Positions 1-64,000 of a stretch of 64,000 bases of DNA are shown here, piece by piece. The notes under the pieces were generated by a model. That model was not told where the DNA came from. It saw only the letters and a list, made by a program, of their open reading frames with translations, and ran no database searches. The position numbers and the translations under genes are program-made. Each line of letters begins with the position of its first letter. Positions within the stretch are counted from its first letter, which is position 1. This DNA comes from Roseburia hominis (lineage in GTDB: Bacteria; Bacillota; Clostridia; Lachnospirales; Lachnospiraceae), in the NCBI GenBank assembly GCA_040702975.1, contig CP159990.1, positions 3,348,001 through 3,412,000 of the forward strand, written 5' to 3'.

Positions 1-157
1 CCCTGATGTTTTCCGGCTGGGGCTGCAGGCCGTATTTTTTGGCGCACCGCTCTATGGTATAGCCTTCACAGGTATATAAAGGCTCCGGAAGATGTTGTTT
101 GAGGAGTGCGCTAAGCGCACTCCCCTTCTCCGTAAAACTAAATATAATTAAATGCAT
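1..157 (-). CDS. Partial CbiG-like protein (N-terminal 52 residues)
   Basis: A reading frame opens with ATG at 157 and runs off the left edge of the window without a stop. It starts five bases after the darA stop codon, with an AAGG-type ribosome site, so the two are probably co-transcribed. The visible N-terminus (MHLIIFSFTEKGSALSALL) has a hydrophobic strand followed by FTEKG. This resembles the start of cobalt-precorrin-5A hydrolase CbiG of the anaerobic cobalamin pathway. Only about 50 residues are visible, so the family call is tentative; the existence of the gene is better supported than its function. Confidence 0.45.
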   Translation of the reverse strand, partial: MHLIIFSFTEKGSALSALLKQHLPEPLYTCEGYTIERCAKKYGLQPQPENIR

Positions 158-162
158 TGCCC

Positions 163-501
163 TTAATATTTCTCCATCTGCTCTACGTTCATAACAAATA
201 CCGTGCTGCCGCCTACCTGAATGTTGATCGGTACAGACGGGGCCGCGTTCATACTTCCGTGGCCTGAGATCAAAGCCGGATTGGCATAGGTGATCGTCTT
301 TCTTTCGCCGGAATTCTTCTTGATGATTTCCATCGCCTGCGGAACCTTTTCCGTATCCGCTACGATCATGATAGTGGTGTTCTTTCCTTTCAGAAACCCT
401 CCTGTTGTGGATAATTTCGTCACAAAGAAACCTGCCTCATTCAATTCCTCGATTGTCTGTATCTCGTCGTCCTTGTGTAAAATTGCCATAATCATCTTCA
501 T
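163..501 (-). CDS. darA: Cyclic-di-AMP receptor DarA (PII-like, DUF970)
   Basis: A 112-residue cytosolic PII-like protein that binds c-di-AMP as a trimer and transmits the signal to partners not yet well defined. The N-terminal strand MKMIMAILHKDDE is followed by the family signature STTGGFLKGKNTT near residues 31-43, which lines the nucleotide pocket. A glycine-rich loop near residue 80 and a C-terminal strand (INIQVGGSTVFVM) complete the fold. The length matches the family norm of about 109. A cbiG-like frame follows directly. The assignment is firm because the TTGGFLK signature is diagnostic; the downstream role is unknown. Confidence 0.93.
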   Translation of the reverse strand: MKMIMAILHKDDEIQTIEELNEAGFFVTKLSTTGGFLKGKNTTIMIVADTEKVPQAMEIIKKNSGERKTITYANPALISGHGSMNAAPSVPINIQVGGSTVFVMNVEQMEKY

Positions 502-579
502 AACTATGCCCCTCCCTTCTTTTTTCTCTATTCTACCAAATCTTTTCTGTAAATACCAGAAAAAATTTCTTACGCAATC

Positions 580-2274
580 CTATTTGCCAATCAATACCTT
601 TTTACCCCGGAAAGCGAAGCCGTATTTTCTGATTCTTTCGGCCGATATCCCCTTTGCTTCCAGAGCGGCAGCATATTCTCTCCTCTCAATCTGCAGCAGC
701 GCCGCTTTCACAGAATCTTCCAGTTCCTTTTCATCCTCCGTATCCTGCACCTTGAATTCCATAATAATTCCAGGGTCCTGCATATTTCTCGGCTCCAACA
801 TCACATCATATCTTCCAAATCCGCTTTCCCGATTCGATGTAATGACATAGCGGTCCTCCAGCGCCACCACAAGCCCCAGTACAAACCCATGATAAAAACG
901 CTCCGGCTCACTTTCCCGAGATGGTTTATCGCCACTGTCAAAATAACTGAATGTTGTTTTTGTCACGCGGTTCATATAAATATTCATCGCCTTCAAGTCA
1001 TCCTGCAAAAGCGCTTTTATAAAATCGTTATAATTTGAAGCCGATGAGGCGAACCATCCCCGCACCATACTGCGGAACATGACCAGGGTTTCATAATTTG
1101 TGATTTCTAATTCATATATCTGTCTCCATTCCCGATATGGCCTCTGTTCCACTTTATGGTCTCTTACTTTAAGATATCCGCTGGCAAGAAGAAGACTCCA
1201 TATTGCAGCCTCATCCAGATCCAACTGATTATACACGATCTGCTCGTCAATCTCTGACAAAATACTTCCGCCATCCAGCAACTGTCCAAAAGACTCTTTC
1301 ATCTGCCTTGTGCCTTCCCGAATCACTTTTCCCACAAGATTGTTGCTGCTCGTATTCGCCCAATAAGGCGCGAACTGCTTCTTATCCAGGTAGTTGATAA
1401 TCGACCATGGATTATAGATGTCTCCCTTGTGTCCAAAGACAAAACCATCATACCAGCCTTTCACTTCTTCTCTCTTATCTGCCAGATGATATTCTTCCAG
1501 TGCAGAAAATACTTCTTCTTCCGTAAATCCAAAACTCTCTTCATATTTATCCGAGGTTGTCGTCACCACTTCCAGGTTATTTAAATCCGAAAAAACAGAT
1601 TCCTTGCTTACACGTGTTATCCCCGTCATGATTGCCCGCTCCAGATGAGGATTCCCTTTCAAAGCCGCACCTAACAGACTACGGGTAAAAGCTGTCAGCT
1701 TCTCCCAATAGCCGTTTACATAAGCTTCCTGCATCGGGGTATCATATTCATCCAAAAGAATAATGACCTTTTTTCCGTAATACCGGCACAGATAATCTGA
1801 CATTCTTCGCAGAGATATGGAAATATCTGCATCATCACTGTCTGAGGATATCCCTGCATAATATTTTTTATCCTTTTCCCCCAGTATGTCCTCTTTTGCT
1901 AAAAAATCGTATTTATTATATAAATCCACGATCGTCTCGCATATTTTCTTTCTCGCCTGCTCATAAGACACTTCTTTTATATCTGCAAAGCTTAAGGAAA
2001 TCACGGGATAAGTGCCTTGCAATTTCTGATATTCCTCTTCTCTCCATATATCTAAATTCTTGAAAAGTTCACTGTCCGCATATTCCACTGAGAAAAAATG
2101 TTCAACCATGCTCATTGTCAGTGTTTTTCCGAATCGCCGCGGCCGGGTAATCAGTGTAACGTCGTCCATAGATTCCCACCATTCTTTAATAAATCCCGTT
2201 TTATCTACATAAAATATATTCCGGCTGATTATTTTTTGAAAATCCTGAACGCCGATTCCTACTGTTCTTGCCAT
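580..2274 (-). CDS. AAA-ATPase-like / PD-(D/E)XK nuclease family protein
   Basis: A 564-residue protein of the AAA-ATPase_like plus PD-(D/E)XK nuclease type that is multi-copy in gut Clostridia and Bacteroidia. Residues 1-60 carry the typical opening (GVQDFQKI, then FYVDKTGFI) and a degenerate Walker [14 protein letters not shown], near residues 44-56. Walker B is [12 protein letters not shown] near 169-180. The C-terminal region ([20 protein letters not shown], about residue 490-510) has the D...ExK arrangement of the nuclease core. The start is supported by AGAGG upstream, and a promoter lies at 2330-2358. It appears to be a lone gene. The biological role of the family is not established; a mobile or defence-related role is only speculation. 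Confidence 0.88.
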
Positions 2275-2329
2275 ATTGCTACCTCTCTCTCCGACACAGC
2301 CGCTGCTTCATTGATCCTTTTATTCTAAT

Positions 2330-2358
2330 ATTATAGCCTTTCCCTTTCTAAATCACAA
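2330..2358 (-). promoter_or_regulatory. Promoter of the AAA-ATPase gene
   Basis: Reading the minus strand, TTGTGA and TATAAT are separated by 17 bases. The -10 box lies about 55 bases upstream of the ATG at 2274. This fits a sigma-A promoter. Confidence 0.6.
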
Positions 2359-2666
2359 CTGCAACTTCTTCATTTGTGATTTCCTCAACAGCAGAAAGAC
2401 TCAATCGCCCCTCCCAGCCATCTCAATTACTTTCATATCAGTCAAAGCCATATCACACTCCATAATAAAAACCTGCCCAAAGTCAACGCATAAAAAACAA
2501 GGCCAAGTGTTACGACCGGACAGACATCTGCCGTCCTTTTTTTCATCACTTCCTTTTTTCATAATGGACAAAACAAAAGGCACCAACTTTATTACGGTTG
2601 ACGCCCTTTGGGTTACTCATTATTTATAACTATAGTATGTATCTCCTTTGCATATTCTTTTAATCA
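2359..2666. other. Intergenic stretch without a supported gene
   Basis: About 300 bases between the ATPase promoter and the flavin reductase gene. A 61-codon open frame on the minus strand (2401-2586) has cysteine-rich low-complexity content and no convincing ribosome site, so it is not called. A short GGAC...GTCC inverted repeat followed by seven T lies near 2517-2543 on the plus strand. No repeat or RNA gene is recognised. Confidence 0.4.
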
Positions 2667-3200
2667 TCATACATTCTTTCCCATATGATATGCCTGATCC
2701 ATGATTGGCTGATCTGAAACTAGTCCAGCATCCATAACATCGGTCGCGTAAATCTGGCCTTTTATCTCATATTGCTCTAAATGTTCCACAAATCCATTCA
2801 AATCCCCAAGAGAACGTTCTACAATATCTTTTCCAAGACCGGCTGAAATAATATAATAGACTTCTTTCTTCCCCAAATGCTGCCAGATTGGATACGTTCT
2901 GTCGATAAACGTCTTCATCTGGGCACTGATTCCATAAAAATATACCGGTGTTGCAAGAACAAGAACATCCGCCTCCTGATATAGCTTCAATATTTCTGCC
3001 ATATCGTCATGCTGTACACATTCTCCTCCATTACGCATACACGCATCACATGCATAGCAAAAACCAATATTCTTTTCAGACAACCGGATTAAATCTACAC
3101 TGTGTCCACTTTCCCTCGCGCCTCTGGCAAATTCCTGACAAAGCAATTGTGAATTGCCCTTCTTTCTGGGACTACTTGAAATAATCAAAATCTTTTTCAT
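2667..3200 (-). CDS. NAD(P)H-dependent FMN reductase, flavodoxin-like fold
   Basis: A 177-residue cytosolic flavoprotein of the NADPH-dependent FMN reductase / iron-sulfur flavoprotein family. The opening KKILIISSSPRKKGNSQLL (residues 2-20) is the phosphate-binding loop for FMN. Near residues 47-60 is the cysteine cluster CYACDACMRNGGEC, common in the clostridial branch. The loop LATPVYFYGISAQMKTFIDR (about 82-101) contacts the flavin ring. Its electron acceptor cannot be read from sequence. The neighbours are unrelated and the gene is probably monocistronic. The C-terminus is short but within family range. Confidence 0.9.
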   Translation of the reverse strand: MKKILIISSSPRKKGNSQLLCQEFARGARESGHSVDLIRLSEKNIGFCYACDACMRNGGECVQHDDMAEILKLYQEADVLVLATPVYFYGISAQMKTFIDRTYPIWQHLGKKEVYYIISAGLGKDIVERSLGDLNGFVEHLEQYEIKGQIYATDVMDAGLVSDQPIMDQAYHMGKNV

Positions 3201-3426
3201 AAAAATCAGCTCCTCAATAACACTATTTTATGTTTTTAAAAGAATCTCTTAAATTTCTCTGTTTCTTTCTTCAACATACCGATAGCGTTACTATATCACA
3301 AATATACAAACTTTTCAATCGTAAGCCGTAAGTAAGCCAGGGTTGTTTCATGATCAAAATTTATTCTCCTTGCCAAATTGCGAATTTGATCAATTCGTAT
3401 TTTCCGTTTTAATAAATTGAAAGTTA

Positions 3427-3627
3427 TCATTTATCTCGATTAGAACGATATTTCTTAAGATTCACAATAAATGCCCCAATCCACACCACAGCACAAAGCA
3501 CGTTTAGCACGAACCCAAAAACGGAATAGTTATATGTTTGATAGAAAACTTCAAGTATGGCTCTAACTGTCCAAATTACTGCACATAATCCACAAAGAAT
3601 CACAGTTAAGTGACTTGCCCTTTTCAT
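3427..3627 (-). CDS. Small two-TM membrane protein, unknown
   Basis: A 66-residue protein with two predicted membrane spans (about residues 6-24 and 34-55) and a basic C-terminal tail LKKYRSNRDK. The start at ATG 3627 is chosen because GGAGGT lies seven bases upstream. A longer version beginning at 3642 would place the ribosome site inside the coding sequence. No family is recognised. It sits alone between the flavin reductase and the metal-efflux module. Confidence 0.6.
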   Translation of the reverse strand: MKRASHLTVILCGLCAVIWTVRAILEVFYQTYNYSVFGFVLNVLCAVVWIGAFIVNLKKYRSNRDK

Positions 3628-3749
3628 ATACAGCACCTCCAAATTGCGCTTCTAATTACTAACGTTTAACTTCTACCACTTCGCTTATATTGCAAGTATA
3701 CCATGATTCTTCCTTTGTGGCTACACGATAAATGAATCCCTCAAAAATG

Positions 3750-3766
3750 GCAGATACTGTTTCTGC
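3750..3766 (-). terminator. Possible weak terminator of the metal ATPase operon
   Basis: GCAGA and TCTGC form a short stem; on the minus strand the stem is followed by CATTTTTG. It lies about 55 bases beyond the P-type ATPase stop codon. The stem is only five pairs. Confidence 0.35.
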
Positions 3767-3819
3767 AAAAACTAGAGAATAGAACTCCGAAACTTTCCAT
3801 CTGCATGGCCCCTCCTCCC

Positions 3820-5838
3820 TTACAATTTTTTCACAAACAGACAGCGGATTGCATTCAAGACTGCCAGAATCATGACGCCCACATCTGCAAAAATAGCCAG
3901 ATACATATTGGCAATACCCACAGCACCCAATATCAGGCAGGCAAACTTAACGCCCAAAGCCAGTACGATATTCTGATAAACGATCCGTAGGCATTTTCTG
4001 GAAATCCGAATCGCTTTCGATATTTTCATCGGGTCATCATCCATCAGCACAATGTCTGCCGCTTCAATAGCCGCATCAGAACCCATAGCTCCCATAGCAA
4101 TACCAATGTCTGCACGGGACAGTACAGGGGCATCATTAATCCCATCACCTACAAAGGCCAATTTCGCTTTACCTGTCTTCATCCGCAGAAGTTCTTCCAC
4201 TTTGGCTACTTTGTCTGCCGGAAGCAGCTCGCTGTATACCTCATCAATACCAAGGGAAGATGCCACCTGGTCAGCCACCTTTTTCGCATCTCCTGTCAAC
4301 ATCACTGTTTTTTCCACACCTGATGTCTTCAATGCAGAAATAGCATCTTTGGAATGAGGCTTTACAATATCAGAGATCACAATATGTCCCGCATACTTTC
4401 CATCTATTGCCATATGGATAATCGTTCCGGTCTGATGACAGTCAATGTACCGAATCTTCAAATGTTTCATCAGTTTAGCGTTACCGGCGGCAACCTCCAT
4501 ACCATCCACTTTCGCAATGATACCATTTCCGCTGATCTCCTGAATATCGCTGACACGGGTACGGTCCGGTTCCTTTCCATAAGCCCGCTGCAGACTCTTA
4601 CTGATTGGATGAGAAGACGCGCTTTCTGCCAGCGCGGCATATTCCACCAGCTTTTTGGCATCCATCTCATTGTGATGGATTCCGTTGACCTCAAAAACGC
4701 CCTGTGTCAGAGTTCCGGTCTTATCAAACACAACATACCGGGTCTGTGATAAAATCTCCAGATAATTGGAGCCCTTTACCAGAACACCCTCCTGGCTCGC
4801 CCCGCCGATTCCTGCAAAGAAGCTTAAAGGAATACTGATCACAAGCGCACACGGACAGCTGATAACAAGGAAGGTCAATGCCCTGTAAATCCAAACGCTC
4901 CAATCCGCAGGAATACCCATAAAGAACATTCGAATCACAGGCGGCAGGATAGCCAGCGCTAAAGCACTGTAACATACTGCCGGCGTATAAATCCTGGCAA
5001 ATTTCGAGATGAAATCTTCTGATTTGGACTTTCTGGAGCTTGCATTCTCCACCAGATCCAAGATCTTAGATACCGTAGATTCCCCAAATTCTTTTGTAGT
5101 CTGAATCTTCAAAACGCCTGTCATATTGATACAGCCGCTGATAATCTCATCACCAGCTTTTACTTCCCGCGGCAGGCTCTCCCCCGTCAGTGCACTGGTA
5201 TTCAGGCTGGAAGAACCATTTACAACGATGCCGTCAATCGGCACCTTTTCTCCCGGCTGAACCACGATGACACTTCCTATGCCAACTTCGTCAGGGTCAA
5301 CCTGCTCAAGCCTTCCCTCACGCTCTACATTGGCGTAATCAGGGCGTATGTCCATCAAAGCACTGATATTCCGACGGCTTTTTCCCACCGCATACCCCTG
5401 AAACCACTCTCCCACCTGATAAAACAGCATAACGGCAATGGCTTCCAGATATTCGCCATTTTCATAAATGGCAAGTGCCATAGCGCCAATGGTCGCAACT
5501 GCCATCAGGAAATTCTCGTCGAACACCTGCTTGTTCAAAATACCCTTTATGGCTTTTCTTAAGATGTCATACCCAATGATAAAGTAATCGACCAGGTAAC
5601 ATACGAGACGTAACAGACGTCCTGCAGAGGGAAACAGATATCCGTCAATTTGATTAAAAGTTTCCGCAGAGATGGATTGAAGCACCAGAAGCAGTGCCGC
5701 AGAAACCAGGATGCGAACCAGCATTTTCTTCTGCTTCCTGGTCATCCTGCCGCTCTCGCTCCTTCCCACAATAAAAAGAAATACAGCCGCCGTTGCAATC
5801 ACAACAACAAGCAACGCATTGATAATAACTTCCTGCAT
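3820..5838 (-). CDS. Heavy-metal P1B-type ATPase (Zn/Cd/Pb efflux class)
   Basis: A 672-residue membrane pump that expels soft metal cations with ATP. Visible in order: four N-terminal membrane spans (about 5-130), the actuator loop TGES, the membrane metal site SCPCALVISIPLSFF with CPC, the phosphorylation site DKTGTLTQG, the HP locus (SASSHPISK), the hinge GDGINDAPVLSRADIGIAMG, and two C-terminal spans carrying ADVGVMILAVLNAIR, typical of the Zn/Cd subclass (CadA/ZntA). It lacks the usual N-terminal HMA domain. That domain is encoded separately by the gene just upstream (5957-6175), so the pair may act together. Repression by the divergent ArsR protein is likely. Confidence 0.93.
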   Translation of the reverse strand: MQEVIINALLVVVIATAAVFLFIVGRSESGRMTRKQKKMLVRILVSAALLLVLQSISAETFNQIDGYLFPSAGRLLRLVCYLVDYFIIGYDILRKAIKGILNKQVFDENFLMAVATIGAMALAIYENGEYLEAIAVMLFYQVGEWFQGYAVGKSRRNISALMDIRPDYANVEREGRLEQVDPDEVGIGSVIVVQPGEKVPIDGIVVNGSSSLNTSALTGESLPREVKAGDEIISGCINMTGVLKIQTTKEFGESTVSKILDLVENASSRKSKSEDFISKFARIYTPAVCYSALALAILPPVIRMFFMGIPADWSVWIYRALTFLVISCPCALVISIPLSFFAGIGGASQEGVLVKGSNYLEILSQTRYVVFDKTGTLTQGVFEVNGIHHNEMDAKKLVEYAALAESASSHPISKSLQRAYGKEPDRTRVSDIQEISGNGIIAKVDGMEVAAGNAKLMKHLKIRYIDCHQTGTIIHMAIDGKYAGHIVISDIVKPHSKDAISALKTSGVEKTVMLTGDAKKVADQVASSLGIDEVYSELLPADKVAKVEELLRMKTGKAKLAFVGDGINDAPVLSRADIGIAMGAMGSDAAIEAADIVLMDDDPMKISKAIRISRKCLRIVYQNIVLALGVKFACLILGAVGIANMYLAIFADVGVMILAVLNAIRCLFVKKL

Positions 5839-5852
5839 GATTATCTCCTTTC

Positions 5853-5870
5853 AATAATTAAGTAATTATT
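5853..5870. promoter_or_regulatory. Perfect 18-bp AT-rich palindrome before the ATPase start
   Basis: AATAATTA and TAATTATT flank AG, 15 bases upstream of the ATPase ATG and between the HMA and ATPase genes. It could be a second operator for the ArsR-type repressor or an mRNA hairpin near the ribosome site. A larger stem (GGCATCCC with GGGGTGCC) lies just upstream in the transcript. Confidence 0.4.
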
Positions 5871-5956
5871 TATTTGTTTCTTGTCAGGAAAGGCACCCCC
5901 GAAACTGCCGAAATGCATTTTTAGGGATGCCCCTCTCTCATACTATCGTTTTGAAA

Positions 5957-6175
5957 TCAAAGGAAAATTTCGCAATCCGGCTCAACCTTCTTGCAGGCTT
6001 TCAGAACATCCTCCATAACCGCTTTCGGCTCTTTTCCTTCGTCAAACTCCACAATCATCTTCTGCGTCATGAAATTCACCGTAGCGTTCTGCACGCCGTT
6101 AGTCTTGCGGGCTGCATCCTCCATCAGATTTGCACAGTTTGCACAGTCTACTTCAATTTTGTAAGTCTTTTTCAT
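5957..6175 (-). CDS. Stand-alone HMA (heavy-metal-associated) domain protein
   Basis: A 72-residue ferredoxin-fold metal-binding protein. The strand KKTYKIEVDCANCANLMEDAA holds the CxxC metal ligand pair (CANC) near residues 11-14. The remainder fits a beta-alpha-beta-beta-alpha-beta HMA domain of normal length. It probably passes metal to the adjacent P1B ATPase, which has lost its own HMA domain, or senses metal for it. AAGGAGGAG precedes the ATG. It is transcribed first in the efflux operon, divergent from arsR. Confidence 0.88.
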   Translation of the reverse strand: MKKTYKIEVDCANCANLMEDAARKTNGVQNATVNFMTQKMIVEFDEGKEPKAVMEDVLKACKKVEPDCEIFL

Positions 6176-6214
6176 AAGAATGACTCCTCCTTGTTAAATA
6201 TATTTTAGAATTTT

Positions 6215-6238
6215 ATGATTAAGCACTTGTTTAATCAT
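6215..6238. promoter_or_regulatory. ArsR/SmtB-type operator
   Basis: ATGATTAA and TTAATCAT are perfect 8-bp inverted arms around an 8-bp spacer. The site lies between the divergent HMA and arsR genes and overlaps the arsR -35 box. Architecture and position match operators of metal-sensing ArsR repressors. Confidence 0.7.
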
Positions 6239-6255
6239 TGTGATTGCAGTATAAT
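6227..6255 (+). promoter_or_regulatory. Promoter of arsR
   Basis: TTGTTT and TATAAT are separated by 17 bases. The -35 box lies inside the operator palindrome, so bound repressor would block polymerase. Downstream in the leader the motif TGGGCGAAAA occurs twice with a 21-base period. Confidence 0.65.
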
Positions 6256-6346
6256 ACAGCCAGAAACAGAAAGTCAATGCTCCCCGGGCATACCCTGCCA
6301 AATGGGCGAAAAGCATTTCTAATTGGGCGAAAACGGAGGAAATTAC

Positions 6347-6700
6347 ATGATACCGCACCATCATAAAGAAGGAGAAGAAATACCTGCTATAAGGGAACAG
6401 CTAAGCAATATTGATGATTTCCAGACAATTGCAGAAATCTTTAAACAGCTTGGAGATACTACCAGAGTCCGTATTTTCTTTCTGCTGTGCCACTGCGAAG
6501 AATGCGTGATCAATATTTCCGCTATGCTGGATATGTCCAGCCCTGCAGTATCCCACCATCTCCGGCCGCTACGCAACAGTGGTCTGATCGTCAGCCGCCG
6601 GGAGGGGAAAGAGGTCTATTACCGGGCGGCAGATACGCCGCAAAGCCGGCTTCTCCATCAGATGATCGAACAGGTTATGGAGATTGCCTGCCCTAAATAA
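6347..6700 (+). CDS. ArsR/SmtB-family metal-sensing repressor
   Basis: A 117-residue winged-helix repressor that releases DNA on metal binding. Domains: a His-rich N-terminus (HHHKEGEE), the helix TIAEIFKQLGDTTRVRIFFLL, a cysteine patch CHCEECVINISAML near the alpha-3 helix where CadC/SmtB-type sensors bind metal, the recognition helix SSPAVSHHLRPLRNSGLI and the wing SRREGKEVYYRAAD. The start at ATG 6347 is preceded by GGAGGA six bases upstream; an upstream TTG start at 6323 is less likely. It is divergent from the HMA/ATPase operon and presumably represses both directions through 6215-6238. Confidence 0.9.
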   Translation: MIPHHHKEGEEIPAIREQLSNIDDFQTIAEIFKQLGDTTRVRIFFLLCHCEECVINISAMLDMSSPAVSHHLRPLRNSGLIVSRREGKEVYYRAADTPQSRLLHQMIEQVMEIACPK

Positions 6701-6724
6701 TCAGAAATGAAGGAAGGTATCACA

Positions 6725-7627
6725 ATGATAAATGAATTGGCCGACATCAGAAATTCCTTTACCAAATCCAGGGGCTTCGAGCATATCAAAGCAGTTGAAT
6801 TATTTCCCGGCATCGAATTATCCTGCTTCACACTGGCAGCAGAGAGCCTCTCTGTGCATCACGCCGCCCTGGACCATATACTTGAGATCAATTACTGCCG
6901 CTTTGGGCGCATCGGCTGGAAAATGAGCAATGGAAACAGCGTCTACCTCGGTCAGAACGATTTTTCCCTGCATACCCTGAAGGCCTGCGCTGATTCCGTC
7001 ATGTCCCTTCCTAACGGATTTTACGAAGGGCTTACCATCAGCATTGATCTGAGAACACTTACAGACAACCCGCCTGAACTTCTCTTAGGAACGGGGATTT
7101 CAGGTGAACTTTTGTACGATAAATTCTGCAAAAACGGCTCCATCATCTCTCTTGCCGGTAATGAGCAGACCGAAAAAATTTTTTCCGGATTCTACGATCA
7201 ACCACAGCAGCTCCGGCTTGCCTATCAGAAAATAAAGGTGCTGGAACTCCTGCTGTATCTTGACACTTTAAAGCTGGATGCTAAGAATCGTTTGACGGAA
7301 TATCATTCTGAGCAGATAGAAATAATCCGTGAAATCCATGAACAGCTTACAGAGCATATGGAGCAAAGATTCACAATTGAAGCACTTTCAAAACAATATC
7401 TGATGAACCCAACCACGTTGAAAACCTTGTTTAAATCTGTCTATGGAACTTCCATTGCGGCCCACATAAAAGAGCACCGCATGGAACAGGCGGCTAAACT
7501 ACTTCGGGAAACCAGCTTCAGCATTGCCGAAATTGCCAGACGTGTGGGATATGACAGCCAAAGCAGATTTACAGCAGCATTTAAAGAATATAGTGGGAAA
7601 CTCCCAAAGGACTATCGCAATAAATAA
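6725..7627 (+). CDS. AraC-family transcriptional regulator
   Basis: A 300-residue regulator. The C-terminal hundred residues carry two helix-turn-helix motifs: FTIEALSKQYLMNPTTLKTLFKSVYG, and the signature AEIARRVGYDSQSRFTAAFKEYSGKLPKDYR at the extreme end. The N-terminal half has a cupin-like beta-rich effector region with no clear ligand. The ATG at 6725 is chosen because AGGAAGG lies seven bases upstream. It follows arsR by 24 bases and is probably co-transcribed, so it may respond indirectly to metal. Related AraC proteins often govern iron or siderophore transporters, but nothing here proves that. Confidence 0.85.
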   Translation: MINELADIRNSFTKSRGFEHIKAVELFPGIELSCFTLAAESLSVHHAALDHILEINYCRFGRIGWKMSNGNSVYLGQNDFSLHTLKACADSVMSLPNGFYEGLTISIDLRTLTDNPPELLLGTGISGELLYDKFCKNGSIISLAGNEQTEKIFSGFYDQPQQLRLAYQKIKVLELLLYLDTLKLDAKNRLTEYHSEQIEIIREIHEQLTEHMEQRFTIEALSKQYLMNPTTLKTLFKSVYGTSIAAHIKEHRMEQAAKLLRETSFSIAEIARRVGYDSQSRFTAAFKEYSGKLPKDYRNK

Positions 7628-7654
7628 GCAGATAATGGATAAAGCCTACAGTTT

Positions 7655-7715
7655 CCTCCCCCTTTCGCCTTTGCCATTGCGATTTTCTCCAGATTCCCTC
7701 CGCCTGCTGCCGGCC
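7655..7715 (-). pseudogene. Short duplicate fragment of a resolvase gene
   Basis: This 60-bp stretch repeats part of the resolvase relic at about 7930-7975. The minus strand reads RQQAEGI, then an insertion of about 12 bases, then a track ending KG, compared with KQRQAEGIAVAKAKG in the neighbour. It is either a second decayed resolvase or a partial duplication. Confidence 0.45.
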
Positions 7716-7732
7716 ACTCTCCTATATTTTTG

Positions 7733-8123
7733 TCACTTCGCCATCGTAGTATAACAATTCTTTGTTTCCTCTCTTTCCAGTATTTGTTCTCTGCACCGCC
7801 TATAAAATGTCGTATGACTCATGTTCAGCGCACTCGCCGCCTTGCGCGACGAGATTTCCCCCTGCTCCCACATTTCAAAATATTTTCTGAAATTATGAGG
7901 AATTTCTTTTTTCTGACAACCAAATCTTACCCCTTTCGCCTTCGCCACTGCGATTCCCTCCGCCTGCCGCTGCTTTATGATACTGTGGACGCTTAAAATT
8001 CTTCCCCGACATCTGATCCATATAAATATTTTTTCTCGGAATGTCATACTCCTGCAATGCAATACATTGCCGTTCCGGATTCTGTTCCTTTGTTGACACA
8101 CGTATATAACCATATCGTTTCAT
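7733..8123 (-). pseudogene. Serine recombinase (resolvase/invertase), internally deleted and frameshifted
   Basis: The start at ATG 8123, with AGGAGG upstream, encodes MKRYGYIRVSTKEQNPERQ, the N-terminal catalytic strand of a small serine recombinase with its nucleophile Ser. The frame continues to DQMSGKNFKRPQY and is then lost. In another frame the C-terminal part reads IKQRQAEGIAVAKAKGVRFG followed by a Hin-type DNA-binding end (ISSRKAASALNMSHTTFYRR). About 75-80 residues of the catalytic core between them are missing compared with intact family members. It cannot make an active enzyme and marks a former mobile element beside the aSec locus. Confidence 0.85.
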
Positions 8124-8174
8124 CCGTATCGCCTCCTACATATCTAAAAATAAACAATTTTAATTATATAATAG

Positions 8175-8215
8175 AAAAAACAGACCATACCAGATATTCT
8201 AACCTGATATGGTCT
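8175..8215 (-). terminator. Strong intrinsic terminator of the aSec operon
   Basis: On the minus strand AGACCATATCAG and CTGGTATGGTCT pair (12 bases, one mismatch) around a 10-base loop. The stem is followed directly by G then TTTTTT. It lies about 75 bases beyond the last gtfB stop codon and closes the locus. Confidence 0.85.
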
Positions 8216-8288
8216 ATATTTTCTGAATCCCCATATGTTTTCAAAGCATTACAGCGTTATTATCTTCCCTTAATAATCATAGCCGGGA

Positions 8289-9662
8289 TTATGCATATGC
8301 CTTCATGAACTCGGCATACATCTCTGTCTTTTCCGCCAAAGCCTCCTTATGCTGCATATCCAAATGCCTCTCCATAAATGTTACATTTTCCATAGCCGCT
8401 TCTACATCAGCAATCATCCTGTTAAACTCTTCTGCCGGATAGATATGTGCATCCGCCACATACTCCCGATTATGAGCTGTTTCCTCAAAAGCAAAAATCA
8501 AATGATTATATAAAAACGCCGTCCGGACAGCCGCGACAATTTCCTCCCTGTAATTAATATCAAAATAATAATCACATTTATCAAAAAGCTCATCAAAAAT
8601 TTCCGGTAAAGCTCCCGGGTATAAGCTTACATTATCATATGTCCCTAAATCCATGAGCACCGACGACATCTCCGTAATCGCCGCAATGTGGAAATGCATC
8701 CCGGGAAGTGCCCGGATGATATCCCGGCAATGCTCAATCCTGTCAGAATGGGTACAGATGAGTGCTTCCGGTTTGTGGTTGTTTTCTTTCCTAAACGGAT
8801 GGATGTAACCCAGTCTATGTATTCTTGCACTGTCCGCGCCAAACTCCTGCAATTTGTCATAAGAAGCTCTTTTCTGCACCATAATATGGTCGGTACGACC
8901 GGCTTCGCCTCTTAAGATAATCTGCATATTTCCCGGAATCCCCTCCCCTATCGGCTCCTGCCAGAACAGTATATCCTTCCTTCCCGCGTCTGAAACCGGC
9001 AAATGATTGGAAATCAAAAACGGAGTTGATAATGAATTGTAAAAAATCCTTCGCCCTGCAAAATCAATTTTCTCAAAGAAATAATACAGCAAATCCATCT
9101 TCCGGCGGAAAAACTTTACAATATCGCCATCATTAAATATAATATCCCCCGTAATATAGTTCTCTACGATACGTTCCTTTCCTTCTGCCGAAAACCAGGA
9201 TTTATTAATCTGCTGCCCTTCGGCATTATATACCGTCCTGGCACAGATGACGCCATACCGGTTATAGTGGTCGGTAACCCGGACAACGCCTTTCCGGTCG
9301 TACCAGTCCACTGCGTCTACAATATATTTTTTCTTTATAGCTGCATAACGGATTCTTCCTTTTTCCTCGTGCTGGTAGCATATTGTCCCTGATTTCAGAT
9401 CTCCTTTGTTGATGCTCCAATAATCGGGCACCTCTATCTCATTAAAATATCTCGGCTTTATAGGATGCACTTCATATGAACCATAACCAAGAAGCAGGTC
9501 ATAGACAGACATAACATCCTCCGGCAGAAAATAATTCTCCTCCAGCGCCATCACAAAGCAGTCATAACCCGCCTGCTTAAAAGATTCGTACAGATATTCG
9601 CCGTCCGGCGTTAATCTGTCAAGCAGCAGTACGGTTTCACCTATCCAAGTAAAGCTTCCCAT
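8289..9662 (-). CDS. gtfB: Accessory Sec O-GlcNAc transferase subunit GtfB (copy 2)
   Basis: A 457-residue non-catalytic partner of GtfA that binds acceptor serines in the SRRP and stabilises the transferase. Recognisable family blocks are SVYDLLLGYGSYE (about 52-64), PRYFNEIEVPDYW, the add-on beta-meander (VVRVTDHYNRYGVICARTVY), FYNSLSTPFLISNHLP near 215 and the C-terminal CDYYFDINYREEIVAAVR. No EX7E catalytic motif is present, as expected for GtfB. It overlaps the end of the adjacent gtfA by 22 bases, so translation is probably coupled. It is closer in sequence to the copy at 33638-34987 than to the copy at 16263-17519. Confidence 0.93.
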   Translation of the reverse strand: MGSFTWIGETVLLLDRLTPDGEYLYESFKQAGYDCFVMALEENYFLPEDVMSVYDLLLGYGSYEVHPIKPRYFNEIEVPDYWSINKGDLKSGTICYQHEEKGRIRYAAIKKKYIVDAVDWYDRKGVVRVTDHYNRYGVICARTVYNAEGQQINKSWFSAEGKERIVENYITGDIIFNDGDIVKFFRRKMDLLYYFFEKIDFAGRRIFYNSLSTPFLISNHLPVSDAGRKDILFWQEPIGEGIPGNMQIILRGEAGRTDHIMVQKRASYDKLQEFGADSARIHRLGYIHPFRKENNHKPEALICTHSDRIEHCRDIIRALPGMHFHIAAITEMSSVLMDLGTYDNVSLYPGALPEIFDELFDKCDYYFDINYREEIVAAVRTAFLYNHLIFAFEETAHNREYVADAHIYPAEEFNRMIADVEAAMENVTFMERHLDMQHKEALAEKTEMYAEFMKAYA

Positions 9663-11113
9663 TTCTTCTTTACCTCCTCTGTCAGATACCCATTTGCCTT
9701 TTCATAAGAATGCCGGCGAAATGCTTCTATATCCGCTTCTGTGAACAGACGGACAATTCCCCGTGCCAGTGCTTTTACATCCCCATACGGAACTTTGTAT
9801 CCATTCTCTCCTTCATCAACAAAAACCTGTGCTCCATAACGGATATCATAGCTTACAATAGGGAGGCCTGAACCTACCGCTTCCAACAGAGTGACTCCAA
9901 ATGTTTCCACAAAAGATGCGGATGCATATGCATCATATGTCTGATATATCTCATCCAACTTCTGAAAACCACAGAGGTGCACATATTCACTGCACTGCCG
10001 CCTTTCAATCAGCCCTTGCAATTTCGTCATTTCAGCACCCTCACCATAAATATCCAGTGACAGATCAGGAACGCTCTCCTTAGCCATCACAACCGCCTCT
10101 ATCAGCTGATCCATATTTTTCTCCGGCGCAAGGCGTCCGACGGAAATAAGAGAATGTTTCCGCCTGCCGCCGGCTTTCGGAACCTTTAACCCGTCCAGCC
10201 CTACCACCGGAATTGTAAGTATCTCCGGCCTGACCCCTTTATACTGCTGGAACTGCTGCCTGAGAAGATTGCTCTGTGCTTCTGTAGAAGTAACATAAAA
10301 GCTGATTTTTTCAGGATGCGAAAACGCATATTCATAAAAGCCATACCACAAGACATGATCCGCATCACTGTCCAGGTAATGATCCGCGTGGATAACAAAA
10401 CCAACCCGCGCCGGAAATGCATTCTGTATAAAGGCGGCACGGTCAATCATTCCCGGCTCACCGTCAATAAGGACAACATCGTCTTCTGTCAGCTTCAGGC
10501 AGGACATCATATAGCCCACCAGTTCTTCCCGGGAATAGAGAACTCTGTCTGAAAATTTATATAACACAGAATCATCATCCAATATTTCTTCATACGCCAC
10601 GGTTCCATCTTCATTGTAGAATCTTCTCTGGTATAAGTGCGCCCGATGTTCAAGGGGCGCATAATATTCCGAATAAATGCGGCAGTAAGTATAATAATCC
10701 TTTCTGACCAGACACCCATTCGAAACGATTTCTACCCTGTGGACAAGGTCCTCTGAGCCATCCGCCAGATGCACCACATAATAGATGCCCATTGCCGGAA
10801 AAGTGTAATTTACCACGTTACCTTCTCTGGAAACAGAATAATCACACCCGTCAAAAGTATCCTCCAATTGTTCCAGAGTATATGTGACAGGAGATAATTT
10901 GCAGTCTGTAAAAAAACCATACAGCCATATGACCTCAGAATCCAGAAAACCTAAAAACTCTGTTTCATGCTGGATATTATTTTCCGGGAAGGTAGTTGCA
11001 AAAACAAATCTGGCTTCCAGGCCAAGTTCCCGCAAAAGCTTTGCTCTGTAAGCCTGTCCGGATTCTACGCCGCCTTTTAACCAATAATAAAAGTGATGGA
11101 AATTGTAAATCAC
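9641..11113 (-). CDS. gtfA: Accessory Sec O-GlcNAc transferase GtfA (copy 2)
   Basis: A 490-residue GT-B glycosyltransferase (GT4) that adds GlcNAc to serine/threonine of the SRRP in the cytoplasm. The start is GTG at 11113, with AGGAGG seven bases upstream, giving the family opening (M)IYNFHHFYYWLKGGVESGQAYRAK. The middle holds the GtfA add-on domain (YTYCRIYSEYYAPLEHRAHLYQRRFYNEDG). The C-terminal Rossmann domain has LISVGRLAPEKNMDQLI and the EX7E motif in VETFGVTLLEAVGSG. It is followed by gtfB with overlap. This is one of three gtfA genes in the operon. Confidence 0.93.
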   Translation of the reverse strand: MIYNFHHFYYWLKGGVESGQAYRAKLLRELGLEARFVFATTFPENNIQHETEFLGFLDSEVIWLYGFFTDCKLSPVTYTLEQLEDTFDGCDYSVSREGNVVNYTFPAMGIYYVVHLADGSEDLVHRVEIVSNGCLVRKDYYTYCRIYSEYYAPLEHRAHLYQRRFYNEDGTVAYEEILDDDSVLYKFSDRVLYSREELVGYMMSCLKLTEDDVVLIDGEPGMIDRAAFIQNAFPARVGFVIHADHYLDSDADHVLWYGFYEYAFSHPEKISFYVTSTEAQSNLLRQQFQQYKGVRPEILTIPVVGLDGLKVPKAGGRRKHSLISVGRLAPEKNMDQLIEAVVMAKESVPDLSLDIYGEGAEMTKLQGLIERRQCSEYVHLCGFQKLDEIYQTYDAYASASFVETFGVTLLEAVGSGLPIVSYDIRYGAQVFVDEGENGYKVPYGDVKALARGIVRLFTEADIEAFRRHSYEKANGYLTEEVKKKWEALLG

Positions 11114-11164
11114 TTCGGTTCCTCCTCTTAATGCCGTTCTGCGCTCTATACTGACGAGCAAAAA

Positions 11165-11916
11165 TTAATTCAGTAGTTTTTCCCATTTTTCTCTTATAAT
11201 TTCAGTTGAAAAATTTTTTGCGATTTCATAAGAGACACGATGAAATTCCTCTAATCTTTCTTCATCCTCAAAGATTTCAACAATCCTTTCTGCCATACCA
11301 TCTATTAATTTGTTCTCATCAACATCAATACCAACATGATTATAGTCTACCAAATACCCATTTTGACCAGGTCGTACGAACAAACGATTGCCATATTTTA
11401 CATCCAGACCAATTACCGCAGCACCAGACCCTATCGCTTCCATTACAGATAAACCCAATGTCTCCATTGTTGATGCCGCAATAAATACTTCGTAGTCTCT
11501 GTAGATTTCCGTAACATCCATATGGCCCTTAAAACAGATATAATCCTGCGCATGATTCTCACATACAATATTCTGTAAAAAATAAATATAGTCGTTTTTA
11601 CCACTTCCATATATGTCGAGTAAAATAGACGGATTAATCTCATGTGCCTTTACTACGCTTCTTATAATCCAATCCACTTTCTTTTGAGGATTAAGACGTG
11701 AAACCGACACTAAAGAATATGGCTTTCTTTTCCCTGCCGGATACCGTAGATGCCCAATTCCCCCTGCCGGTATCACTTCGACATTTGGAACATGACATTC
11801 ATATTCTTGCAGTTTTTCTATCAATTCATCCTTTTGTTCCTGTGTTGATACTACCATCGTATCAATTATTTTTGAATATTTAAACCAATAATAATATTGC
11901 CAATTTAAATACAATG
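11165..11916 (-). pseudogene. gtfA: gtfA copy 3, 3' fragment (split by transposon)
   Basis: The C-terminal half of a third GtfA, carrying the sugar-nucleotide-binding Rossmann domain (SLVSVSRLNPQKKVDWII) and EX7E in METLGLSVMEAIGSG. The 5' half lies at 15477-16261, beyond a 3,560-bp insertion. Removing the element and one copy of the 7-bp target repeat joins 785 and 745 bases to exactly 510 codons in one frame. That equals normal GtfA length (509 residues plus stop) and shows that a complete gene was interrupted. The fragment lacks the N-terminal acceptor region and should be inactive alone. Confidence 0.92.
11910..11916. repeat. Target-site duplication, left copy
   Basis: TACAATG directly precedes the TGT end of the transposon. 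The identical heptamer follows the other end at 15477-15483. Confidence 0.85.
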
Positions 11917-12116
11917 TGTTGGACGGCAAATTGAAGGAGACATAAACGGCGAATTATTTTTCTGATTTTTATCCCGTTGACTGCGCAGTGCAACCTGCAA
12001 ATGCATTCTTCTATCAAAAACGCGGCACGCTGTTGGCAACAGGGAGACTGCTCTGAAATACAAAGAGCTGTGGAATCCATTGTGGGATCCACAGCCCATG
12101 TAAAATTCGTAATCTT

Positions 12117-12431
12117 TCAAATATTATCAGCCAGGGCAGGCAGATACACCAGGGCGGTGGCCACGGTTACTGCGTCTACCTTCCGCATCAGACTGCGGAG
12201 CCTTTCTTCGTTCCAGAAGATATCGGAGAAATCAGATAATTCGCACCCGATATCATGGTTGGGGATGCACAGGTAATTCCCATATTTATGCCGCCCGGCA
12301 AGGATGTGGAAGTAAGTCCCTCTCCCGCTGATTTCTGCTTCGTACTGGCCGGGAAGTTTCCGCAGCAGCGTAAGTTTTCCAGTCCAGCATTCTTTCCGTG
12401 AACCGTGCCTGAGAATACAGGTGTATTCCAT
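12117..12431 (-). CDS. Small accessory protein of the transposon, unknown
   Basis: A 104-residue protein beginning MEYTCILRHGSRKECWTGK. The start at 12431 is supported by AAGGAGGGG eight bases upstream. It follows the ATPase gene by 19 bases and belongs to the same transcription unit. A compact beta-rich middle (GQYEAEISGRGTYFHILAG) suggests a small globular or single-strand-interacting protein, but no family is recognised. It is probably an accessory gene of the element. Confidence 0.7.
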   Translation of the reverse strand: MEYTCILRHGSRKECWTGKLTLLRKLPGQYEAEISGRGTYFHILAGRHKYGNYLCIPNHDIGCELSDFSDIFWNEERLRSLMRKVDAVTVATALVYLPALADNI

Positions 12432-12450
12432 AAACAGTACCCCTCCTTCC

Positions 12451-13257
12451 TTAGCCGAGGTTCTGGCTGCTGACGGAAGCCAGGATGACCTCTGTATCAA
12501 TGACCTTCTTTTCCATCTGTGCCCCAAGTGTCAGCGCGTTGGTCATCAGGTTATCAACAAGCCTGGGACTGCCCTGGGAGTGGCTGTGGACAGCACACAG
12601 GGCTGCATGGTCAATAATGGAGGAAGCTCCGCCAGCACAGGCGATCTTGTGGAGGACATACTGCCCGACTTCCGAATCGGAGAGCCCGGAGAAGTTATAG
12701 TGGACGGTAACACGCTGCCGCAGTGCCTCATGGACGGGCTTTTTGAGCGTATTGTTCAGATGGGGCTCCCCACAGAGTATGAGAGTAAAGCAGTTGAGGG
12801 AATCATAGCCGTAATTCATGAGCATCTTGATATCCTCCAGAATGCCGGTAGAGAGATACTGTGCCTCATCGATGGCAAGGAGGAGGGGCTGCTTCTTTTC
12901 ACGGTAGAGATAGAGGACCTGCTCCTGGATCGCCCGGAACATGCCGGGTTTGCCGCCTTTGGGTTCTATACCAAGCGTAGAACAGAACTGGCGGTAGAAC
13001 TCCATGACACTGACGGTAGAGAGGCAGAGATACTCCATGTGGTAAAGATTCGGGTTCAGGCTTTTGGCAAAACAGCGCAGTGCGAAGGACTTGCCCATGC
13101 CGGGGCGTGCGGTGAACAGCCCGATGCCCCTGGTATCCTTGAGGTAGTCCAGCCGTGAGAGCATCTCCGAGATGTCTTTCGAGAGGAAACGGTCCTTCTC
13201 AGAGGCCATCTGTTTGTCAAAAGGGTTGAAGGCCAGCCCATAGTAAGTGCGGAACAT
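12451..13257 (-). CDS. ExeA/TniB-like AAA ATPase of the transposon
   Basis: A 268-residue AAA+ ATPase that in related elements assists target selection and transposase activation. The opening YYGLAFNPFDK is the ExeA-family hallmark. Walker A is ARPGMGKS near residues 49-56, Walker B is LLLAIDEAQYL near 126-136, and sensor residues follow in CGEPHL. The ATG overlaps the transposase stop by one base (TGATG), indicating translational coupling. It is 1 kb from the element end and is followed by the small accessory gene. Confidence 0.9.
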   Translation of the reverse strand: MFRTYYGLAFNPFDKQMASEKDRFLSKDISEMLSRLDYLKDTRGIGLFTARPGMGKSFALRCFAKSLNPNLYHMEYLCLSTVSVMEFYRQFCSTLGIEPKGGKPGMFRAIQEQVLYLYREKKQPLLLAIDEAQYLSTGILEDIKMLMNYGYDSLNCFTLILCGEPHLNNTLKKPVHEALRQRVTVHYNFSGLSDSEVGQYVLHKIACAGGASSIIDHAALCAVHSHSQGSPRLVDNLMTNALTLGAQMEKKVIDTEVILASVSSQNLG

Positions 13258-14525
13258 CAGCAGGCACCTCCTATCTTTGAATAATCAATAGAAGGGGTGT
13301 TGTTACGTTTTGTCCTGCAGTTTTCATTTTTATCTGTCGGCCGGATGGGATAATGCTCCCCCTCATAAAGGATGTAGGCAGAGGACATATCGTCGGGAAG
13401 GAAGCGGATCTCAACTTTGGATGAGATGAACTGCATGGGGACGTCATAGGAGACCTTGTCGATGGAGACAGTGGAATCCTTATTCACCTTCCTGTTGATG
13501 CGGTTTAAGAAACATTCCTCCAGCCATTCCCTGGACTTTGGCATCTGTATGGCACAGCGCGTCTTCTGGTAACGTTCCATGGGGGTACAGCCGATGCCGG
13601 AATGCATGGAAGTATTGTAGGTGCGGATATAGTCCCGCAGGAGGGAATTGAACTGTGCCAGGGACGTGATGGAATCCATGTCCAGCGTATAAAGCCAGGT
13701 CTCCTTGAATGTCCTGAACTGGCGTTCGATCTTGGCCTTGCTGGCGCCGTCCCGCACTTTTGTATGAAGGAGGACCGTGCCGATGGAGCCGCAGATCAGG
13801 GAGAGCTGTTCATTTGAGTAGCTGCAGCCATTGTCGACATAGAGTTTCGCCGGAATGCCGTGGGAGGCAACTGCGTTTTTTAAAACTTTCTGGAAGTTAT
13901 AGGCGTTATCGTTATAAAAAAGGCCGCCGCCCACCAGGAAACGCGAGTGGTCATCAATGATCATAATGCAGTAAACCCTCCTGCGCTGCCCGCCTTCCGT
14001 GATATAAGGGAGGTAACAGGTATCCGCCTGCCACATTTTCCCAAAGGCATCTTCCTCAAAAGCTTTCCTGTCCCTCATAGATGGATTGCGCGCCGACTTC
14101 AGGTCATGCTTTTTCACGAAGCGCTGGACGGCGCAGACGCTGACAGAGGCGGGGATAAAAGCTTCCTCCACAAGATGGCGGTGGATCTGGGTTGCGTTTA
14201 AGCGTGGGAAAGCCTCTTTCAGCCGGTAGATCTCTTCAATGGCCGTGTCCGGCAAGGCGCGTGTGGAGCCTTTGTCGGAACGTTCCCGGGGCATGAGCGC
14301 GTCAATGCCGCCATTCTGGTAAAGAGAGGCCCACTTGCTGAGGGTCTTGGGGCTGTACTGGAATACAGAGCCGTCAGGCAGGGTGAGGGGTTTTTCCGTT
14401 ACCCGCTGGTAATAGGCGTTTCTGGACGCATCCGGATAAAGGCCATGGATGACCGGTGCAATGAGTGCGAGCCGGAACTGTGCCATAGCAGATGCGTCTG
14501 AAAAGTTTTTGGTGTTGTAATGCAT
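13257..14525 (-). CDS. DDE transposase (Mu/TnsB/IS481-like integrase core)
   Basis: A 422-residue transposase. The N-terminus has a helix-turn-helix region (SPKTLSKWASLYQNGGIDALMPRERSD, split across residues 56-82) that binds transposon ends. The rve-type catalytic core carries D in WQADTCYLPYI (about 168), D in VDNGCSYS (about 233), and E in GASKAKIERQFRTFKE. The C-terminal small beta-barrel is of the Mu/TnsB type (KVSYDVPMQFISSKVEIRF). It is the main enzyme of the element that split gtfA. ORFs on the opposite strand are coding shadows. Confidence 0.93.
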   Translation of the reverse strand: MHYNTKNFSDASAMAQFRLALIAPVIHGLYPDASRNAYYQRVTEKPLTLPDGSVFQYSPKTLSKWASLYQNGGIDALMPRERSDKGSTRALPDTAIEEIYRLKEAFPRLNATQIHRHLVEEAFIPASVSVCAVQRFVKKHDLKSARNPSMRDRKAFEEDAFGKMWQADTCYLPYITEGGQRRRVYCIMIIDDHSRFLVGGGLFYNDNAYNFQKVLKNAVASHGIPAKLYVDNGCSYSNEQLSLICGSIGTVLLHTKVRDGASKAKIERQFRTFKETWLYTLDMDSITSLAQFNSLLRDYIRTYNTSMHSGIGCTPMERYQKTRCAIQMPKSREWLEECFLNRINRKVNKDSTVSIDKVSYDVPMQFISSKVEIRFLPDDMSSAYILYEGEHYPIRPTDKNENCRTKRNNTPSIDYSKIGGAC

Positions 14526-14614
14526 AAAAAAATCCTCCTTTACTGTTTTCTATCAGCATATAGGAAGAACAGCCTGGAGACCATCCCTGTGTTATGTGGT
14601 GTCTGGGAAACGGT

Positions 14615-15208
14615 TCAGGGGCCGAACTGCTGTTGGCAGTAAGCCGCCGGATTTCTGTGGGACTGGAGGAAGGAGACAGAGAAGCGGCGGACAAAACCGG
14701 ATGCAAAGCCGGAATAAGCGGGCATCCGAAAAAGGCCTTTCAGGAAAGAGAGGCCGGAGGACTCCCTGGAAGAGAGAAGGCCCAGCCACTCTTCCTTCTG
14801 CTTTTTGAACAGGGAAAGCCAATGGTAGAGCTGGTTTTGGTTAATACAGAAGCGTGCGCAGATTTTTTCTACGGAAGCAAGCCGAAGGAAATATTCCGCC
14901 AGGACACGGAGGATAAAGAAAAGGCCGTAGGAGGAATAAGGGATGATGAAATCCGGAAGGATGGCATGGGTATGGCCGCAGGAACAGACAAGGCGCAGGA
15001 TACAGAGGCTGTGCCAGACAGGCTTTCCACCAACGAAATCAGCCAGGGAACGTTCATAATAGGCATGGACGGAACAAGCTCCCTTTGCCCCACAACAGGG
15101 GCAGGTCTGTAGTTCAGGCCGGAAACCGTCCATGAAGGAGTCAAAAAGCTTTTTTGATGAAGATTTTATACGAATTAACTTGCAAAACAGGGAATTATTT
15201 CTTATCAT
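14615..15208 (-). CDS. DUF6431 zinc-finger protein of the transposon
   Basis: A protein of about 197 residues from ATG 15208; the frame is open further upstream to 15400, so the start is uncertain. A zinc-ribbon pair CPCCGAKG and CSCGHTHAILP with the downstream PYSSYGLFFILRVLAEYF matches DUF6431, which accompanies DDE transposase/ExeA elements in Lachnospiraceae. A HTH-like segment SVEKICARFCINQNQLYHWLSLFKK follows. It could contribute to end recognition. It is the first gene of the element, 90 bases before the transposase. Confidence 0.75.
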   Translation of the reverse strand: MIRNNSLFCKLIRIKSSSKKLFDSFMDGFRPELQTCPCCGAKGACSVHAYYERSLADFVGGKPVWHSLCILRLVCSCGHTHAILPDFIIPYSSYGLFFILRVLAEYFLRLASVEKICARFCINQNQLYHWLSLFKKQKEEWLGLLSSRESSGLSFLKGLFRMPAYSGFASGFVRRFSVSFLQSHRNPAAYCQQQFGP

Positions 15209-15476
15209 AATAAATGTCAGTGATGCCAAAGCCTCATGAGTGGGACATGATCCCGTATATGGCAGGTATGCTGGTGTATGAGAGAAAGAACGAACTGTAG
15301 GAGGGGCTGTTCTTTCTCTTTTTTGTTCCATAAAAACTATACTGGAATAGAGCAGGATGGTCAAGATAAAAGTGTGCTGTTTTTTACTGCACGCTGACAT
15401 AGATAATAATTAAATGTTGAGATTTTAATTTGCTGTATTTGTGCAGGAGACAGGAACTTTAATTTGCTGGCTGACA

Positions 15477-15483
15477 TACAATG
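15477..15483. repeat. Target-site duplication, right copy
   Basis: TACAATG, identical to 11910-11916, immediately after the ACA end of the transposon. Confidence 0.85.
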
Positions 15484-16261
15484 CAGAAGGGTCTTCTCCT
15501 GTTTCAAAATAATGCCCTGCATGAATCACCGCAATAAACCGCGCTTTATTTCCAAACTGAAACAACGGTTGCATAAAACCAAACAATACGGAACGATCTA
15601 ATAAAACAATATCCTGTTTTGACAAATTTAATTTTTTAATAAATTCTACTATAAATTGTTGTTTTGTATATACTCTGCCATCAGGGAATACATACCACTC
15701 TTTCTCGTCCTCAAATATCTCGTCATACGCACTAGAGCCATCCCTGTTGTAAAATGTACGTCTCACTAATTTTGCATAAGCTCCCTGCTCTGATGTTGCA
15801 GTCACATAATAGTCCACATAAGAAATTCCTTCCGTATAGTTTTCCATTCGAATCAAATTCCCATGATTAAAGTAACGAATAGCATAAAAATAATCTTCAT
15901 CTTCTTCATCTAATAAAATGGAGGCAATAACAAAACCCTCTTTAATCAACCACACTTCTTTCCCGTGATACTCTGCTGTTGTATAGTATAATATCTTTTT
16001 CAATTCTTCCAGTTTATCTTTTGTTTTAACTGCCAGATTCAATGTACGATTATCTGTAAAATACTGGTGTATACTGACCATCTGGACTACGGGAATTCCA
16101 ATTCCTTTATAAATACAAACTTCTCTTCTTCCGGGCAAGTCCATAAAAATATAATAAATAGGCTGAGAAAACCCTCTTAACATTCTCGCTCGATATCCTT
16201 GCGCATAATCCATGCCCCCCAATTTATATCCAACTGCCAGACTAAACGTATATATCGCCAT
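15477..16261 (-). pseudogene. gtfA: gtfA copy 3, 5' fragment (split by transposon)
   Basis: The N-terminal half of GtfA: the opening MAIYTFSLAVGYKLGGMDYAQGYRARMLRG and the add-on domain (DYYVTATSEQGAYAKLVRRTFYNRDGSSAYDEIFED). The frame runs into the transposon end and stops at 15425 after a few foreign codons. The matching C-terminal half is at 11165-11916, and the frame is restored exactly if the element is removed. It starts one base after the upstream gtfB stop codon, the reverse of the gtfA-then-gtfB order of the other two pairs. A truncated protein would lack the EX7E catalytic glutamates. Confidence 0.92.
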
Positions 16262-16262
16262 T

Positions 16263-17519
16263 TCACCCCTCCTTGTTTTCTGTTAACCCTACTAGTTTAT
16301 TCCAAATGTCACGCTTCTTTTTTTGCTGCTTCAACAATAAGTTCTGTATTAATGCACTGTTATTTACCAATTGTTTCATTTTCCGAATCAATGCTCCACA
16401 ATCTGATTTAAAGAATATACACTCTTCTGTCACTAATTCCCTATCATGCACGGTATCTTCAAATCCCATGATTAATAAATTCTTCTGATGTGCAACATTA
16501 ACCGCATCATAAATTTCCCGATAGTAATTGATGTCAAAGTAAAAATCACATTCGTCCCATAAAGCATTTAAATTCTGAGAACTTATCTGAGGATATATTT
16601 CTACATTTACTTGTTCCGCCAGTTTATAAAGTTTATCAGAAACCTGAGTATTAGCGCCAATGTAGAACATAATCTCCGGCAATTCATGAACGAAATATTC
16701 TATCCCCTCTATTTGGTCAGATGCGGTTAGAATCAACACCTTTCCTGCAGCCCTGTTTATTGGATAAATTTCTGGCACCGCATAAAATCTATAACCATCT
16801 TTCCCATCCATACTTATATATTTATCCAACAGCTCTTTATTTTGAAACAAAACATATTTCCACATGTTTTTTCCTTTTATCTTTGTATTTAAAAGCCTAA
16901 ACTCCTCATCGTTTTGTATAAATAAGGCATATTCCCCCTTCAAATTTGCTTTATCGACAAAAAGCTCCATAAATTTATCATAAGACGTACAAAAAGCTTG
17001 CATTCTACCATCTTTAGATAAAGTAATTGTTCCATTTTGAGGCTGTTCTACGATCACCTCTTGGTTTATATCTGTAAAAAAAACCTTTGATTCTACCTTC
17101 CCCTTCTTATCTAAAAATTCACTGGCATATCTCATTCCATATTTATTATAAAAATCAATTTTACATATCCATCCATTTTCCATGCACCATTCTACACGCT
17201 GTACAATTCTCTTTTCAATTGGTTCCTTAAAATAAATCGCTGCCTTTTTACATCCCATGTCGTAAATTACGCCATTTGTACCATCTGCACAAATTTCCCA
17301 AAATTCAGGTACTTCTAAAAAATTGTAATGCAGTTCTTTTTTTTCATGGGTTTTCTGATTTGACTGCACTATAAAATACTCATAAGGTGACAATATTTCA
17401 TCTGGTAAAAAGCCATCATCCTCTAATACCACTATTGTTGTTGATGTGCACTTGACATTATTTATAGTATTCTGCAATTCTCTAGTATTCTCCGTATATT
17501 TATTACAAAAAAGAAACAC
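16263..17519 (-). CDS. gtfB: Accessory Sec O-GlcNAc transferase subunit GtfB (copy 3, divergent)
   Basis: A 418-residue GtfB-type protein, the most divergent of the three. The shared blocks are VVLEDDGFLPDEILSPYEYF (about 31-50), FLEVPEFW, the meander KIDFYNKYGMRYASEFLDKKG, and the C-terminal CDFYFDINYYREIYDAV. It lacks EX7E, as GtfB should. The start is GTG at 17519, with GGAGG six bases upstream. Its partner is the gtfA that follows one base later and is now split by a transposon. The protein may therefore be orphaned unless it pairs with another GtfA. Confidence 0.88.
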   Translation of the reverse strand: MFLFCNKYTENTRELQNTINNVKCTSTTIVVLEDDGFLPDEILSPYEYFIVQSNQKTHEKKELHYNFLEVPEFWEICADGTNGVIYDMGCKKAAIYFKEPIEKRIVQRVEWCMENGWICKIDFYNKYGMRYASEFLDKKGKVESKVFFTDINQEVIVEQPQNGTITLSKDGRMQAFCTSYDKFMELFVDKANLKGEYALFIQNDEEFRLLNTKIKGKNMWKYVLFQNKELLDKYISMDGKDGYRFYAVPEIYPINRAAGKVLILTASDQIEGIEYFVHELPEIMFYIGANTQVSDKLYKLAEQVNVEIYPQISSQNLNALWDECDFYFDINYYREIYDAVNVAHQKNLLIMGFEDTVHDRELVTEECIFFKSDCGALIRKMKQLVNNSALIQNLLLKQQKKKRDIWNKLVGLTENKEG

Positions 17520-17663
17520 TTTGCACCTCCATAGTATAATAGAGCGGTCTCGGAAACCCCATATTCCCTGAGTTACCGCCGTTTTTTATTACTTCATTTT
17601 TCTTTATTACCCCATGTTTTTTCATATTTTTTGCATAAATTTTCAAAATAGGCTTGACAAATA

Positions 17664-19826
17664 TTATGTGAAATTGAATTGTTCTATTTCTTTCTTTAGC
17701 TCTTGATATAGCGGAAACGAATACATTCGTATAAAAGCATTTGTTGCTACTAATGCCAGGCTTTTCAACAAATCTCTTCTTTTCGAATTACCATGTTCGA
17801 GATAAAACATAATAAACTTTCTGTGATTATTAAATATTTCTTCCATAGGTTTTGCAAATAAATTCATTGACAAAGTAGTTTCATGTCTTCTGTCATATCC
17901 GTATAAACCCTTATCTATATAACAAATGTTCTCCGCATATGATAAAATATACGCTGTCCATGCATCGTCCTCATATGCTATCGTTGGAAACAGATGCTCT
18001 TTCACAAGTTCTGTTCGATATATTTTATTCCAAACTACAGGATAAGCGTTTCTAATATACAATTTCAGAAATTCATCTGCAGAGACTATGCTATCTTCCT
18101 CTAAAGGATACACAAGTATTTTTTCATATCTTTCATTTGTTATCATATATGCCGAGGTTATGGCAATATCACAATTATTTTTTACTATAGTCTCATATAA
18201 TTTCCCTATCATTTCTGGATGCATCATGTCATCACTGTCCATAAACCCTATATAATCTCCACATGCACGCTCTATTCCTACATTTCGTGCCGAGGCTACC
18301 CCGCCATTTGCTTTATATACAGACTTTACTTGTGGATATTTTTCTTTATACCAATCAATAATTTCCTGTGTGCCATCCGTACTTCCATCATTGACAATAA
18401 TAACTTCCATATTCAGAAATGATTGCGCTAATGCTGTATCAATGCTCCTTGCAATATATTCTGCTGAATTATACGCCGGCATAATCAAACTTATCGAAAC
18501 TTGCCTGAAATCTTTCTCCTGCCTTGATAATGCAGCCACATCTGATGTTGCAACAACTGCTTTGCCTTTTATTGATTTTATATAGGCTTTCACAATAAAA
18601 CCTGTTTCTTTCCTGCATTTTCCCAGAAGATAATAATGTTCTAGCCTATTGGTCAAATCGCAGATTACATTGCCAGAATCCGCTTCGCAAATCAGAAATC
18701 CATCTGCTTTTCCTGTGAAAGCCCAAGATAAAGCCATTTTATCGCGATACGACTCTCTAAGACAAACATATTCAAACGTACACTCCGACACATCATAAAC
18801 CATATTCATTGGAGAATAACAAACCATATCGTCCCTCAAAAGCATATGGACAGCTTCTACTAGAAATTTCTTCGTAAAATATCCGCCTCTGATTAAGTCC
18901 GCCATTTGTCTCACATGCCACACATACTCCTGATACTCCATTTCCGATATATTCTTTACCATTTCAGCCGCTTCATCCAAACTACTCACAACCAATCCAA
19001 GATGATTTTTTTCAATCAAATCCTGATTTGATATTCCCCGTGGAACAATCACTGGAATACCTGTTGCCAAATAATTACTGAGTTTAAATGAGTTATTATA
19101 CCGCATATACTGATGCCAATCCTCATCGCCATACCACACCAACCCAAAGCCCCCATCAGCCAACTCCCATAATAGTCTCTCTGGATTCATCCTCTCTATC
19201 TTTTCCACTTTTTGGCCTATACACGTCTCTGCCGAATAGCATTTCAATGGTATATCATAATCCCACTGATCTAGGAATAAAAATTTAGACGGATTCCCTA
19301 CAAAATGGATTTCTCTTTTAAGTTTTGGCATTTCCGAAAAAGCAAGATTTGTAGTGTAATCCCAAATTTCTTGTATTACAAACTTCATATTCTCTTTTAT
19401 ACCATTAGACAATAAAAATTCTTTCATCGAAGAGGAAGGTACGACAAGAACCTCTGCCAAATTAAATAATTTTATTACCCTCCCTAACATAAACCGACTC
19501 GATTCAACCATAAGAGCTTCCACATCATGAATAACTATTATAATTCTTCCTCCATATGCTTTAATCCGATTGATAAGTCCTTCTTCAAACTTTAAATTGT
19601 GCCATGTAGGATGTTGAAAAAACACAATATCTCCCTGCGCGATCCCTGCTATGATGCCATCGTATCTGGCACTCAGGCTATCCCTACTTTCATTTGATGA
19701 ATCATAGCAGAAAATCCCCATATCTTTAACTCCAAGCCCGTGTGCAATATCAGCGACCATTTTCTGGGCATATTGGGCAGTAGCAGTCAATGCCATTCCA
19801 TTTATACGTGTTATAAACATATTCAT
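17664..19826 (-). CDS. Gtf3-GT2 fusion glycosyltransferase
   Basis: A 720-residue enzyme that probably extends the GlcNAc-modified SRRP. Residues 1 to about 335 match Gtf3/Nss, the enzyme that adds glucose to GlcNAc-Ser: the opening MFITRINGMALTATAQYAQKM, the strand GDIVFFQHPTWHNLKFEEGL, VIHDVEALM, and the sugar-nucleotide loop YNNSFKLSNYLATGIPVIVP. Residues of about 350-430 look like a fibronectin-type linker (MALSWAFTGKADGFLI). Residues of about 440-700 are a GT2 family domain with ISLIMPAYNSAEYI and the metal motif in GFMDSDDMMHP. In streptococci these activities are separate proteins. It lies between secA2 and the third gtfB/gtfA pair. Confidence 0.9.
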   Translation of the reverse strand: MNMFITRINGMALTATAQYAQKMVADIAHGLGVKDMGIFCYDSSNESRDSLSARYDGIIAGIAQGDIVFFQHPTWHNLKFEEGLINRIKAYGGRIIIVIHDVEALMVESSRFMLGRVIKLFNLAEVLVVPSSSMKEFLLSNGIKENMKFVIQEIWDYTTNLAFSEMPKLKREIHFVGNPSKFLFLDQWDYDIPLKCYSAETCIGQKVEKIERMNPERLLWELADGGFGLVWYGDEDWHQYMRYNNSFKLSNYLATGIPVIVPRGISNQDLIEKNHLGLVVSSLDEAAEMVKNISEMEYQEYVWHVRQMADLIRGGYFTKKFLVEAVHMLLRDDMVCYSPMNMVYDVSECTFEYVCLRESYRDKMALSWAFTGKADGFLICEADSGNVICDLTNRLEHYYLLGKCRKETGFIVKAYIKSIKGKAVVATSDVAALSRQEKDFRQVSISLIMPAYNSAEYIARSIDTALAQSFLNMEVIIVNDGSTDGTQEIIDWYKEKYPQVKSVYKANGGVASARNVGIERACGDYIGFMDSDDMMHPEMIGKLYETIVKNNCDIAITSAYMITNERYEKILVYPLEEDSIVSADEFLKLYIRNAYPVVWNKIYRTELVKEHLFPTIAYEDDAWTAYILSYAENICYIDKGLYGYDRRHETTLSMNLFAKPMEEIFNNHRKFIMFYLEHGNSKRRDLLKSLALVATNAFIRMYSFPLYQELKKEIEQFNFT

Positions 19827-19887
19827 AATGATATTCTCCTTTATTTTCCGCTTAGAATTTCAAATTACGCACTCCAAACTCCTTTTC

Positions 19888-22224
19888 CTACGGAAGCAGT
19901 ATATGAATCCTCCCCGCCTCATCCACAAACACACTGCTAAGCAGCACATTCCGAATCGCATTTATTTTCACTGTCTTCTCCATTTTCCCAAAAGACTCAA
20001 AAGCCTCATTCTGGTACTCTAATAACGGATTCCTCTGTGCGGTAGCCCTTCCGGACACCACCGCCTGAAGCTGTTGAATATAATCCATCTGTTCCACCCA
20101 TGCATTATCAACGGCACTCAAGATAACAATACGCATAAACTCATTCATGCGCTGCCTGTTCCCCAGCTTCTCCTCCTGCGCTCTTAACCCTTGCTCAACC
20201 TTCCTTATAAGACACTCTTCGATGACGTCATGATCATCCAGCGGAATATCCGCAATATCATCATCCAGGCGGTAGGAAATATTATCCAGAATATACCGGT
20301 TAAGCGAGTAAATATCGACCGGCATCTCCGCATCCAGAAAGTCCCTTATATTCTCCCTCGCCGTCTCCAATACCTTTTCTATCGGCACGTCATCCCCGGC
20401 AAGGAGATGATCCCTGGTCGTATAAATCAGCGCCCTCTGCTTTTGCACGACCTTATCATAATCCGTAGAACGTTTCCGCCCTATAGTCGCAAATTCCGTT
20501 TCCAGTGACTGGGCTTTGTTAATCACTTTTTTCAGCTTACACCTGCCAATGCGCTTCTTACCCTCCAGATATTTATCGAGGTTTGACGGTCCGTTGCCTT
20601 CCACGACCCCATCCTCCAAAGACACGAGGAAACGGCTTGTGCCCACATCCCCCTGTCTTCCGGCGCGGCCTCTCACCTGTCTTTCCATCCTGGTATTGGC
20701 CATCCGGCCTATTCCGAGCACCGCAAGCCCGCCAAGCTCCTCGACGCCTTCTCCAAGCTTAATATCAGTGCCTCGCCCCGCCATCGACGTCGCGACAGTC
20801 ACCGCACCCTTCTGCCCGGCTTCTTTGATAATCTGGGCTTCCCACGCCGCATTATTCGCATTCAATACATTATGCGGAATCTCCACCTTCAACAGGCTTT
20901 CCGATATCAGCTCCGTGTCCACTATGGAAGATGCCACAACCAGAATCGGCCGGCCCGTTTCATGGAGCTCCGATATCATACGTACCGCCGCTTCAAGCTG
21001 CCTGTCCGAATCTCTGAAATACAAATCCCGCAGATCCTTTCTCCTCATCGGACGGTTGGGCGGTATGACCAGAACCTTCACGCCATACACATCCCTCAGC
21101 TCTTCGGCCGCATCTGACAGCGTACCGCTCATCCCTGCCATCTTCGGAAACATCAAAAATAAATTCTGGAACGTAATCGCGGCAACAGAACGACTTTCCT
21201 GAGAAGGCTTAAAGCCCTCTTTCACTTCGATCGCCTGATGCTGCCCTCCGCGAAGCTTCACGCCCCGCATCATACGTCCGGATTCCCCATCCAGAAGCAC
21301 AGCCTCTCCGTCAGGAGACACAACATAATCCTTGCCTTCCTCAAGCAATACATGAGCTCTGAGCGCCAGGATCACATGTCGGTTGATCTCAAAATATTCT
21401 CTGCTGTAAAAATTATCAATTTGGAAAAATGTCTCAGCATACTGCACTCCCTTGTCTGTAAGCCATACCTTTCCCTCTTCCTGTTCATAGTCCACATCCT
21501 CCTGAAGCGTGGTGACAAAAAAATCTGCCATCTCATACAGATTGGACTGCACTCTGGGAGAGGCAGAAATGACAAGAGGCATCTGTGCGCTGTCCAAAAG
21601 GACAGAATCCGCCTCATCAATAATCACATAGTAAAATTCCCGCAGAAACCGGTCGCTTGCTTTTGTGACCAGATTGTCCAACAAATAATCAAAACCCAGC
21701 GTTCCATGGGTCGTATATACAATATCCGCGGAATAAATCTCCTTTTTTTCCGCATTTGAAAAGCCCTCGCCCCCACTTTCACAGACGCCTGCCGCCACAG
21801 ACAGCCCCATGAAACGGTATACCTGCCCCATCTCCTGCGCATCTCTGGCTGCAAGGTAATCGTTCACTGTTACCAATATGGTGCTTTTCCCCGTCAGAGC
21901 ATTCAGGTACAGGGGCATGGTCGCTGCCAGCGTTTTCCCTTCGCCGGTATTCATCTCCGCAAGGTATCCCTTGTGAAGAGCAATACCGCCCAGAACCTGT
22001 ACATCAAATGGCGCCATTCCCAGAATCCTGTAATCGGCCTCACATACCGCCGCAAATGCTTCCGGCAGGATATCATCCAGCGTCTCCCCGCGAGCCAATC
22101 TCTCCTTAAACTCCACGGTCAGATGCGCCAGCTCTTCATCCGAAAGCTCAGCCATATATTCTCCGCATCTTCTTACCTGACGCAGAAGCTTATTCAGTTG
22201 CCTCAGTTTTCTTCTCTGTTTCAT
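19888..22224 (-). CDS. secA2: Accessory Sec translocase ATPase SecA2
   Basis: A 778-residue motor ATPase that drives the glycosylated SRRP through the SecY2 channel. Walker A is MNTGEGKTLAAT (residues 91-102), the DEAD motif is VIIDEADSVLL near 195-205, and the second nucleotide domain carries TSMAGRGTDIKLG and QVRGRAGRQGDVG. It is shorter than housekeeping SecA because the C-terminal zinc linker is absent, typical of the aSec paralogue. The start overlaps asp3 by 35 bases. It is co-transcribed with asp1-3 and secY2, which separates it from general secA. Confidence 0.95.
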   Translation of the reverse strand: MKQRRKLRQLNKLLRQVRRCGEYMAELSDEELAHLTVEFKERLARGETLDDILPEAFAAVCEADYRILGMAPFDVQVLGGIALHKGYLAEMNTGEGKTLAATMPLYLNALTGKSTILVTVNDYLAARDAQEMGQVYRFMGLSVAAGVCESGGEGFSNAEKKEIYSADIVYTTHGTLGFDYLLDNLVTKASDRFLREFYYVIIDEADSVLLDSAQMPLVISASPRVQSNLYEMADFFVTTLQEDVDYEQEEGKVWLTDKGVQYAETFFQIDNFYSREYFEINRHVILALRAHVLLEEGKDYVVSPDGEAVLLDGESGRMMRGVKLRGGQHQAIEVKEGFKPSQESRSVAAITFQNLFLMFPKMAGMSGTLSDAAEELRDVYGVKVLVIPPNRPMRRKDLRDLYFRDSDRQLEAAVRMISELHETGRPILVVASSIVDTELISESLLKVEIPHNVLNANNAAWEAQIIKEAGQKGAVTVATSMAGRGTDIKLGEGVEELGGLAVLGIGRMANTRMERQVRGRAGRQGDVGTSRFLVSLEDGVVEGNGPSNLDKYLEGKKRIGRCKLKKVINKAQSLETEFATIGRKRSTDYDKVVQKQRALIYTTRDHLLAGDDVPIEKVLETARENIRDFLDAEMPVDIYSLNRYILDNISYRLDDDIADIPLDDHDVIEECLIRKVEQGLRAQEEKLGNRQRMNEFMRIVILSAVDNAWVEQMDYIQQLQAVVSGRATAQRNPLLEYQNEAFESFGKMEKTVKINAIRNVLLSSVFVDEAGRIHILLP

Positions 22225-22657
22225 CTATAATTTCCCATATCTCAATCGAATGAAAGTAAAACTCTGTCATCCCGCCATTAACCAGCTGCATCTTATAGCT
22301 ATATGTTTTTAAAGGGCACCTGAAATTCATAATCCTGTCTCTGACAGCAACAGAACCGACTTCCTCCCCGTATTTGTCAAAAAACACCAGCCTTACAAGC
22401 CATGCTTCCCCTTTCGGACAGTCAATATCCACACGGATCCGATACCTGCCCTCCCCGTCAATCATAGGCAGTACAGGCTCAATCCTCTGTGCTTGGTAAT
22501 TCGTTTTAGAATACCACTGCTTGATCACTGTCCCCGGCGGCATCAGCTTGTTTCTGAACACAACTTCATCCTTTCTATTGTAGGATATTTCCGACCCATA
22601 AAGATAAGTGTCCGAAGAATATTCACTCCAGAAAATCGTCCATCTTTCACCCGTCAT
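22190..22657 (-). CDS. asp3: Accessory Sec protein Asp3
   Basis: A 155-residue protein. Asp3 forms a complex with Asp1 and Asp2 that binds SecA2 and the SRRP acceptor. The beta-rich sequence (GSEISYNRKDEVVFRNKLMPPGTVIKQW split around residue 22-49; YRIRVDIDCPKGEAWLVRLVFFDKYGEE) fits the carbohydrate-binding-like Asp3 fold. It overlaps asp2 by four bases (ATGA) and secA2 by 35, so the three are translationally coupled. Identification rests on sequence pattern plus the invariant gene order. Confidence 0.88.
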   Translation of the reverse strand: MTGERWTIFWSEYSSDTYLYGSEISYNRKDEVVFRNKLMPPGTVIKQWYSKTNYQAQRIEPVLPMIDGEGRYRIRVDIDCPKGEAWLVRLVFFDKYGEEVGSVAVRDRIMNFRCPLKTYSYKMQLVNGGMTEFYFHSIEIWEIIDETEKKTEATE

Positions 22658-24162
22658 TTTTTCTTTATCCCTCTCCCGAAATCCTCGCGCAAGACCTTCC
22701 CATATTGGTCAACGAACCAATTTACAATTGCGCTCGTATTATCATTATGCCTGCCATGACTTCCCTTTCCATATACCTGCACGCCGCTTGAGCTAAGGTG
22801 GGAAAGCAGTTTGTTATATGCATCCGAATCATAATCATCCTCTATCATATAAGATACGATGAATTTCGTCCTTCCCCAGTCAGAAGCATCAAATTTATCC
22901 CAAAACCTGCTATTTAACCTTTCTACTGCATCCGTATCCAGAGAGCCGCACACATACCGCAATACATCCAAAGATGTGGCAAAGCCTCCCGGACGGAGAT
23001 GCTTCTCATTTGCGGCCACATTTCCTATGCTGGCCAGAGGTTTGCCCAGAATCAATGCATGCGGCCTGATATCACACCCATAATATAAAGCACCGTAGGT
23101 TCCCATGGAAAGACCAGATAGTATAACCTGATCCGAAGTAAACCCCAACTCTTCCATATATTTTTCAATAATAGAAATAATCCGTCTCTCATATCTTCGC
23201 GACCCCATATAAAAACTCCCGCCCTCAAGCCGCGGCTCGGATAATAGCAGAAAAGGACAGTCCATGTTTTTCATCAGGTGGTAACCTTCAAAACTCTCCT
23301 GTGTCTTATATCCGGCAAAATATACATTGAGAGGTGGTTCCATATTGCATGGATCAAAATAATAGAAAAGCTCCTCTCGCCCAGACGATACATAACGCTT
23401 CCCTCCTGGTAGGAAATGCCCGCAACCTCCTCTGGAGAATCTCTTATGCAACGCAATAATCTGAAGTTTCCCTTTTCCTCTGGCGCGCAGTGAAAACGAC
23501 AGACTACTGTCCCCATTCTTTGCCTCAATCCGCATCATCCGGCTTAACTGTGTTTCATCAAACTCACACTGTCCCAGCATCTGATCAACGCTACTATCAA
23601 CAAACTGATTCACTATAAGGGACAGCTCGACTTCCGGTTCCTTATGATATTCCAGCCACAGATCAACAACCTGCCCCTGAGACACGGGACTGTTATACCT
23701 CCAAAGGGCAATCTGGCAGAAATCGTCGCCAAACTCTCCCTGCAGTTCCACACTATAGTTGCCATGCCACTTCACAGTGCCAGAAAAGTCACGGGAAATA
23801 GCTACATCTCTTAAGCTGAATTTTTCTCCATAAGGCTTTGAGAAAAAATATCTCGTTTCCTCTAATAAAAACCGCTGCATATCTGAATCCGCAATACGCT
23901 TCGCTCTTTTTGATCTGCAAAGCCAGGCTGCCGGTCCACGCATCCTTACGCTTTCCGTAAGAAACAATGTATACGCCTTCACTGCCTGGTATAACAGCTC
24001 TATCTCTTCCTCGCTGGGAGCCTTGTCCAAAATACACATATCATAAGGCTTTTCCGGAAGCTCTGTAAAAACCCTTGTATGCTCTAAATTGACCTCTTCC
24101 GGGAGTTCGTAAACTTCATTCCAGTCTCTGTCCCCTATTTGCAAAATATGAATCTTATCCAA
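22654..24162 (-). CDS. asp2: Accessory Sec protein Asp2 (alpha/beta-hydrolase type O-acetyltransferase)
   Basis: A 502-residue protein. In streptococci Asp2 is both an export factor and an O-acetyltransferase that acetylates GlcNAc on the SRRP. The catalytic nucleophile elbow GLSMGTYGALYYG is near residues 351-363. An acidic residue follows in MIEDDYDSDAY and a histidine in GKGSHGRHND near the C-terminus, so the Ser-Asp/Glu-His set appears intact. The N-terminal 270 residues are beta-rich. The start overlaps asp1 by eight bases. Because the active site is retained, acetylation of the glycans is likely here too. Confidence 0.92.
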   Translation of the reverse strand: MDKIHILQIGDRDWNEVYELPEEVNLEHTRVFTELPEKPYDMCILDKAPSEEEIELLYQAVKAYTLFLTESVRMRGPAAWLCRSKRAKRIADSDMQRFLLEETRYFFSKPYGEKFSLRDVAISRDFSGTVKWHGNYSVELQGEFGDDFCQIALWRYNSPVSQGQVVDLWLEYHKEPEVELSLIVNQFVDSSVDQMLGQCEFDETQLSRMMRIEAKNGDSSLSFSLRARGKGKLQIIALHKRFSRGGCGHFLPGGKRYVSSGREELFYYFDPCNMEPPLNVYFAGYKTQESFEGYHLMKNMDCPFLLLSEPRLEGGSFYMGSRRYERRIISIIEKYMEELGFTSDQVILSGLSMGTYGALYYGCDIRPHALILGKPLASIGNVAANEKHLRPGGFATSLDVLRYVCGSLDTDAVERLNSRFWDKFDASDWGRTKFIVSYMIEDDYDSDAYNKLLSHLSSSGVQVYGKGSHGRHNDNTSAIVNWFVDQYGKVLREDFGRGIKKK

Positions 24163-25750
24163 CGAAATCCAGCACCTCTTTCCATGTTTTCAACAGCTTA
24201 TCTGTGGTGTAATTTCTTCCAAGCTCATAGGAATAGACCCTCGCCTCATTCCAATGTGTCAACCCAACCAGATAATAGTCTAAGGCATCCGGCAGCTGTT
24301 CTATCTCTTCTAATATAATTCCATTTCTGCCGCTTTCTACAAACTCCGTCTTTGTACAGACAATCTGCGGTATTCCGAGACTGAGCGCTATGATTTGAGG
24401 GAACATCTCCGGATTTTTCCTCACATCGACAATCAGCCTTTGCTGCCGCATACAGGTACTTACATCCAGCTCGCTCACACATTGCTCGGCGAAAAACTTT
24501 TGAGTAATCTTTTCTTCCTCATGCAGATTATTCTCTGAGATATTTTCTGCATCCGTCTCCACAGCAAGGCCTTCCTCCAGTCCGGCTTCTCTTAATTCCT
24601 CCCGAACCCACTCCAGAAGCTTCTTCCCTCTTCCATACTCTGCCTCCCTGGTGAAGAGATGAACCCTCGCATTCATATTCCGTGAAAGATAGCCCGCCAA
24701 CACCAGTATCAGCTCATGAAAAACGTCCTCCTTCATACCATCCACCGGCACCAATATTTTCTGAACCTTGATCCTGCCGCTTGTCCCGGAATCCGCGCTC
24801 ACATTATAAGGGGAGATAACCGTGGTTTTCTTTGATTCCATACCGGGACAATTTTTGATTCTCTTTTCATTTTCCGCGGAATCCGTAATGATGAAATCTG
24901 CCCTTTTCATCATTTTCCATTGCTCCGGATTTTCCTGTGGCAGATACCGATTTTCATAAAAAGAAAGTATCGTCCTTCTGTCCGCCAGTGCCTCCTGTAA
25001 AAGTCCTGCGTGACGTTCATGCATGGCCGCGCAGAAGATATCCGTATCCGCCGTAAGCTGCAGATAGGACGTCAGAACTTCATAAATGACCTGCTGCATA
25101 TTTCCATATGAAAGCCTGGAAAATCGTTTCGTCCGCTCCTTGTCCCCGCACAGCAGCAAATACTCCTGCCTACGCGGATTGATTTCCACATGGTCGTCCT
25201 CATAAAAGCGCCGGAGCTTCCAATTCCCGTCCCTCATTAAAAACTCCTGATAAATTGGCTTTTCATTCTTATAGAGAACCGTACAGGAAAGAAATCCCCT
25301 GTCGTCATATATGTTGCGGCGGCACAGCATGTTATCCTCATACATATCTACCTGAATCGGATTTCCATCTTCCCCGAATTCTATTTTTGCATACCTTTTC
25401 CCTTTCAGGAAAGCAAGCACCACGAATTGCGAATAGACGAACTCAATCCCTTTGGGCCAATCTATATTGTGAAAAGACAATACATGAGCCTTCTTCCGCC
25501 TGATTTGCTGTATTGCATCGAAGCATGACCAATACGACGCATGGTATACCCCCTGCCGGTGAAGAAAATGCCTGAAGTTCGGTGCAAAGCTAAGAAGCAT
25601 GATCTGATATGGATAAACCCCGCTGCGATGAAAGAGCTGAATCTGCTTTACAGTCTCATCAAATTCCGAGTGCATCCGCCTTGTATGCCAGCTCTGTTCA
25701 TTTTCACACCATTCATTCTGCCGGTACCATGCCGGAATAAAATATAACAT
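24155..25750 (-). CDS. asp1: Accessory Sec protein Asp1
   Basis: A 531-residue GT-B-fold protein that has lost transferase activity in the characterised systems and scaffolds the Asp complex. The opening MLYFIPAWYRQNEWCENEQSW is the family hallmark. The middle has the meander DMYEDNMLCRRNIYDDRGFLSCTVLY resembling the GtfA/B add-on domain. The C-terminal nucleotide-binding domain has a variant region (SLGIPQIVCTKTEFVESGRNG). It lies 15 bases after secY2 and overlaps asp2 downstream. The secY2-asp1-asp2-asp3-secA2 order is canonical. Confidence 0.93.
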   Translation of the reverse strand: MLYFIPAWYRQNEWCENEQSWHTRRMHSEFDETVKQIQLFHRSGVYPYQIMLLSFAPNFRHFLHRQGVYHASYWSCFDAIQQIRRKKAHVLSFHNIDWPKGIEFVYSQFVVLAFLKGKRYAKIEFGEDGNPIQVDMYEDNMLCRRNIYDDRGFLSCTVLYKNEKPIYQEFLMRDGNWKLRRFYEDDHVEINPRRQEYLLLCGDKERTKRFSRLSYGNMQQVIYEVLTSYLQLTADTDIFCAAMHERHAGLLQEALADRRTILSFYENRYLPQENPEQWKMMKRADFIITDSAENEKRIKNCPGMESKKTTVISPYNVSADSGTSGRIKVQKILVPVDGMKEDVFHELILVLAGYLSRNMNARVHLFTREAEYGRGKKLLEWVREELREAGLEEGLAVETDAENISENNLHEEEKITQKFFAEQCVSELDVSTCMRQQRLIVDVRKNPEMFPQIIALSLGIPQIVCTKTEFVESGRNGIILEEIEQLPDALDYYLVGLTHWNEARVYSYELGRNYTTDKLLKTWKEVLDFVG

Positions 25751-25765
25751 TCTCCTTAATTCCTC

Positions 25766-26962
25766 CTAAAATATGGGATGGTATAAATCATATTTCCGAA
25801 CAGAAACATACTCCCGAATAAAATTGCACCACAAACCGGTCAGCATCATAACTGTTGTCGGAAGCATTACGAGCGTACTGTCAAGACTTCCTCGAAGCTG
25901 CAGAACTAACGGCACCGCAACGCATCCGCCCATGACCGTAGCGCTGAAAATGCTTATGCTCCATATTACTTTCCGCAAATACCGCCTGGTGTCGCGCCCT
26001 GCATGAATACCTACGATACTGTCCCCGCTCTTTAAGAACTGTTCCGTAATATCCTTCGGGTTGACCGTCATGATAGCCAAAAAAATGGTAAGCAGATACA
26101 TACATATGATATATACGCCTATCCCAAGCGGCCGCGCCAAAGATAAATTAGCCTGCCACCAGATAATATCCGGCTGTCCTGGAAACAGCTTCTCCAGCAG
26201 GGAAACCACCAGCTGCGGAAGCATAAATACTACCGTGGAGAACATCATCGGCATTACCCCGGCAGGGTTCAGTTTGACAGCCATATAGTTTTTGTCCGCA
26301 TAGACATTGTGTATCGAAATGCGCTGTACCGGAATCCGGAATTCCGCATTTTCCATGATCATCATGATAAGCATACCTGCGGCGGATATTGCCAGAGGAA
26401 CGATAAGTTCCTGCACCGAATGACCTATTATCGTGGAGCCGATCCGGCTCACAATATTCACCAACCCTATCATCATTCTTCCTCCGATGCCATATCTGCC
26501 GATTCGGTCAGACATCCACCAGATCAACATTGCACCTGTGACCATCTCCATCACAGCTACTTCTCTTACGAAAACGCCCTCAGTTCTAAACTGCAGTCCC
26601 CGCACTAACGAAAAAGCCTGCAGCATAGCTACCACAAAAGTCACCAGAGCGGTAATGCGTCCAAGCTTTCCGGGGGAAACCTTATCCTTTGAAAATGCGT
26701 TAAGGATTGCCATTGCAATCTGTACAAGGAGAGACGATATCATATATGGAAAGATGCCAAGTGCAAAAACAGAAGAACGGTACGCATCTCCGCTGATAGT
26801 CTGTATTAATATTTCCTCTGCAGATATGGTATGGATGGAACGCGCCAGAGTCTCTACCTCATATAAGGGGATGCCTTTTCCCAGTTCATATACAAAAAGA
26901 ATGATGCAGGTATATAAAATTTTGTACTTTATTATGTTTGATTTACTATTGGCCTGTGACAA
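25766..26962 (-). CDS. secY2: Accessory Sec channel protein SecY2
   Basis: A 398-residue membrane protein with about ten predicted spans forming the export channel for the SRRP. Family features are the first span ILYTCIILFVYELGKGIPL, the segment SVFALGIFPYMISSLLVQ (SecY TM2 region), TTVVFMLPQLVVSL and the C-terminal KVIWSISIFSATVMGGCV. It is shorter than housekeeping SecY, as is usual for SecY2. A stable hairpin at 27005-27046 precedes it and separates it from the SRRP gene, possibly tuning expression. No SecE- or SecG-type gene is seen here, unless the small protein at 27056-27217 serves as one. Confidence 0.93.
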   Translation of the reverse strand: MSQANSKSNIIKYKILYTCIILFVYELGKGIPLYEVETLARSIHTISAEEILIQTISGDAYRSSVFALGIFPYMISSLLVQIAMAILNAFSKDKVSPGKLGRITALVTFVVAMLQAFSLVRGLQFRTEGVFVREVAVMEMVTGAMLIWWMSDRIGRYGIGGRMMIGLVNIVSRIGSTIIGHSVQELIVPLAISAAGMLIMMIMENAEFRIPVQRISIHNVYADKNYMAVKLNPAGVMPMMFSTVVFMLPQLVVSLLEKLFPGQPDIIWWQANLSLARPLGIGVYIICMYLLTIFLAIMTVNPKDITEQFLKSGDSIVGIHAGRDTRRYLRKVIWSISIFSATVMGGCVAVPLVLQLRGSLDSTLVMLPTTVMMLTGLWCNFIREYVSVRKYDLYHPIF

Positions 26963-27004
26963 AATAATCTCCTGTCTTTCTTATACATTTGCTGAATGTA
27001 CAAG

Positions 27005-27046
27005 AAATTAGTGCCCACCTTATAAGATCAAGATGGCCACTAATTT
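27005..27046 (-). terminator. Intercistronic hairpin between the SRRP unit and secY2
   Basis: AAATTAGTG pairs with CACTAATTT, extended after one mismatch by CCATC with GGTGG, around a 12-base loop. The stem is followed on the minus strand by CTTGT rather than a clean U run. It is therefore more likely a partial terminator or stability element setting the ratio of SRRP to export genes than a full stop. Confidence 0.55.
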
Positions 27047-27055
27047 CCGTTTTAA

Positions 27056-27217
27056 TTATTCACTCACTCTGTCTTCTAATTCTTTCCGTTCTTTTTTTAA
27101 TTTGCGCAGCCTTACGGTAAAGCCGGCAATCACTGCAATGATCACAAGCAACGCCGGAATGTCCCATACGCAAAATCCCAGGCATACATGCTCAAATATC
27201 TGTGCCATCTTATACAT
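27056..27217 (-). CDS. Small single-span membrane protein overlapping the SRRP stop codon
   Basis: A 53-residue protein. ATG at 27217 lies inside the last codons of the SRRP gene (overlap of 8 bases, shifted frame), so translation is probably coupled to the SRRP. An internal ATG at 27208 is an alternative start. The sequence has one membrane span (about residues 18-36: [17 protein letters not shown]) followed by a strongly charged helical tail [18 protein letters not shown]. The SRRP itself ends with a membrane span and a similar charged tail. It could be a membrane partner of the SRRP or a SecE/SecG-like subunit replacing Asp4/Asp5 of streptococci. No homology is claimed. Confidence 0.75.
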
Positions 27218-30200
27218 CTCTCCTCTCGTTATCGGAATCGATCTTTTCTTTCAATTCCCGAATCTTCTGTTTCTGCTTAGACGTATCACCGATGTAGAAG
27301 ATAGCCAGGCCTCCGGCAATGAGCAATTCTATAATATGGAGAATACAATGTTTTACACTCTCCTTGAGATCCATATTTGCCAATGGCGTTTCTTCATCTT
27401 CAATCGGAGCCAGTTCCTGTACATCCTCTTCATTTTCTGTATCCACAACCGCAAGCGGTACTTCCTCATCTTCTATTACCTCTACCGGTGTCGCAGGCGT
27501 CGGCGTCGGAGCCGGTGTTGCCGCTGCTGCTACAGGTGCCGCCACAGGCGCTGGCACAGGCGTTACCGTAGGTGTCGTAGTACCCGCATCATCGTCCGGT
27601 GTTACGACCGCCTGGCTTTCGCTGGTCGATGTGCTTGCTGATGCACTTTCGCTCTCGCTATCGCTGGTTGAAGCACTGTCGCTTGCAGATGCACTGCCGC
27701 TTGCGGATGCACTGTCACTTGCTGATGCGCTCTCACTTGTGGATGCACTTTCACTTGTCGACGCGCTCTCACTTGCTGAGGTACTCTCGCTCACGCTTGT
27801 CGAGGTGCTTTCACTCGTTGGGGTACTCTCGCTTGCTGACGTGCTTTCGCTTGCACTCGTGCTTTCGCTTGCTGATGTACTCTCACTTGTCGAGGTGCTT
27901 TCACTTGCGCTGGTGCTTTCACTTGCTGATGTACTCTCACTTGCACTGGTACTCTCGCTTGCTGACGTACTCTCACTTGCCGACGTGCTCTCGCTTGCAC
28001 TGGTACTCTCACTTGCACTGGTGTTTTCGCTTGCTGATGTGCTCTCGCTTGCACTCGTGCTTTCACTTGCGGACGTACTCTCGCTTGCTGATGTACTCTC
28101 ACTTGCACTGGTACTCTCACTTGCGGACGTGCTTTCACTTGCTGATATACTCTCGCTTGCACTGGTGCTCTCACTTGCACTCGTGCTTTCACTTGCGGAC
28201 ATGCTTTCGCTTGCACTGGTGCTCTCGCTCGCCGACGTACTCTCGCTTGCACTGGTACTCTCACTTGCACTCGTACTCTCACTTGCTGATGTACTCTCGC
28301 TTACACTGGTACTTTCACTTGCTGATGTACTCTCACTTACACTGGTACTTTCGCTTGCTGATGTGCTTTCGCTTGCACTGGTACTCTCGCTTGCCGATGT
28401 ACTCTCACTTGCACTCGTACTTTCGCTTACTGATGTGCTTTCGCTTGCACTGGTACTCTCACTTGCTGATGTGCTCTCGCTTGCTGACGTACTCTCGCTT
28501 GCGCTGGTGCTTTCACTTGCTGATGTGCTCTCGCTTGCTGACGTACTCTCGCTTACGCTGGTGCTTTCGCTTGCTGACGTACTCTCACTTGCACTGGTGC
28601 TTTCACTTGCTGACGTGCTCTCGCTTGCACTGGTACTCTCACTTGTACTCGTGCTTTCACTTGCTGATGTGCTCTCGCTTGCTGACGTACTCTCGCTTAC
28701 GCTGGTGCTTTCGCTTGCTGATGTGCTCTCGCTTGCACTGGTGCTCTCACTTGCTGACGTACTTTCGCTTGCACTGGTACTTTCACTTGCTGATGTGCTC
28801 TCGCTTGCACTGGTACTCTCACTTGCCGATGTACTCTCACTTGCACTGGTGCTTTCACTTGCTGATGTGCTCTCGCTTGCACTCGTGCTTTCGCTTGCTG
28901 ACGTACTCTCACTTGCTGATGTGCTCTCGCTTGCACTGGTACTCTCACTTGCCGATGTACTCTCACTTGCTGATGTGCTCTCGCTTGCACTGGTACTTTC
29001 ACTTGCTGATGTGCTCTCGCTCGCCGACGTACTCTCGCTTGCCGATGTACTCTCACTTGCACTGGTGCTTTCACTTGCTGACGTACTTTCGCTCGCACTG
29101 GTACTTTCGCTTGCTGACGTACTTTCGCTTGCACTCGTGCTTTCACTTGCCGACGTACTCTCACTTGCACTCGTGCTTTCACTTGCTGACGTGCTTTCGC
29201 TTGCTGATGTACTCTCGCTTGCCGACGTACTCTCGCTTGCACTCGTGCTTTCACTTGCGCTGGTACTCTCGCTTGCTGATGTGCTCTCGCTTGCACTGGT
29301 ACTTTCACTTGCTGATGTGCTCTCGCTTGCACTGGTGCTTTCACTTGCTGATGTGCTCTCGCTTGCTGACGTACTCTCGCTTACGCTGGTGCTTTCGCTT
29401 GCTGACGTACTTTCGCTCGCACTGGTACTTTCGCTTGCTGACGTACTTTCGCTTGCTGACGTACTTTCGCTTGCACTCGTGCTTTCACTTGCCGACGTAC
29501 TCTCACTTGCACTCGTGCTTTCACTTGCTGACGTGCTTTCGCTTGCTGATGTACTCTCGCTTGCCGACGTACTCTCGCTTGCACTCGTGCTTTCACTTGC
29601 GCTGGTACTCTCGCTTGCTGATGTGCTCTCGCTTGCACTGGTACTTTCACTTGCTGATGTGCTCTCGCTTGCACTGGTACTTTCACTTGCTGATGTGCTC
29701 TCGCTTGCACTGGTGCTTTCACTTGCTGATGTGCTCTCGCTTGCTGACGTACTCTCGCTTACGCTGGTGCTTTCGCTTGCTGACGTACTTTCACTTGCTG
29801 ATGTACTCTCGCTTGCTGACGTACTCTCACTTGCTGATGTGCTCTCGCTTGCACTGGTACTCTCACTTGCTGATGTGCTCTCGCTTGCTGACGTACTCTC
29901 ACTTGCCGACGTACTCTCGCTTGCACTGGTACTTTCACTTGCTGATGTGCTCTCGCTTGCACTCGTGCTCTCGCTTGCACTCGTGCTCTCGCTCGCCGAC
30001 GTACTCTCGCTTGCCGATGTACTCTCACTTGCACTGGTGCTTTCACTTGCTGACGTACTTTCGCTCGCACTGGTACTTTCGCTTGCTGACGTACTTTCGC
30101 TTGCTGACGTACTTTCGCTTGCACTGGTGCTTTCACTTGCCGACGTACTCTCACTTGCACTCGTGCTTTCACTTGCTGACGTGCTTTCACTTGCTGACGT

Positions 30201-32282
30201 GCTTTCGCTTGCCGACGTACTCTCGCTTGCCGACGTACTCTCGCTTGCACTCGTGCTTTCACTTGCGCTGGTACTCTCGCTTGCTGATGTGCTCTCGCTT
30301 GCACTGGTACTTTCACTTGCTGATGTGCTCTCGCTTGCACTCGTGCTTTCGCTTGCTGACGTACTCTCGCTTACGCTGGTGCTTTCGCTTGCTGACGTAC
30401 TTTCACTTGCGCTGGTGCTTTCACTTGCTGATGTACTTTCGCTTGCTGACGTACTCTCGCTTGCACTTGTTGAAGCGCTTTCGCTTGCCGATGTACTCTC
30501 ACTTGCTGATGTGCTCTCGCTTGCACTCGTGCTTTCGCTTGCTGACGTACTCTCACTTGTTGATGTGCTCTCGCTTGCACTGGTACTCTCACTTGCCGAC
30601 GTACTCTCGCTTGCACTGGTACTTTCACTTGCTGATGTGCTCTCGCTTGCACTCGTGCTCTCGCTTGCCGATGTACTCTCACTTGCACTGGCGCTTTCAC
30701 TTGCTGACGTACTTTCGCTTGCACTGGTACTTTCGCTTGCTGACGTACTTTCGCTTGCACTCGTGCTTTCACTTGCCGACGTACTCTCACTTGCACTGGT
30801 GCTTTCACTTGCTGATGTACTCTCGCTTGCCGACGTACTCTCACTTGCACTTGTTGAAGCGCTTTCGCTCGCTGAAGCACTCTTTGCATCCTTAACAATA
30901 TCACTAAAATCAAAGGTCGGATTTCCAGGCACCCACGTATATTTCCATATACCATCCTGACTGATGAGGTTCCATTCCCAATGCCCATATTCTAGTTTAT
31001 CGTCCTTTCTTTGCCATGCATCAGTCGTTTGTTTCATTTCAACTGGTACACGACCAAGAAAAGGAATCCAAACCCATCTTGTAGCCTCCCACTCTGAATC
31101 ACCTTCTACAGGTTGCGTAGTTTCATCCAGTTCTTTCCCATATTCATGTACAATATAATTATAAAGCTCTTGAACTTCCTCAGGTGAAGGTTCAACCGTT
31201 TCTCCATTCTCGTTCGTTGTAGTCAATTCATTTTTGATTGCCTCTCTTAACGCCTCATCTTCTGGTGACCCTTCGTCACCTATCGCTGTCATATTAACAT
31301 TTCCGCCAAGGCTTGAAAGAATAGAATCAAGAATGCTCTCTATATCAGCATTACTGCCAGATTCGCTTCCCTCTTCGCTCTCGTAACTTGTGCCATCATC
31401 AAGTACATGATATATTTTCCCATCCGCATCTTTATAAGTACGGTCGTTAATATCCAATTCATGCACTGCACCATTTTTATCAACATACCATACTTTACCT
31501 TCTTCATCCTGATATGTACGATCCGCTTCTAATGCACGTGTCACACCGCTTTCATCAACATAGCTCAAACTGCCGTCTTCATTTTCGACAACTCTACTAG
31601 TCTTATCAGTTTCAGTTAAATTGTTTTCTTCATCCGTTGACGTATCAACAGAATTATTTATCTCCTCTTCAGCCACCTCAGAGTCCAAAACATCCTCTTC
31701 CAAAGAATTTGTCTCACTGTCACTGGCACTCGCGGAATCTCCACTTGCGCTGACATCCTCGTTACTATTATCAGATTCCGTAAACTCCGACACCTGCCCA
31801 CTTTCAGATGTCATCTCGCTCGCCTCGCCACTCTCAGATGACACCCCGCTCATCTCGTCACTCTCTGACGCCGCTGCGCTCACCTCATCACTCTCGGATG
31901 CCACTCTGCTTGCCTCTTCGCTCTCAGATGCCACCTTGCTTGCCTGTTCGCTTTCCGACGCTGCTGCGCTCGTCTTCACGCTTTCTGATGCTGCCATGCT
32001 CGCCTGTTCACTTTCTGCTGCCGCTACGCTTGCCTGTTCACTCGCCGCAGCATTGTTCACCTGCTCGCTCTCTGAGGTCGTCTCAATAACAATCGAATCA
32101 CCTGCATTCGAATCCTGCTCTGATTCCATCGCATATACAATCTCGCCTTCCTGGAAAAGACCTGCGCCGCCCAATGCCGCCGCTGCCGTAACCAGACTCC
32201 TAGTAAGTTTCTTCTTACCCAATGCTATCACAACCTTTCCAGTCTTGATATTCGACCAAAACAAAAGCTCAGCTTTTGTCAA
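27210..32282 (-). CDS. Giant serine-rich repeat surface glycoprotein (SRRP), aSec substrate
   Basis: 1,690 residues. The N-terminus has a long SRRP-type signal peptide with a degenerate KxYKxGKxW-like segment ([16 protein letters not shown]), a hydrophobic core ([14 protein letters not shown]) and a site near VYA. Next come a short serine-rich region (about 50-180, SEQAS-type units), a non-repeat region (about 190-460) with three imperfect repeats of the DRTYxDxxGKxYxV kind, and about 1,090 residues of SASEST hexapeptides. A Pro/Ala/Thr stretch, an acidic segment with IEDEE repeats, one membrane span near residues 1644-1664 and a charged tail complete it. No LPXTG motif is present, unlike streptococcal SRRPs. 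The start is TTG at 32282 and is uncertain. Confidence 0.92.
27612..30887 (-). repeat. SRR2: about 180 tandem 18-bp units encoding Ser-Ala-Ser-Glu-Ser-Thr
   Basis: A 3.3-kb array of an 18-bp unit encoding SASEST with rare variants (V, T, M or I in place of A or T). The DNA units differ by synonymous changes, mainly at third positions. Blocks of several hundred bases recur nearly unchanged, for example around 29040-29400 and 29390-29760, which points to growth by segmental duplication. The opposite strand is open for 3.6 kb only as a consequence of the repeat. Assembly length should be treated with caution. Confidence 0.92.
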
Positions 32283-32399
32283 AACCTATTCTTATCCTTC
32301 AACTATATATTTTAATTAAATACTTAGCCCCTATAGTGCCCCTTTTTTTGTTCTCACCTTACTTTTTTCAATTTTCCAAAAATTTATGACAAAACATTT

Positions 32400-33644
32400 C
32401 TAGGGCACCGCATGCTTCAGTTCCTGTGTCATATCCGCATAATACCAAAGTGTTCCCTTGCCCTGGCTTTTTACATATGCCCGCTCAATCCGCTCAAATA
32501 TAGAACTGCAGAAATCCTTGTTAGAATGTGCCAGCATTAAAATATAATGCCTGTTCCCATATCTTGTATATGCATCCCCTATCCTCAGTGAATCACCAAT
32601 TACTTTTTTAAGCAATTGCATCTGTTCCTGAAGATCCATCTGTTTCTGGCTGCCCGCCTCTCCCTTCTGGCTCAGTGTCAGGAACATCAACATCGACTCA
32701 AATTGACTCCTGTCTTTTGCCCTTGCTACCAGTCGGCAGTAATCTACAAAGCTCGGATAAATGCAGTAATACGCTCCCTTTACTTCCGTCTCTTCAAACA
32801 TCGCTTTTTTTATTTCGCTCCTCCTCCCCATAAAAGATTTATCCATATCCTTCCATTTATTGATGCCCCCAGGGCTCCTGATATGGTTCCCATCCTTTAA
32901 CTCGAACTTTTCAAAACACTGCTGCATCTCCTCCGCAGGCGAACTGTCCAGCTCACGCATATACAGTTCCACAGCACTGTTATAAATATTCCGCGCTTCC
33001 TCATAGCGATACAGCTCAAGATTACATCGGATCAAACTTGTCTGCCAGTTATCAAAAGGATAGATTGACACTGCCCTGGAATACAGAAGCATCCGGTTTT
33101 TATAATCATTCTTTCTGATATACTCTTTTTCAAGTTCCCGGATTGTCTTGACATACAATTTTTTAAAATAGTTGCTTTTTTGCAAAAACCATGCTTCAGA
33201 CTGATTCTCGGGAAGTATGTCGCCCCGGTACATCTCATTTGCCCTGCTTAGAAGCTCTATCCGCTTTTCTCCCTCCGCGTCTTCCGCCATCCCTATCATT
33301 TCTTCAAACTTCTGCGTATCCAGTTCTATGGGAATCCTGCTTTTAAAACGGCATATTCCTTCCTTTATCTCTATGTATCTTCCCGCAGGAAGCCCGCAAT
33401 CAACAAGCTGTTTCTCTAGGCGATAGATTAGTTTATTCAGGTTTTTATTGCGGTTTACCCTGTCAATTTTTTCATTCCAGCCATAGAAGCAATCTATCAG
33501 TTCATTTTTCGGAATCCCACTCTGCAGGGATAAAAGAAGCATCTGCAAGAGGCGGACTGATTTTGAATTCTCGATTTTTTTCAGCATAACCGCTTTATCA
33601 CCATAATACATAGAAAAGCCGCCAAGCATTTTTACACTCAACAT
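32400..33644 (-). CDS. SARP/BTAD-type transcriptional regulator with degenerate GGDEF-like C-terminus
   Basis: 414 residues. Residues 1-95 form an OmpR-like winged helix with the SARP opening MLSVKMLGGFSMYYGDKAV. About 100-245 is a BTAD helical repeat domain (YSRAVSIYPFDNWQTSLIRCNLELYRYEEARNIY is split around residue 190-225). The last 140 residues resemble a GGDEF domain in layout: RIGDAYTRYGNRHYILML sits where DxxxRxGGDEFxxLL is expected, but the GGDEF signature itself is YGNRH, so cyclase activity is unlikely. It overlaps gtfB by seven bases and lies directly before the SRRP gene. It probably controls the locus; ligand binding by the degenerate domain is inference. Confidence 0.8.
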   Translation of the reverse strand: MLSVKMLGGFSMYYGDKAVMLKKIENSKSVRLLQMLLLSLQSGIPKNELIDCFYGWNEKIDRVNRNKNLNKLIYRLEKQLVDCGLPAGRYIEIKEGICRFKSRIPIELDTQKFEEMIGMAEDAEGEKRIELLSRANEMYRGDILPENQSEAWFLQKSNYFKKLYVKTIRELEKEYIRKNDYKNRMLLYSRAVSIYPFDNWQTSLIRCNLELYRYEEARNIYNSAVELYMRELDSSPAEEMQQCFEKFELKDGNHIRSPGGINKWKDMDKSFMGRRSEIKKAMFEETEVKGAYYCIYPSFVDYCRLVARAKDRSQFESMLMFLTLSQKGEAGSQKQMDLQEQMQLLKKVIGDSLRIGDAYTRYGNRHYILMLAHSNKDFCSSIFERIERAYVKSQGKGTLWYYADMTQELKHAVP

Positions 33645-34987
33645 AATATTTCCTCATATGCTTTCACACACTCTGACATGGCAGCTTCCTGCTGCCTTTT
33701 CACGTATTCATCCATCAAGTCCGTATCCGACAACACCTTTTTCATATCCTCTATCATATGCCCGGCGTTTTCCGGAGCATAAATGGATTCGCCAGCCACA
33801 TAATCTGCATTATGGACGGTCTTGTCAAAGGCGTAAATGAGCTGATTATTCAAAAATGCCCTACGTACTGCCGAAACGATTTCCGTTCCATAGTTAATAT
33901 CCAGATACCAGTCGCATTTTTCAAACAATCTATCCAGAATTTTCATCTTCACGCCCGGGTACAGCGTGACATTATCATAATTTCCCATTGCCAGCAGCTT
34001 TGAAGACATTTCCGTAAGTGCCGCAATAGAAAAATGCATCTGCGGAAGAGCCTCCACAATTTCCCTGCATTTTTCAATCTGATCCGAATTCGTGCAGATC
34101 AGCGCCTCCGCCCTGTGTCTGTTCTTTCTTTTAAAGGGATACAAGAAGCCTTGTTTGCCTACAATACCCGGATCCGCTCCCAGCTCTATCAGTCTCTCGT
34201 AGGAACGCCTTTTCTGCACCAGGATTTTTCCCGCGCGGGGAGCTTCTCCCTTCAGGATTATCCGCATATTACCCGGTATTTCATCTCTGATCGGCTCCTG
34301 CCAGAACAACACATCGCTCTTTTTCGAAGCCATAAGTGCATTTGACACAAAAAACGGGGTCGACAGAGAATTAAAGAAAATTCGTCTCTGATCCAGACCC
34401 TTTTTCTTCAAAAAGTAAGCTGCAAAATCCGTCTTTGTGCGGAAGAATTTTACCTCATCGCCCTCATTTAAAATGATATCGCCGGTAACAAAATTTTCCA
34501 CGATCACTTCCTGCCCGGCGGCTGAAAAATAGGATTTATTCACCTTATGTCCCTTTGCATTGAAGGTGGTTCTGGCCCAGACCGCCCCATAACGATTATA
34601 GTGATCACTGGAGCGGACGACTCCCCTCTCGTCATACCAATCTACGACCTTCACAAGCCGTTTGTGCAAAGGTTCCGCATAAAATATTCTTCCCCTTAAC
34701 CGGTTCAGGTCACGTATCTCTCCGCTGTTGTTCGTACCGCGGATCTGCCAGTAGTCCGGAATCTTGACCTGGTTGAAATATTTCGGCCTTGCCCCATCCC
34801 CCTTAAAATCACCCAGGAAAGAGCCGTACACTGACATAACGCCATCCGGCAGAAAACCATCGTCCTCAATGACCACTGCCGGACACTCATAACCAGCTAT
34901 CTGAAAAGAGTCCAAAAGCGCCTGGCTGTCTGTTGAAAAGTTGTCAAAAAGCAATACTACGTTGTTTTGTTTAGCAAGTCTTTCCAT
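33638..34987 (-). CDS. gtfB: Accessory Sec O-GlcNAc transferase subunit GtfB (copy 1)
   Basis: 449 residues. The co-transferase partner of GtfA. Family blocks are VVIEDDGFLPDGVMSVYGSFLG (about 38-58), PKYFNQVKIPDYW, the beta-meander GVVRSSDHYNRYGAVWARTTF, FFNSLSTPFFVSNALM and CDWYLDINYGTEIVSAVRRAF near residue 365. There is no EX7E motif. The ATG at 34987 follows GGTGGAGAAGAG and overlaps gtfA by 31 bases. It lies upstream of the BTAD regulator and the SRRP, the position expected of the primary pair. Confidence 0.93.
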   Translation of the reverse strand: MERLAKQNNVVLLFDNFSTDSQALLDSFQIAGYECPAVVIEDDGFLPDGVMSVYGSFLGDFKGDGARPKYFNQVKIPDYWQIRGTNNSGEIRDLNRLRGRIFYAEPLHKRLVKVVDWYDERGVVRSSDHYNRYGAVWARTTFNAKGHKVNKSYFSAAGQEVIVENFVTGDIILNEGDEVKFFRTKTDFAAYFLKKKGLDQRRIFFNSLSTPFFVSNALMASKKSDVLFWQEPIRDEIPGNMRIILKGEAPRAGKILVQKRRSYERLIELGADPGIVGKQGFLYPFKRKNRHRAEALICTNSDQIEKCREIVEALPQMHFSIAALTEMSSKLLAMGNYDNVTLYPGVKMKILDRLFEKCDWYLDINYGTEIVSAVRRAFLNNQLIYAFDKTVHNADYVAGESIYAPENAGHMIEDMKKVLSDTDLMDEYVKRQQEAAMSECVKAYEEILC

Positions 34988-36456
34988 CTCTTCTCCACCT
35001 TTCCCGTCAGATATGCCTGCGCCTTTTTGTAGGAATGCCGGCTGAATTCTTCTATATCATCCTCCGTAAACAAACGGACGATACACTCTGTTAATTTTTC
35101 TATGCGATCTTTATCCTCCATCTTATCATTTACCGGAATCTTATAGCCGTTCTTCCCGTTATCAATAAATGTCTGATTTCCGTAACGCACGTTAAATCCG
35201 ATGACCGGAAGCCCGGAACCAATCGCCTCCAGAACACTTAAGCCAAAGCCCTCGCTGAGCGAGGCCGACACATACGCCTCATACCTCATATAGACCTCGT
35301 CTAACTTCTGCTGCCCGCACATACGCACATAATCGCTGCACTGCAGCCTGCAGATCAGCTCCATCAGCTTCGCATTCTCCCCACCTTTTCCATATATATC
35401 CAACGAAAGATCCGGCACACGCCTCTTCGCCTCTACCACCGCCTCGATCAACCAGTCAACATGCTTTTCCGTAGCAAGGCGTGACGCCGTAATCAGGGAA
35501 TGTTTCCTTCTGGGCTTTGCCGGAATCTTTAGCTCTTCCAGGCTTCCCACCGGAATCGCCACTACATTCGGCGTAACCCCCATGTACTGCTGAAACTGCT
35601 TCTTCAAAAGCCTGCTCTGCGCGCTGGTAGCAGTAATGTAAAAACTGACATGCTCATGCTGTGCAAAAGAGTATTCATAAAAATTATTCCAGAGAATATT
35701 TTGCTTGTCTGTACCGCTCTCGCTAAAATGATCTGCATGAATGACAATGCCTATTCGTGCCGGAGAGGCATTCTGCATGATTGCCTGCCCAATATCGGTA
35801 GTTCTGTCTATAATGACCACGTCGTCTTCATTTAGCTGCAATTGGGATATCATATATCCTACCAACTCTTCTTTCGCGCAGAATAGCCGATCCGAGAACT
35901 GGTACATAACTACGCCATTATCTATAATCTCTTCATAGGCCACGGATCCGTCCTCATTAAAAAAGCGGCGCTGATATAAATGCGCTTTCTTATCCAGGGG
36001 AGCGTAATATTCAGAGAAAATCCGGCAATACGTGTAATAATCCTTCCGGATGAGACAGTTATGGGAAACCATCTCCACCCTGTGGACACGGTCACTCTTC
36101 TCATCTACCATATACACTCTGTAGAAATTACCTTCTCCCGGGAACGTGTATTTCGCTATCTTTCCTTCCCTGGTAAACGTATAGTTCCTGCTCTTAAAGG
36201 TCGCTTTTAACTGCCTTAAATTGTAAGTGACCGGTGAGATTCTACAATCCGTAAAAAATGTATACAGCCACATTACCTCCGAATCCAGAAAACCTATATT
36301 CTCAGTCATATGCTGGATATTGTCTCTTGGAAACATATCGGTAAAAATGAATTTTGCGTCCTGCCCGATACTCCTGAAAATCTTTGCCCTATATACCTGC
36401 GCATACTCCACACCGCTGCTTGCCCAGCCGATACCTAAATTAAAATTATAAATCAT
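34957..36456 (-). CDS. gtfA: Accessory Sec O-GlcNAc transferase GtfA (copy 1)
   Basis: 499 residues. A GT-B enzyme that initiates O-glycosylation of the SRRP. The family start MIYNFNLGIGWASSGVEYAQVYRAK is followed by the add-on domain (YTYCRIFSEYYAPLDKKAHLYQRRFFNEDG), IGIVIHADHFSESG, and the donor domain with LITASRLATEKHVDWLIEA and EX7E in LSEGFGLSVLEAIGSG near residues 402-411. It is the second gene of the aSec operon, 26 bases after the PilZ gene. It overlaps gtfB, so the two subunits are probably made in equal amounts. Confidence 0.94.
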   Translation of the reverse strand: MIYNFNLGIGWASSGVEYAQVYRAKIFRSIGQDAKFIFTDMFPRDNIQHMTENIGFLDSEVMWLYTFFTDCRISPVTYNLRQLKATFKSRNYTFTREGKIAKYTFPGEGNFYRVYMVDEKSDRVHRVEMVSHNCLIRKDYYTYCRIFSEYYAPLDKKAHLYQRRFFNEDGSVAYEEIIDNGVVMYQFSDRLFCAKEELVGYMISQLQLNEDDVVIIDRTTDIGQAIMQNASPARIGIVIHADHFSESGTDKQNILWNNFYEYSFAQHEHVSFYITATSAQSRLLKKQFQQYMGVTPNVVAIPVGSLEELKIPAKPRRKHSLITASRLATEKHVDWLIEAVVEAKRRVPDLSLDIYGKGGENAKLMELICRLQCSDYVRMCGQQKLDEVYMRYEAYVSASLSEGFGLSVLEAIGSGLPVIGFNVRYGNQTFIDNGKNGYKIPVNDKMEDKDRIEKLTECIVRLFTEDDIEEFSRHSYKKAQAYLTGKVEKRWKDLLNKTT

Positions 36457-36482
36457 ACCTGTTTTTCCTTTATCATCTTCCC

Positions 36483-36803
36483 CTATAAAGAAATTCTTTT
36501 AAAAAGAACCTTTAACAGATCTTCCGTAAATTTCTTCATGGACACGCCCACCTTGATACTTCCGTCCTGCTGCTCTATCACATGCACCACGTCAGCATAC
36601 ATAATCGCTGTCTCTGTTATGACAACAATGTCCTTATCCCGGATATCAGGACTGCCTGCCTCCATCCGAAAACCAATCCCCAAAGGGCTCATGTCCTCGA
36701 TCTGTACATAAAGCATTTCCTCCGTCTCCCGCACAACGATAATTCCATTGGTCCTAAATTGCACTCTTTCTATACTTCTGCGCTCTCTTCCCTTTGTTTC
36801 CAT
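36483..36803 (-). CDS. PilZ-domain protein (predicted c-di-GMP receptor)
   Basis: A 106-residue single PilZ domain. Both c-di-GMP-binding motifs are intact: RxxxR at residues 9-13 (RSIER) and DxSxxG at 37-42 (DMSPLG). The following beta strands (VVITETAIMYADVVHVIEQQDGSIKVGVSMKKF) fit the barrel. The ATG at 36803 follows AAAGGGA; a longer form from TTG 36827 is less likely. It is the first gene of the 28-kb aSec unit, 26 bases before gtfA. This suggests c-di-GMP control of SRRP glycosylation or export, a link not described for the streptococcal systems. The output partner cannot be read from sequence. Confidence 0.85.
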   Translation of the reverse strand: METKGRERRSIERVQFRTNGIIVVRETEEMLYVQIEDMSPLGIGFRMEAGSPDIRDKDIVVITETAIMYADVVHVIEQQDGSIKVGVSMKKFTEDLLKVLFKRISL

Positions 36804-37094
36804 ATTTTCCCTTTCTGAAAAATCCAACTAAACCGGTAACTAGAGTATTCTTTCTACGTCTTAGCACCTTTCATTTGTCAGCATTTCACAAAGTAGACGC
36901 CAAGAAACACTTCAAAAAAACTCTTTATTATCCATCATATAAACTTTTTTATATATATAAACATTATATATTAACTGTTTCGAAAAGTCTACTATTTGTT
37001 ACAATTCTCAGTGCCAAAGAATTTCTCAATCCTGATTTGCATTTGTGCATATAAAACAACAACAGCATAATTCAGACGTTTTTCTCTCTGCCTC
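36804..37094. other. Divergent intergenic region upstream of the aSec operon
   Basis: About 290 very AT-rich bases, including a run of alternating TA around 36950-36970. It must hold the promoter for the aSec operon, but no -35/-10 pair with good spacing stands out on the minus strand. This fits a requirement for an activator such as the BTAD protein. No ORF or RNA is recognised. Confidence 0.4.
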
Positions 37095-37122
37095 TTGACT
37101 TTCACCCAGATTATATTATAAT
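37095..37122 (+). promoter_or_regulatory. Promoter of the padR operon
   Basis: TTGACT and TATAAT are separated by 16 bases, about 37 bases upstream of the PadR ATG. Confidence 0.75.
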
Positions 37123-37145
37123 GGTAATATTACTAATAGTAACAT
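37121..37145. promoter_or_regulatory. Probable PadR operator
   Basis: The site has an imperfect palindrome with ends ATGGTA and TAACAT around the perfect palindrome GTAATATTAC (37124-37133). It overlaps the -10 box and the start of transcription, the position expected for autorepression. The ATG...CAT ends resemble PadR boxes. Confidence 0.6.
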
Positions 37146-37158
37146 TTGGAGGACGACA

Positions 37159-37698
37159 ATGGACAACATCATTCTTGGGCTTTTGCTCTTATGTAACAGA
37201 ACGATATACCAATTAAGAGAGAGAATTGAAAAGGGATTGAATCTCATGTACAGCAGTAGTATGGGAAGTATACAGGCCGCTGTCAAAAAGCTGTTGCATT
37301 GCGGATATATCGATTATGAAGAAACTGTTGAGAACGGGAAATATAAGAAGGTCTACCGTATAACAGACAGTGGAAAACACTATTTTCTTGAGTGGGTAAA
37401 TGCGCCGCTCGACCAGCAGGGCGTCAGATTCCCGGGATTGGTAAAGGTCTATTTTATGGGTTTCTCAGATAAGGTGAAGCGAGAAGCAAGCCTACAGCAT
37501 TATTTGTCGTTTTTAAGAGAACAGTATTGTGCTCTGGAAATACTATGTGAGGAAGCAAAAAATACTGATATCCCTGAAAACGCTAAAGAAATCTTTCATT
37601 ATCAGCTTGCATCCGCTTTTTATGGAAGGGACCTTTATAAATTCAATATCGATTGGTTTGAAAATCTGTTAAATAAAATGAGGAACGGTGAAATATGA
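37159..37698 (+). CDS. PadR-family transcriptional repressor
   Basis: 179 residues. The N-terminal winged helix reads IILGLLLLCNRTIYQLRERIEK, then SMGSIQAAVKKLLHCGYIDYEE and the wing GKYKKVYRITDSGKHYFLEW. The C-terminal helical dimer domain is of the long PadR subfamily type (KVYFMGFSDKVKREASLQHYLSFLREQY). GGAGG precedes the ATG. It overlaps the hydrolase gene by four bases, so the two form one unit. It probably represses its own promoter and the hydrolase through the palindrome at 37121-37145. The inducer is unknown. Confidence 0.9.
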   Translation: MDNIILGLLLLCNRTIYQLRERIEKGLNLMYSSSMGSIQAAVKKLLHCGYIDYEETVENGKYKKVYRITDSGKHYFLEWVNAPLDQQGVRFPGLVKVYFMGFSDKVKREASLQHYLSFLREQYCALEILCEEAKNTDIPENAKEIFHYQLASAFYGRDLYKFNIDWFENLLNKMRNGEI

Positions 37699-38519
37699 AA
37701 CAGAATAAATTAAAAAACTCTCCTATCGTCTATTATGTCAGCAAAACAGAGCAAAAAGAATGGGTTCTGTTCCTCCACGCTGCCTTTGTCAATCATAAGA
37801 TGTTCAGAACGCAGATCGAGTATTTCCAGGATAAATACAATGTACTGACTCTCGATGTGATCGGCCACGGGAATTCAATCGACACACAAAAAGACGACAC
37901 CATAGATAAGATGTCGACATGGATCAGCGAAATCCTGAAAAAAGAAAATATTGATAAAATACATATCGTCGGAGTTTCACTGGGCGCCGTATTAGCACAG
38001 GACTTTGCCAATCAGTTTCCCCAAACGGTACAATCCCTCGCCTGTTTTGGCGGATATGATATCAACAATTTTGATGCGGGCATGCAGAAGGAAAATAGCG
38101 TGGCCCAGATGCTTATGATGCTGAAAGCGATATTCTCTATCAAATGGTTCGCGAAATCAAACAAAAAAATATCTGCATATACGCAGCAAGCGCAAAAAGA
38201 CTTTTATGAGATGAATATTGAGTTTCCAAAAAAATCTTTTCAGTATTTAGCATCTCTAAACTCTATGGTAAATGTTCGGCAGACAGCACCAAGAGACTAT
38301 CCTCTGCTGATTGGCTGTGGAGAGCATGATATTCCATCGGAGTTATCTGCCATAGAGATGTGGAAGAAAAGCGAGCCGGAATGCAGCATGGTTATCTTCC
38401 GGGGTGTAGGACATTGTGTGAACATGGATGTTCCTCAACAGTTTAATAAAACACTGGAAGAATTCTGGATTTCCACATTAGTAGACCCCTCCCGGCTTTC
38501 TGCGGAAAGGGTCTGCTGA
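37695..38519 (+). CDS. Alpha/beta-hydrolase
   Basis: A 274-residue serine hydrolase of the alpha/beta fold. The oxyanion strand is WVLFLHAAFVNHKMF, the nucleophile elbow is VGVSLGAVLAQ near residues 96-106, the acid lies in LIGCGEHDIPSE and the histidine in GVGHCVNMD near 250. The triad is therefore complete. The cytosolic substrate is unknown; related proteins in PadR operons act on esters or toxic small molecules. The stop codon overlaps an AGACCC...GGGTCT inverted repeat without a T run. Confidence 0.88.
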   Translation: MKQNKLKNSPIVYYVSKTEQKEWVLFLHAAFVNHKMFRTQIEYFQDKYNVLTLDVIGHGNSIDTQKDDTIDKMSTWISEILKKENIDKIHIVGVSLGAVLAQDFANQFPQTVQSLACFGGYDINNFDAGMQKENSVAQMLMMLKAIFSIKWFAKSNKKISAYTQQAQKDFYEMNIEFPKKSFQYLASLNSMVNVRQTAPRDYPLLIGCGEHDIPSELSAIEMWKKSEPECSMVIFRGVGHCVNMDVPQQFNKTLEEFWISTLVDPSRLSAERVC

Positions 38520-38584
38520 GCCCGAAGATCCAAAATTCATATTCTATACTATGTGAAATATGTAAGTTGACCGATCTCGATATA

Positions 38585-39697
38585 TTACCGTGGCCACCGC
38601 AATTCCTTATCCATCAGTTTTTCATACCGGTTATGCGGCTCCTTTTGATACCAGTAAGCCACACTGGACAAATCGTCCTGGCGTTCAAACAATCCGTTGA
38701 AACCCACCCCGATTTGCTGTACCGTAACCTTCAGTTCCGTTTCAAAGAAAATCGGATCTGGAATATGCCATCTGTAAAACCCTCTCATTGGAGGGCAGTC
38801 GTCATTGTGATATGGATTATGCACCGCCTCGTCATGGTTCGAGTAGTATGGATATCCCAAATACAAGGTACTGTAATTTTGCTCCACAGTCTTTCCGTTT
38901 ACCTGTGTGGCAAAGCTCCAGGAACCGCCAAAATAATCCTCCATACCAGTTCCACATATAGTGGGATACTCTTCGTCGCCATCAATATAAAACTTGACTT
39001 CTCCTTCTCCCCACCAGTATCTCTGTAAGGTCGACAGTGCAAGATATGTTCCGACATACTGCCCTTGTCCCTTAATTCCATCAATTATCACATAATCCTT
39101 CCCGATTTCCGTAATTGGTTGACGCCGCCAGCTGGCGTGAAAATACGCTGTTTCGTCAGGCAGATCTTCATACAGGCAGTAATCCACCTGGTAGAAAAAT
39201 GCCGGAATCTTGTTCACATGCTGATTCTCTATCTCAATCCTCGCCTTTTTTCGAAACGGCATCTGAAAGTACGAATTCAGTCCTCTCGACGGCACTACCG
39301 TTATTACACTTGAGTTAACCAGACATTCTCTCCCAAATCCACAACAGAAAAAATCTCCTAACGGCGTTTCCACCGATGGTTCTTTCTCGTCATCCCAATA
39401 TATGCGAAGCACCAGATCCCTCAGCACGAAGCAGTCTCCTTCTGAAGTCCTGTCATCTACGGTTATCCATATATGGGTGATAATTCCGGGGCCTTCCATC
39501 TCTGCCAATACGACCGTATCTCCCGGTTCTATATCCTTAAGACAAGGACTCCCTTTTCTGGACGGTCCCAAAGGGCTTGCTGCCATTCCGCCGCGTCCCT
39601 TTTCACCATTTCTGTTTTCTGCATTAATCGCCCTGCTCCGGCCTCTCGTCAGAAAAGGCATGGCCGCAACTCCGGCCGGTAACTGTATTCTCATCAT
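38585..39697 (-). CDS. GH172 (DUF2961) glycoside hydrolase
   Basis: 370 residues of the DUF2961/GH172 family, whose characterised members cleave alpha-fructofuranosyl linkages (difructose dianhydride I) or alpha-arabinofuranosides. Visible blocks are SRAINAENRNGEKGRGG near residues 23-39, MEGPGIITHIWITV, TPLGDFFCCGFG, GLNSYFQMPFRKKARIEIEN, and CGTGMEDYFGGSW with the conserved Glu. No signal peptide is seen, so it acts on imported sugar. It is the last gene of the sugar operon, after two permeases and beside a GH32 gene, which favours a fructan or difructose substrate. AAAGGA precedes the ATG. Confidence 0.9.
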   Translation of the reverse strand: MMRIQLPAGVAAMPFLTRGRSRAINAENRNGEKGRGGMAASPLGPSRKGSPCLKDIEPGDTVVLAEMEGPGIITHIWITVDDRTSEGDCFVLRDLVLRIYWDDEKEPSVETPLGDFFCCGFGRECLVNSSVITVVPSRGLNSYFQMPFRKKARIEIENQHVNKIPAFFYQVDYCLYEDLPDETAYFHASWRRQPITEIGKDYVIIDGIKGQGQYVGTYLALSTLQRYWWGEGEVKFYIDGDEEYPTICGTGMEDYFGGSWSFATQVNGKTVEQNYSTLYLGYPYYSNHDEAVHNPYHNDDCPPMRGFYRWHIPDPIFFETELKVTVQQIGVGFNGLFERQDDLSSVAYWYQKEPHNRYEKLMDKELRWPR

Positions 39698-39700
39698 TCA

Positions 39701-40528
39701 CTATCCTTTCGTTGCTCCTGCAGTCATTCCTGCTGTTACCCACTTATTAAGTGAAAAATAAATAAGCAATGGCGGAAGAATGGAAATTACGATTGCAGCA
39801 AAGGTCGAACCCCAATCTACATTCCCAAATGCTCCTACATAATCCTTAAGTCCCATGGCAACTGTTTTGGCGGAACTCTCACTAATAAATGTATTGGCAA
39901 AAATAAAGTCATTCCATATTAAAATACTGTACATGGACGCAATTGTAATAATTGTATTTCTCGAAAGCGGAAAAACAATCTGAAAGAAGATTCTGTAAGG
40001 CGAACACCCGTCCATAACCGCGGCCTCTATCAGCTCATTCGGTACAAAGCTATAGAAATTTACGAACATCATTACGGACAATGGCAGGGCAAACCCCACT
40101 TGCGGCAATATCATAGAAAAACTGGTATTCAGGATTCCCATTTTCCCGTAGAATATAAACAGCGGAATCAACGTAATCTGTACCGGAATCATAATTCCAA
40201 ACGTAAAGAACGTATACAGGTTCTTCGTTCCCCGAACCTTAAATTTGGACAAAGCATATCCTGCCGTTGAACTGAGCGCTATGATCAGGATCAGGGAAAT
40301 ACTGGTCACCTTCAGGCTGTTCCACATGTATGTACCGATTTTTCCATCTGATAATACTTTGATAAAATTATCAAATGTGATGCTTTTTGGCAGAGCGAAC
40401 GGAGCCGAAGCAAGTTCCACCGTAGGCTTAACACTGGCTAAGAACAGCCATATTACCGGATAAATCTGAATCAGGAGAAAACCCAGTATTACAAGACCAA
40501 AAATTATTTTCAAACTCTTCTTTTTCAA
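39701..40528 (-). CDS. Sugar ABC transporter permease (MalG type)
   Basis: 275 residues with six predicted membrane spans, one half of the import channel of a CUT1 sugar transporter. The cytoplasmic EAA loop is NELIEAAVMDGCSPYRIFFQIVFPLSR near residues 160-186. It overlaps the MalF-type gene by four bases and precedes the GH172 gene by three. The partner ATPase is not encoded here; CUT1 systems commonly share MsmK-type ATPase from elsewhere. Confidence 0.92.
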   Translation of the reverse strand: MKKKSLKIIFGLVILGFLLIQIYPVIWLFLASVKPTVELASAPFALPKSITFDNFIKVLSDGKIGTYMWNSLKVTSISLILIIALSSTAGYALSKFKVRGTKNLYTFFTFGIMIPVQITLIPLFIFYGKMGILNTSFSMILPQVGFALPLSVMMFVNFYSFVPNELIEAAVMDGCSPYRIFFQIVFPLSRNTIITIASMYSILIWNDFIFANTFISESSAKTVAMGLKDYVGAFGNVDWGSTFAAIVISILPPLLIYFSLNKWVTAGMTAGATKG

Positions 40529-41448
40529 TTTTTCCGCCCCTTTCTCTGCAATCTTTCTATTTTTCTGGCCTCAGCTTCATCCTTCGACGTAAATAATTTG
40601 CGCAATACAAAGACTACCAAAATACTTTCTACAATGATGAATACTGCCAAAGCGCTTCCATATCCGTACTGATTACTTGAAAATGCTTTTTTATACATAT
40701 ATGTGGACATGAGTTCACTTGCATTTCCCGGCCCACCGCTGGTCAAAAGGAATGGAATATCAAATCCTCTGAGCGCTCCTGTCAGACACATTGTCAACGT
40801 AAGAAGAAGAATATCTTTAATCAAAGGTATTTTAATCTTAAATAATATCTGCAGTTCTGTTGCTCCATCCACCTTTGCCGCCTCATATACGCTCGGGTCC
40901 AGTGAAACCAGCGCCGCATAAAAGATAACCATATACATACCGGTAAATCTCCAGCCCTCCGGCACCGAGACCGCCGCAAGCACCGTATGAATATCAGCAA
41001 GCCATGGTTTTACAAACTGATCCATTCCCACAATTTGCAGGATCTGATTCAGAAGTCCCATCGGCTCTGTAGAATACATACTGCGGAACATCTGAGTAAC
41101 TGCCACGGTCGTAATGATACAAGGTACATAATACAAGGTTTTGACCAGCGTTACTCTTTTCGTCATGTACGTTAAAAGGATTGCGAACAAAAGTCCTATA
41201 GACAATTGCATTATAACTACGATCAACAAATAAATCAAGTTGTTAAAGAACGCAGTATAAAATACCTTGTCCTTGAACATGGCTATATAATTTGCAAAGC
41301 CCACGAATTCCTTTTCCCCAATTCCGCCCCATTTCATGAAACTGAGCCGAATGGATTCTTCAATTGGATAAAATACCGCAAGAATGTAAAAAAGCAAACC
41401 CGGCAGCAGAAACACAAAAAATGCTTTTTTGTTACGTATTACTCCCAT
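40525..41448 (-). CDS. Sugar ABC transporter permease (MalF type)
   Basis: 307 residues with six predicted spans. The EAA loop reads DPSVYEAAKVDGATELQILFKIKIPLIK near residues 183-210. It pairs with the MalG-type permease that follows with a four-base overlap. It lies downstream of the damaged binding-protein gene, separated by a strong GC-rich hairpin. Without the binding protein the importer may be non-functional. Confidence 0.92.
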   Translation of the reverse strand: MGVIRNKKAFFVFLLPGLLFYILAVFYPIEESIRLSFMKWGGIGEKEFVGFANYIAMFKDKVFYTAFFNNLIYLLIVVIMQLSIGLLFAILLTYMTKRVTLVKTLYYVPCIITTVAVTQMFRSMYSTEPMGLLNQILQIVGMDQFVKPWLADIHTVLAAVSVPEGWRFTGMYMVIFYAALVSLDPSVYEAAKVDGATELQILFKIKIPLIKDILLLTLTMCLTGALRGFDIPFLLTSGGPGNASELMSTYMYKKAFSSNQYGYGSALAVFIIVESILVVFVLRKLFTSKDEAEARKIERLQRKGRKN

Positions 41449-41474
41449 AAGTTCCTCCTATTTTATAAAGCTGC

Positions 41475-41500
41475 GGGTCCGGGAACCGTCTCCCGGACCC
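41475..41500 (-). terminator. GC-rich hairpin between binding-protein and permease genes
   Basis: GGGTCCGGGA and TCCCGGACCC form a perfect 10-bp stem with a 6-base loop. No clear U run follows. Its position after the binding-protein gene matches known stability or partial termination elements that keep the binding protein in excess over permeases. Confidence 0.7.
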
Positions 41501-41511
41501 ACTTTTACCGA

Positions 41512-42607
41512 CTATTGTGTATTCGCTTCAATCGAGTCATCTACCAGTTTACAGAATTCTTCTGCCGAAAGATCTCCGGAAGCAAGCAGTAATAGGTTAT
41601 CCTGCATGATCGTATTGGTATCTGCATCAAGATATTCCAATACCGGAATTTACACAGAATTCATTTGCCTTAGTCTTGGCTCCTTCCATTGTCGGAAGAT
41701 AGAAATAATCAATCTTTCCTGCATCATACGCCTCCTGCATAGCGGCAATCTCCCAGTCGCCGATATAATACATGGCAGACTTTCCATCCAGGAACATAGA
41801 CTGTGCTGTGGCATAGTCTGTAGCGGCAAATCCTTCGTTGAAGTACTGGCCAATCTCCTGTGCGAATTTCACGCCTTCCATTCCTATTTCACTGCTCATC
41901 TTTTCCTTGCCGTCACGCAGGCTGATAATATAATCATTGCCCGCCTTTCTGAACGGAACCATAGCCAGATACCTCTGGACCGGCCATCTGTCAACGCCGT
42001 CCACGGAAATCGGAGTAACTCCATTATCACTTAATGTCTTACAGATATCCAGCCACTCTTCCATCGTCTCCGGAGGCGTCAGATTGTACTGCTCAAAAAT
42101 CTCCTTATTATACCATGTCATCTCCACATGATATTCGAGCGGCAATGTATACATACTGCCATCAGTAAATTCCTGATATTTAAGAGCTGTTGGATAAAAC
42201 GAATCATATTTTCCGTTATCCTGTAAGAATTTTTTCACATCCACCAGCATTCCTGCATCCACCAGCTCTTTACAGTACGGATCAGCGTCAATATCAATGA
42301 TATCCGGCATATTTCCCCCTGCGATCAGAGTTTTCAGTTTTTGCAGATAGGAAGGACGATCTGCCGTAGTCTCAAACTCGATTTTCCACTTTCCACCCTT
42401 TTCTTTACTATACTGATCAGCTATGTCTCTCATTACCTGATCGATTGCCCCGTCTACCGGTCTGGAAGTAAACCATTTGACGGTCGTCACATCACCACTG
42501 TCCCCTCCGGCCTTATCGCCTTCAGTTCCCTTTTTGGATCCACATCCTGCTAACAGCCCCGCTACCATGCTGACTGCCAACAATACACTAAGTACTCGTT
42601 TTTTCAT
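41512..42607 (-). pseudogene. Sugar-binding lipoprotein of the ABC transporter, internally deleted
   Basis: The N-terminus has a lipoprotein signal (LLAVSMVAGLLAGCGSKK) and a normal extracellular CUT1 binding domain for about 326 residues, ending NEFCVNSGIGIS with an early stop at 41627. Directly beyond, in another frame, the family's C-terminal end is visible (DADTNTIMQDNLLLLASGD, then a stop at 41512). Compared with usual length (about 430 residues), roughly 60-70 residues are missing between them. A deletion with frameshift has therefore removed the last part of the C-lobe. The truncated protein may not bind sugar. The ATG overlaps GH32 by four bases. Confidence 0.85.
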
Positions 42608-44070
42608 AGTGTCTTTCCTCCTTCATTGCTCTTGATTGAAAAGTTACTCATTTCTATGCTTCCTTGAACCACGTATACACCTCCATATCCTCCCTTATGG
42701 TCATACATACGCGTAGAAAGTGCAATCTCATCATTGATATATACAACACATATATCTTCTTCTCTTAAAATCAATATATGATACTCCTCAGCTGCCGGTA
42801 ATCGCCTTGATGTCTCTATCTGATACGGCACATCACCGGCAATTTGCCATTGGTATATTCCCCGTTTCGACCTTGGCCACATATCCCACGCAGCCAGCCT
42901 GCGGTCCGGATCCATTTTAAGGAAATATCCTTTTTCCATATCAGCATTCGTATGTAATGCAACCCCAAATTCACAAGCCCCTTTTACACGGATATCCATC
43001 TCCAGCATAAAGCAGTCTTTGGGAAGCTCATACAAGCCGGCCCCCAAGGTCTCACTGTGTATCCCGACGTTCCCTGCTTTCTCTGATGTGTCTGCATTAT
43101 AGGATACCAGCCCCGGCAATTCCTGGGTTTGTTTGTAAAACTCTTTCACGGCAGGAATAATTCTTACACTTAATTTTCCTGTCTCCCTATCCTGAATCAC
43201 TTCATGGAACACCATCGTTCCGCCCCATTCCCAAGGTCCAAAATCGCAATTCCCGTATTTGCTTGCTATCCATCCAAAGGCATATCGTTTTCTGCCGTCT
43301 GAGGCAGTTTTAACTGCATAATTAGCTCTGGTATCGAACACATCGTCTTCGGGTATGATCCAGGTGCCATTCAGTTCCTTAGAATATCGATAATGTGTTG
43401 TAAACTTATCCGAAAATGTCGAATAAACAAGATACCAGTAATCACCCATTCGGAACACTTCTGGGCACTCCATTGTCACATACATCTTTGGATCATAAAA
43501 CGGTTCCTCATAAGTCCAGTGATACAAATCCTCTGACCTGCATAATGCGATACAGCCGCCCCGCAGCTCCCCAGCGTCCTTGTTCCTCGCCGCCAGAAGC
43601 ATATAGTAGCACTGCTCTTCTTCAACCCAAAAAACATATGGATCGCGCCAGTCAAACTCCTCATAACGTTTTCCATCCGCTGCAAAAAGGAAGGTTTCAT
43701 CCGTAACAAGATGTTCCAAATCATCTCCTACTGCCTGCATGACAGATTGTATGGTCTTACCATTAATCTTAATATCCGCATTAAATGCTGTGTAAAATGC
43801 ATGATATTTCCCATCTGCATCCTTCACTACAGATCCTGTGTATGCATTTTTGTTTGGTCTGTCATCATTGCCACGCGATATAGCCTCACCCTTATATTCA
43901 AGATTAACAAAGTCCTCCGTTGTCACAAGATGCCAGGTCGTTTTCTCAGCATACTCCCCGTCTCTGATCCGCGGATCATGCAGATAAAACCCATAATATC
44001 TTCCTCCCTCCCAATACGGAATCAGATCTCCTACCCATGCATTCTCCGGTCTAAAAAATAGCTTTTTCAT
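42604..44070 (-). CDS. GH32 beta-fructosidase-like glycoside hydrolase
   Basis: 488 residues. A five-bladed propeller plus C-terminal beta-sandwich of GH32, the family of invertases, inulinases and levanases. The nucleophile block, usually WMNDPNG, is here PENAWVGDLIPYW (Asp about residue 15). The transition-state stabiliser is in FDWRDPYVF (about 137-145) and the acid/base Glu in TMECPEVFRMGDYW (about 200). The C-terminal sandwich holds a short LILREEDICVVYINDEIALS strand. There is no signal peptide, so it is cytoplasmic. It is the first gene of the operon, behind a LacI-type operator. The altered first motif suggests a specificity other than plain sucrose. Confidence 0.88.
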   Translation of the reverse strand: MKKLFFRPENAWVGDLIPYWEGGRYYGFYLHDPRIRDGEYAEKTTWHLVTTEDFVNLEYKGEAISRGNDDRPNKNAYTGSVVKDADGKYHAFYTAFNADIKINGKTIQSVMQAVGDDLEHLVTDETFLFAADGKRYEEFDWRDPYVFWVEEEQCYYMLLAARNKDAGELRGGCIALCRSEDLYHWTYEEPFYDPKMYVTMECPEVFRMGDYWYLVYSTFSDKFTTHYRYSKELNGTWIIPEDDVFDTRANYAVKTASDGRKRYAFGWIASKYGNCDFGPWEWGGTMVFHEVIQDRETGKLSVRIIPAVKEFYKQTQELPGLVSYNADTSEKAGNVGIHSETLGAGLYELPKDCFMLEMDIRVKGACEFGVALHTNADMEKGYFLKMDPDRRLAAWDMWPRSKRGIYQWQIAGDVPYQIETSRRLPAAEEYHILILREEDICVVYINDEIALSTRMYDHKGGYGGVYVVQGSIEMSNFSIKSNEGGKTL

Positions 44071-44087
44071 ATTTCACCCGCTTTCAA

Positions 44088-44108
44088 TGCACTATTTGCA
44101 CTATTGCA
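44088..44108. promoter_or_regulatory. LacI-type operator downstream of the GH32 promoter
   Basis: TGCACTATTTGCA (TGCA-N5-TGCA) at 44088-44100, partly overlapping a second TGCA-N4-TGCA. It lies 17 bases before the GH32 ATG, inside the transcribed leader. The same spacing recurs at 44243-44255. Confidence 0.7.
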
Positions 44109-44130
44109 TTTTGTGCTTTTGTTTGTATAA

Positions 44131-44159
44131 ATAGTAGCATTTATGCACCAAATTTTCAA
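44131..44159 (-). promoter_or_regulatory. Promoter of the sugar operon
   Basis: On the minus strand TTGAAA and TACTAT are separated by 17 bases. A TGCA half-site sits in the spacer and operators lie just downstream. Confidence 0.65.
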
Positions 44160-44242
44160 GTCATTTCACTATTATTACTATATTTCCCTTATTTACACAG
44201 TATTTCTAATACTTTATTATACATATTTCACATCTTATATAG

Positions 44243-44255
44243 TGCATTTCGTGCA
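44243..44255. promoter_or_regulatory. LacI-type operator near lacI
   Basis: TGCATTTCGTGCA (TGCA-N5-TGCA), the same architecture as 44088-44100 and about 155 bases away. Two sites at this distance could support DNA looping or separate control of both divergent genes. Confidence 0.65.
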
Positions 44256-44338
44256 TTTTACACTTTTTCAAAGTTTCACACAGTTTTTTCTTCCTTTATA
44301 CAAACTATAATGCTAAAATAGCTTTAGGAGGTAGCCAT

Positions 44339-45384
44339 ATGAAATGCACAATCAAACAACTTGCAGAAGAATTACATTTATCAAGGAATACCGTGTCTAA
44401 GGCACTCAAAAACAGTAATGATGTATCCCCCCATACAAAGCAGCGTGTGCTAAAAAAGGCAAAAGAACTAAACTATACCGATATCGACCTCATCGATTCT
44501 CCACTCCCTGTGCATGGTCATTCGAACACTTTTTATAATGGATCTATTTTATTTTTGACCAAAACCTATGCACAGGATTCTGAATTTTGGACCACTGTTT
44601 TAAAGGGAATCGATAAAATTCTCTCCAACGCACACTATCATTTACTTATAGGTATTATGTCAGAAAGCGATCTGAAAAAATTGGAGTTTCCCGCTTCCAT
44701 AAAGGATCCTTCTGTAAAGGGGATTATCATAGTCGAAATATGTAACGAGGATGTATGCAAGGCCCTGTTGGATTATCATCTTCCCATTGTCTCCATTGAT
44801 ATGCCAAGAGAATATGATAGTTTTATGGGTAAGCTAGATGTAATTACTATGGAAAATAAAATGAATATTCATCAGATTACTGACCGCCTTATCCGCAAAG
44901 GCGCTAAGCGTTTCAGTTTTGTAGGAGATCTTTCTTCCCGAAATGTAAGCCGTGGTTTTCAGGAGCGGTATGATGCTCTTTGTGAGGCGCTGGAATATCA
45001 CCATCTCTCACTGGATCAGGAGTGTTCTCTTTTTCATGAAACAGATGAAGACTTTCATGACTTCCAGTTGATTATAAAAAGCTGCAGGCCATGTCCTCTC
45101 TTCCCGATGCTTTTATATGCGGAAATGATTGGACCGCCATACAGCTTATTTATGCTTTACAGTTTTTACAATATCAGATTCCAAGAGATGTCAGTGTTGT
45201 TGGATTTGATGATATTTCATCGTCTGAACGCATCAGTCCGGCCTTGACGACAATCCACACTCCTAAACTGCATCTGGGAATCGCTGCTGCGAGACAAATA
45301 CTGGAGCGGATTCAATATCCGGATACGCCATACGTATATTCTCAGTATGCCACAAGACTAATTTTAAGAGATTCAACTGTATGA
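44339..45384 (+). pseudogene. LacI-family repressor of the sugar operon, frameshifted
   Basis: AGGAGG seven bases before ATG 44339 begins a LacI-type repressor: helix-turn-helix TIKQLAEELHLSRNTVSKALKNS, hinge KELNYTDIDL and sugar-binding core. The frame carries the protein to about residue 248, then drifts at 45060-45085. The true C-terminal third continues in another frame (KKLQAMSSLPDAFICGND, GFDDISSSERISPALTTI) and stops at 45384. A single-base change would restore about 348 residues. As read, the repressor would lack half of its effector-binding lobe. Divergent from the GH32 operon. Confidence 0.85.
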
Positions 45385-45401
45385 AAACGACACTTTTAAA
45401 A

Positions 45402-45451
45402 AAACAGCGTATGCCTTTTCGCTCTTTTCCAGCAAAAAGGATACGCTGTTT
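45402..45451. terminator. Bidirectional terminator between lacI and the ATPase gene
   Basis: AAACAGCGTAT and ATACGCTGTTT form a perfect 11-bp stem with a T-rich tail on the plus strand (TCTTATTCCTC) and a matching TTTTTTTAAAAGTG on the minus strand. It separates the convergent lacI and DUF4143 ATPase genes. Confidence 0.75.
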
Positions 45452-45462
45452 CTTATTCCTCT

Positions 45463-45525
45463 TCAAATAATTTTCAAAATAATGTCCACTGGACGTTTTT
45501 ATCGTATGCTTGGCAACATTTAGAT
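45463..45525 (-). pseudogene. Fragment of a second DUF4143 ATPase gene
   Basis: The minus strand encodes SSGHYFENY in the context of KHTIK, matching the ASGHYFENYVVIEL block of the intact ATPase at 45520-46746. It is the only remnant of a second copy, cut off just before the terminator. Confidence 0.5.
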
Positions 45526-46746
45526 TAAATTGCACGGAATAAAACAATTTTTCGTATCAATCGGAATAACTTCCTCACACATACAGACAATTCCGCCATC
45601 GCCCCGCTCCAGTTTTGCTTTATCAAGCAGTTCATACTTTCGTACCTCACGCCGGTCCGGATTTGCAGATTTTTTGATTTCCAGAGGATGAATTACTCCG
45701 TTTTTTTCTACAAATACATCAATCTCTTTTGCATTGGAATCCCGATAATAGGTCAGATTTGCCCTGGAAGGAGCATAAGCAAAATTTTTGAGCAATTCAA
45801 TTACTACATAATTTTCAAAGTAATGCCCACTGGCTGCCCCATTCATCAATGTATCTCTGGTAAGCCACATGGACAGATAGGCGCACAGACCTGTATCACA
45901 AAAATACAGCTTTGGCGTTTTCGTCAGGCGCTTTAATTCATTGTTGGCATAAGGAGGTAACAGGTAAATAATACCGAGACCTTGCAGCAGCCTTACCCAT
46001 TCTTTTGCCGTTGGCTGAGAAATTTCAGCCGCCTCTGCCAAATGCTTATAATTGACCTGTTCCGCAACCAGAGCGGCACAGGCATTCAAGAATTTTCGAA
46101 AACGTACCGTATCGGTAATACCACCTTCCTCAGATACATCCCGCATAAGATAGGTTTCAATATAAGAATTATAGTATTCCTGCCTTTGCTCAACATCTGC
46201 CTGTAGCGCATCCGGCATACCCCCGCGCCAGATATATTCAAACACATCCACGATGTCATTCTTCTTTGCAAGATGCTGTCTTTCCAGCAAGCAGGATAAA
46301 GAAAAATCCAATTCATTCGGGAAATTCAGCTCTTCTACTTCATTTTTAGACAGACTGTAAAGTTCCAGAATTCCTATTCTCCCCGCCAGTGTTTCGCGGA
46401 TATTCTGCATCGTCTTATATTGCTGCGAACCGGTAAGCCAGAATAGACCTCGTTCCTCACTTTCATCACACATAATTTTTATCTGCTCAAATAATTCCGG
46501 CGCTTTTTGAATCTCATCAATAATAATCGGCGGTTTATACGTCTGGAAAAACAGAACTGGATCCGACTTTGCAAGAGTACGGGCCATCGTGTTATCCATA
46601 GAAACATAGGTACGGCTTTGCTCTGCTGCCAGGTGCTTTAGCATAGTCGTTTTTCCGACCTGCCTTGCACCTGTTACAAGTACTGCCTTGAAAAAGGAAC
46701 TCATGCGTAAAAATTTGCGTTCCAACGTGCGTTTGATATATATCAT
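45520..46746 (-). CDS. AAA_14 / DUF4143 ATP-binding protein
   Basis: 408 residues. An AAA-type ATPase fused to DUF4143, common and multi-copy in anaerobes and of unclear function. Walker A is VLVTGARQVGKTTML near residues 23-37, Walker B is PIIIDEIQKAPELF near 73-86, and DUF4143 carries YFCDTGLCAYLS and ASGHYFENYVVIELLKNF. The C-terminus has a PD-(D/E)XK-like core NAKEIDVFVEKNGVIHPLEIKKS. AAGGAGG precedes the ATG. A near-perfect promoter and a 16-bp palindrome at the start of transcription lie just upstream, so it is probably tightly controlled. Confidence 0.9.
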   Translation of the reverse strand: MIYIKRTLERKFLRMSSFFKAVLVTGARQVGKTTMLKHLAAEQSRTYVSMDNTMARTLAKSDPVLFFQTYKPPIIIDEIQKAPELFEQIKIMCDESEERGLFWLTGSQQYKTMQNIRETLAGRIGILELYSLSKNEVEELNFPNELDFSLSCLLERQHLAKKNDIVDVFEYIWRGGMPDALQADVEQRQEYYNSYIETYLMRDVSEEGGITDTVRFRKFLNACAALVAEQVNYKHLAEAAEISQPTAKEWVRLLQGLGIIYLLPPYANNELKRLTKTPKLYFCDTGLCAYLSMWLTRDTLMNGAASGHYFENYVVIELLKNFAYAPSRANLTYYRDSNAKEIDVFVEKNGVIHPLEIKKSANPDRREVRKYELLDKAKLERGDGGIVCMCEEVIPIDTKNCFIPCNLI

Positions 46747-46774
46747 TGTATAGCCTCCTTGGATTTATGAAAAT

Positions 46775-46790
46775 ATAAAGTATACTTTAT
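46775..46790. promoter_or_regulatory. Perfect 16-bp palindrome at the ATPase transcription start
   Basis: ATAAAGTATACTTTAT is fully self-complementary. It begins within the -10 box and covers the expected start site, so a bound dimeric repressor would block transcription. The cognate regulator is unknown. Confidence 0.55.
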
Positions 46791-46817
46791 TTTATCGTAA
46801 ATTCTTTTTCATGTCAA
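46789..46817 (-). promoter_or_regulatory. Promoter of the DUF4143 ATPase gene
   Basis: On the minus strand TTGACA and TAAAAT are separated by exactly 17 bases, about 45 bases upstream of the ATG. Confidence 0.8.
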
Positions 46818-46858
46818 CGCCCCGAAAATCTTTACAGTTGATTGCAAATTAACATTTT

Positions 46859-46945
46859 CTACTCTTGCTTCTTTTTCATATATTTCCCAGATTTCGCTGC
46901 CTCTATAGCCAGACATAGTAAAATAGCAAAAACCGCAATCTGCAT
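46859..46945 (-). CDS. Putative 28-residue membrane peptide
   Basis: AGGAGG nine bases before ATG 46945 begins a 28-codon frame: a hydrophobic stretch MQIAVFAILLCLAIEAA followed by the basic tail KSGKYMKKKQE. One short membrane span with a lysine-rich end is typical of small regulatory peptides and of type I toxins. No antisense RNA or family can be assigned. It is well placed as an independent tiny gene upstream of the DUF4143 ATPase promoter. Confidence 0.5.
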   Translation of the reverse strand: MQIAVFAILLCLAIEAAKSGKYMKKKQE

Positions 46946-47138
46946 AATTTCTTTCCTCCTTCTTAAAAGTAGAATAATTCTTCAAATTTTTTTCCAGAGC
47001 TATACAAAGTATCAATGCCAATTTAGCCGTTGGATTGAACTGCCCTATCTCAATCGAATTGATTGATTATTGCCAAGTGTACACACCAATAATTTTTGCA
47101 AAGTTTTCTTGGCATTTTGACTTGACAGGCAGAATCTA

Positions 47139-47360
47139 CTATCCAAACACCTTTTTTATTTTTTCAAGCTCTTTCTTCGTTTCCACCCAATTCTCTACAT
47201 GACCACAGTCACAGCAAACATACCGTATCACAGGAATCTTCCCGATTAAAGTGGCTGTTGTCGTGTAAATATTATTACCGCTGGCATGACGGTACGGGTT
47301 GTCCGGGACCCGCACAATATTTTCGGAATGACATTTTGGACATTTTCCAGTATATTTCAT
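47139..47360 (-). CDS. Small zinc-ribbon protein
   Basis: 73 residues. Two cysteine pairs, CPKC near residue 7 and CCDC near 50, are spaced as in a zinc ribbon, with an amphipathic C-terminal helix KKELEKIKKVFG. The start at ATG 47360 is preceded by AGGAGG with a five-base spacer; an upstream GTG would put the ribosome site in the wrong place. No specific role is visible. Similar small ribbons are found singly across Lachnospiraceae. Confidence 0.75.
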   Translation of the reverse strand: MKYTGKCPKCHSENIVRVPDNPYRHASGNNIYTTTATLIGKIPVIRYVCCDCGHVENWVETKKELEKIKKVFG

Positions 47361-47442
47361 TTGCACCTCCTACAAATAACTAACAAATCTGCAATTTTCA
47401 GGATTCTATTGTAACCTGTTTTTTGTTCCTGTTTTTCATAAG

Positions 47443-48666
47443 CTAATTTAAATTACCTAACAGGGCAAGAACTACACCTTCTACAATCAGCAGTCCCATC
47501 AACAAATAAATCGCCCATGTCACACTTCCCGTGGCGCCGCTCACAAGCATCATCAAAATCGGAACAACATATTTCCGGGGATGGTGCCACAGGTCGCTTT
47601 CGATTTTCCAGTTTCGGATAGGGTGCCGCCATTCTAACAGTACCGATAATATTGCACTCTGAAGGGCAAATAGCATCGCTGTTACCATATCCAGACTGTC
47701 GATGCCGCCATTTTGAATCTGCCAGCTGATCAAATAAATGCTGTTTGTCGACATGTTGACGCTAAAAATAAAGAAGCAATAGCGGCTGCAAAAGCGGATG
47801 GCTTGCCCAGGCAGCGCCCGGATTGCCTGCTCCAGGGCGGGATCACACGAAAGCAGAATGCAGATCGGCGTATTCAGGCACAGAATGGCAAAACCAAGAG
47901 GCATTGCATTTAAGCCCTCAAGCTGCCCCAGCATAAGCGGGAGAAAGCAGGCGATCGCCCAAAGTCCGACAGTATTCACCAGATAGCTTTTATTGGTGAA
48001 CAGATACCGAAGCAGGTATAGCAAAACATTTCCGCTTCCTCTTGAGCGGCTTATCAGTTTCTTTGCCGGCGCAGGGCGGTAAAATGTATATACGTCCGTT
48101 GCCAGCAGATAACAAGTGGCCGCTACTATGCTGGTCAGAATAATTCCGCCAAGGAGCATGAGCGGCTTTACAAAGAAAACAGATAATAACACGCCACAGT
48201 TCCAGAAAACACATAAAAAAATGGGAACCATATGTTTCTTTTCCGACATGGCGTACCATGCCGCTGCCAGGGTGCAGCCGTTACAGGCACACAGCACAGC
48301 CATCCCAATCTGTGCAATACTCGACGTTCCAATCACCCAGAAAATGGTCAGAACAGGCAATATTTTGGTAATAAAAGCGTAACCTCCAAACGCCAGCAGA
48401 TAGGAAATAACAAATCTCTTGTTATGAAAGGGAAGTGCAAACAATCCCATCATCCTGTCCGCATTCCCCGCAGAACTGATTCCCTGCCACATCACCTCAA
48501 ACGAGAGTGCTGTTGCCGTAAGAAAAAGGATAAACGGGGCAATCGTCACCTTGATCTCCGCCGCATAGAGCGCAAGGAAAATAATGAGGCAGACCAACAG
48601 GCTTTTTGTAATACGCTCATATCGTGCACCGAACAGTTGCTTAGAAAATGCTTTAAGAGGCTTCAT
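47443..48666 (-). CDS. ABC exporter membrane subunit
   Basis: 407 residues with about ten predicted membrane spans, the transmembrane partner of the ATPase at 48653-49369. The true start is ATG 48666, overlapping the ATPase stop by 14 bases; a longer upstream extension is not supported. Large stretches of hydrophobic sequence with few charges suggest an exporter-type permease of the kind that accompanies LytTR/GHKL two-component systems. The substrate, possibly a peptide or lantibiotic, cannot be read. Confidence 0.82.
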   Translation of the reverse strand: MKPLKAFSKQLFGARYERITKSLLVCLIIFLALYAAEIKVTIAPFILFLTATALSFEVMWQGISSAGNADRMMGLFALPFHNKRFVISYLLAFGGYAFITKILPVLTIFWVIGTSSIAQIGMAVLCACNGCTLAAAWYAMSEKKHMVPIFLCVFWNCGVLLSVFFVKPLMLLGGIILTSIVAATCYLLATDVYTFYRPAPAKKLISRSRGSGNVLLYLLRYLFTNKSYLVNTVGLWAIACFLPLMLGQLEGLNAMPLGFAILCLNTPICILLSCDPALEQAIRALPGQAIRFCSRYCFFIFSVNMSTNSIYLISWQIQNGGIDSLDMVTAMLFALQSAILSVLLEWRHPIRNWKIESDLWHHPRKYVVPILMMLVSGATGSVTWAIYLLMGLLIVEGVVLALLGNLN

Positions 48667-49369
48667 AATCGGTAAGCACCTCCCGTATGTTATCGGTTTT
48701 AATCTCCTGCCCGGTAAAGCTGCGCCTGATCCGGCCCTGTTCCAGGACAAGCACCCGATCAGAAGTCAGACAGATACTTTCCAGAATATGAGAAGAAAAC
48801 AGAACCGTCCCATAATGCCGGTAGTCATTGATCTGCCGATACAGAAATTCGGTACTCTGGAAGTCAAGCCCATTCACAGGTTCATCCAGAAGAAGCAGCC
48901 CGGGCCGAAGTGCAAAGGCCGTAATCAAATAGGCTTTTTTCAGATTGCCTGTAGAAAGCTCCTTTAGCAGCACATTTGTATATTCTTCAAAATGGAACCC
49001 CTGCACCAGTTCCGTAACATCCGGCAATTTTGCATGGTACGAGGAAGCAACATAGGACAGGTATTCATAAAAGGTGAAATACTGAAAAGAATGATCTTCC
49101 GCAAACACGGTATAACGGTTCTGCTTAAAAGTCCTATCCCGAAAAGAGCTCGGCTGCCCGCAAAAGCTAATCTGCTCCGCCCGAAAGCTGCCGATCAGAC
49201 CGGAAAGTGTTTTCATGAATGTGGTTTTGCCGGCTCCATTAAGTCCGATCAGACCGACGACCTCATTTTCTCCTAAATCAATTGAGAAATCGGAAAGTAC
49301 CGGCTTTTCCGGCGTGTACCATACCCGCAGGTTTTTGATCGTAAGAAGTTTTCCACCACACATTTCCAT
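48653..49369 (-). CDS. ABC transporter ATP-binding protein
   Basis: A 238-residue nucleotide-binding subunit. Walker A is GLIGLNGAGKTTFMK near residues 37-51, the ABC signature is the variant KELSTGNLKKAYLI, Walker B is PGLLLLDEPVNGLD near 153-166, and the switch histidine is in SSHIL. The ATG follows the preceding gene's stop codon directly (TAAATG). It overlaps the permease gene, so the three genes 49370-49585, this one and 47443-48666 form one operon. Confidence 0.93.
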   Translation of the reverse strand: MEMCGGKLLTIKNLRVWYTPEKPVLSDFSIDLGENEVVGLIGLNGAGKTTFMKTLSGLIGSFRAEQISFCGQPSSFRDRTFKQNRYTVFAEDHSFQYFTFYEYLSYVASSYHAKLPDVTELVQGFHFEEYTNVLLKELSTGNLKKAYLITAFALRPGLLLLDEPVNGLDFQSTEFLYRQINDYRHYGTVLFSSHILESICLTSDRVLVLEQGRIRRSFTGQEIKTDNIREVLTDYEAS

Positions 49370-49585
49370 TTACCCCCAATTATCTCTGTTTTTCTTCCAA
49401 ATTGTATACCTTGTAAAACGGCCGAATGGCCATACGGGATGCCCTTGGGTATAGGCAGAATACAGAAACACACCGCCTAAAACAACATACATAAGTGCAA
49501 ATGGGATGTTAGCCGTAATGAAACTGTAAATAGCACAAATAACAAAGATCACCCCTAAGATAAGACGAAAATAAAAATGACGCAT
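49370..49585 (-). CDS. Small membrane protein of the ABC operon
   Basis: 71 residues with two predicted spans (about 5-22 and 25-45) and a basic, aromatic C-terminus (FGRFTRYTIWKKNRDNW). The start at ATG 49585 is supported by AAGGAGG eight bases upstream. It is directly followed by the ABC ATPase gene without a gap, so it is probably an accessory or immunity-type subunit of the exporter. No family is recognised. Confidence 0.7.
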   Translation of the reverse strand: MRHFYFRLILGVIFVICAIYSFITANIPFALMYVVLGGVFLYSAYTQGHPVWPFGRFTRYTIWKKNRDNWG

Positions 49586-49754
49586 AACCAATTCCTCCTT
49601 AAAATTTTAGATTGCTTTTGTTTACAGGTACAACATACCAAAAAAAGTGCATTTCTGCGATTTTGTCCGTAAACTGCAGGATTTTGACCACGAAAATATC
49701 ACAATCCATCGACTTCTTCCTACCAATTAAATAATCTGCCAGACTTTGCTTAAA

Positions 49755-49783
49755 TAAATATACCAAACCGAGATGCTTGGCAA
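49755..49783 (-). promoter_or_regulatory. Possible promoter of the ABC operon
   Basis: On the minus strand TTGCCA and TATTTA are separated by 17 bases in the 270-base gap downstream of the kinase gene. CTGCAGTTT occurs just upstream and again near 49671-49680 and may be part of a LytTR site. A 67-codon ORF here lacks a ribosome site. Confidence 0.35.
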
Positions 49784-49855
49784 CTAAAAAACTGCAGAGC
49801 ATTTTTCACTCCACAGTCCTTCTTCCATGTTTTTGTTCTGTTATAATTCTATTTA

Positions 49856-51154
49856 TCATTTTTCACACATCGGATGATAAGATAAAGTGGCGACCGCCCT
49901 GAAAATAGCTCCGGCATATGTCGTCTGTACCATACCATCATATTTCTCCGCCGCTGTCCGGGCGCTTTTTAATCCCCATCCATGCAATCCCTCTTCCTTT
50001 TTTGTTGTTCTTAAGTTCCCGCCTTCGGCTTTTATCACATCTGCAAACCCATTCTCTACTTTGATCACAAGCATCCGGTTAATGCGGCGGATTGTCAGGG
50101 AAACAAATCTCTGCCCCGAATCCGGTACCTTGCGTGCTGCCTCGAGCGCATTGTCCAGAAGATTGCCCACGATCGCACACATGTCTGCGCTCCGTACATT
50201 GGTATGGCGCGGGAACTCTGCCTGCACATCCATCCGTATCTGTTCTGCCAGTGCAGACGCCATCTTACTGTTGATCAAAAAGTCCACTGTCTCATCGCCC
50301 GTCCACGCCGTATCCGCCATCTCCCTGACCGGCTCCTGCAGTTCATCCAGATACGCCATAGCGCCGCCATAATTTTCATGCAACAGCATCTGCCTTAACG
50401 CCCCAATATGATTATGGAAATCATGAAAAAGCTTTGCATTGACTTCATAGGCCTGATTCAGTGCAGTATAATCATGCTCCAGCAGTTCCGCCTGTTCTGA
50501 TTTCAGCTTTGCCACTTCTTTTTCCACCTCGTACTGACGGCTCAACTGAAACACCAGTATCGACATCATTAGCACCATCGACAGAATGATCCACATAGTA
50601 AGGACATCATCCGAAATCGCTAGATATGACTGCTCTGATAAAGTCACAGCGGCAAAAAATCCGGCAATCACGATCACGGTCGTCAGATGGCGCCCCTCCT
50701 TCTCGCCCATATCCGGCTTTTTTAAAAGATAAACCATCAAAGCCACTACCAGAAAATGAAGTATCCAGACGGGAATCTGCCCCGGCAGACTGTTACCATC
50801 CAGATAAATTTCTGACTGGAATACCATTCCCATACCTGCTGAAAAAAGAAATTGCCAAATGGAAATCGCAATCTCATAAGAGATGCCAACGAACAGGCTC
50901 TTCCTCATATCTGATTTTCGCAGCCTGCCGGCGCAAAATGCGATCCAGACTGCTTCCACGCTCATCCGTAAAAAATTGTTTAAAGGAACGTAAGAAACAG
51001 CAAGCGTTACTGCAAATGAACCTGCCACGCCTACGAGAACCCCTTTCCTGTCCGGCCTATCTGCTGCCAAAAGTTTGTATATCAAAAACAGTCCGATCAG
51101 AAAGCGCAGGCCACCAGCCATCAGCTTGGAAATAAGAAGAAATGTCTCTGTCAT
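49856..51154 (-). CDS. GHKL-type sensor histidine kinase (AgrC-like)
   Basis: 432 residues. Six predicted N-terminal spans (to about residue 210), a coiled segment EVEKEVAKLKSEQAELLEHDY, the phospho-acceptor region LFHDFHNHIGALRQML, and a GHKL ATPase with the N box IVGNLLDNALEAARKV and G box GLHGWGLKSARTAAEKYDG. This is the AgrC/ComD type that senses extracellular peptides. The ATG at 51154 overlaps the regulator gene by four bases (ATGA). It probably drives the neighbouring ABC exporter through the LytTR regulator. Confidence 0.92.
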   Translation of the reverse strand: MTETFLLISKLMAGGLRFLIGLFLIYKLLAADRPDRKGVLVGVAGSFAVTLAVSYVPLNNFLRMSVEAVWIAFCAGRLRKSDMRKSLFVGISYEIAISIWQFLFSAGMGMVFQSEIYLDGNSLPGQIPVWILHFLVVALMVYLLKKPDMGEKEGRHLTTVIVIAGFFAAVTLSEQSYLAISDDVLTMWIILSMVLMMSILVFQLSRQYEVEKEVAKLKSEQAELLEHDYTALNQAYEVNAKLFHDFHNHIGALRQMLLHENYGGAMAYLDELQEPVREMADTAWTGDETVDFLINSKMASALAEQIRMDVQAEFPRHTNVRSADMCAIVGNLLDNALEAARKVPDSGQRFVSLTIRRINRMLVIKVENGFADVIKAEGGNLRTTKKEEGLHGWGLKSARTAAEKYDGMVQTTYAGAIFRAVATLSYHPMCEK

Positions 51155-51873
51155 ATATGCATCCCCCAATAAGTGTTAATCTGCTCCTTTACCTTCTGAA
51201 GATGAGACCTGCTGACGGGCAGCGATGCCCCATTCTTCAGCACTGCCAGATTGTCCTTCACCTGCATGATATGAATAATATTGACAATACAGCCCCTGTC
51301 TATATAGATAAATTCATCAGACGCAAGTTCCTCATATACCTGTTGCAGACTCCTCCTTACCTTTGATACCCCGCCGGCAGAAATGATACTCGCATTTTTA
51401 CCATCACGCTCAATATAATAGATCTCCTTATATGGTATCTTTTCCAGTCTGCTGTTCGTGCGGATCGTATAGACCTTTCCTTCCTCCAATTTGATCAGCT
51501 TCACAGCGTCCCCGATTGCCGTTTTGAGACGTTTATCTATATCATTTTTTGGCACATAACGAAATATGGATAATTCAAAAGCGTCAATAGCATATTCAAT
51601 ATGCGAAGTGATAAAGATGATTTTCACGTTCGGCAAAAACGGCTTTATCTTTTCTGCAATCTCCATACCGCTGCTCCCCGGCATCTCAATGTCCAGCAAA
51701 ATCAGATCAAAAAAGAAACCGTCCTCCGTAATGTCGCAAAGCAGGTTATCGCTCCGGGTATAGGTCGTTATTTTCCCTGCACTTTGGCAGTTTTTCAAAC
51801 ATTCCTCTGTGATGCCGGTATTCTTTTGCACCATCTTTTCCTCGTCATCGCATATTGCAATCTGCAACATTTT
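51151..51873 (-). CDS. LytTR-family response regulator (AgrA-like)
   Basis: 240 residues. The receiver domain has the acidic pair ICDDEE, phospho-Asp in LILLDIEMPGSSG near residue 58, Thr/Ser in FITSHIEYAIDAF and Lys in YVPKNDIDKR. The C-terminal LytTR DNA-binding domain reads IPYKEIYYIERDGKNASII and FIYIDRGCIVNIIHI. The start at 51873 is preceded by TTGGAG eight bases upstream. It is the first gene of the two-component pair. The targets are likely imperfect direct repeats upstream of the ABC operon. Confidence 0.93.
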   Translation of the reverse strand, partial: KMLQIAICDDEEKMVQKNTGITEECLKNCQSAGKITTYTRSDNLLCDITEDGFFFDLILLDIEMPGSSGMEIAEKIKPFLPNVKIIFITSHIEYAIDAFELSIFRYVPKNDIDKRLKTAIGDAVKLIKLEEGKVYTIRTNSRLEKIPYKEIYYIERDGKNASIISAGGVSKVRRSLQQVYEELASDEFIYIDRGCIVNIIHIMQVKDNLAVLKNGASLPVSRSHLQKVKEQINTYWGMHI

Positions 51874-51891
51874 CATCACTCCAAAATATAT

Positions 51892-52728
51892 CTATTCTAA
51901 TGCATCCATAATTTGCACCACTGTATTACAGGTATCTTGAAGTGCGACATCAGATGCATATTCAAAATTATGCTGATACACACCCCACTGTTCCTGCATC
52001 ACCCGGCTTTCACTGACTGATTTCATAACATTTCTATAATCTGCGATAATGCCATCCGAACCTCTTTTATGTGCTGTAGCTAATAATGCTTGTTTCAAAG
52101 CCTTAGGATTAATATTTGAATACTGCAGTTTTGCCAGTATGTACACATCATAATAATCTCTCAGTCTTGTATTTTGGTCACCTCTTGATATAATGGTTTC
52201 AAGTTTCTCAGCTATGACCGTTTCCAGATTATATGCAAGTACCGAAATATTCCTATCTTCTAGCAACAATTTAAAGCTATATTCGATTTCCTTCGGTGTA
52301 ATTTTATCGCCGATTGTAATATGCAGTTTCAAAGGAACTGCCATCGGCGGATAATTTGCCGTCAAATGTACTCTGTACCCTGTATATTCATCACCTTCAC
52401 GAATTTCACCAATGCTGCGAAAAGAAAAAATAACATCATCATTTAATTCAATCTGACATATCTCTTCAAACATCTGCCTCACGGTTGTATCGTTTACAGG
52501 CAATCCCTTTATAGTCGCATCCATATCCATCGTTGCTCTTGTATCCAATCCTACCATAGCGGCAATCAGAAATCCGCCCTTTAAGATGAAATTAGGCCTA
52601 TAATTTGATACAGATATTCTTTCCAATAATCTTTCAAGCATAAAATTCTGCATAACAAGTTGGGCAGAAATGTGCTTCTCTTTTGCTAATTTTTTTATAA
52701 TCGCTTTCAATTGCATTGCATTTTTCAT
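51892..52728 (-). CDS. abiEii: AbiEii toxin (nucleotidyltransferase, type IV TA / abortive infection)
   Basis: 278 residues. A DUF1814 nucleotidyltransferase-like toxin, reported to use nucleotides and arrest growth reversibly. Motif I is PNFILKGGFLIAA (residues 46-58), motif II is RATMDMDATIKG with the TxDxD acidic pair, motif III is ETVIAEKLETIISRG, and motif IV is RLRDYYDVYIL. All four are intact. It overlaps the AbiEi gene by four bases. It sits directly beside the LytTR/GHKL system, although no mechanistic link is visible. Confidence 0.93.
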   Translation of the reverse strand: MKNAMQLKAIIKKLAKEKHISAQLVMQNFMLERLLERISVSNYRPNFILKGGFLIAAMVGLDTRATMDMDATIKGLPVNDTTVRQMFEEICQIELNDDVIFSFRSIGEIREGDEYTGYRVHLTANYPPMAVPLKLHITIGDKITPKEIEYSFKLLLEDRNISVLAYNLETVIAEKLETIISRGDQNTRLRDYYDVYILAKLQYSNINPKALKQALLATAHKRGSDGIIADYRNVMKSVSESRVMQEQWGVYQHNFEYASDVALQDTCNTVVQIMDALE

Positions 52729-53318
52729 AGTAACATCTCCAAATAGGCTCTCAGTCTCGTTTCCACCTTGAATATTTTCGCATACTCTGATAGAAGTGGT
52801 ATGTTCTTATTTTTCGAGGCTATATACCTTTTGAAGCTTTCGGATATAATCTGAATATCGGCAGAACTATTCGGGCGCAAAATATCACAGAGTGTCCTTT
52901 CTTTATTATATGCCCATACAAAATTCCCACCAGGAGTTTTAACTTCTTCCATGCCCAATCCATACCACTCTGCTTTACACTGGGCACATTTAACTTTCTC
53001 CTCTTTCGGCTTTGTCAGATTATAATTTGTCGGAAAAGTCATTGAATAAATATTAGGTGTTCTATCCGTTAATTCCCATAGGAACAATGCAGTTTCACGT
53101 GAAAAAACTCCTCGTTTAAAACGGTTTTGCAAATTAAAGATTTCATCCTCCCAAGCTTCCGGCAATATATAAATACCACGTGCGGACTTTTCAAGCATTC
53201 CTTTATCCACAAGATACTTCAAATTTCCACGGGAAAATCCAGCAGCAACAACCATTGCTGTTGTAACTGTACTATTATTCTGTTTTGCCATCTTTATTAT
53301 TTCATCAGTTGCGCCCAC
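52725..53318 (-). CDS. abiEi: AbiEi antitoxin / transcriptional regulator
   Basis: 197 residues. The N-terminal winged helix TAMVVAAGFSRGNLKYLVDKGMLEKSARGIYIL recognises the operator. The C-terminal part (AGWAYNKERTLCDILRPN and AYLEMLL types) is the antitoxin domain. CAQCKAEWYGL may form a small zinc-like turn. The start is GTG at 53318, with AGGAGG eight bases upstream. The gene is first in the operon, and autoregulation through the promoter at 53352-53380 is expected from the family. Confidence 0.9.
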   Translation of the reverse strand: MGATDEIIKMAKQNNSTVTTAMVVAAGFSRGNLKYLVDKGMLEKSARGIYILPEAWEDEIFNLQNRFKRGVFSRETALFLWELTDRTPNIYSMTFPTNYNLTKPKEEKVKCAQCKAEWYGLGMEEVKTPGGNFVWAYNKERTLCDILRPNSSADIQIISESFKRYIASKNKNIPLLSEYAKIFKVETRLRAYLEMLL

Positions 53319-53351
53319 TTGGATTACCTCCTGCTTACTTTTATGCTTATT

Positions 53352-53380
53352 ATTTTATATAAAACAAGCGCAAAAGTCAA
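53352..53380 (-). promoter_or_regulatory. Promoter of the abiE operon
   Basis: On the minus strand TTGACT and TAAAAT are separated by exactly 17 bases, about 35 bases before the GTG start. Confidence 0.75.
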
Positions 53381-53468
53381 TATCTCACAAAAGTTTGCAC
53401 CCAGGCCTATATGTCTGAGTGCAGCATATCCGGTAAAGTAAAGTACAATCCGTTACAAACGCTTTATA

Positions 53469-54119
53469 CTACTTTCTGTTCCCGACATAACCTTTTAAGC
53501 ATTTCATCCCAATCCCGATTCCCAAACCAGCAATGGAAATCATCATTCCAGCCGGAATCATACCAAACTCGGGCAAATTAATTTTGCCAAATGAAACCAT
53601 ATTGGCAGCACTGAATGTTGCATACTCGGCAAGCATATACATAATGCCAAAAGCCAGCGAAGAAATCCATTTCCACTTTCCCCAGTAATTGTTTTTGCCA
53701 ATTAACACAGAATACACAAATGTTGTCACGGGAAGCACGATCCACAGAAACATGATACTATACCCCATTGCGTCAGAGCCGCTTGTAAAAAACCAAAATA
53801 CAATCAGTGAGATGGACCAGATTACAAAATAAGAAACAATTAAAATAAGTTTGGAAAGTTTATTCTTGCTTTTTACCACATTCGTACTTTCATCCAAATA
53901 ATCCAGATAATCAGACATAGACTTTTCCTCCTTTAATAAGTGGTCAAGGCTAATATGATACAAGTCGCTCATCTTAACAACGCTCACAATATCGGGATAT
54001 GTTTTCTCATTCTCCCAGTTGGATATGGTCTGCCTGCTCACGCCGAGCGCTTCTGCGACCTGCTCTTGTGTGAGATTTTCTTTTATGCGGGCGCTTTTTA
54101 TTTTGCTGCCTATTTCCAT
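53469..54119 (-). CDS. XRE-family regulator with C-terminal membrane domain
   Basis: 216 residues. Residues 1-62 form a Cro/C1 helix-turn-helix (KIKSARIKENLTQEQVAEALGVSRQTISNWENEKTYPDIVSV). About 95-210 hold four predicted membrane spans. The start at ATG 54119 is chosen because AAGGGAGAAGG lies upstream; a longer N-terminus is not supported. Such membrane-tethered XRE proteins are common in Clostridia and probably sense membrane or peptide stress. The gene stands alone between abiE and the MATE relic. Confidence 0.88.
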   Translation of the reverse strand: MEIGSKIKSARIKENLTQEQVAEALGVSRQTISNWENEKTYPDIVSVVKMSDLYHISLDHLLKEEKSMSDYLDYLDESTNVVKSKNKLSKLILIVSYFVIWSISLIVFWFFTSGSDAMGYSIMFLWIVLPVTTFVYSVLIGKNNYWGKWKWISSLAFGIMYMLAEYATFSAANMVSFGKINLPEFGMIPAGMMISIAGLGIGIGMKCLKGYVGNRK

Positions 54120-54286
54120 TAGCCTTCTCCCTTCGATTTGTATTTGTATTATAGGCAATAGAAAAGAGTATGTCTATCAAATGCCTTTTACCTTAGCATT
54201 TTATCCATGTAAAAATGCTTTTACATCGGCGTTTTTCTGACCTGTCTCTTTTATTTTGTTGTAAGTATAACACAAAACTATAAGAG

Positions 54287-55216
54287 CTACCACCTCTCCG
54301 CCGCCAATTCCTTATGTAAATGTATCGCCATGACAACAGTAATCACCGCAGAAAAAACATCGGCAATTGGTTGTGCATATAAAATACCAGTAATCCCCCA
54401 GACCCCAGGAAGGATCAAAATCACAGGGACAAAACAAATTCCCTGCCTACACGCACCGAGAAAAAATCCTGCCGTGCCTTTCCCCAGCGCAAGAAATAAA
54501 GAAGAATACACCGTGTAAAATCCAAACAGCATAAATGAAACTCCATTTGCCATAAGGGATTTCGCCCCGACGTCAATCATCTCTACATTCCCTTCTGTAA
54601 ACTGTGAGATAATCTGCGTAGATAAGGTAACCATCAGAAGACCTGCGACTACACAAAAGATTGTTGACCACAGAATCGAGGTCTTGACCGCTTCCCGAAG
54701 ACGGTCAAATTTCTTTGCCCCGTAGCTGAATCCTGCAATCGGCTGGAATCCTTTCAAAAATCCGAATACCACCAGGGTTCCCATAGATGTCACTCTAGTA
54801 ACAGCTCCCATCCCGGCAATTACCGCATCACCATATCCGCCAGATGCGCGGTTAATCAGTGCGATGGACAGACTGGTGAGAACCTGGAATGTCAGAGTCG
54901 GAACGCCTATCTTCAAAATCTCCGCCAGCATTTGCTTTGAAGGAGCAAAATCCCTGATGCGAAAAGAAAATGCACTTTTCCCACGAAGGACATAGAACAG
55001 ATACACAATAGTGGACACAAACTGTGAAATAGCGGTAGCAATGGCTGCACCGGCAACACCCATATCAAACACATAGATAAAAACCGGATCCAGGCCAATA
55101 TTCAATACCGCTCCCAACAGCAGCGCGCGCATCGTTGTTTTTGCTGCACCTTCACTTGTGACAATATTGTTCATAGTCACATTAAATACGTTGAAAATAC
55201 AAGAAATCACGTAAAT
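54287..55216 (-). pseudogene. MATE efflux transporter, 3' part (split by IS1182-type element)
   Basis: The C-terminal two thirds of a MATE multidrug exporter: FNVTMNNIVTSEGAAKT, FKGFQPIAGFSYGAKKFDRLR, FFLGACRQGICFVPVILILP and GILYAQPIADVFSA. The remaining N-terminal part lies at 56893-57150. Excising the element with one copy of its 16-bp target repeat restores one continuous frame (240 plus 930 bases). The gene is dead both by the insertion and because its own 5' end is missing. Confidence 0.88.
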
Positions 55217-55232
55217 CCTTGCATAGATAAGG

Positions 55233-56892
55233 GCACTGAAAAACTTCCATTTTTTAAGTGGGAGTTTTTCTTTTATGACGATTTTTTGTGATTTTCAGTT
55301 CTTTTTCGATAAGATTACAGAATAATGCTATGGTTTAAGCCATAGCCAATTCCTGTAATCTTACTATCCTTTTTACATTTGCTGTAAATGCGGTAAAATA
55401 CATTTGAACATGCATAGCAAATAACCCTCTTGAATCTGCTCTGCGCAAACCGTGGGCTTCTTTTAATTCTCCATTCTTTTCTTCTATCCTATGCCGGATT
55501 TTCATTCTCTCTTGGAAGTATTCACTTTCTTCAAATTTAAGCCTTTCCATGTTTTTCGCGCTTGCCTGCGTGATACTGTAACTCCGTTCTTTTGAGTTTG
55601 ATTTTCCTACACGGCAGTTTTCTCTTTGCGGGCATTTCCGGCACTTAACTTTGCTAAATATATATCTTAAATAGGTGTTCCCGTTTTTGGCAGCTCTCTT
55701 TTCCACTCGCATGGAAAGCTCTCCGGCAGGACATTGCAGCAACCCTGCATCTTTATTGAAACAGAACCCCTCCGCAAGGTTTCCGTTTGCAGCCGCCGCT
55801 ACAGCTGTATTCGTTCGGGCAATCAGTGCAATCTCTTTTCCGCATACTTCCAGATTATCATCACTGACATATGCCATATCTCCGATAACTTCTGTTACTT
55901 TTATTCCATTTTTCTGTGCTTTTTCTATCAGTTTCGGCAATTCCTGACCATCCGGTGCTCCTCCATCTGTTACACTTATCCCAGCAATCAGACGGCCTTC
56001 TGTCATTGCGAGATGATTCTTATACCCATAAAACGTACTGGTCGCCGTTTTGTGCCCAAACCGTGCATCTTTATCATCTTTGGAACGGATCTCTCTGATC
56101 TGTTCGTTCTCAAGCAGTTCTTTCATCTCTTTAGAGATTTTCTGTATCTTTTGATTTCCACAGGTTTCTATCCCTTCCTCCAGAACCTGGAGCAGTTCCT
56201 TCGTATAGGCGATCTCTTCGTCCAATCCTGCTTCCAAAGATGGTTTCTCTGGAAATCTCTCTGATAATTCAAAAGCATTTTTATAAATCTCTTTCCGAAG
56301 TTGTTTACTCATATCCCTCAGGATTTGTGTGGGGGATTTCGCTCGGACGGATGCAGTTGTGTGGGTAGAATCCACGATAATCGTTCCCGATTTGATTAGA
56401 CCTTTGTCCAGAGCCTGCTGGATTGTTTCTTTCAGCATTTCCTCCAGAATATCTTCCGTGATGCGGGTCTTTCTGAATTTCGTCAGAAGACTGGGATCTA
56501 TCATTTTTTCTTCTGGTTCCAGATCCAGAAAAAATTTATATGCCATGTCTGTCTGAGCACTGCTGATCAGGGTTTCATCGGACAGATCGTACAGCTTTTT
56601 CAGAAAAAGCAGTTTAAACATCATCTCCGGTTCTTTCGCCGGCCGCCCGAAATTTTCACAATACTGTTTACGGAGCATTGGATTTACAAAACTAAAATCT
56701 ATATTTTCTTTAATTCTACGCAAAAGATGATTTGCTGGAATGATTGCATCATAAATCCCCTGATAGGGTGATAATGAAAGTTTCAACTGTGAATGGTCTT
56801 TCAACATGGCAGAACCTCCTTCCTCATGATTCTATTATAATGGATACATTAAAAAAGCCCAATTCTTTTTTAGAATCAGACTTTTTCAGTGC
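55233..56892 (-). mobile_element. IS1182-family insertion sequence in a MATE gene
   Basis: 1,660 bp with inverted ends GCACTGAAAAA and TTTTTCAGTGC. It is flanked by 16-bp direct repeats CCTTGCATAGATAAGG (55217-55232 and 56893-56908), whose own arms CCTT/AAGG are inverted. This agrees with the preference of IS1182-type elements for palindromic targets. It carries one transposase gene and no passenger. Confidence 0.9.
55335..56807 (-). CDS. IS1182-family DDE transposase
   Basis: 490 residues. The DUF772 N-terminus is KLSLSPYQGIYDAIIPANHLLRRI and FGRPAKEPEMMFKLLFLKKLYDLSDE. The DDE core carries D in IIVDSTHTTAS near residue 148, a second in VIGDMAYVSDD, and the C-terminal E in RIEEKNGELKEAHGLRR. 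A cysteine knuckle KCRKCPQRENCRVGKS precedes it. Length and motifs are intact, so the element may still be active. Confidence 0.93.
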   Translation of the reverse strand: MLKDHSQLKLSLSPYQGIYDAIIPANHLLRRIKENIDFSFVNPMLRKQYCENFGRPAKEPEMMFKLLFLKKLYDLSDETLISSAQTDMAYKFFLDLEPEEKMIDPSLLTKFRKTRITEDILEEMLKETIQQALDKGLIKSGTIIVDSTHTTASVRAKSPTQILRDMSKQLRKEIYKNAFELSERFPEKPSLEAGLDEEIAYTKELLQVLEEGIETCGNQKIQKISKEMKELLENEQIREIRSKDDKDARFGHKTATSTFYGYKNHLAMTEGRLIAGISVTDGGAPDGQELPKLIEKAQKNGIKVTEVIGDMAYVSDDNLEVCGKEIALIARTNTAVAAAANGNLAEGFCFNKDAGLLQCPAGELSMRVEKRAAKNGNTYLRYIFSKVKCRKCPQRENCRVGKSNSKERSYSITQASAKNMERLKFEESEYFQERMKIRHRIEEKNGELKEAHGLRRADSRGLFAMHVQMYFTAFTANVKRIVRLQELAMA

Positions 56893-57150
56893 CCTTGCAT
56901 AGATAAGGGCATACGGCAGAATTGTATCTGTTGCTCCCAATATCGTCAATAAGGGTTTTAGGAAAATTACGGCCAGAATAATCATAACTGCTCCAATCAG
57001 AACACTGCTATACAGTGCGGTACTGGCAACCTTATTGGCGGTATCTTTGTCCCCTCGCCCCAACAGTCTCGAGAGATAGGATGCGGCGCCATTTCCAAAC
57101 ATCAAACCTAAACCTACGACTACCTGTCCCAACGGGAATACAATGGAGAT
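56893..57150 (-). pseudogene. MATE efflux transporter, 5' part, truncated at its start
   Basis: The minus strand reads AISIVFPLGQVVVGLGLMFGNG, then AASYLSRLLGRGDKDTANKV: MATE spans 2-3 with their conserved GNGAASY block. The first 50 or so residues and any start codon are lacking, because the sequence runs into a fragment of another gene read the opposite way. The gene is continued at 54287-55216 after the insertion sequence. The original gene probably encoded about 440 residues. Confidence 0.8.
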
Positions 57151-57360
57151 TGCCTGCCGGCAGACAAACAGAAAGCCTGCCTTACCGATATTGAAGAGAA
57201 CGTAAAAGTTCTGAAATCCTATCTGGAGGAAAATATTCTTGCCAAAGAAAACGTTCCGGAAATACCGGAGACCGGAATGGCGGTCCTACAGCAACAGTTT
57301 ATACTGGCTCAGTCAATTGAAACTTGGATTGCTTCTGTGAAAGAAAATCTGCAAAAATAA
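57150..57360 (+). pseudogene. C-terminal fragment of a regulator, possibly MerR family
   Basis: An open plus-strand frame without a start encodes a charged helical C-terminus (KACLTDIEENVKVLKSYLEE; later QQFILAQSIETWIASVKENL) and ends with TAA at 57358. The long coiled helix is typical of MerR-type dimer ends. Its 5' part is missing exactly where the oppositely transcribed MATE gene loses its own 5' end. The two were probably divergent neighbours that lost their shared promoter in one deletion. The family call is tentative. Confidence 0.5.
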
Positions 57361-57400
57361 TGACATAAATTGCCCTTAAGGCAGACATAAAGTAAGCGAC

Positions 57401-57440
57401 GCAGCCGAGTTGTACGATCTCTCTCGTATAACTCGGCTGC
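57401..57440 (+). terminator. Strong hairpin terminator after the regulator fragment
   Basis: GCAGCCGAGTT pairs with AACTCGGCTGC, and TACGA with TCGTA inside, around a six-base loop. GCTCTCTTCTTT follows. It lies 40 bases downstream of the fragment's stop codon. Confidence 0.7.
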
Positions 57441-57549
57441 GCTCTCTTCTTTCAGCCTTCGTTTTAAACTGCTCCCGTTCCTCTGCCTGGATAAATGCTC
57501 ATCACTTTCATAAAACTTTTATTCACCTGATCCCTCATGTATAAACCTC

Positions 57550-57855
57550 TTATTCGCTTGCTCCCTCATGTACCACAGGAAAAGAAATCTGCATTTCAAA
57601 TCCCTGTTCCCACTCGGAAATGACGTGCAAAGTGATACTCATTTCTTTCGCAAGATACAAGCCCATACCAGTGGCTTTTTCCTGCTGTCGCCGGTATCGC
57701 CGGTAAAACCCTTTTCAAATATATAGGGCAAATCACATTTCCGCACGCCAGTACCATTATCCTTGATACAAAGAACATATCGCCCCTCTTTTATAAGGGA
57801 CTCAAAACACAGCCCCGGCTCATTTCCACTATATTTAACGGAATTACTGATAATC
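57550..57855 (-). pseudogene. C-terminal fragment of a histidine kinase, frameshifted
   Basis: The minus strand encodes the N box IISNSVKYSG, then YVLCIKDNGTGVRKCDLPYI and FEKGFTGDTGDSRKK. A missing base near 57680 shifts the frame before ATGMGLYLAKEMSIT and QISFPVVHEGASE, with a stop at 57550. The G-box end resembles kinases of bacitracin-type (BceS) systems. The N-terminus is absent. Just upstream a 12-codon frame with a perfect AAAGGAGGT site (ATG 57894, MRPILEIESLKK) reads like the first residues of an ABC ATPase, suggesting that a deletion joined two genes. Confidence 0.75.
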
Positions 57856-57897
57856 TATTTTTTTAATGATTCAATTTCAAGAATAGGTCTCATTTCG

Positions 57898-58213
57898 TTA
57901 CCTCCTTTGCTACTGTCCTTATCATAGCATAAGACCATTCCTGAAAACACTTACACTCAATGAAAGGGTTGCCCTTTAAATTCGTCCTCTGTCACGAATT
58001 CAATAATTTTGTAACTCTTGCTTGGTGATGTTTAAAGCTACATTGGAAATACCTTTAAGGTAACTTACCCCTCTTTTTTAAATGAAACGGCTAATTTCCT
58101 CTATTTCATTAGCATAACCACCGTAGAATATGTGCACAGTCTAACATAGTTGTAGTTCATTTGCAAATGATTCTTAATTACTATCCATACTACTCATGGG
58201 TCGAAAAATGCTC
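57898..58213. other. Decayed intergenic stretch
   Basis: About 315 bases with no supported gene. Short minus-strand fragments near 57960-58060 read like protein tails (KIIEFVTEDEFKGQPF and KGISNVALNITKQELQNY) but have no starts. Probably further remains of the deleted region. Confidence 0.4.
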
Positions 58214-58242
58214 TTGACCTAAAAATAGAGTGATGATATAAT
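58214..58242 (+). promoter_or_regulatory. Promoter of the intact MATE gene
   Basis: TTGACC and TATAAT are separated by exactly 17 bases. Transcription should start near 58249, immediately before the leader hairpin at 58254-58316. Confidence 0.85.
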
Positions 58243-58253
58243 TGAAAAATCAA

Positions 58254-58316
58254 AGAGGCGTTTTGAAGTAACCCCTATGGTACAGCTTGACTGTACGGTA
58301 ACTTCAGAACGCCTCT
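58254..58316 (+). promoter_or_regulatory. Leader hairpin (possible attenuator) of the MATE gene
   Basis: The leader forms a 63-base hairpin: outer arms AGAGGCGTT and AACGCCTCT, a middle GAAGT...ACTTC pairing, and an inner GTACAG/CTGTAC stem around a short loop. It occupies almost the whole leader from the start of transcription and ends just before TAATTTATTTTAGAGGAGG. It may work as a transcription attenuator or a translation gate responding to drug or ribosome state. Confidence 0.6.
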
Positions 58317-58338
58317 AATTTATTTTAGAGGAGGACTT

Positions 58339-59679
58339 ATGAAACAAAATCAACGGAAATCAGCTTTCAGAACGGGAAAAGAATTGGTCCTTTTCAGTGT
58401 GCCACTGATTTTGAGTGGAATATTGCAACAACTTTATAATTGGGCAGATGCTTTCATTGTCGGACATTCAGCAGGGGAAGAAGCATTAGCGGCAGTTGGC
58501 GCGACATCTACAATCACTAATCTATTCATACTTGTTATAACAGGATTTACACTCGGCTTGTCCATATATGCCGCATATAAAAACGGTGAAAACGAGCAGG
58601 AAGAGGTTCGCCGCATTCTTTCTTCTTTTCTTCTTTTAGGTGTGATATTCCTTGTATTGTCCATTGCAGGAATCGGACTTGCCGATTTTATTCTTACGGC
58701 CATGAATACCTCAAAAGATATGTTTACTCCGGCAAGCTACTATTTGCGTGTTATCTTATTAGGTATTCCGATTCTTGTGGTTTACAATATTTATTCTGCA
58801 CTCCTCAGAGCGCTGAATAATAGCAAGGCACCATTCTATTCCGTCTTGCTGTCTTCCGTTTTAAATGTAGTTTTGGACATTATATTTGTAAGCATTTTGC
58901 CTTTTGGTGTAATTGGAGCTGCGGCAGCAACCATCCTGTCCCAAATTGCTATGACTGTCTTTATTGTTTTTTATTCCATCAAAAAATATCCTGTGTTAAG
59001 ATTTACACTCAAAGAAAAGCTAATCCACTGGGAGACAGTGCTAAACGGCGCAAAAATGGGTTGCCCTCCAGCAATCCAATCCTCCATAAATGCCCTCGGC
59101 AATATTGCTTTGCAAAGTTTTATGAACGGCTTTGGCACACATACCGTGGCCGCCGTCACAACTGCGTATCGAATTGACAGTATCATATTGCTTCCGATCA
59201 CCAATCTAAGTTCGGGCATTTCTACAAAAGTTGCAAACAGTATGGGACGGAATGATCAAAAAGAAGCAAACAACTATCTATATACCGGATTTTTAATGAT
59301 GATAGTCTTTTCAGTTCTGTTGACGGTACTAATGCCAATATGCGGCAGTTCACTGGTTGCATTTTTCGGAGTTGGCCCGGAAGCTACGGAGATCGGCAGA
59401 CAGTTTTTTATAAATATAGCGAAGTTTTATTTATTCTTTGGCATGACATCTGCGTTGCGGGGATATACTGAAGGAATTGGCAAAGTCTTTGTGTCAAGTA
59501 TGATTGGGATATTGGCGTTGGCTTCCCGTATCTCTCTTTCCTATCTCCTTGCCCCATCCCTTGGAAATATGTCCATTGCATATTCCGAGGGACTACAGTT
59601 TATATTGATGTTCACCCTTTACATGACCTATTTCTTTTACATTCAAAAGAAACTGAAAGGGGACAGATATTGTTTTTGA
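58339..59679 (+). CDS. MATE-family multidrug efflux transporter
   Basis: 446 residues, twelve predicted spans in two six-span halves. The family pattern is visible in PLILSGILQQLYNWADAFIVGHSAG at the start, AVGATSTITNLFILVITGFTLGLSIYAAY, PPAIQSSINALGNIALQSFMNG in the middle and TKVANSMGRNDQKEANNYLYTG. It exports cationic drugs in exchange for sodium or protons. AGAGGAGG precedes the ATG. It is distinct from the broken MATE gene at 54287-57150 and may have taken over its role. The leader hairpin upstream suggests inducible expression. Confidence 0.94.
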   Translation: MKQNQRKSAFRTGKELVLFSVPLILSGILQQLYNWADAFIVGHSAGEEALAAVGATSTITNLFILVITGFTLGLSIYAAYKNGENEQEEVRRILSSFLLLGVIFLVLSIAGIGLADFILTAMNTSKDMFTPASYYLRVILLGIPILVVYNIYSALLRALNNSKAPFYSVLLSSVLNVVLDIIFVSILPFGVIGAAAATILSQIAMTVFIVFYSIKKYPVLRFTLKEKLIHWETVLNGAKMGCPPAIQSSINALGNIALQSFMNGFGTHTVAAVTTAYRIDSIILLPITNLSSGISTKVANSMGRNDQKEANNYLYTGFLMMIVFSVLLTVLMPICGSSLVAFFGVGPEATEIGRQFFINIAKFYLFFGMTSALRGYTEGIGKVFVSSMIGILALASRISLSYLLAPSLGNMSIAYSEGLQFILMFTLYMTYFFYIQKKLKGDRYCF

Positions 59680-59709
59680 TGCCAAACTGATGTCAAATTC
59701 ATGTATAAT
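59677..59709 (+). promoter_or_regulatory. Response-regulator box and -10 of the two-component operon
   Basis: Two direct repeats TGATGCCAAA (59677) and TGATGTCAAA (59688) are spaced 11 bases, followed five bases later by TATAAT at 59704-59709. Tandem 10-11-bp repeats just upstream of a -10 box without a good -35 are typical of OmpR-family activation. A matching pair lies at 62651-62672 before the VanY-like gene. Confidence 0.6.
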
Positions 59710-59739
59710 GATTTTGTATGTATTTTGTCAAGAAGGGAG

Positions 59740-60408
59740 ATGACATTTTTGCTGCAGATTTTAGTGGTAGAAGACGACAGACCGATTTCCAAATTAATTT
59801 GCCTCAATCTAAAGAAAACAGGATACGCCTGCACCACTGCCTTTGACGGCATGAGCGCTGCCGATCTTCTGGAAAAGAACCGGTACGATCTGATCCTGCT
59901 GGACGTAATGCTTCCCTTAGTCGATGGATTTGAATTGATGGATTATATCCGCCCTTTGGAAATACCTGTCATTTTCATCACCGCAAAGGATTCCGTAAAG
60001 GACCGGGTCCGGGGGCTGCGTCTGGGGGCGGACGACTATATTGTGAAGCCCTTTGAAATGATCGAACTGCTGGCAAGAATCGACACGGTCCTGCGCCGTT
60101 ATCATAAAACAGATGTAATCGTCCGAATCGGCGGACTTGAAATCGACACACGCTCCAGACAGGTATGGCGGGATGGTCTGGAAATCAAACTGACGAAAAC
60201 GGAATACGGCTTGCTGCTTTTGTTTGCACGAAATCCCCGGCGCGCCCTTTCCCGGGAAACAATCTATGAACAGGTGTGGGGCGGCGAATTTCCTTTCGGG
60301 AGCAAAGTCGTAGATTTACAGGTACAGCGGCTGAGAAAGAAAGTGGGCTGGGATTCGATGCTTAAGTCCGTCAACCGTGTAGGGTACCGCCTTGAGGCCA
60401 CAGTATGA
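59740..60408 (+). CDS. OmpR-family response regulator (VanR-like)
   Basis: The receiver domain has LVVEDDRP at the start, phospho-Asp in LILLDVMLPLVDG near residue 55, Thr in FITAKD and Lys in YIVKPFE. The C-terminal winged helix reads KLTKTEYGLLLLFARNPRRALSRETIYEQVWG and VDLQVQRLRKKVGW. ATG at 59740 and TTG at 59749 are both possible starts; GGGAG is better spaced for the TTG. It overlaps the kinase gene by four bases. Together with the VanY-like gene downstream it resembles cell-wall-sensing VanR/VanS modules. Confidence 0.93.
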   Translation: MTFLLQILVVEDDRPISKLICLNLKKTGYACTTAFDGMSAADLLEKNRYDLILLDVMLPLVDGFELMDYIRPLEIPVIFITAKDSVKDRVRGLRLGADDYIVKPFEMIELLARIDTVLRRYHKTDVIVRIGGLEIDTRSRQVWRDGLEIKLTKTEYGLLLLFARNPRRALSRETIYEQVWGGEFPFGSKVVDLQVQRLRKKVGWDSMLKSVNRVGYRLEATV

Positions 60409-61862
60409 AAGTTCGAATGAAAATTACCCTTTGTGTATTGGGACTGCTCTCCCTGCTATTGGGAATCGGCAGCAGTTTCCTGATTTCTTTATCCTTTCAG
60501 GATACCCTGGCGAGAGAAAAAGATACTGCCTTTGGCTCCTACAAAATGATTTTGGAAACGCTTCAGCTCGTAGGGGAATTCAATCCTTCTCACGACTACG
60601 ATACCGTGGATCAGGTAATAAGGCAGCTTGATCAGCAGACCTCGCGTAACTGGCTGGCGCTTTCCCTGTCCTCAGAGAGCGGTTACGCCTATGAATCCGA
60701 TCAGGCCGGGCATTATTTCACCGAGATGAACGTCCACCGGACGTTCACTCAGGCATGCTTGGCAACTAAAACAGCCGGCACTACCGATTCTGGAACCGTC
60801 ACTTTTCGATATGAAACAGACCCCACCGGAAACCGGTATCTGCTTCTTGCCGGCACCTTCCCTGCGGTGGGCGACACCCTGACCCTTCGCATGGCCTATG
60901 ATATTTCCCCGGTCTATCGTATGCGGCAGGTGCAACAGCAAATCTATCTGCGCCTGTTCCTGGTCATGCTCCTTATCGGCAGTGTGCTTTCCTACGCCAT
61001 GTCCAGACTCATTACCGCTCCCCTCGAAAAGCTCTCCACCGCTTCCCGGGCCATCGCGTCCGGTGATTATTCCAGCCGCGTGGGCCTTTATGCCACAGAT
61101 GAGATTGGAACGGTCGCCGCAGATTTTGACACGATGGCCGAGCAAATGGAGCAGTATATCCTGAAACTCCAGGAATCCCTCCTTCGGCAGGAACGTTTTA
61201 TGGGCAGCTTTGCCCATGAACTGAAAACCCCTATGACCTCCATCATAGGCTACGCCGAACTGCTCCGGGAAGAAATATTATCACAGGAAGAACGTGTGGA
61301 GGCGGCAGACTACATCGTTTCCGAGGGAAAACGTCTGGAACGGCTTTCCCGGAAACTTTTATCTCTGTTCGGCCTGAAACAGGAAGCCCCCTCTTTCTCT
61401 GCTGCCAATCCCGCCGCCATCGTCCATGCAACAGTAGAACAGCTTGGGCCGCTCTATGAAACTTTGAATATCCGCCTTGTCTGCAAATGCCAGGGCGGCG
61501 TCTGCTATCTGGAAACTTCCCTGGTTCGTTCCCTGCTGCTCAATCTTCTTGATAACGCAAGGAAATCCATGGATAGCGGCGGCACAATTCTGATTCATCA
61601 GGAAATGCTGGCAGACGGATGCCGCATCCGCATTCTGGACGAAGGACGGGGCGTTCCCTCTGAGGCCCTGCCCCATTTGACCGAAGCCTTCTACCGGGTA
61701 GATAAAGCACGTTCAAGACAGCAGGGCGGCGTCGGGCTCGGACTGGCCTTATGTAAGGAAATCGTGGAACTACACCACGGAACAATTCGCATAAGAAACC
61801 GCAAAAAACGAGGAACCAGCGTTACCGTAGAGTTGAGAGGAGGAAGACCATGCACAAAATAA
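60405..61862 (+). CDS. Sensor histidine kinase (HAMP, HisKA)
   Basis: 485 residues. Span 1 is about 9-29, an extracellular sensor region about 30-180, span 2 about 184-204, HAMP (LITAPLEKLSTASRAIASGDYSSRV) to about 255, HisKA with the phospho-His in GSFAHELKTPMTSIIGY near 270, and the ATPase domain with SLLLNLLDNARKSM, DEGRGVP and GGVGLGLALCKEIVELHHG. All boxes are intact. It overlaps the regulator by four bases and the next gene by 13, so the three are coupled. The periplasmic-type loop may sense wall precursors or antibiotics; the ligand is unknown. Confidence 0.94.
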   Translation: MKVRMKITLCVLGLLSLLLGIGSSFLISLSFQDTLAREKDTAFGSYKMILETLQLVGEFNPSHDYDTVDQVIRQLDQQTSRNWLALSLSSESGYAYESDQAGHYFTEMNVHRTFTQACLATKTAGTTDSGTVTFRYETDPTGNRYLLLAGTFPAVGDTLTLRMAYDISPVYRMRQVQQQIYLRLFLVMLLIGSVLSYAMSRLITAPLEKLSTASRAIASGDYSSRVGLYATDEIGTVAADFDTMAEQMEQYILKLQESLLRQERFMGSFAHELKTPMTSIIGYAELLREEILSQEERVEAADYIVSEGKRLERLSRKLLSLFGLKQEAPSFSAANPAAIVHATVEQLGPLYETLNIRLVCKCQGGVCYLETSLVRSLLLNLLDNARKSMDSGGTILIHQEMLADGCRIRILDEGRGVPSEALPHLTEAFYRVDKARSRQQGGVGLGLALCKEIVELHHGTIRIRNRKKRGTSVTVELRGGRPCTK

Positions 61863-62653
61863 GAAATAGCCTGCTGATTCTTTTGACGCTCGTACTGCTA
61901 ACAACCGGGGCATTTCTGCCTCAGGTCTTGGCCATGCTTCAGGACCGGCAGCTGGAAAAAACAAGTGAATCGCGGGAACTTAATCAAGTACAGCTATTGA
62001 TCCAACAGGAAATGAGCACGGTTCAGCTCCTTGGCCTTCTCGGAAATGAGCACACCAGCCTTGCCTGGGACGCAAGCGCCAGCCTTTCCGAAGAGGAGGC
62101 CATGGACTATGCTTTTGAAACCGCACAGTTCATGATCACAAACGGCATTTTGTCTTCCATGGCAATCGACGCTTCCTTTAACTTTACGAATCACTCCTTT
62201 AAGTCCGAGCATTTGAAGCTGCCCGACTGGGACGCCGCTGCCGAGCCGTATCTTGTCATTTCCAAGACGGAAAGCCATGCTGCCGTCCTTTGGAAATGCA
62301 CCTGGAAAAGCACTTTAGGCGAAATTTATACCATGTGGATTGACGACTGCACAAGAATCCTGTGCGGCATGACCAGAACGAAGCCGAAGAACTCCGATAC
62401 TAAAATATACACTGATTCCAAATCCCCTTACGTTTATGTTGAGGCAGCCGATATAAATGAACTGCTTGGAAATTGGGTCGCTTTTATCAATGATTATTAT
62501 GGACTTCGGACATACGATTTTGTAGAAACGCATATAGACGATAAGCAAAATAGTATAGCGCTGTCTCTGGTGCTGGCGCCAGAGGAATCTCCCAAGGATA
62601 CCTGTACGGTACGCCTGCTATACGAAGAAAAAAATATTTCTTTTATTATCTGA
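61850..62653 (+). CDS. Membrane-anchored extracellular protein, unknown, in the two-component operon
   Basis: 267 residues. The N-terminus is a signal-anchor (NSLLILLTLVLLTTGAFLPQVLAML, split at residue 6-30); the rest is predicted to be outside the membrane. No catalytic motif is seen. Two weak repeats of a WxxxxGEIYxMWID-like strand suggest a beta-rich fold. It overlaps the kinase gene by 13 bases, implying joint production, and could be a co-sensor or inhibitor of the kinase. Its stop codon TGA forms part of the regulator box before the VanY-like gene. No family was recognised. Confidence 0.75.
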   Translation: MHKIRNSLLILLTLVLLTTGAFLPQVLAMLQDRQLEKTSESRELNQVQLLIQQEMSTVQLLGLLGNEHTSLAWDASASLSEEEAMDYAFETAQFMITNGILSSMAIDASFNFTNHSFKSEHLKLPDWDAAAEPYLVISKTESHAAVLWKCTWKSTLGEIYTMWIDDCTRILCGMTRTKPKNSDTKIYTDSKSPYVYVEAADINELLGNWVAFINDYYGLRTYDFVETHIDDKQNSIALSLVLAPEESPKDTCTVRLLYEEKNISFII

Positions 62654-62672
62654 TGCCGTTTTGATGCAGAAC
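62651..62672 (+). promoter_or_regulatory. Second response-regulator box, upstream of the VanY-like gene
   Basis: Direct repeats TGATGCCGTTT and TGATGCAGAAC with an 11-base period, matching TGATGCC/TGATGTC before the two-component operon. The gene start is 67 bases downstream. A TATGAT at 62700-62705 could be the -10 box. Confidence 0.55.
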
Positions 62673-62738
62673 AGATACCGTTTTAAAGCCTTTCCTTTTT
62701 ATGATGAATCTGTGATAAAAGGAAAGGAGATTTTATAC

Positions 62739-63569
62739 ATGTACAGAGAAATTCAAAAGAAATACGGACAGAAAAATCGAAGAAAGGATCTATGGATACT
62801 TAAAATGTGTCTTTTGATTATTTTTTGTTTCGTATGTGTGTATCTTGCGCTCCCCTACGTTCAAAAAGCCGGCATTTTCCGCAAATTCCCAAGTAGTAAA
62901 TCCGCAAATACCAAAACCGCTAACAACAAAGCCACAAACAATAATAGCACAAATAGTAATGCCGCCAATACCGAAAACGGACTGAGCTCCGCTGACAGCC
63001 AAGACTCAGAAGATGACTGGAAACTGCTCCTTGTAAACCCCTGGAACGCCCTTCCGGAGAATTATTCGGTGAATTTGACCCGGCTTCAGAACGGCCATTC
63101 TGTAGACGAGCGCTGCTATCCGGCTCTGCAGGATATGATGGACGCCTGCCGGGCAGCGGGATATAACCCCCTCATCTGCTCCTCCTACCGTACCTGGGAT
63201 TATCAGGAAAATTTGTACAATAAGGAAGTCAATGCACAGATTGCACTGGGGTATTCCAAAGAAGAAGCCAAAGAAGTCGCGGCAACGATGGTGGCGATTC
63301 CCGGGTACAGTGAACACCAGCTCGGTCTGGCTGTCGACATCGTCGATAGAGACTATCAGCTCCTTGATAAAGCGCAGGAAAATACGGCCGTCCAGAAATG
63401 GCTGATGGAGCACTGCTGGGAATATGGTTTTATCCTTCGCTACCCAAACGACAAAAGCGAACTTACCGGCGTCATTTATGAGCCATGGCATTACCGGTAT
63501 GTCGGCAAAAAGGCAGCGAAGGAAATCATGAAGGCCGGAATTTGCCTGGAGGAATATTTGGGGCAGTAG
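62739..63569 (+). CDS. VanY-like D-alanyl-D-alanine carboxypeptidase (peptidase M15B)
   Basis: 276 residues. A membrane-anchored zinc peptidase that removes the terminal D-Ala from wall precursors. A span near residues 21-41 is followed by a low-complexity Asn/Thr/Ser spacer, then the M15 domain: SSYRTWDYQENLYN, the zinc ligands in YSEHQLGLAVDIVD (SxHxxGxAxD) and the EPWHYRYVG motif near 255. All catalytic residues are present. The start at ATG 62739 is set by AGGAG nine bases upstream; a longer start at 62661 is rejected. It is likely controlled by the adjacent two-component system through 62651-62672. It could alter glycopeptide tolerance, but no ligase or VanH gene is here. Confidence 0.92.
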   Translation: MYREIQKKYGQKNRRKDLWILKMCLLIIFCFVCVYLALPYVQKAGIFRKFPSSKSANTKTANNKATNNNSTNSNAANTENGLSSADSQDSEDDWKLLLVNPWNALPENYSVNLTRLQNGHSVDERCYPALQDMMDACRAAGYNPLICSSYRTWDYQENLYNKEVNAQIALGYSKEEAKEVAATMVAIPGYSEHQLGLAVDIVDRDYQLLDKAQENTAVQKWLMEHCWEYGFILRYPNDKSELTGVIYEPWHYRYVGKKAAKEIMKAGICLEEYLGQ

Positions 63570-63576
63570 ATCGTAT

Positions 63577-64000
63577 TTATTTTATAAACATCGCATCCCC
63601 AAAGCTAAAGAACCGATACCGCTCTTTAATCGCTTCTTCATACGCCGCCAGCACATGCTCCCGGCCTGCGAGGGCCGAAACTAGCATGATCAGTGTGGAT
63701 TCCGGCAAATGGAAATTCGTGATCAGGCAGTCCAATACTTTGAACCTATACCCCGGGTAAATGAAGATCTCGGTCCAGCCGCTGCACTCTCTTAATCTTC
63801 CATTTTCATCGGCGGCCGACTCCACTGTGCGGCAGCTTGTCGTTCCCACGCAGATGACCCTGTGTCCGCTGTCCTTGGCCCGATTGATCTTCTGCGCTTC
63901 CTCTGCCTCGATCCGGTAGAATTCCGAATGCATATGGTGTTCCAGAATATTTTCCACCTTGACCGGACGGAAAGTCCCCAGGCCTACGTGCAGGGTAACG
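63577..64000 (-). CDS. queA: tRNA preQ1(34) S-adenosylmethionine ribosyltransferase-isomerase, C-terminal part
   Basis: QueA makes epoxyqueuosine in tRNA from preQ1 and SAM. The visible part holds the family blocks [26 protein letters not shown] (split over the edge), [53 protein letters not shown] and the C-terminal [12 protein letters not shown]. About 140 residues are seen; the rest lies beyond the right edge. It ends seven bases from the VanY-like gene in convergent orientation, without a recognisable terminator. Confidence 0.95.

Follow-up and report, generated by a model that had tools for sequence, protein, structure and literature searches.

The small gene that follows the serine-rich repeat protein (SRRP) gene in an accessory-Sec locus of Roseburia hominis is conserved, and on balance we think that it encodes a single-span membrane protein dedicated to pairing with surface-protein tails of one type, most likely as a part of the membrane anchor. 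The gene, its conservation, its association with the tail, the orientation signals and the correlated changes in tail and partner are all evident from sequence. A preliminary description of this DNA had proposed a partner for an SRRP that lacks LPXTG, and we found the proposal supported by strict co-occurrence with one tail type and by matched changes in the two, patterns from which we infer the pairing itself.

The small gene and its neighbours

The window, which is the whole 64,000-nucleotide stretch analysed, carries the following features, all on the minus strand.

27210-32282 (-): SRRP open reading frame, 1690 aa by the first start codon
27213-27422 (-): C-terminal 70 residues of the SRRP, with an acidic EDEETPLA stretch, a KHCILH motif, a span and a K/E-rich helix
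27206-27212 (-): stop-start junction TAAGATG, comprising the SRRP stop (27212-27210), one base and the Met4 codon (27208-27206)
27056-27217 (-): small gene, longest open reading frame, 53 codons from an ATG, 53 aa
27056-27208 (-): small single-span protein gene, most likely coding sequence, 50 aa, starting at Met4 by homologue alignment
27006-27045 (-): hairpin in the interval between the small gene and secY2 (104-nt region, MFE -36.3 kcal/mol, z -6.55)
25766-26962 (-): SecY2 (SecY 2e-50; acc_sec_Y2 6e-70, just below the curated cut-off, 236.1 vs 249.6 bits)
24155-25750 (-): Asp1, over the Pfam and NCBIfam cut-offs
22654-24162 (-): Asp2, over the Pfam and NCBIfam cut-offs
22190-22657 (-): Asp3, over the Pfam and NCBIfam cut-offs
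19888-22224 (-): SecA2, over the Pfam and NCBIfam cut-offs

The small gene thus lies between the SRRP gene and secY2 in an accessory-Sec locus that also encodes GtfA. The open reading frame at 33638-34987 had no match in the Pfam scan, and by its position we take it to be GtfB. Between this GtfB-like frame and the SRRP gene a BTAD-domain protein (E 4e-9) is encoded at 32400-33644 (-); a relative with 28% identity was seen near the accessory-Sec genes of another locus (L035), and the protein is possibly a regulator of the accessory-Sec locus.

The SRRP showed low-complexity, serine-rich matches to the ClfA/Sdr repeat models of NCBIfam, under their cut-offs, and a weak match to NF033073 (E 0.024). 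No LPXTG-like motif was present before the span of its tail. This tail type is characterised by the lack of LPXTG, a histidine motif where the span begins and a K/E helix after it, and two positions, P13 and H29, are invariant in all 25 rows of the tail alignment (A6). Since the genome has 13 sortase matches, 12 of them over cut-off, lack of a sortase does not explain the absence of LPXTG, and the host has no general need of a substitute anchor.

The preliminary description had the small gene product as a 53-residue single-span protein with a charged C-terminal helix, and this was borne out: the frame at 27056-27217 (-) encodes a single hydrophobic stretch, whose best Kyte-Doolittle mean over 19 residues is 2.47, and a C-terminus rich in K, R and E. 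An AlphaFold2 model gave one helix over residues 3-49 (mean pLDDT 74, pTM 0.37), which says little on partners. The same description had the frame starting 8 bases inside the SRRP gene. Taken from its first ATG, the 53-codon frame does overlap the SRRP gene by 8 nt and is read in a different frame; however, alignment of homologues favours Met4 (27208), 1 nt past the SRRP TAA, as the start, and the distance from the methionine to GFC matches that of the homologues in L150 and L152 only if the window gene starts there. In 13 other homologous loci the distance from SRRP stop to start is -1 to +9 nt, a later Met, or an ATG after a TTG, having been chosen by alignment in five of them (L045, L048, L060, L061 and L064). 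What is conserved is the adjacency of stop and start, and the 8-nt overlap, which depends on Met1, is probably not real.

Homologues at the same place are 41-52 aa long. Finite dS was obtained for seven of ten homologue pairs, two of them with dS above 1.5, and their dN/dS values were 0.03, 0.21, 0.04, 0.07, 0.29, 0.21 and 0.04, the last from outside accessory Sec; the other three pairs, including the sole one with the window gene (dN 0.32), were saturated and gave no ratio. By these measures the 53-codon frame is a real gene under purifying selection. Loss of the frame in close relatives had been named in advance as an outcome against the gene, and what we observed is a conserved frame with ratios of 0.03-0.29. 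A chance open reading frame was rejected on the same ratios and on the conservation at the same place.

Distribution of the tail and the small gene

An Asp1 alignment search of genome contigs gave 98 matches, of which the best 80 were fetched; a contig search by SecY2 alone gave no match. With 12 same-family genomes found by the Asp1 search and the window itself, this amounted to 93 loci, of which 90 have SecY2 (L083, L103 and L114 were dropped for lack of it). Removal of five duplicates (L090, L049, L052, L078 and L107) and of three loci with no upstream sequence (L066, L067 and L079) left 82 non-redundant loci, the near-identical L118 and L119 both being retained. Sorted by the tail encoded before SecY2, the 82 loci, whose fetched part is the best 80 of 98 matches, include 15 of the window type, 28 W-rich, 9 LPXTG-like, 9 with another Ser-rich or PLA tail, and 21 with no adjacent SRRP.

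A small-gene homologue directly follows the SRRP stop in 15 of 15 window-type loci, the window included, and was found in 0 of the 67 loci with other tails or no adjacent SRRP, counts that again refer to the best 80 of 98 matches and in which the tail class was called by a profile partly built from those tails and the small gene by a different profile. A search at the same place next to other SRRP genes, which the preliminary description had suggested, therefore recovered homologues in 14 other non-redundant loci, all with SRRPs of the window's tail type. The small gene was absent from all 28 loci with W-rich tails (e.g. L029, L040, L043, L056, L102 and L116) and from all nine with LPXTG-like tails. 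Because a P-L-A stretch before the span is also found in W-rich and LPXTG-like tails that lack the small gene, this stretch is not the special signal.

Two side observations came from these loci. The W-rich tails represent a second non-LPXTG type of SRRP tail, in which the span starts with WWWWI or WWSWIP and is followed by YDKKNKKG or YRRNKK. One locus (L076) has an unrelated-looking small single-span open reading frame that ends 17 nt before secY2 and measures 73 codons from stop to stop (...MWEELGISGGTAIIVLIALYFIVKYV...); the small-family profile did not match it.

On the Asp1 tree one change suffices for the 15 loci with tail and small gene, with a weak support of 71; in the drawn tree an open fork joins the window and three W-tail rows to the other 14 loci. 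The tree neighbours of the window-type loci have LPXTG-like and W-rich tails. The correlation of tail and small gene inside accessory-Sec loci may thus reflect a single event, of which the simplest reading would be one swap of the SRRP 3' end for a cassette with the tail and the small gene.

Of 61 loci, 47 have a hairpin with dG of -20 kcal/mol or lower within the 160 nt that precede secY2, compared with 20 of 183 control windows inside secY2; in loci with a short gap these 160 nt take in the SRRP end. By tail class they occurred in 14/15 window-type, 24/28 W-rich, 5/9 LPXTG-like and 4/9 other loci. A threshold of -12 kcal/mol was non-discriminating, with 58 of 61 controls passing, and -20 was used instead. 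In the window the SRRP gene and the small gene are both on one side of the hairpin and the export genes on the other, and it is possibly a partial terminator, attenuator or processing site that separates the adhesin from the export genes.

We then turned to genomes of the same family, using a small-family profile (A3) of 14 rows taken from SRRP loci only and a tail profile (A6) of 25 rows whose source loci carry the small gene. Alignments A3 to A6 omit L044, which is near-identical to L030, and the wider small-protein alignment (A5) also omits the members of L191 and L199 and the upstream smA and smB of L156. The small-family profile matched 49 of 397 genomes at E <= 0.01, of which 13 stand out at E <= 3e-9 (the next being 1.3e-5), and the tail profile matched 35 of 397 at E <= 0.001, of which 14 stand out at E <= 1.6e-13 (the next being 4.5e-7); the cut between strong and weak was set at these gaps in the match lists. 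The strong small-gene and tail sets are the same 14 of 397 genomes, differing by profile score in G049 alone, where the small gene scores 1.7e-4 with A3 but adjoins the tail gene, and where a wider profile finds two small open reading frames (5e-12 and 2e-10). Fisher's test for the co-occurrence gave 5e-26, or 2e-23 with G049 counted as tail only, neither corrected for phylogeny. Among the 36 genomes with weaker small-profile matches, genomic context was followed for G049 and a few that were re-found via the tail list. By the strong matches, tail and cognate protein share one phylogenetic profile, with a possible exception (G206) described below.

No Asp1 match was found in 12 of the 14 genomes with tail and small gene, so the link is not to accessory Sec. 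Outside accessory Sec the tail terminates other, mostly large surface proteins; the one scanned in full (L151, 2708 aa) contains Listeria-Bacteroides and InlB B-type repeats and an Ig-like domain. Two small genes lie in tandem in 8 of the 13 non-accessory-Sec loci (L150, L152, L154, L156 with two sets, L158, L160, L191 and L199), one product (smA) typically having G-L-H-x-W-D and the other (smB) G-F-C-x-W-D. A signal peptidase I-like gene is located near the small genes in 6 of the 13 (L150, L151, L152, L153, L156 and L160); it scored E 6e-37 with TIGR02227 in L152, its frame is broken in two in L150, and a 151-codon open reading frame intervenes in L156. Judged by this position, the peptidase may be dedicated to the tail-protein clients. 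None was found in the fetched flanks of the 15 SRRP-type loci, and none inside the window.

Two genomes encode several tail proteins (three in G085 and two in G384), yet each has a single strong small-gene locus, and no small gene was found in the flanks fetched around the extra tails (L192-L195). In G168 the tail gene lies on one contig and the small genes on another. Several tails for a single small-gene locus, together with the split in G168, point to action in trans, and the arrangement suggests that a small protein may serve several tails. The draft genome G378 (L156) encodes two tail proteins in tandem, one smA and one smB for each of them, and a signal peptidase; a sortase search of this draft gave no match.

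Weaker tail matches were viewed as sequence in 16 of the 21 genomes below the cut, and most are W-rich, LPXTG-like or generic spans. In G206 (L197, E 1e-5) a C-F-I-H tail ends a protein of at least 2010 aa encoded at 5971-12000 (-), and the 12 kb fetched around it contained no small-family gene. It is followed by an unrelated-looking open reading frame of about 70 codons at 5739-6065 (-), with a basic N-terminus and, by eye, two spans. This is a possible exception to the pairing, either a tail that has no partner or one that has another. A single-sequence search of eight genomes of the window's genus found only weak matches besides the gene itself (best E 0.002), a search of 381 genomes of the class (same-family ones included) found three weak matches besides the window, all inside longer open reading frames of 167, 264 and 332 aa rather than in a small gene, and tblastn of plasmid records with one homologue (L150 smB) found no match.

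Tail, proposed partner and the competing explanations

The preliminary description had noted a likeness between the small protein and the SRRP C-terminus, and this proved real and fairly specific. In profile comparison the small family matched the window tail type at 94% probability (E 8e-8), compared with 11% (E 3e-3) for W-rich tails and 1% (E 0.05) for LPXTG-like SRRP tails; both helices are K/E-rich, which can inflate such scores, and the three tail types match one another at 94-98%. All 31 small proteins and all 25 tails (56/56 together) have basic residues after the span, so both are predicted to be N-out/C-in.

Matched changes were also observed. In G049, G168 and the second G100 set the tail His is replaced by Y, R or S, and in all three the smB Cys is replaced by D or E, while the first G100 set retains both residues. 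The remaining 28 of 31 tail rows have the His, and 25 of 28 smB rows have Cys or (L158) His. The partner Cys is not absolute, occurring in 24 of the 31 rows of A5 with H in another 6. These matched losses, three cases that may stem from one lineage, are the best sequence hint of a contact.

These observations can be accommodated in the following model. The SRRP, or another surface protein, would end in an out-to-in span followed by a K/E-rich cytosolic helix, and the small protein, which is predicted to be oriented likewise and consists of a span and helix of the same kind, would perhaps be of related origin. Within the membrane the tail would pack laterally against one small partner (smB) or, where smA is present, against two; the cytosolic helices would zip together, and the tail His (C-I-L-H) would face the partner Cys-x-Trp-Asp at the outer membrane surface. 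The packed complex would retain the adhesin in the membrane and would replace a sortase-cleaved LPXTG signal. Physical pairing, an anchoring role and an uncleaved tail are what we infer from the patterns above. More tentatively, and with somewhat less confidence than in a partner role as such, we propose an undescribed anchoring or sorting system for Lachnospiraceae surface proteins, in which one or two single-span proteins (smA and smB, about 50-80 residues), sometimes with their own signal peptidase, would form an intramembrane receptor for a defined tail through the tail His and the partner Cys-x-Trp-Asp (perhaps a metal site), and in which tail and partner gene would move as a cassette between unrelated adhesins, SRRPs included.

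The main rival, which we regard as unlikely though worth weighing, is a sorting or processing complex in which the small protein or proteins, sometimes with a dedicated signal peptidase I, would recognise the tail signal for cutting or for transfer to another anchor, much as sortases and exosortases treat their own signals. Such a complex would agree with the signal peptidase I-like gene that neighbours the small genes in 6 of the 13 non-accessory-Sec loci and with the apparent action in trans on several tails, and the conserved Cys, His, Trp and Asp by the outer face seem to go beyond mere packing residues. However, the peptidase is absent from the window and from the fetched flanks of the 15 SRRP-type loci, domain scans assigned no catalytic domain to the small proteins, and the P-L-A stretch is common to W-rich and LPXTG-like tails that occur without the small gene.

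We give a decidedly low probability to a chaperone or quality-control function, in which the small protein would shield the tail during export and stay outside the final anchor. Its restriction to one tail type and its position right after the client gene, upstream of the hairpin that divides both from the export genes, would agree with this, but the parallel orientation and the matching cytosolic helices would fit a lasting complex better, and the gene accompanies its clients in genomes both with and without Asp1.

The preliminary description had also suggested that the small protein may resemble SecE or SecG and replace Asp4 or Asp5 in the SecY2 translocon; this we rejected on orientation, profiles and distribution, leaving it a very slim chance. 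SecE is oriented N-in/C-out. All 31 small proteins have more K and R after the span than before it, the opposite arrangement, and Pfam SecE and SecG did not match the window protein at E <= 1 or the 31 members at E <= 0.01. With about 50 residues, one hydrophobic stretch and a single-helix model, the small protein does not have the two spans of SecG or Asp5. Its distribution follows the tail and not SecY2, with the small gene in 15 and absent from 67 of the 82 non-redundant SecY2 loci (fetched set, best 80 of 98) and present in 12 genomes lacking an Asp1 match. What speaks for a translocon subunit is the position of the gene directly upstream of secY2 and the single span, as in Asp4: PMC5076819 describes Asp4 as having one span with an amphipathic helix and Asp5 two spans, and places asp4 and asp5 after gtfB in S. 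gordonii. Finally, the likeness to the tail could be that of a non-functional frame or a hitch-hiking remnant of a duplicated tail, but the low dN/dS in seven pairs, the conserved start spacing and the small-gene copies that G168 keeps away from its tail gene make this next to negligible.

Comparison with known systems

No Pfam or NCBIfam family matched the small proteins or the window tail type over the shown cut-off. A Pfam scan of the 31 members of A5 gave weak matches only, including CcmD in 3 of 31 (best E 5e-4), domain scans of the small proteins gave no match to a cysteine transpeptidase or protease domain, and structure relatives sought by sequence gave weak matches only (E >= 0.08). 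A literature search, for which most subscription literature was out of reach, found no paper on the small gene or on the tail pairing. Gram-positive surface proteins that lack LPXTG are often left as 'membrane-anchored by a C-terminal span', and we are not aware of any bacterial surface-protein tail that has a partner of its own with a single span and no enzymatic function. A co-varying partner for one tail type makes the retention of non-LPXTG surface proteins directly testable, the tail/partner pair can be used as a marker for client proteins in gut Lachnospiraceae, and a partner role would explain why genes this short, which annotation easily overlooks, persist.

Among related systems, the W-rich SRRP tails of related Lachnospiraceae are closest in setting, being likewise non-LPXTG, with the same PLA stretch and at the same locus; they differ in their WWWWI or WWSWIP motif and in having the small gene in 0 of 28 non-redundant loci. 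Asp4 and Asp5 of the streptococcal SecY2 translocon (PMC5076819) resemble the small protein in being small membrane proteins encoded with accessory Sec, whereas the small protein is predicted to lie the other way round in the membrane, showed no sequence relation to them, and has a distribution that follows the tail rather than SecY2. The PEP-CTERM/exosortase system (PMC1569441) is similar in that a tail profile is matched by a cognate membrane protein and there are several clients; unlike it, the cognate protein here has about 50-70 residues and one span, with no enzyme domain found. The LPXTG/sortase signal shares with the window tail an acidic or proline stretch, a span and a basic cytosolic end, and a DEDVPLA-like stretch precedes both. 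In contrast to that signal, the window tail type has C-I-L-H or H-x3-H in place of LPXTG and a longer K/E helix, and its partner gene encodes a dedicated single-span protein, not a sortase.
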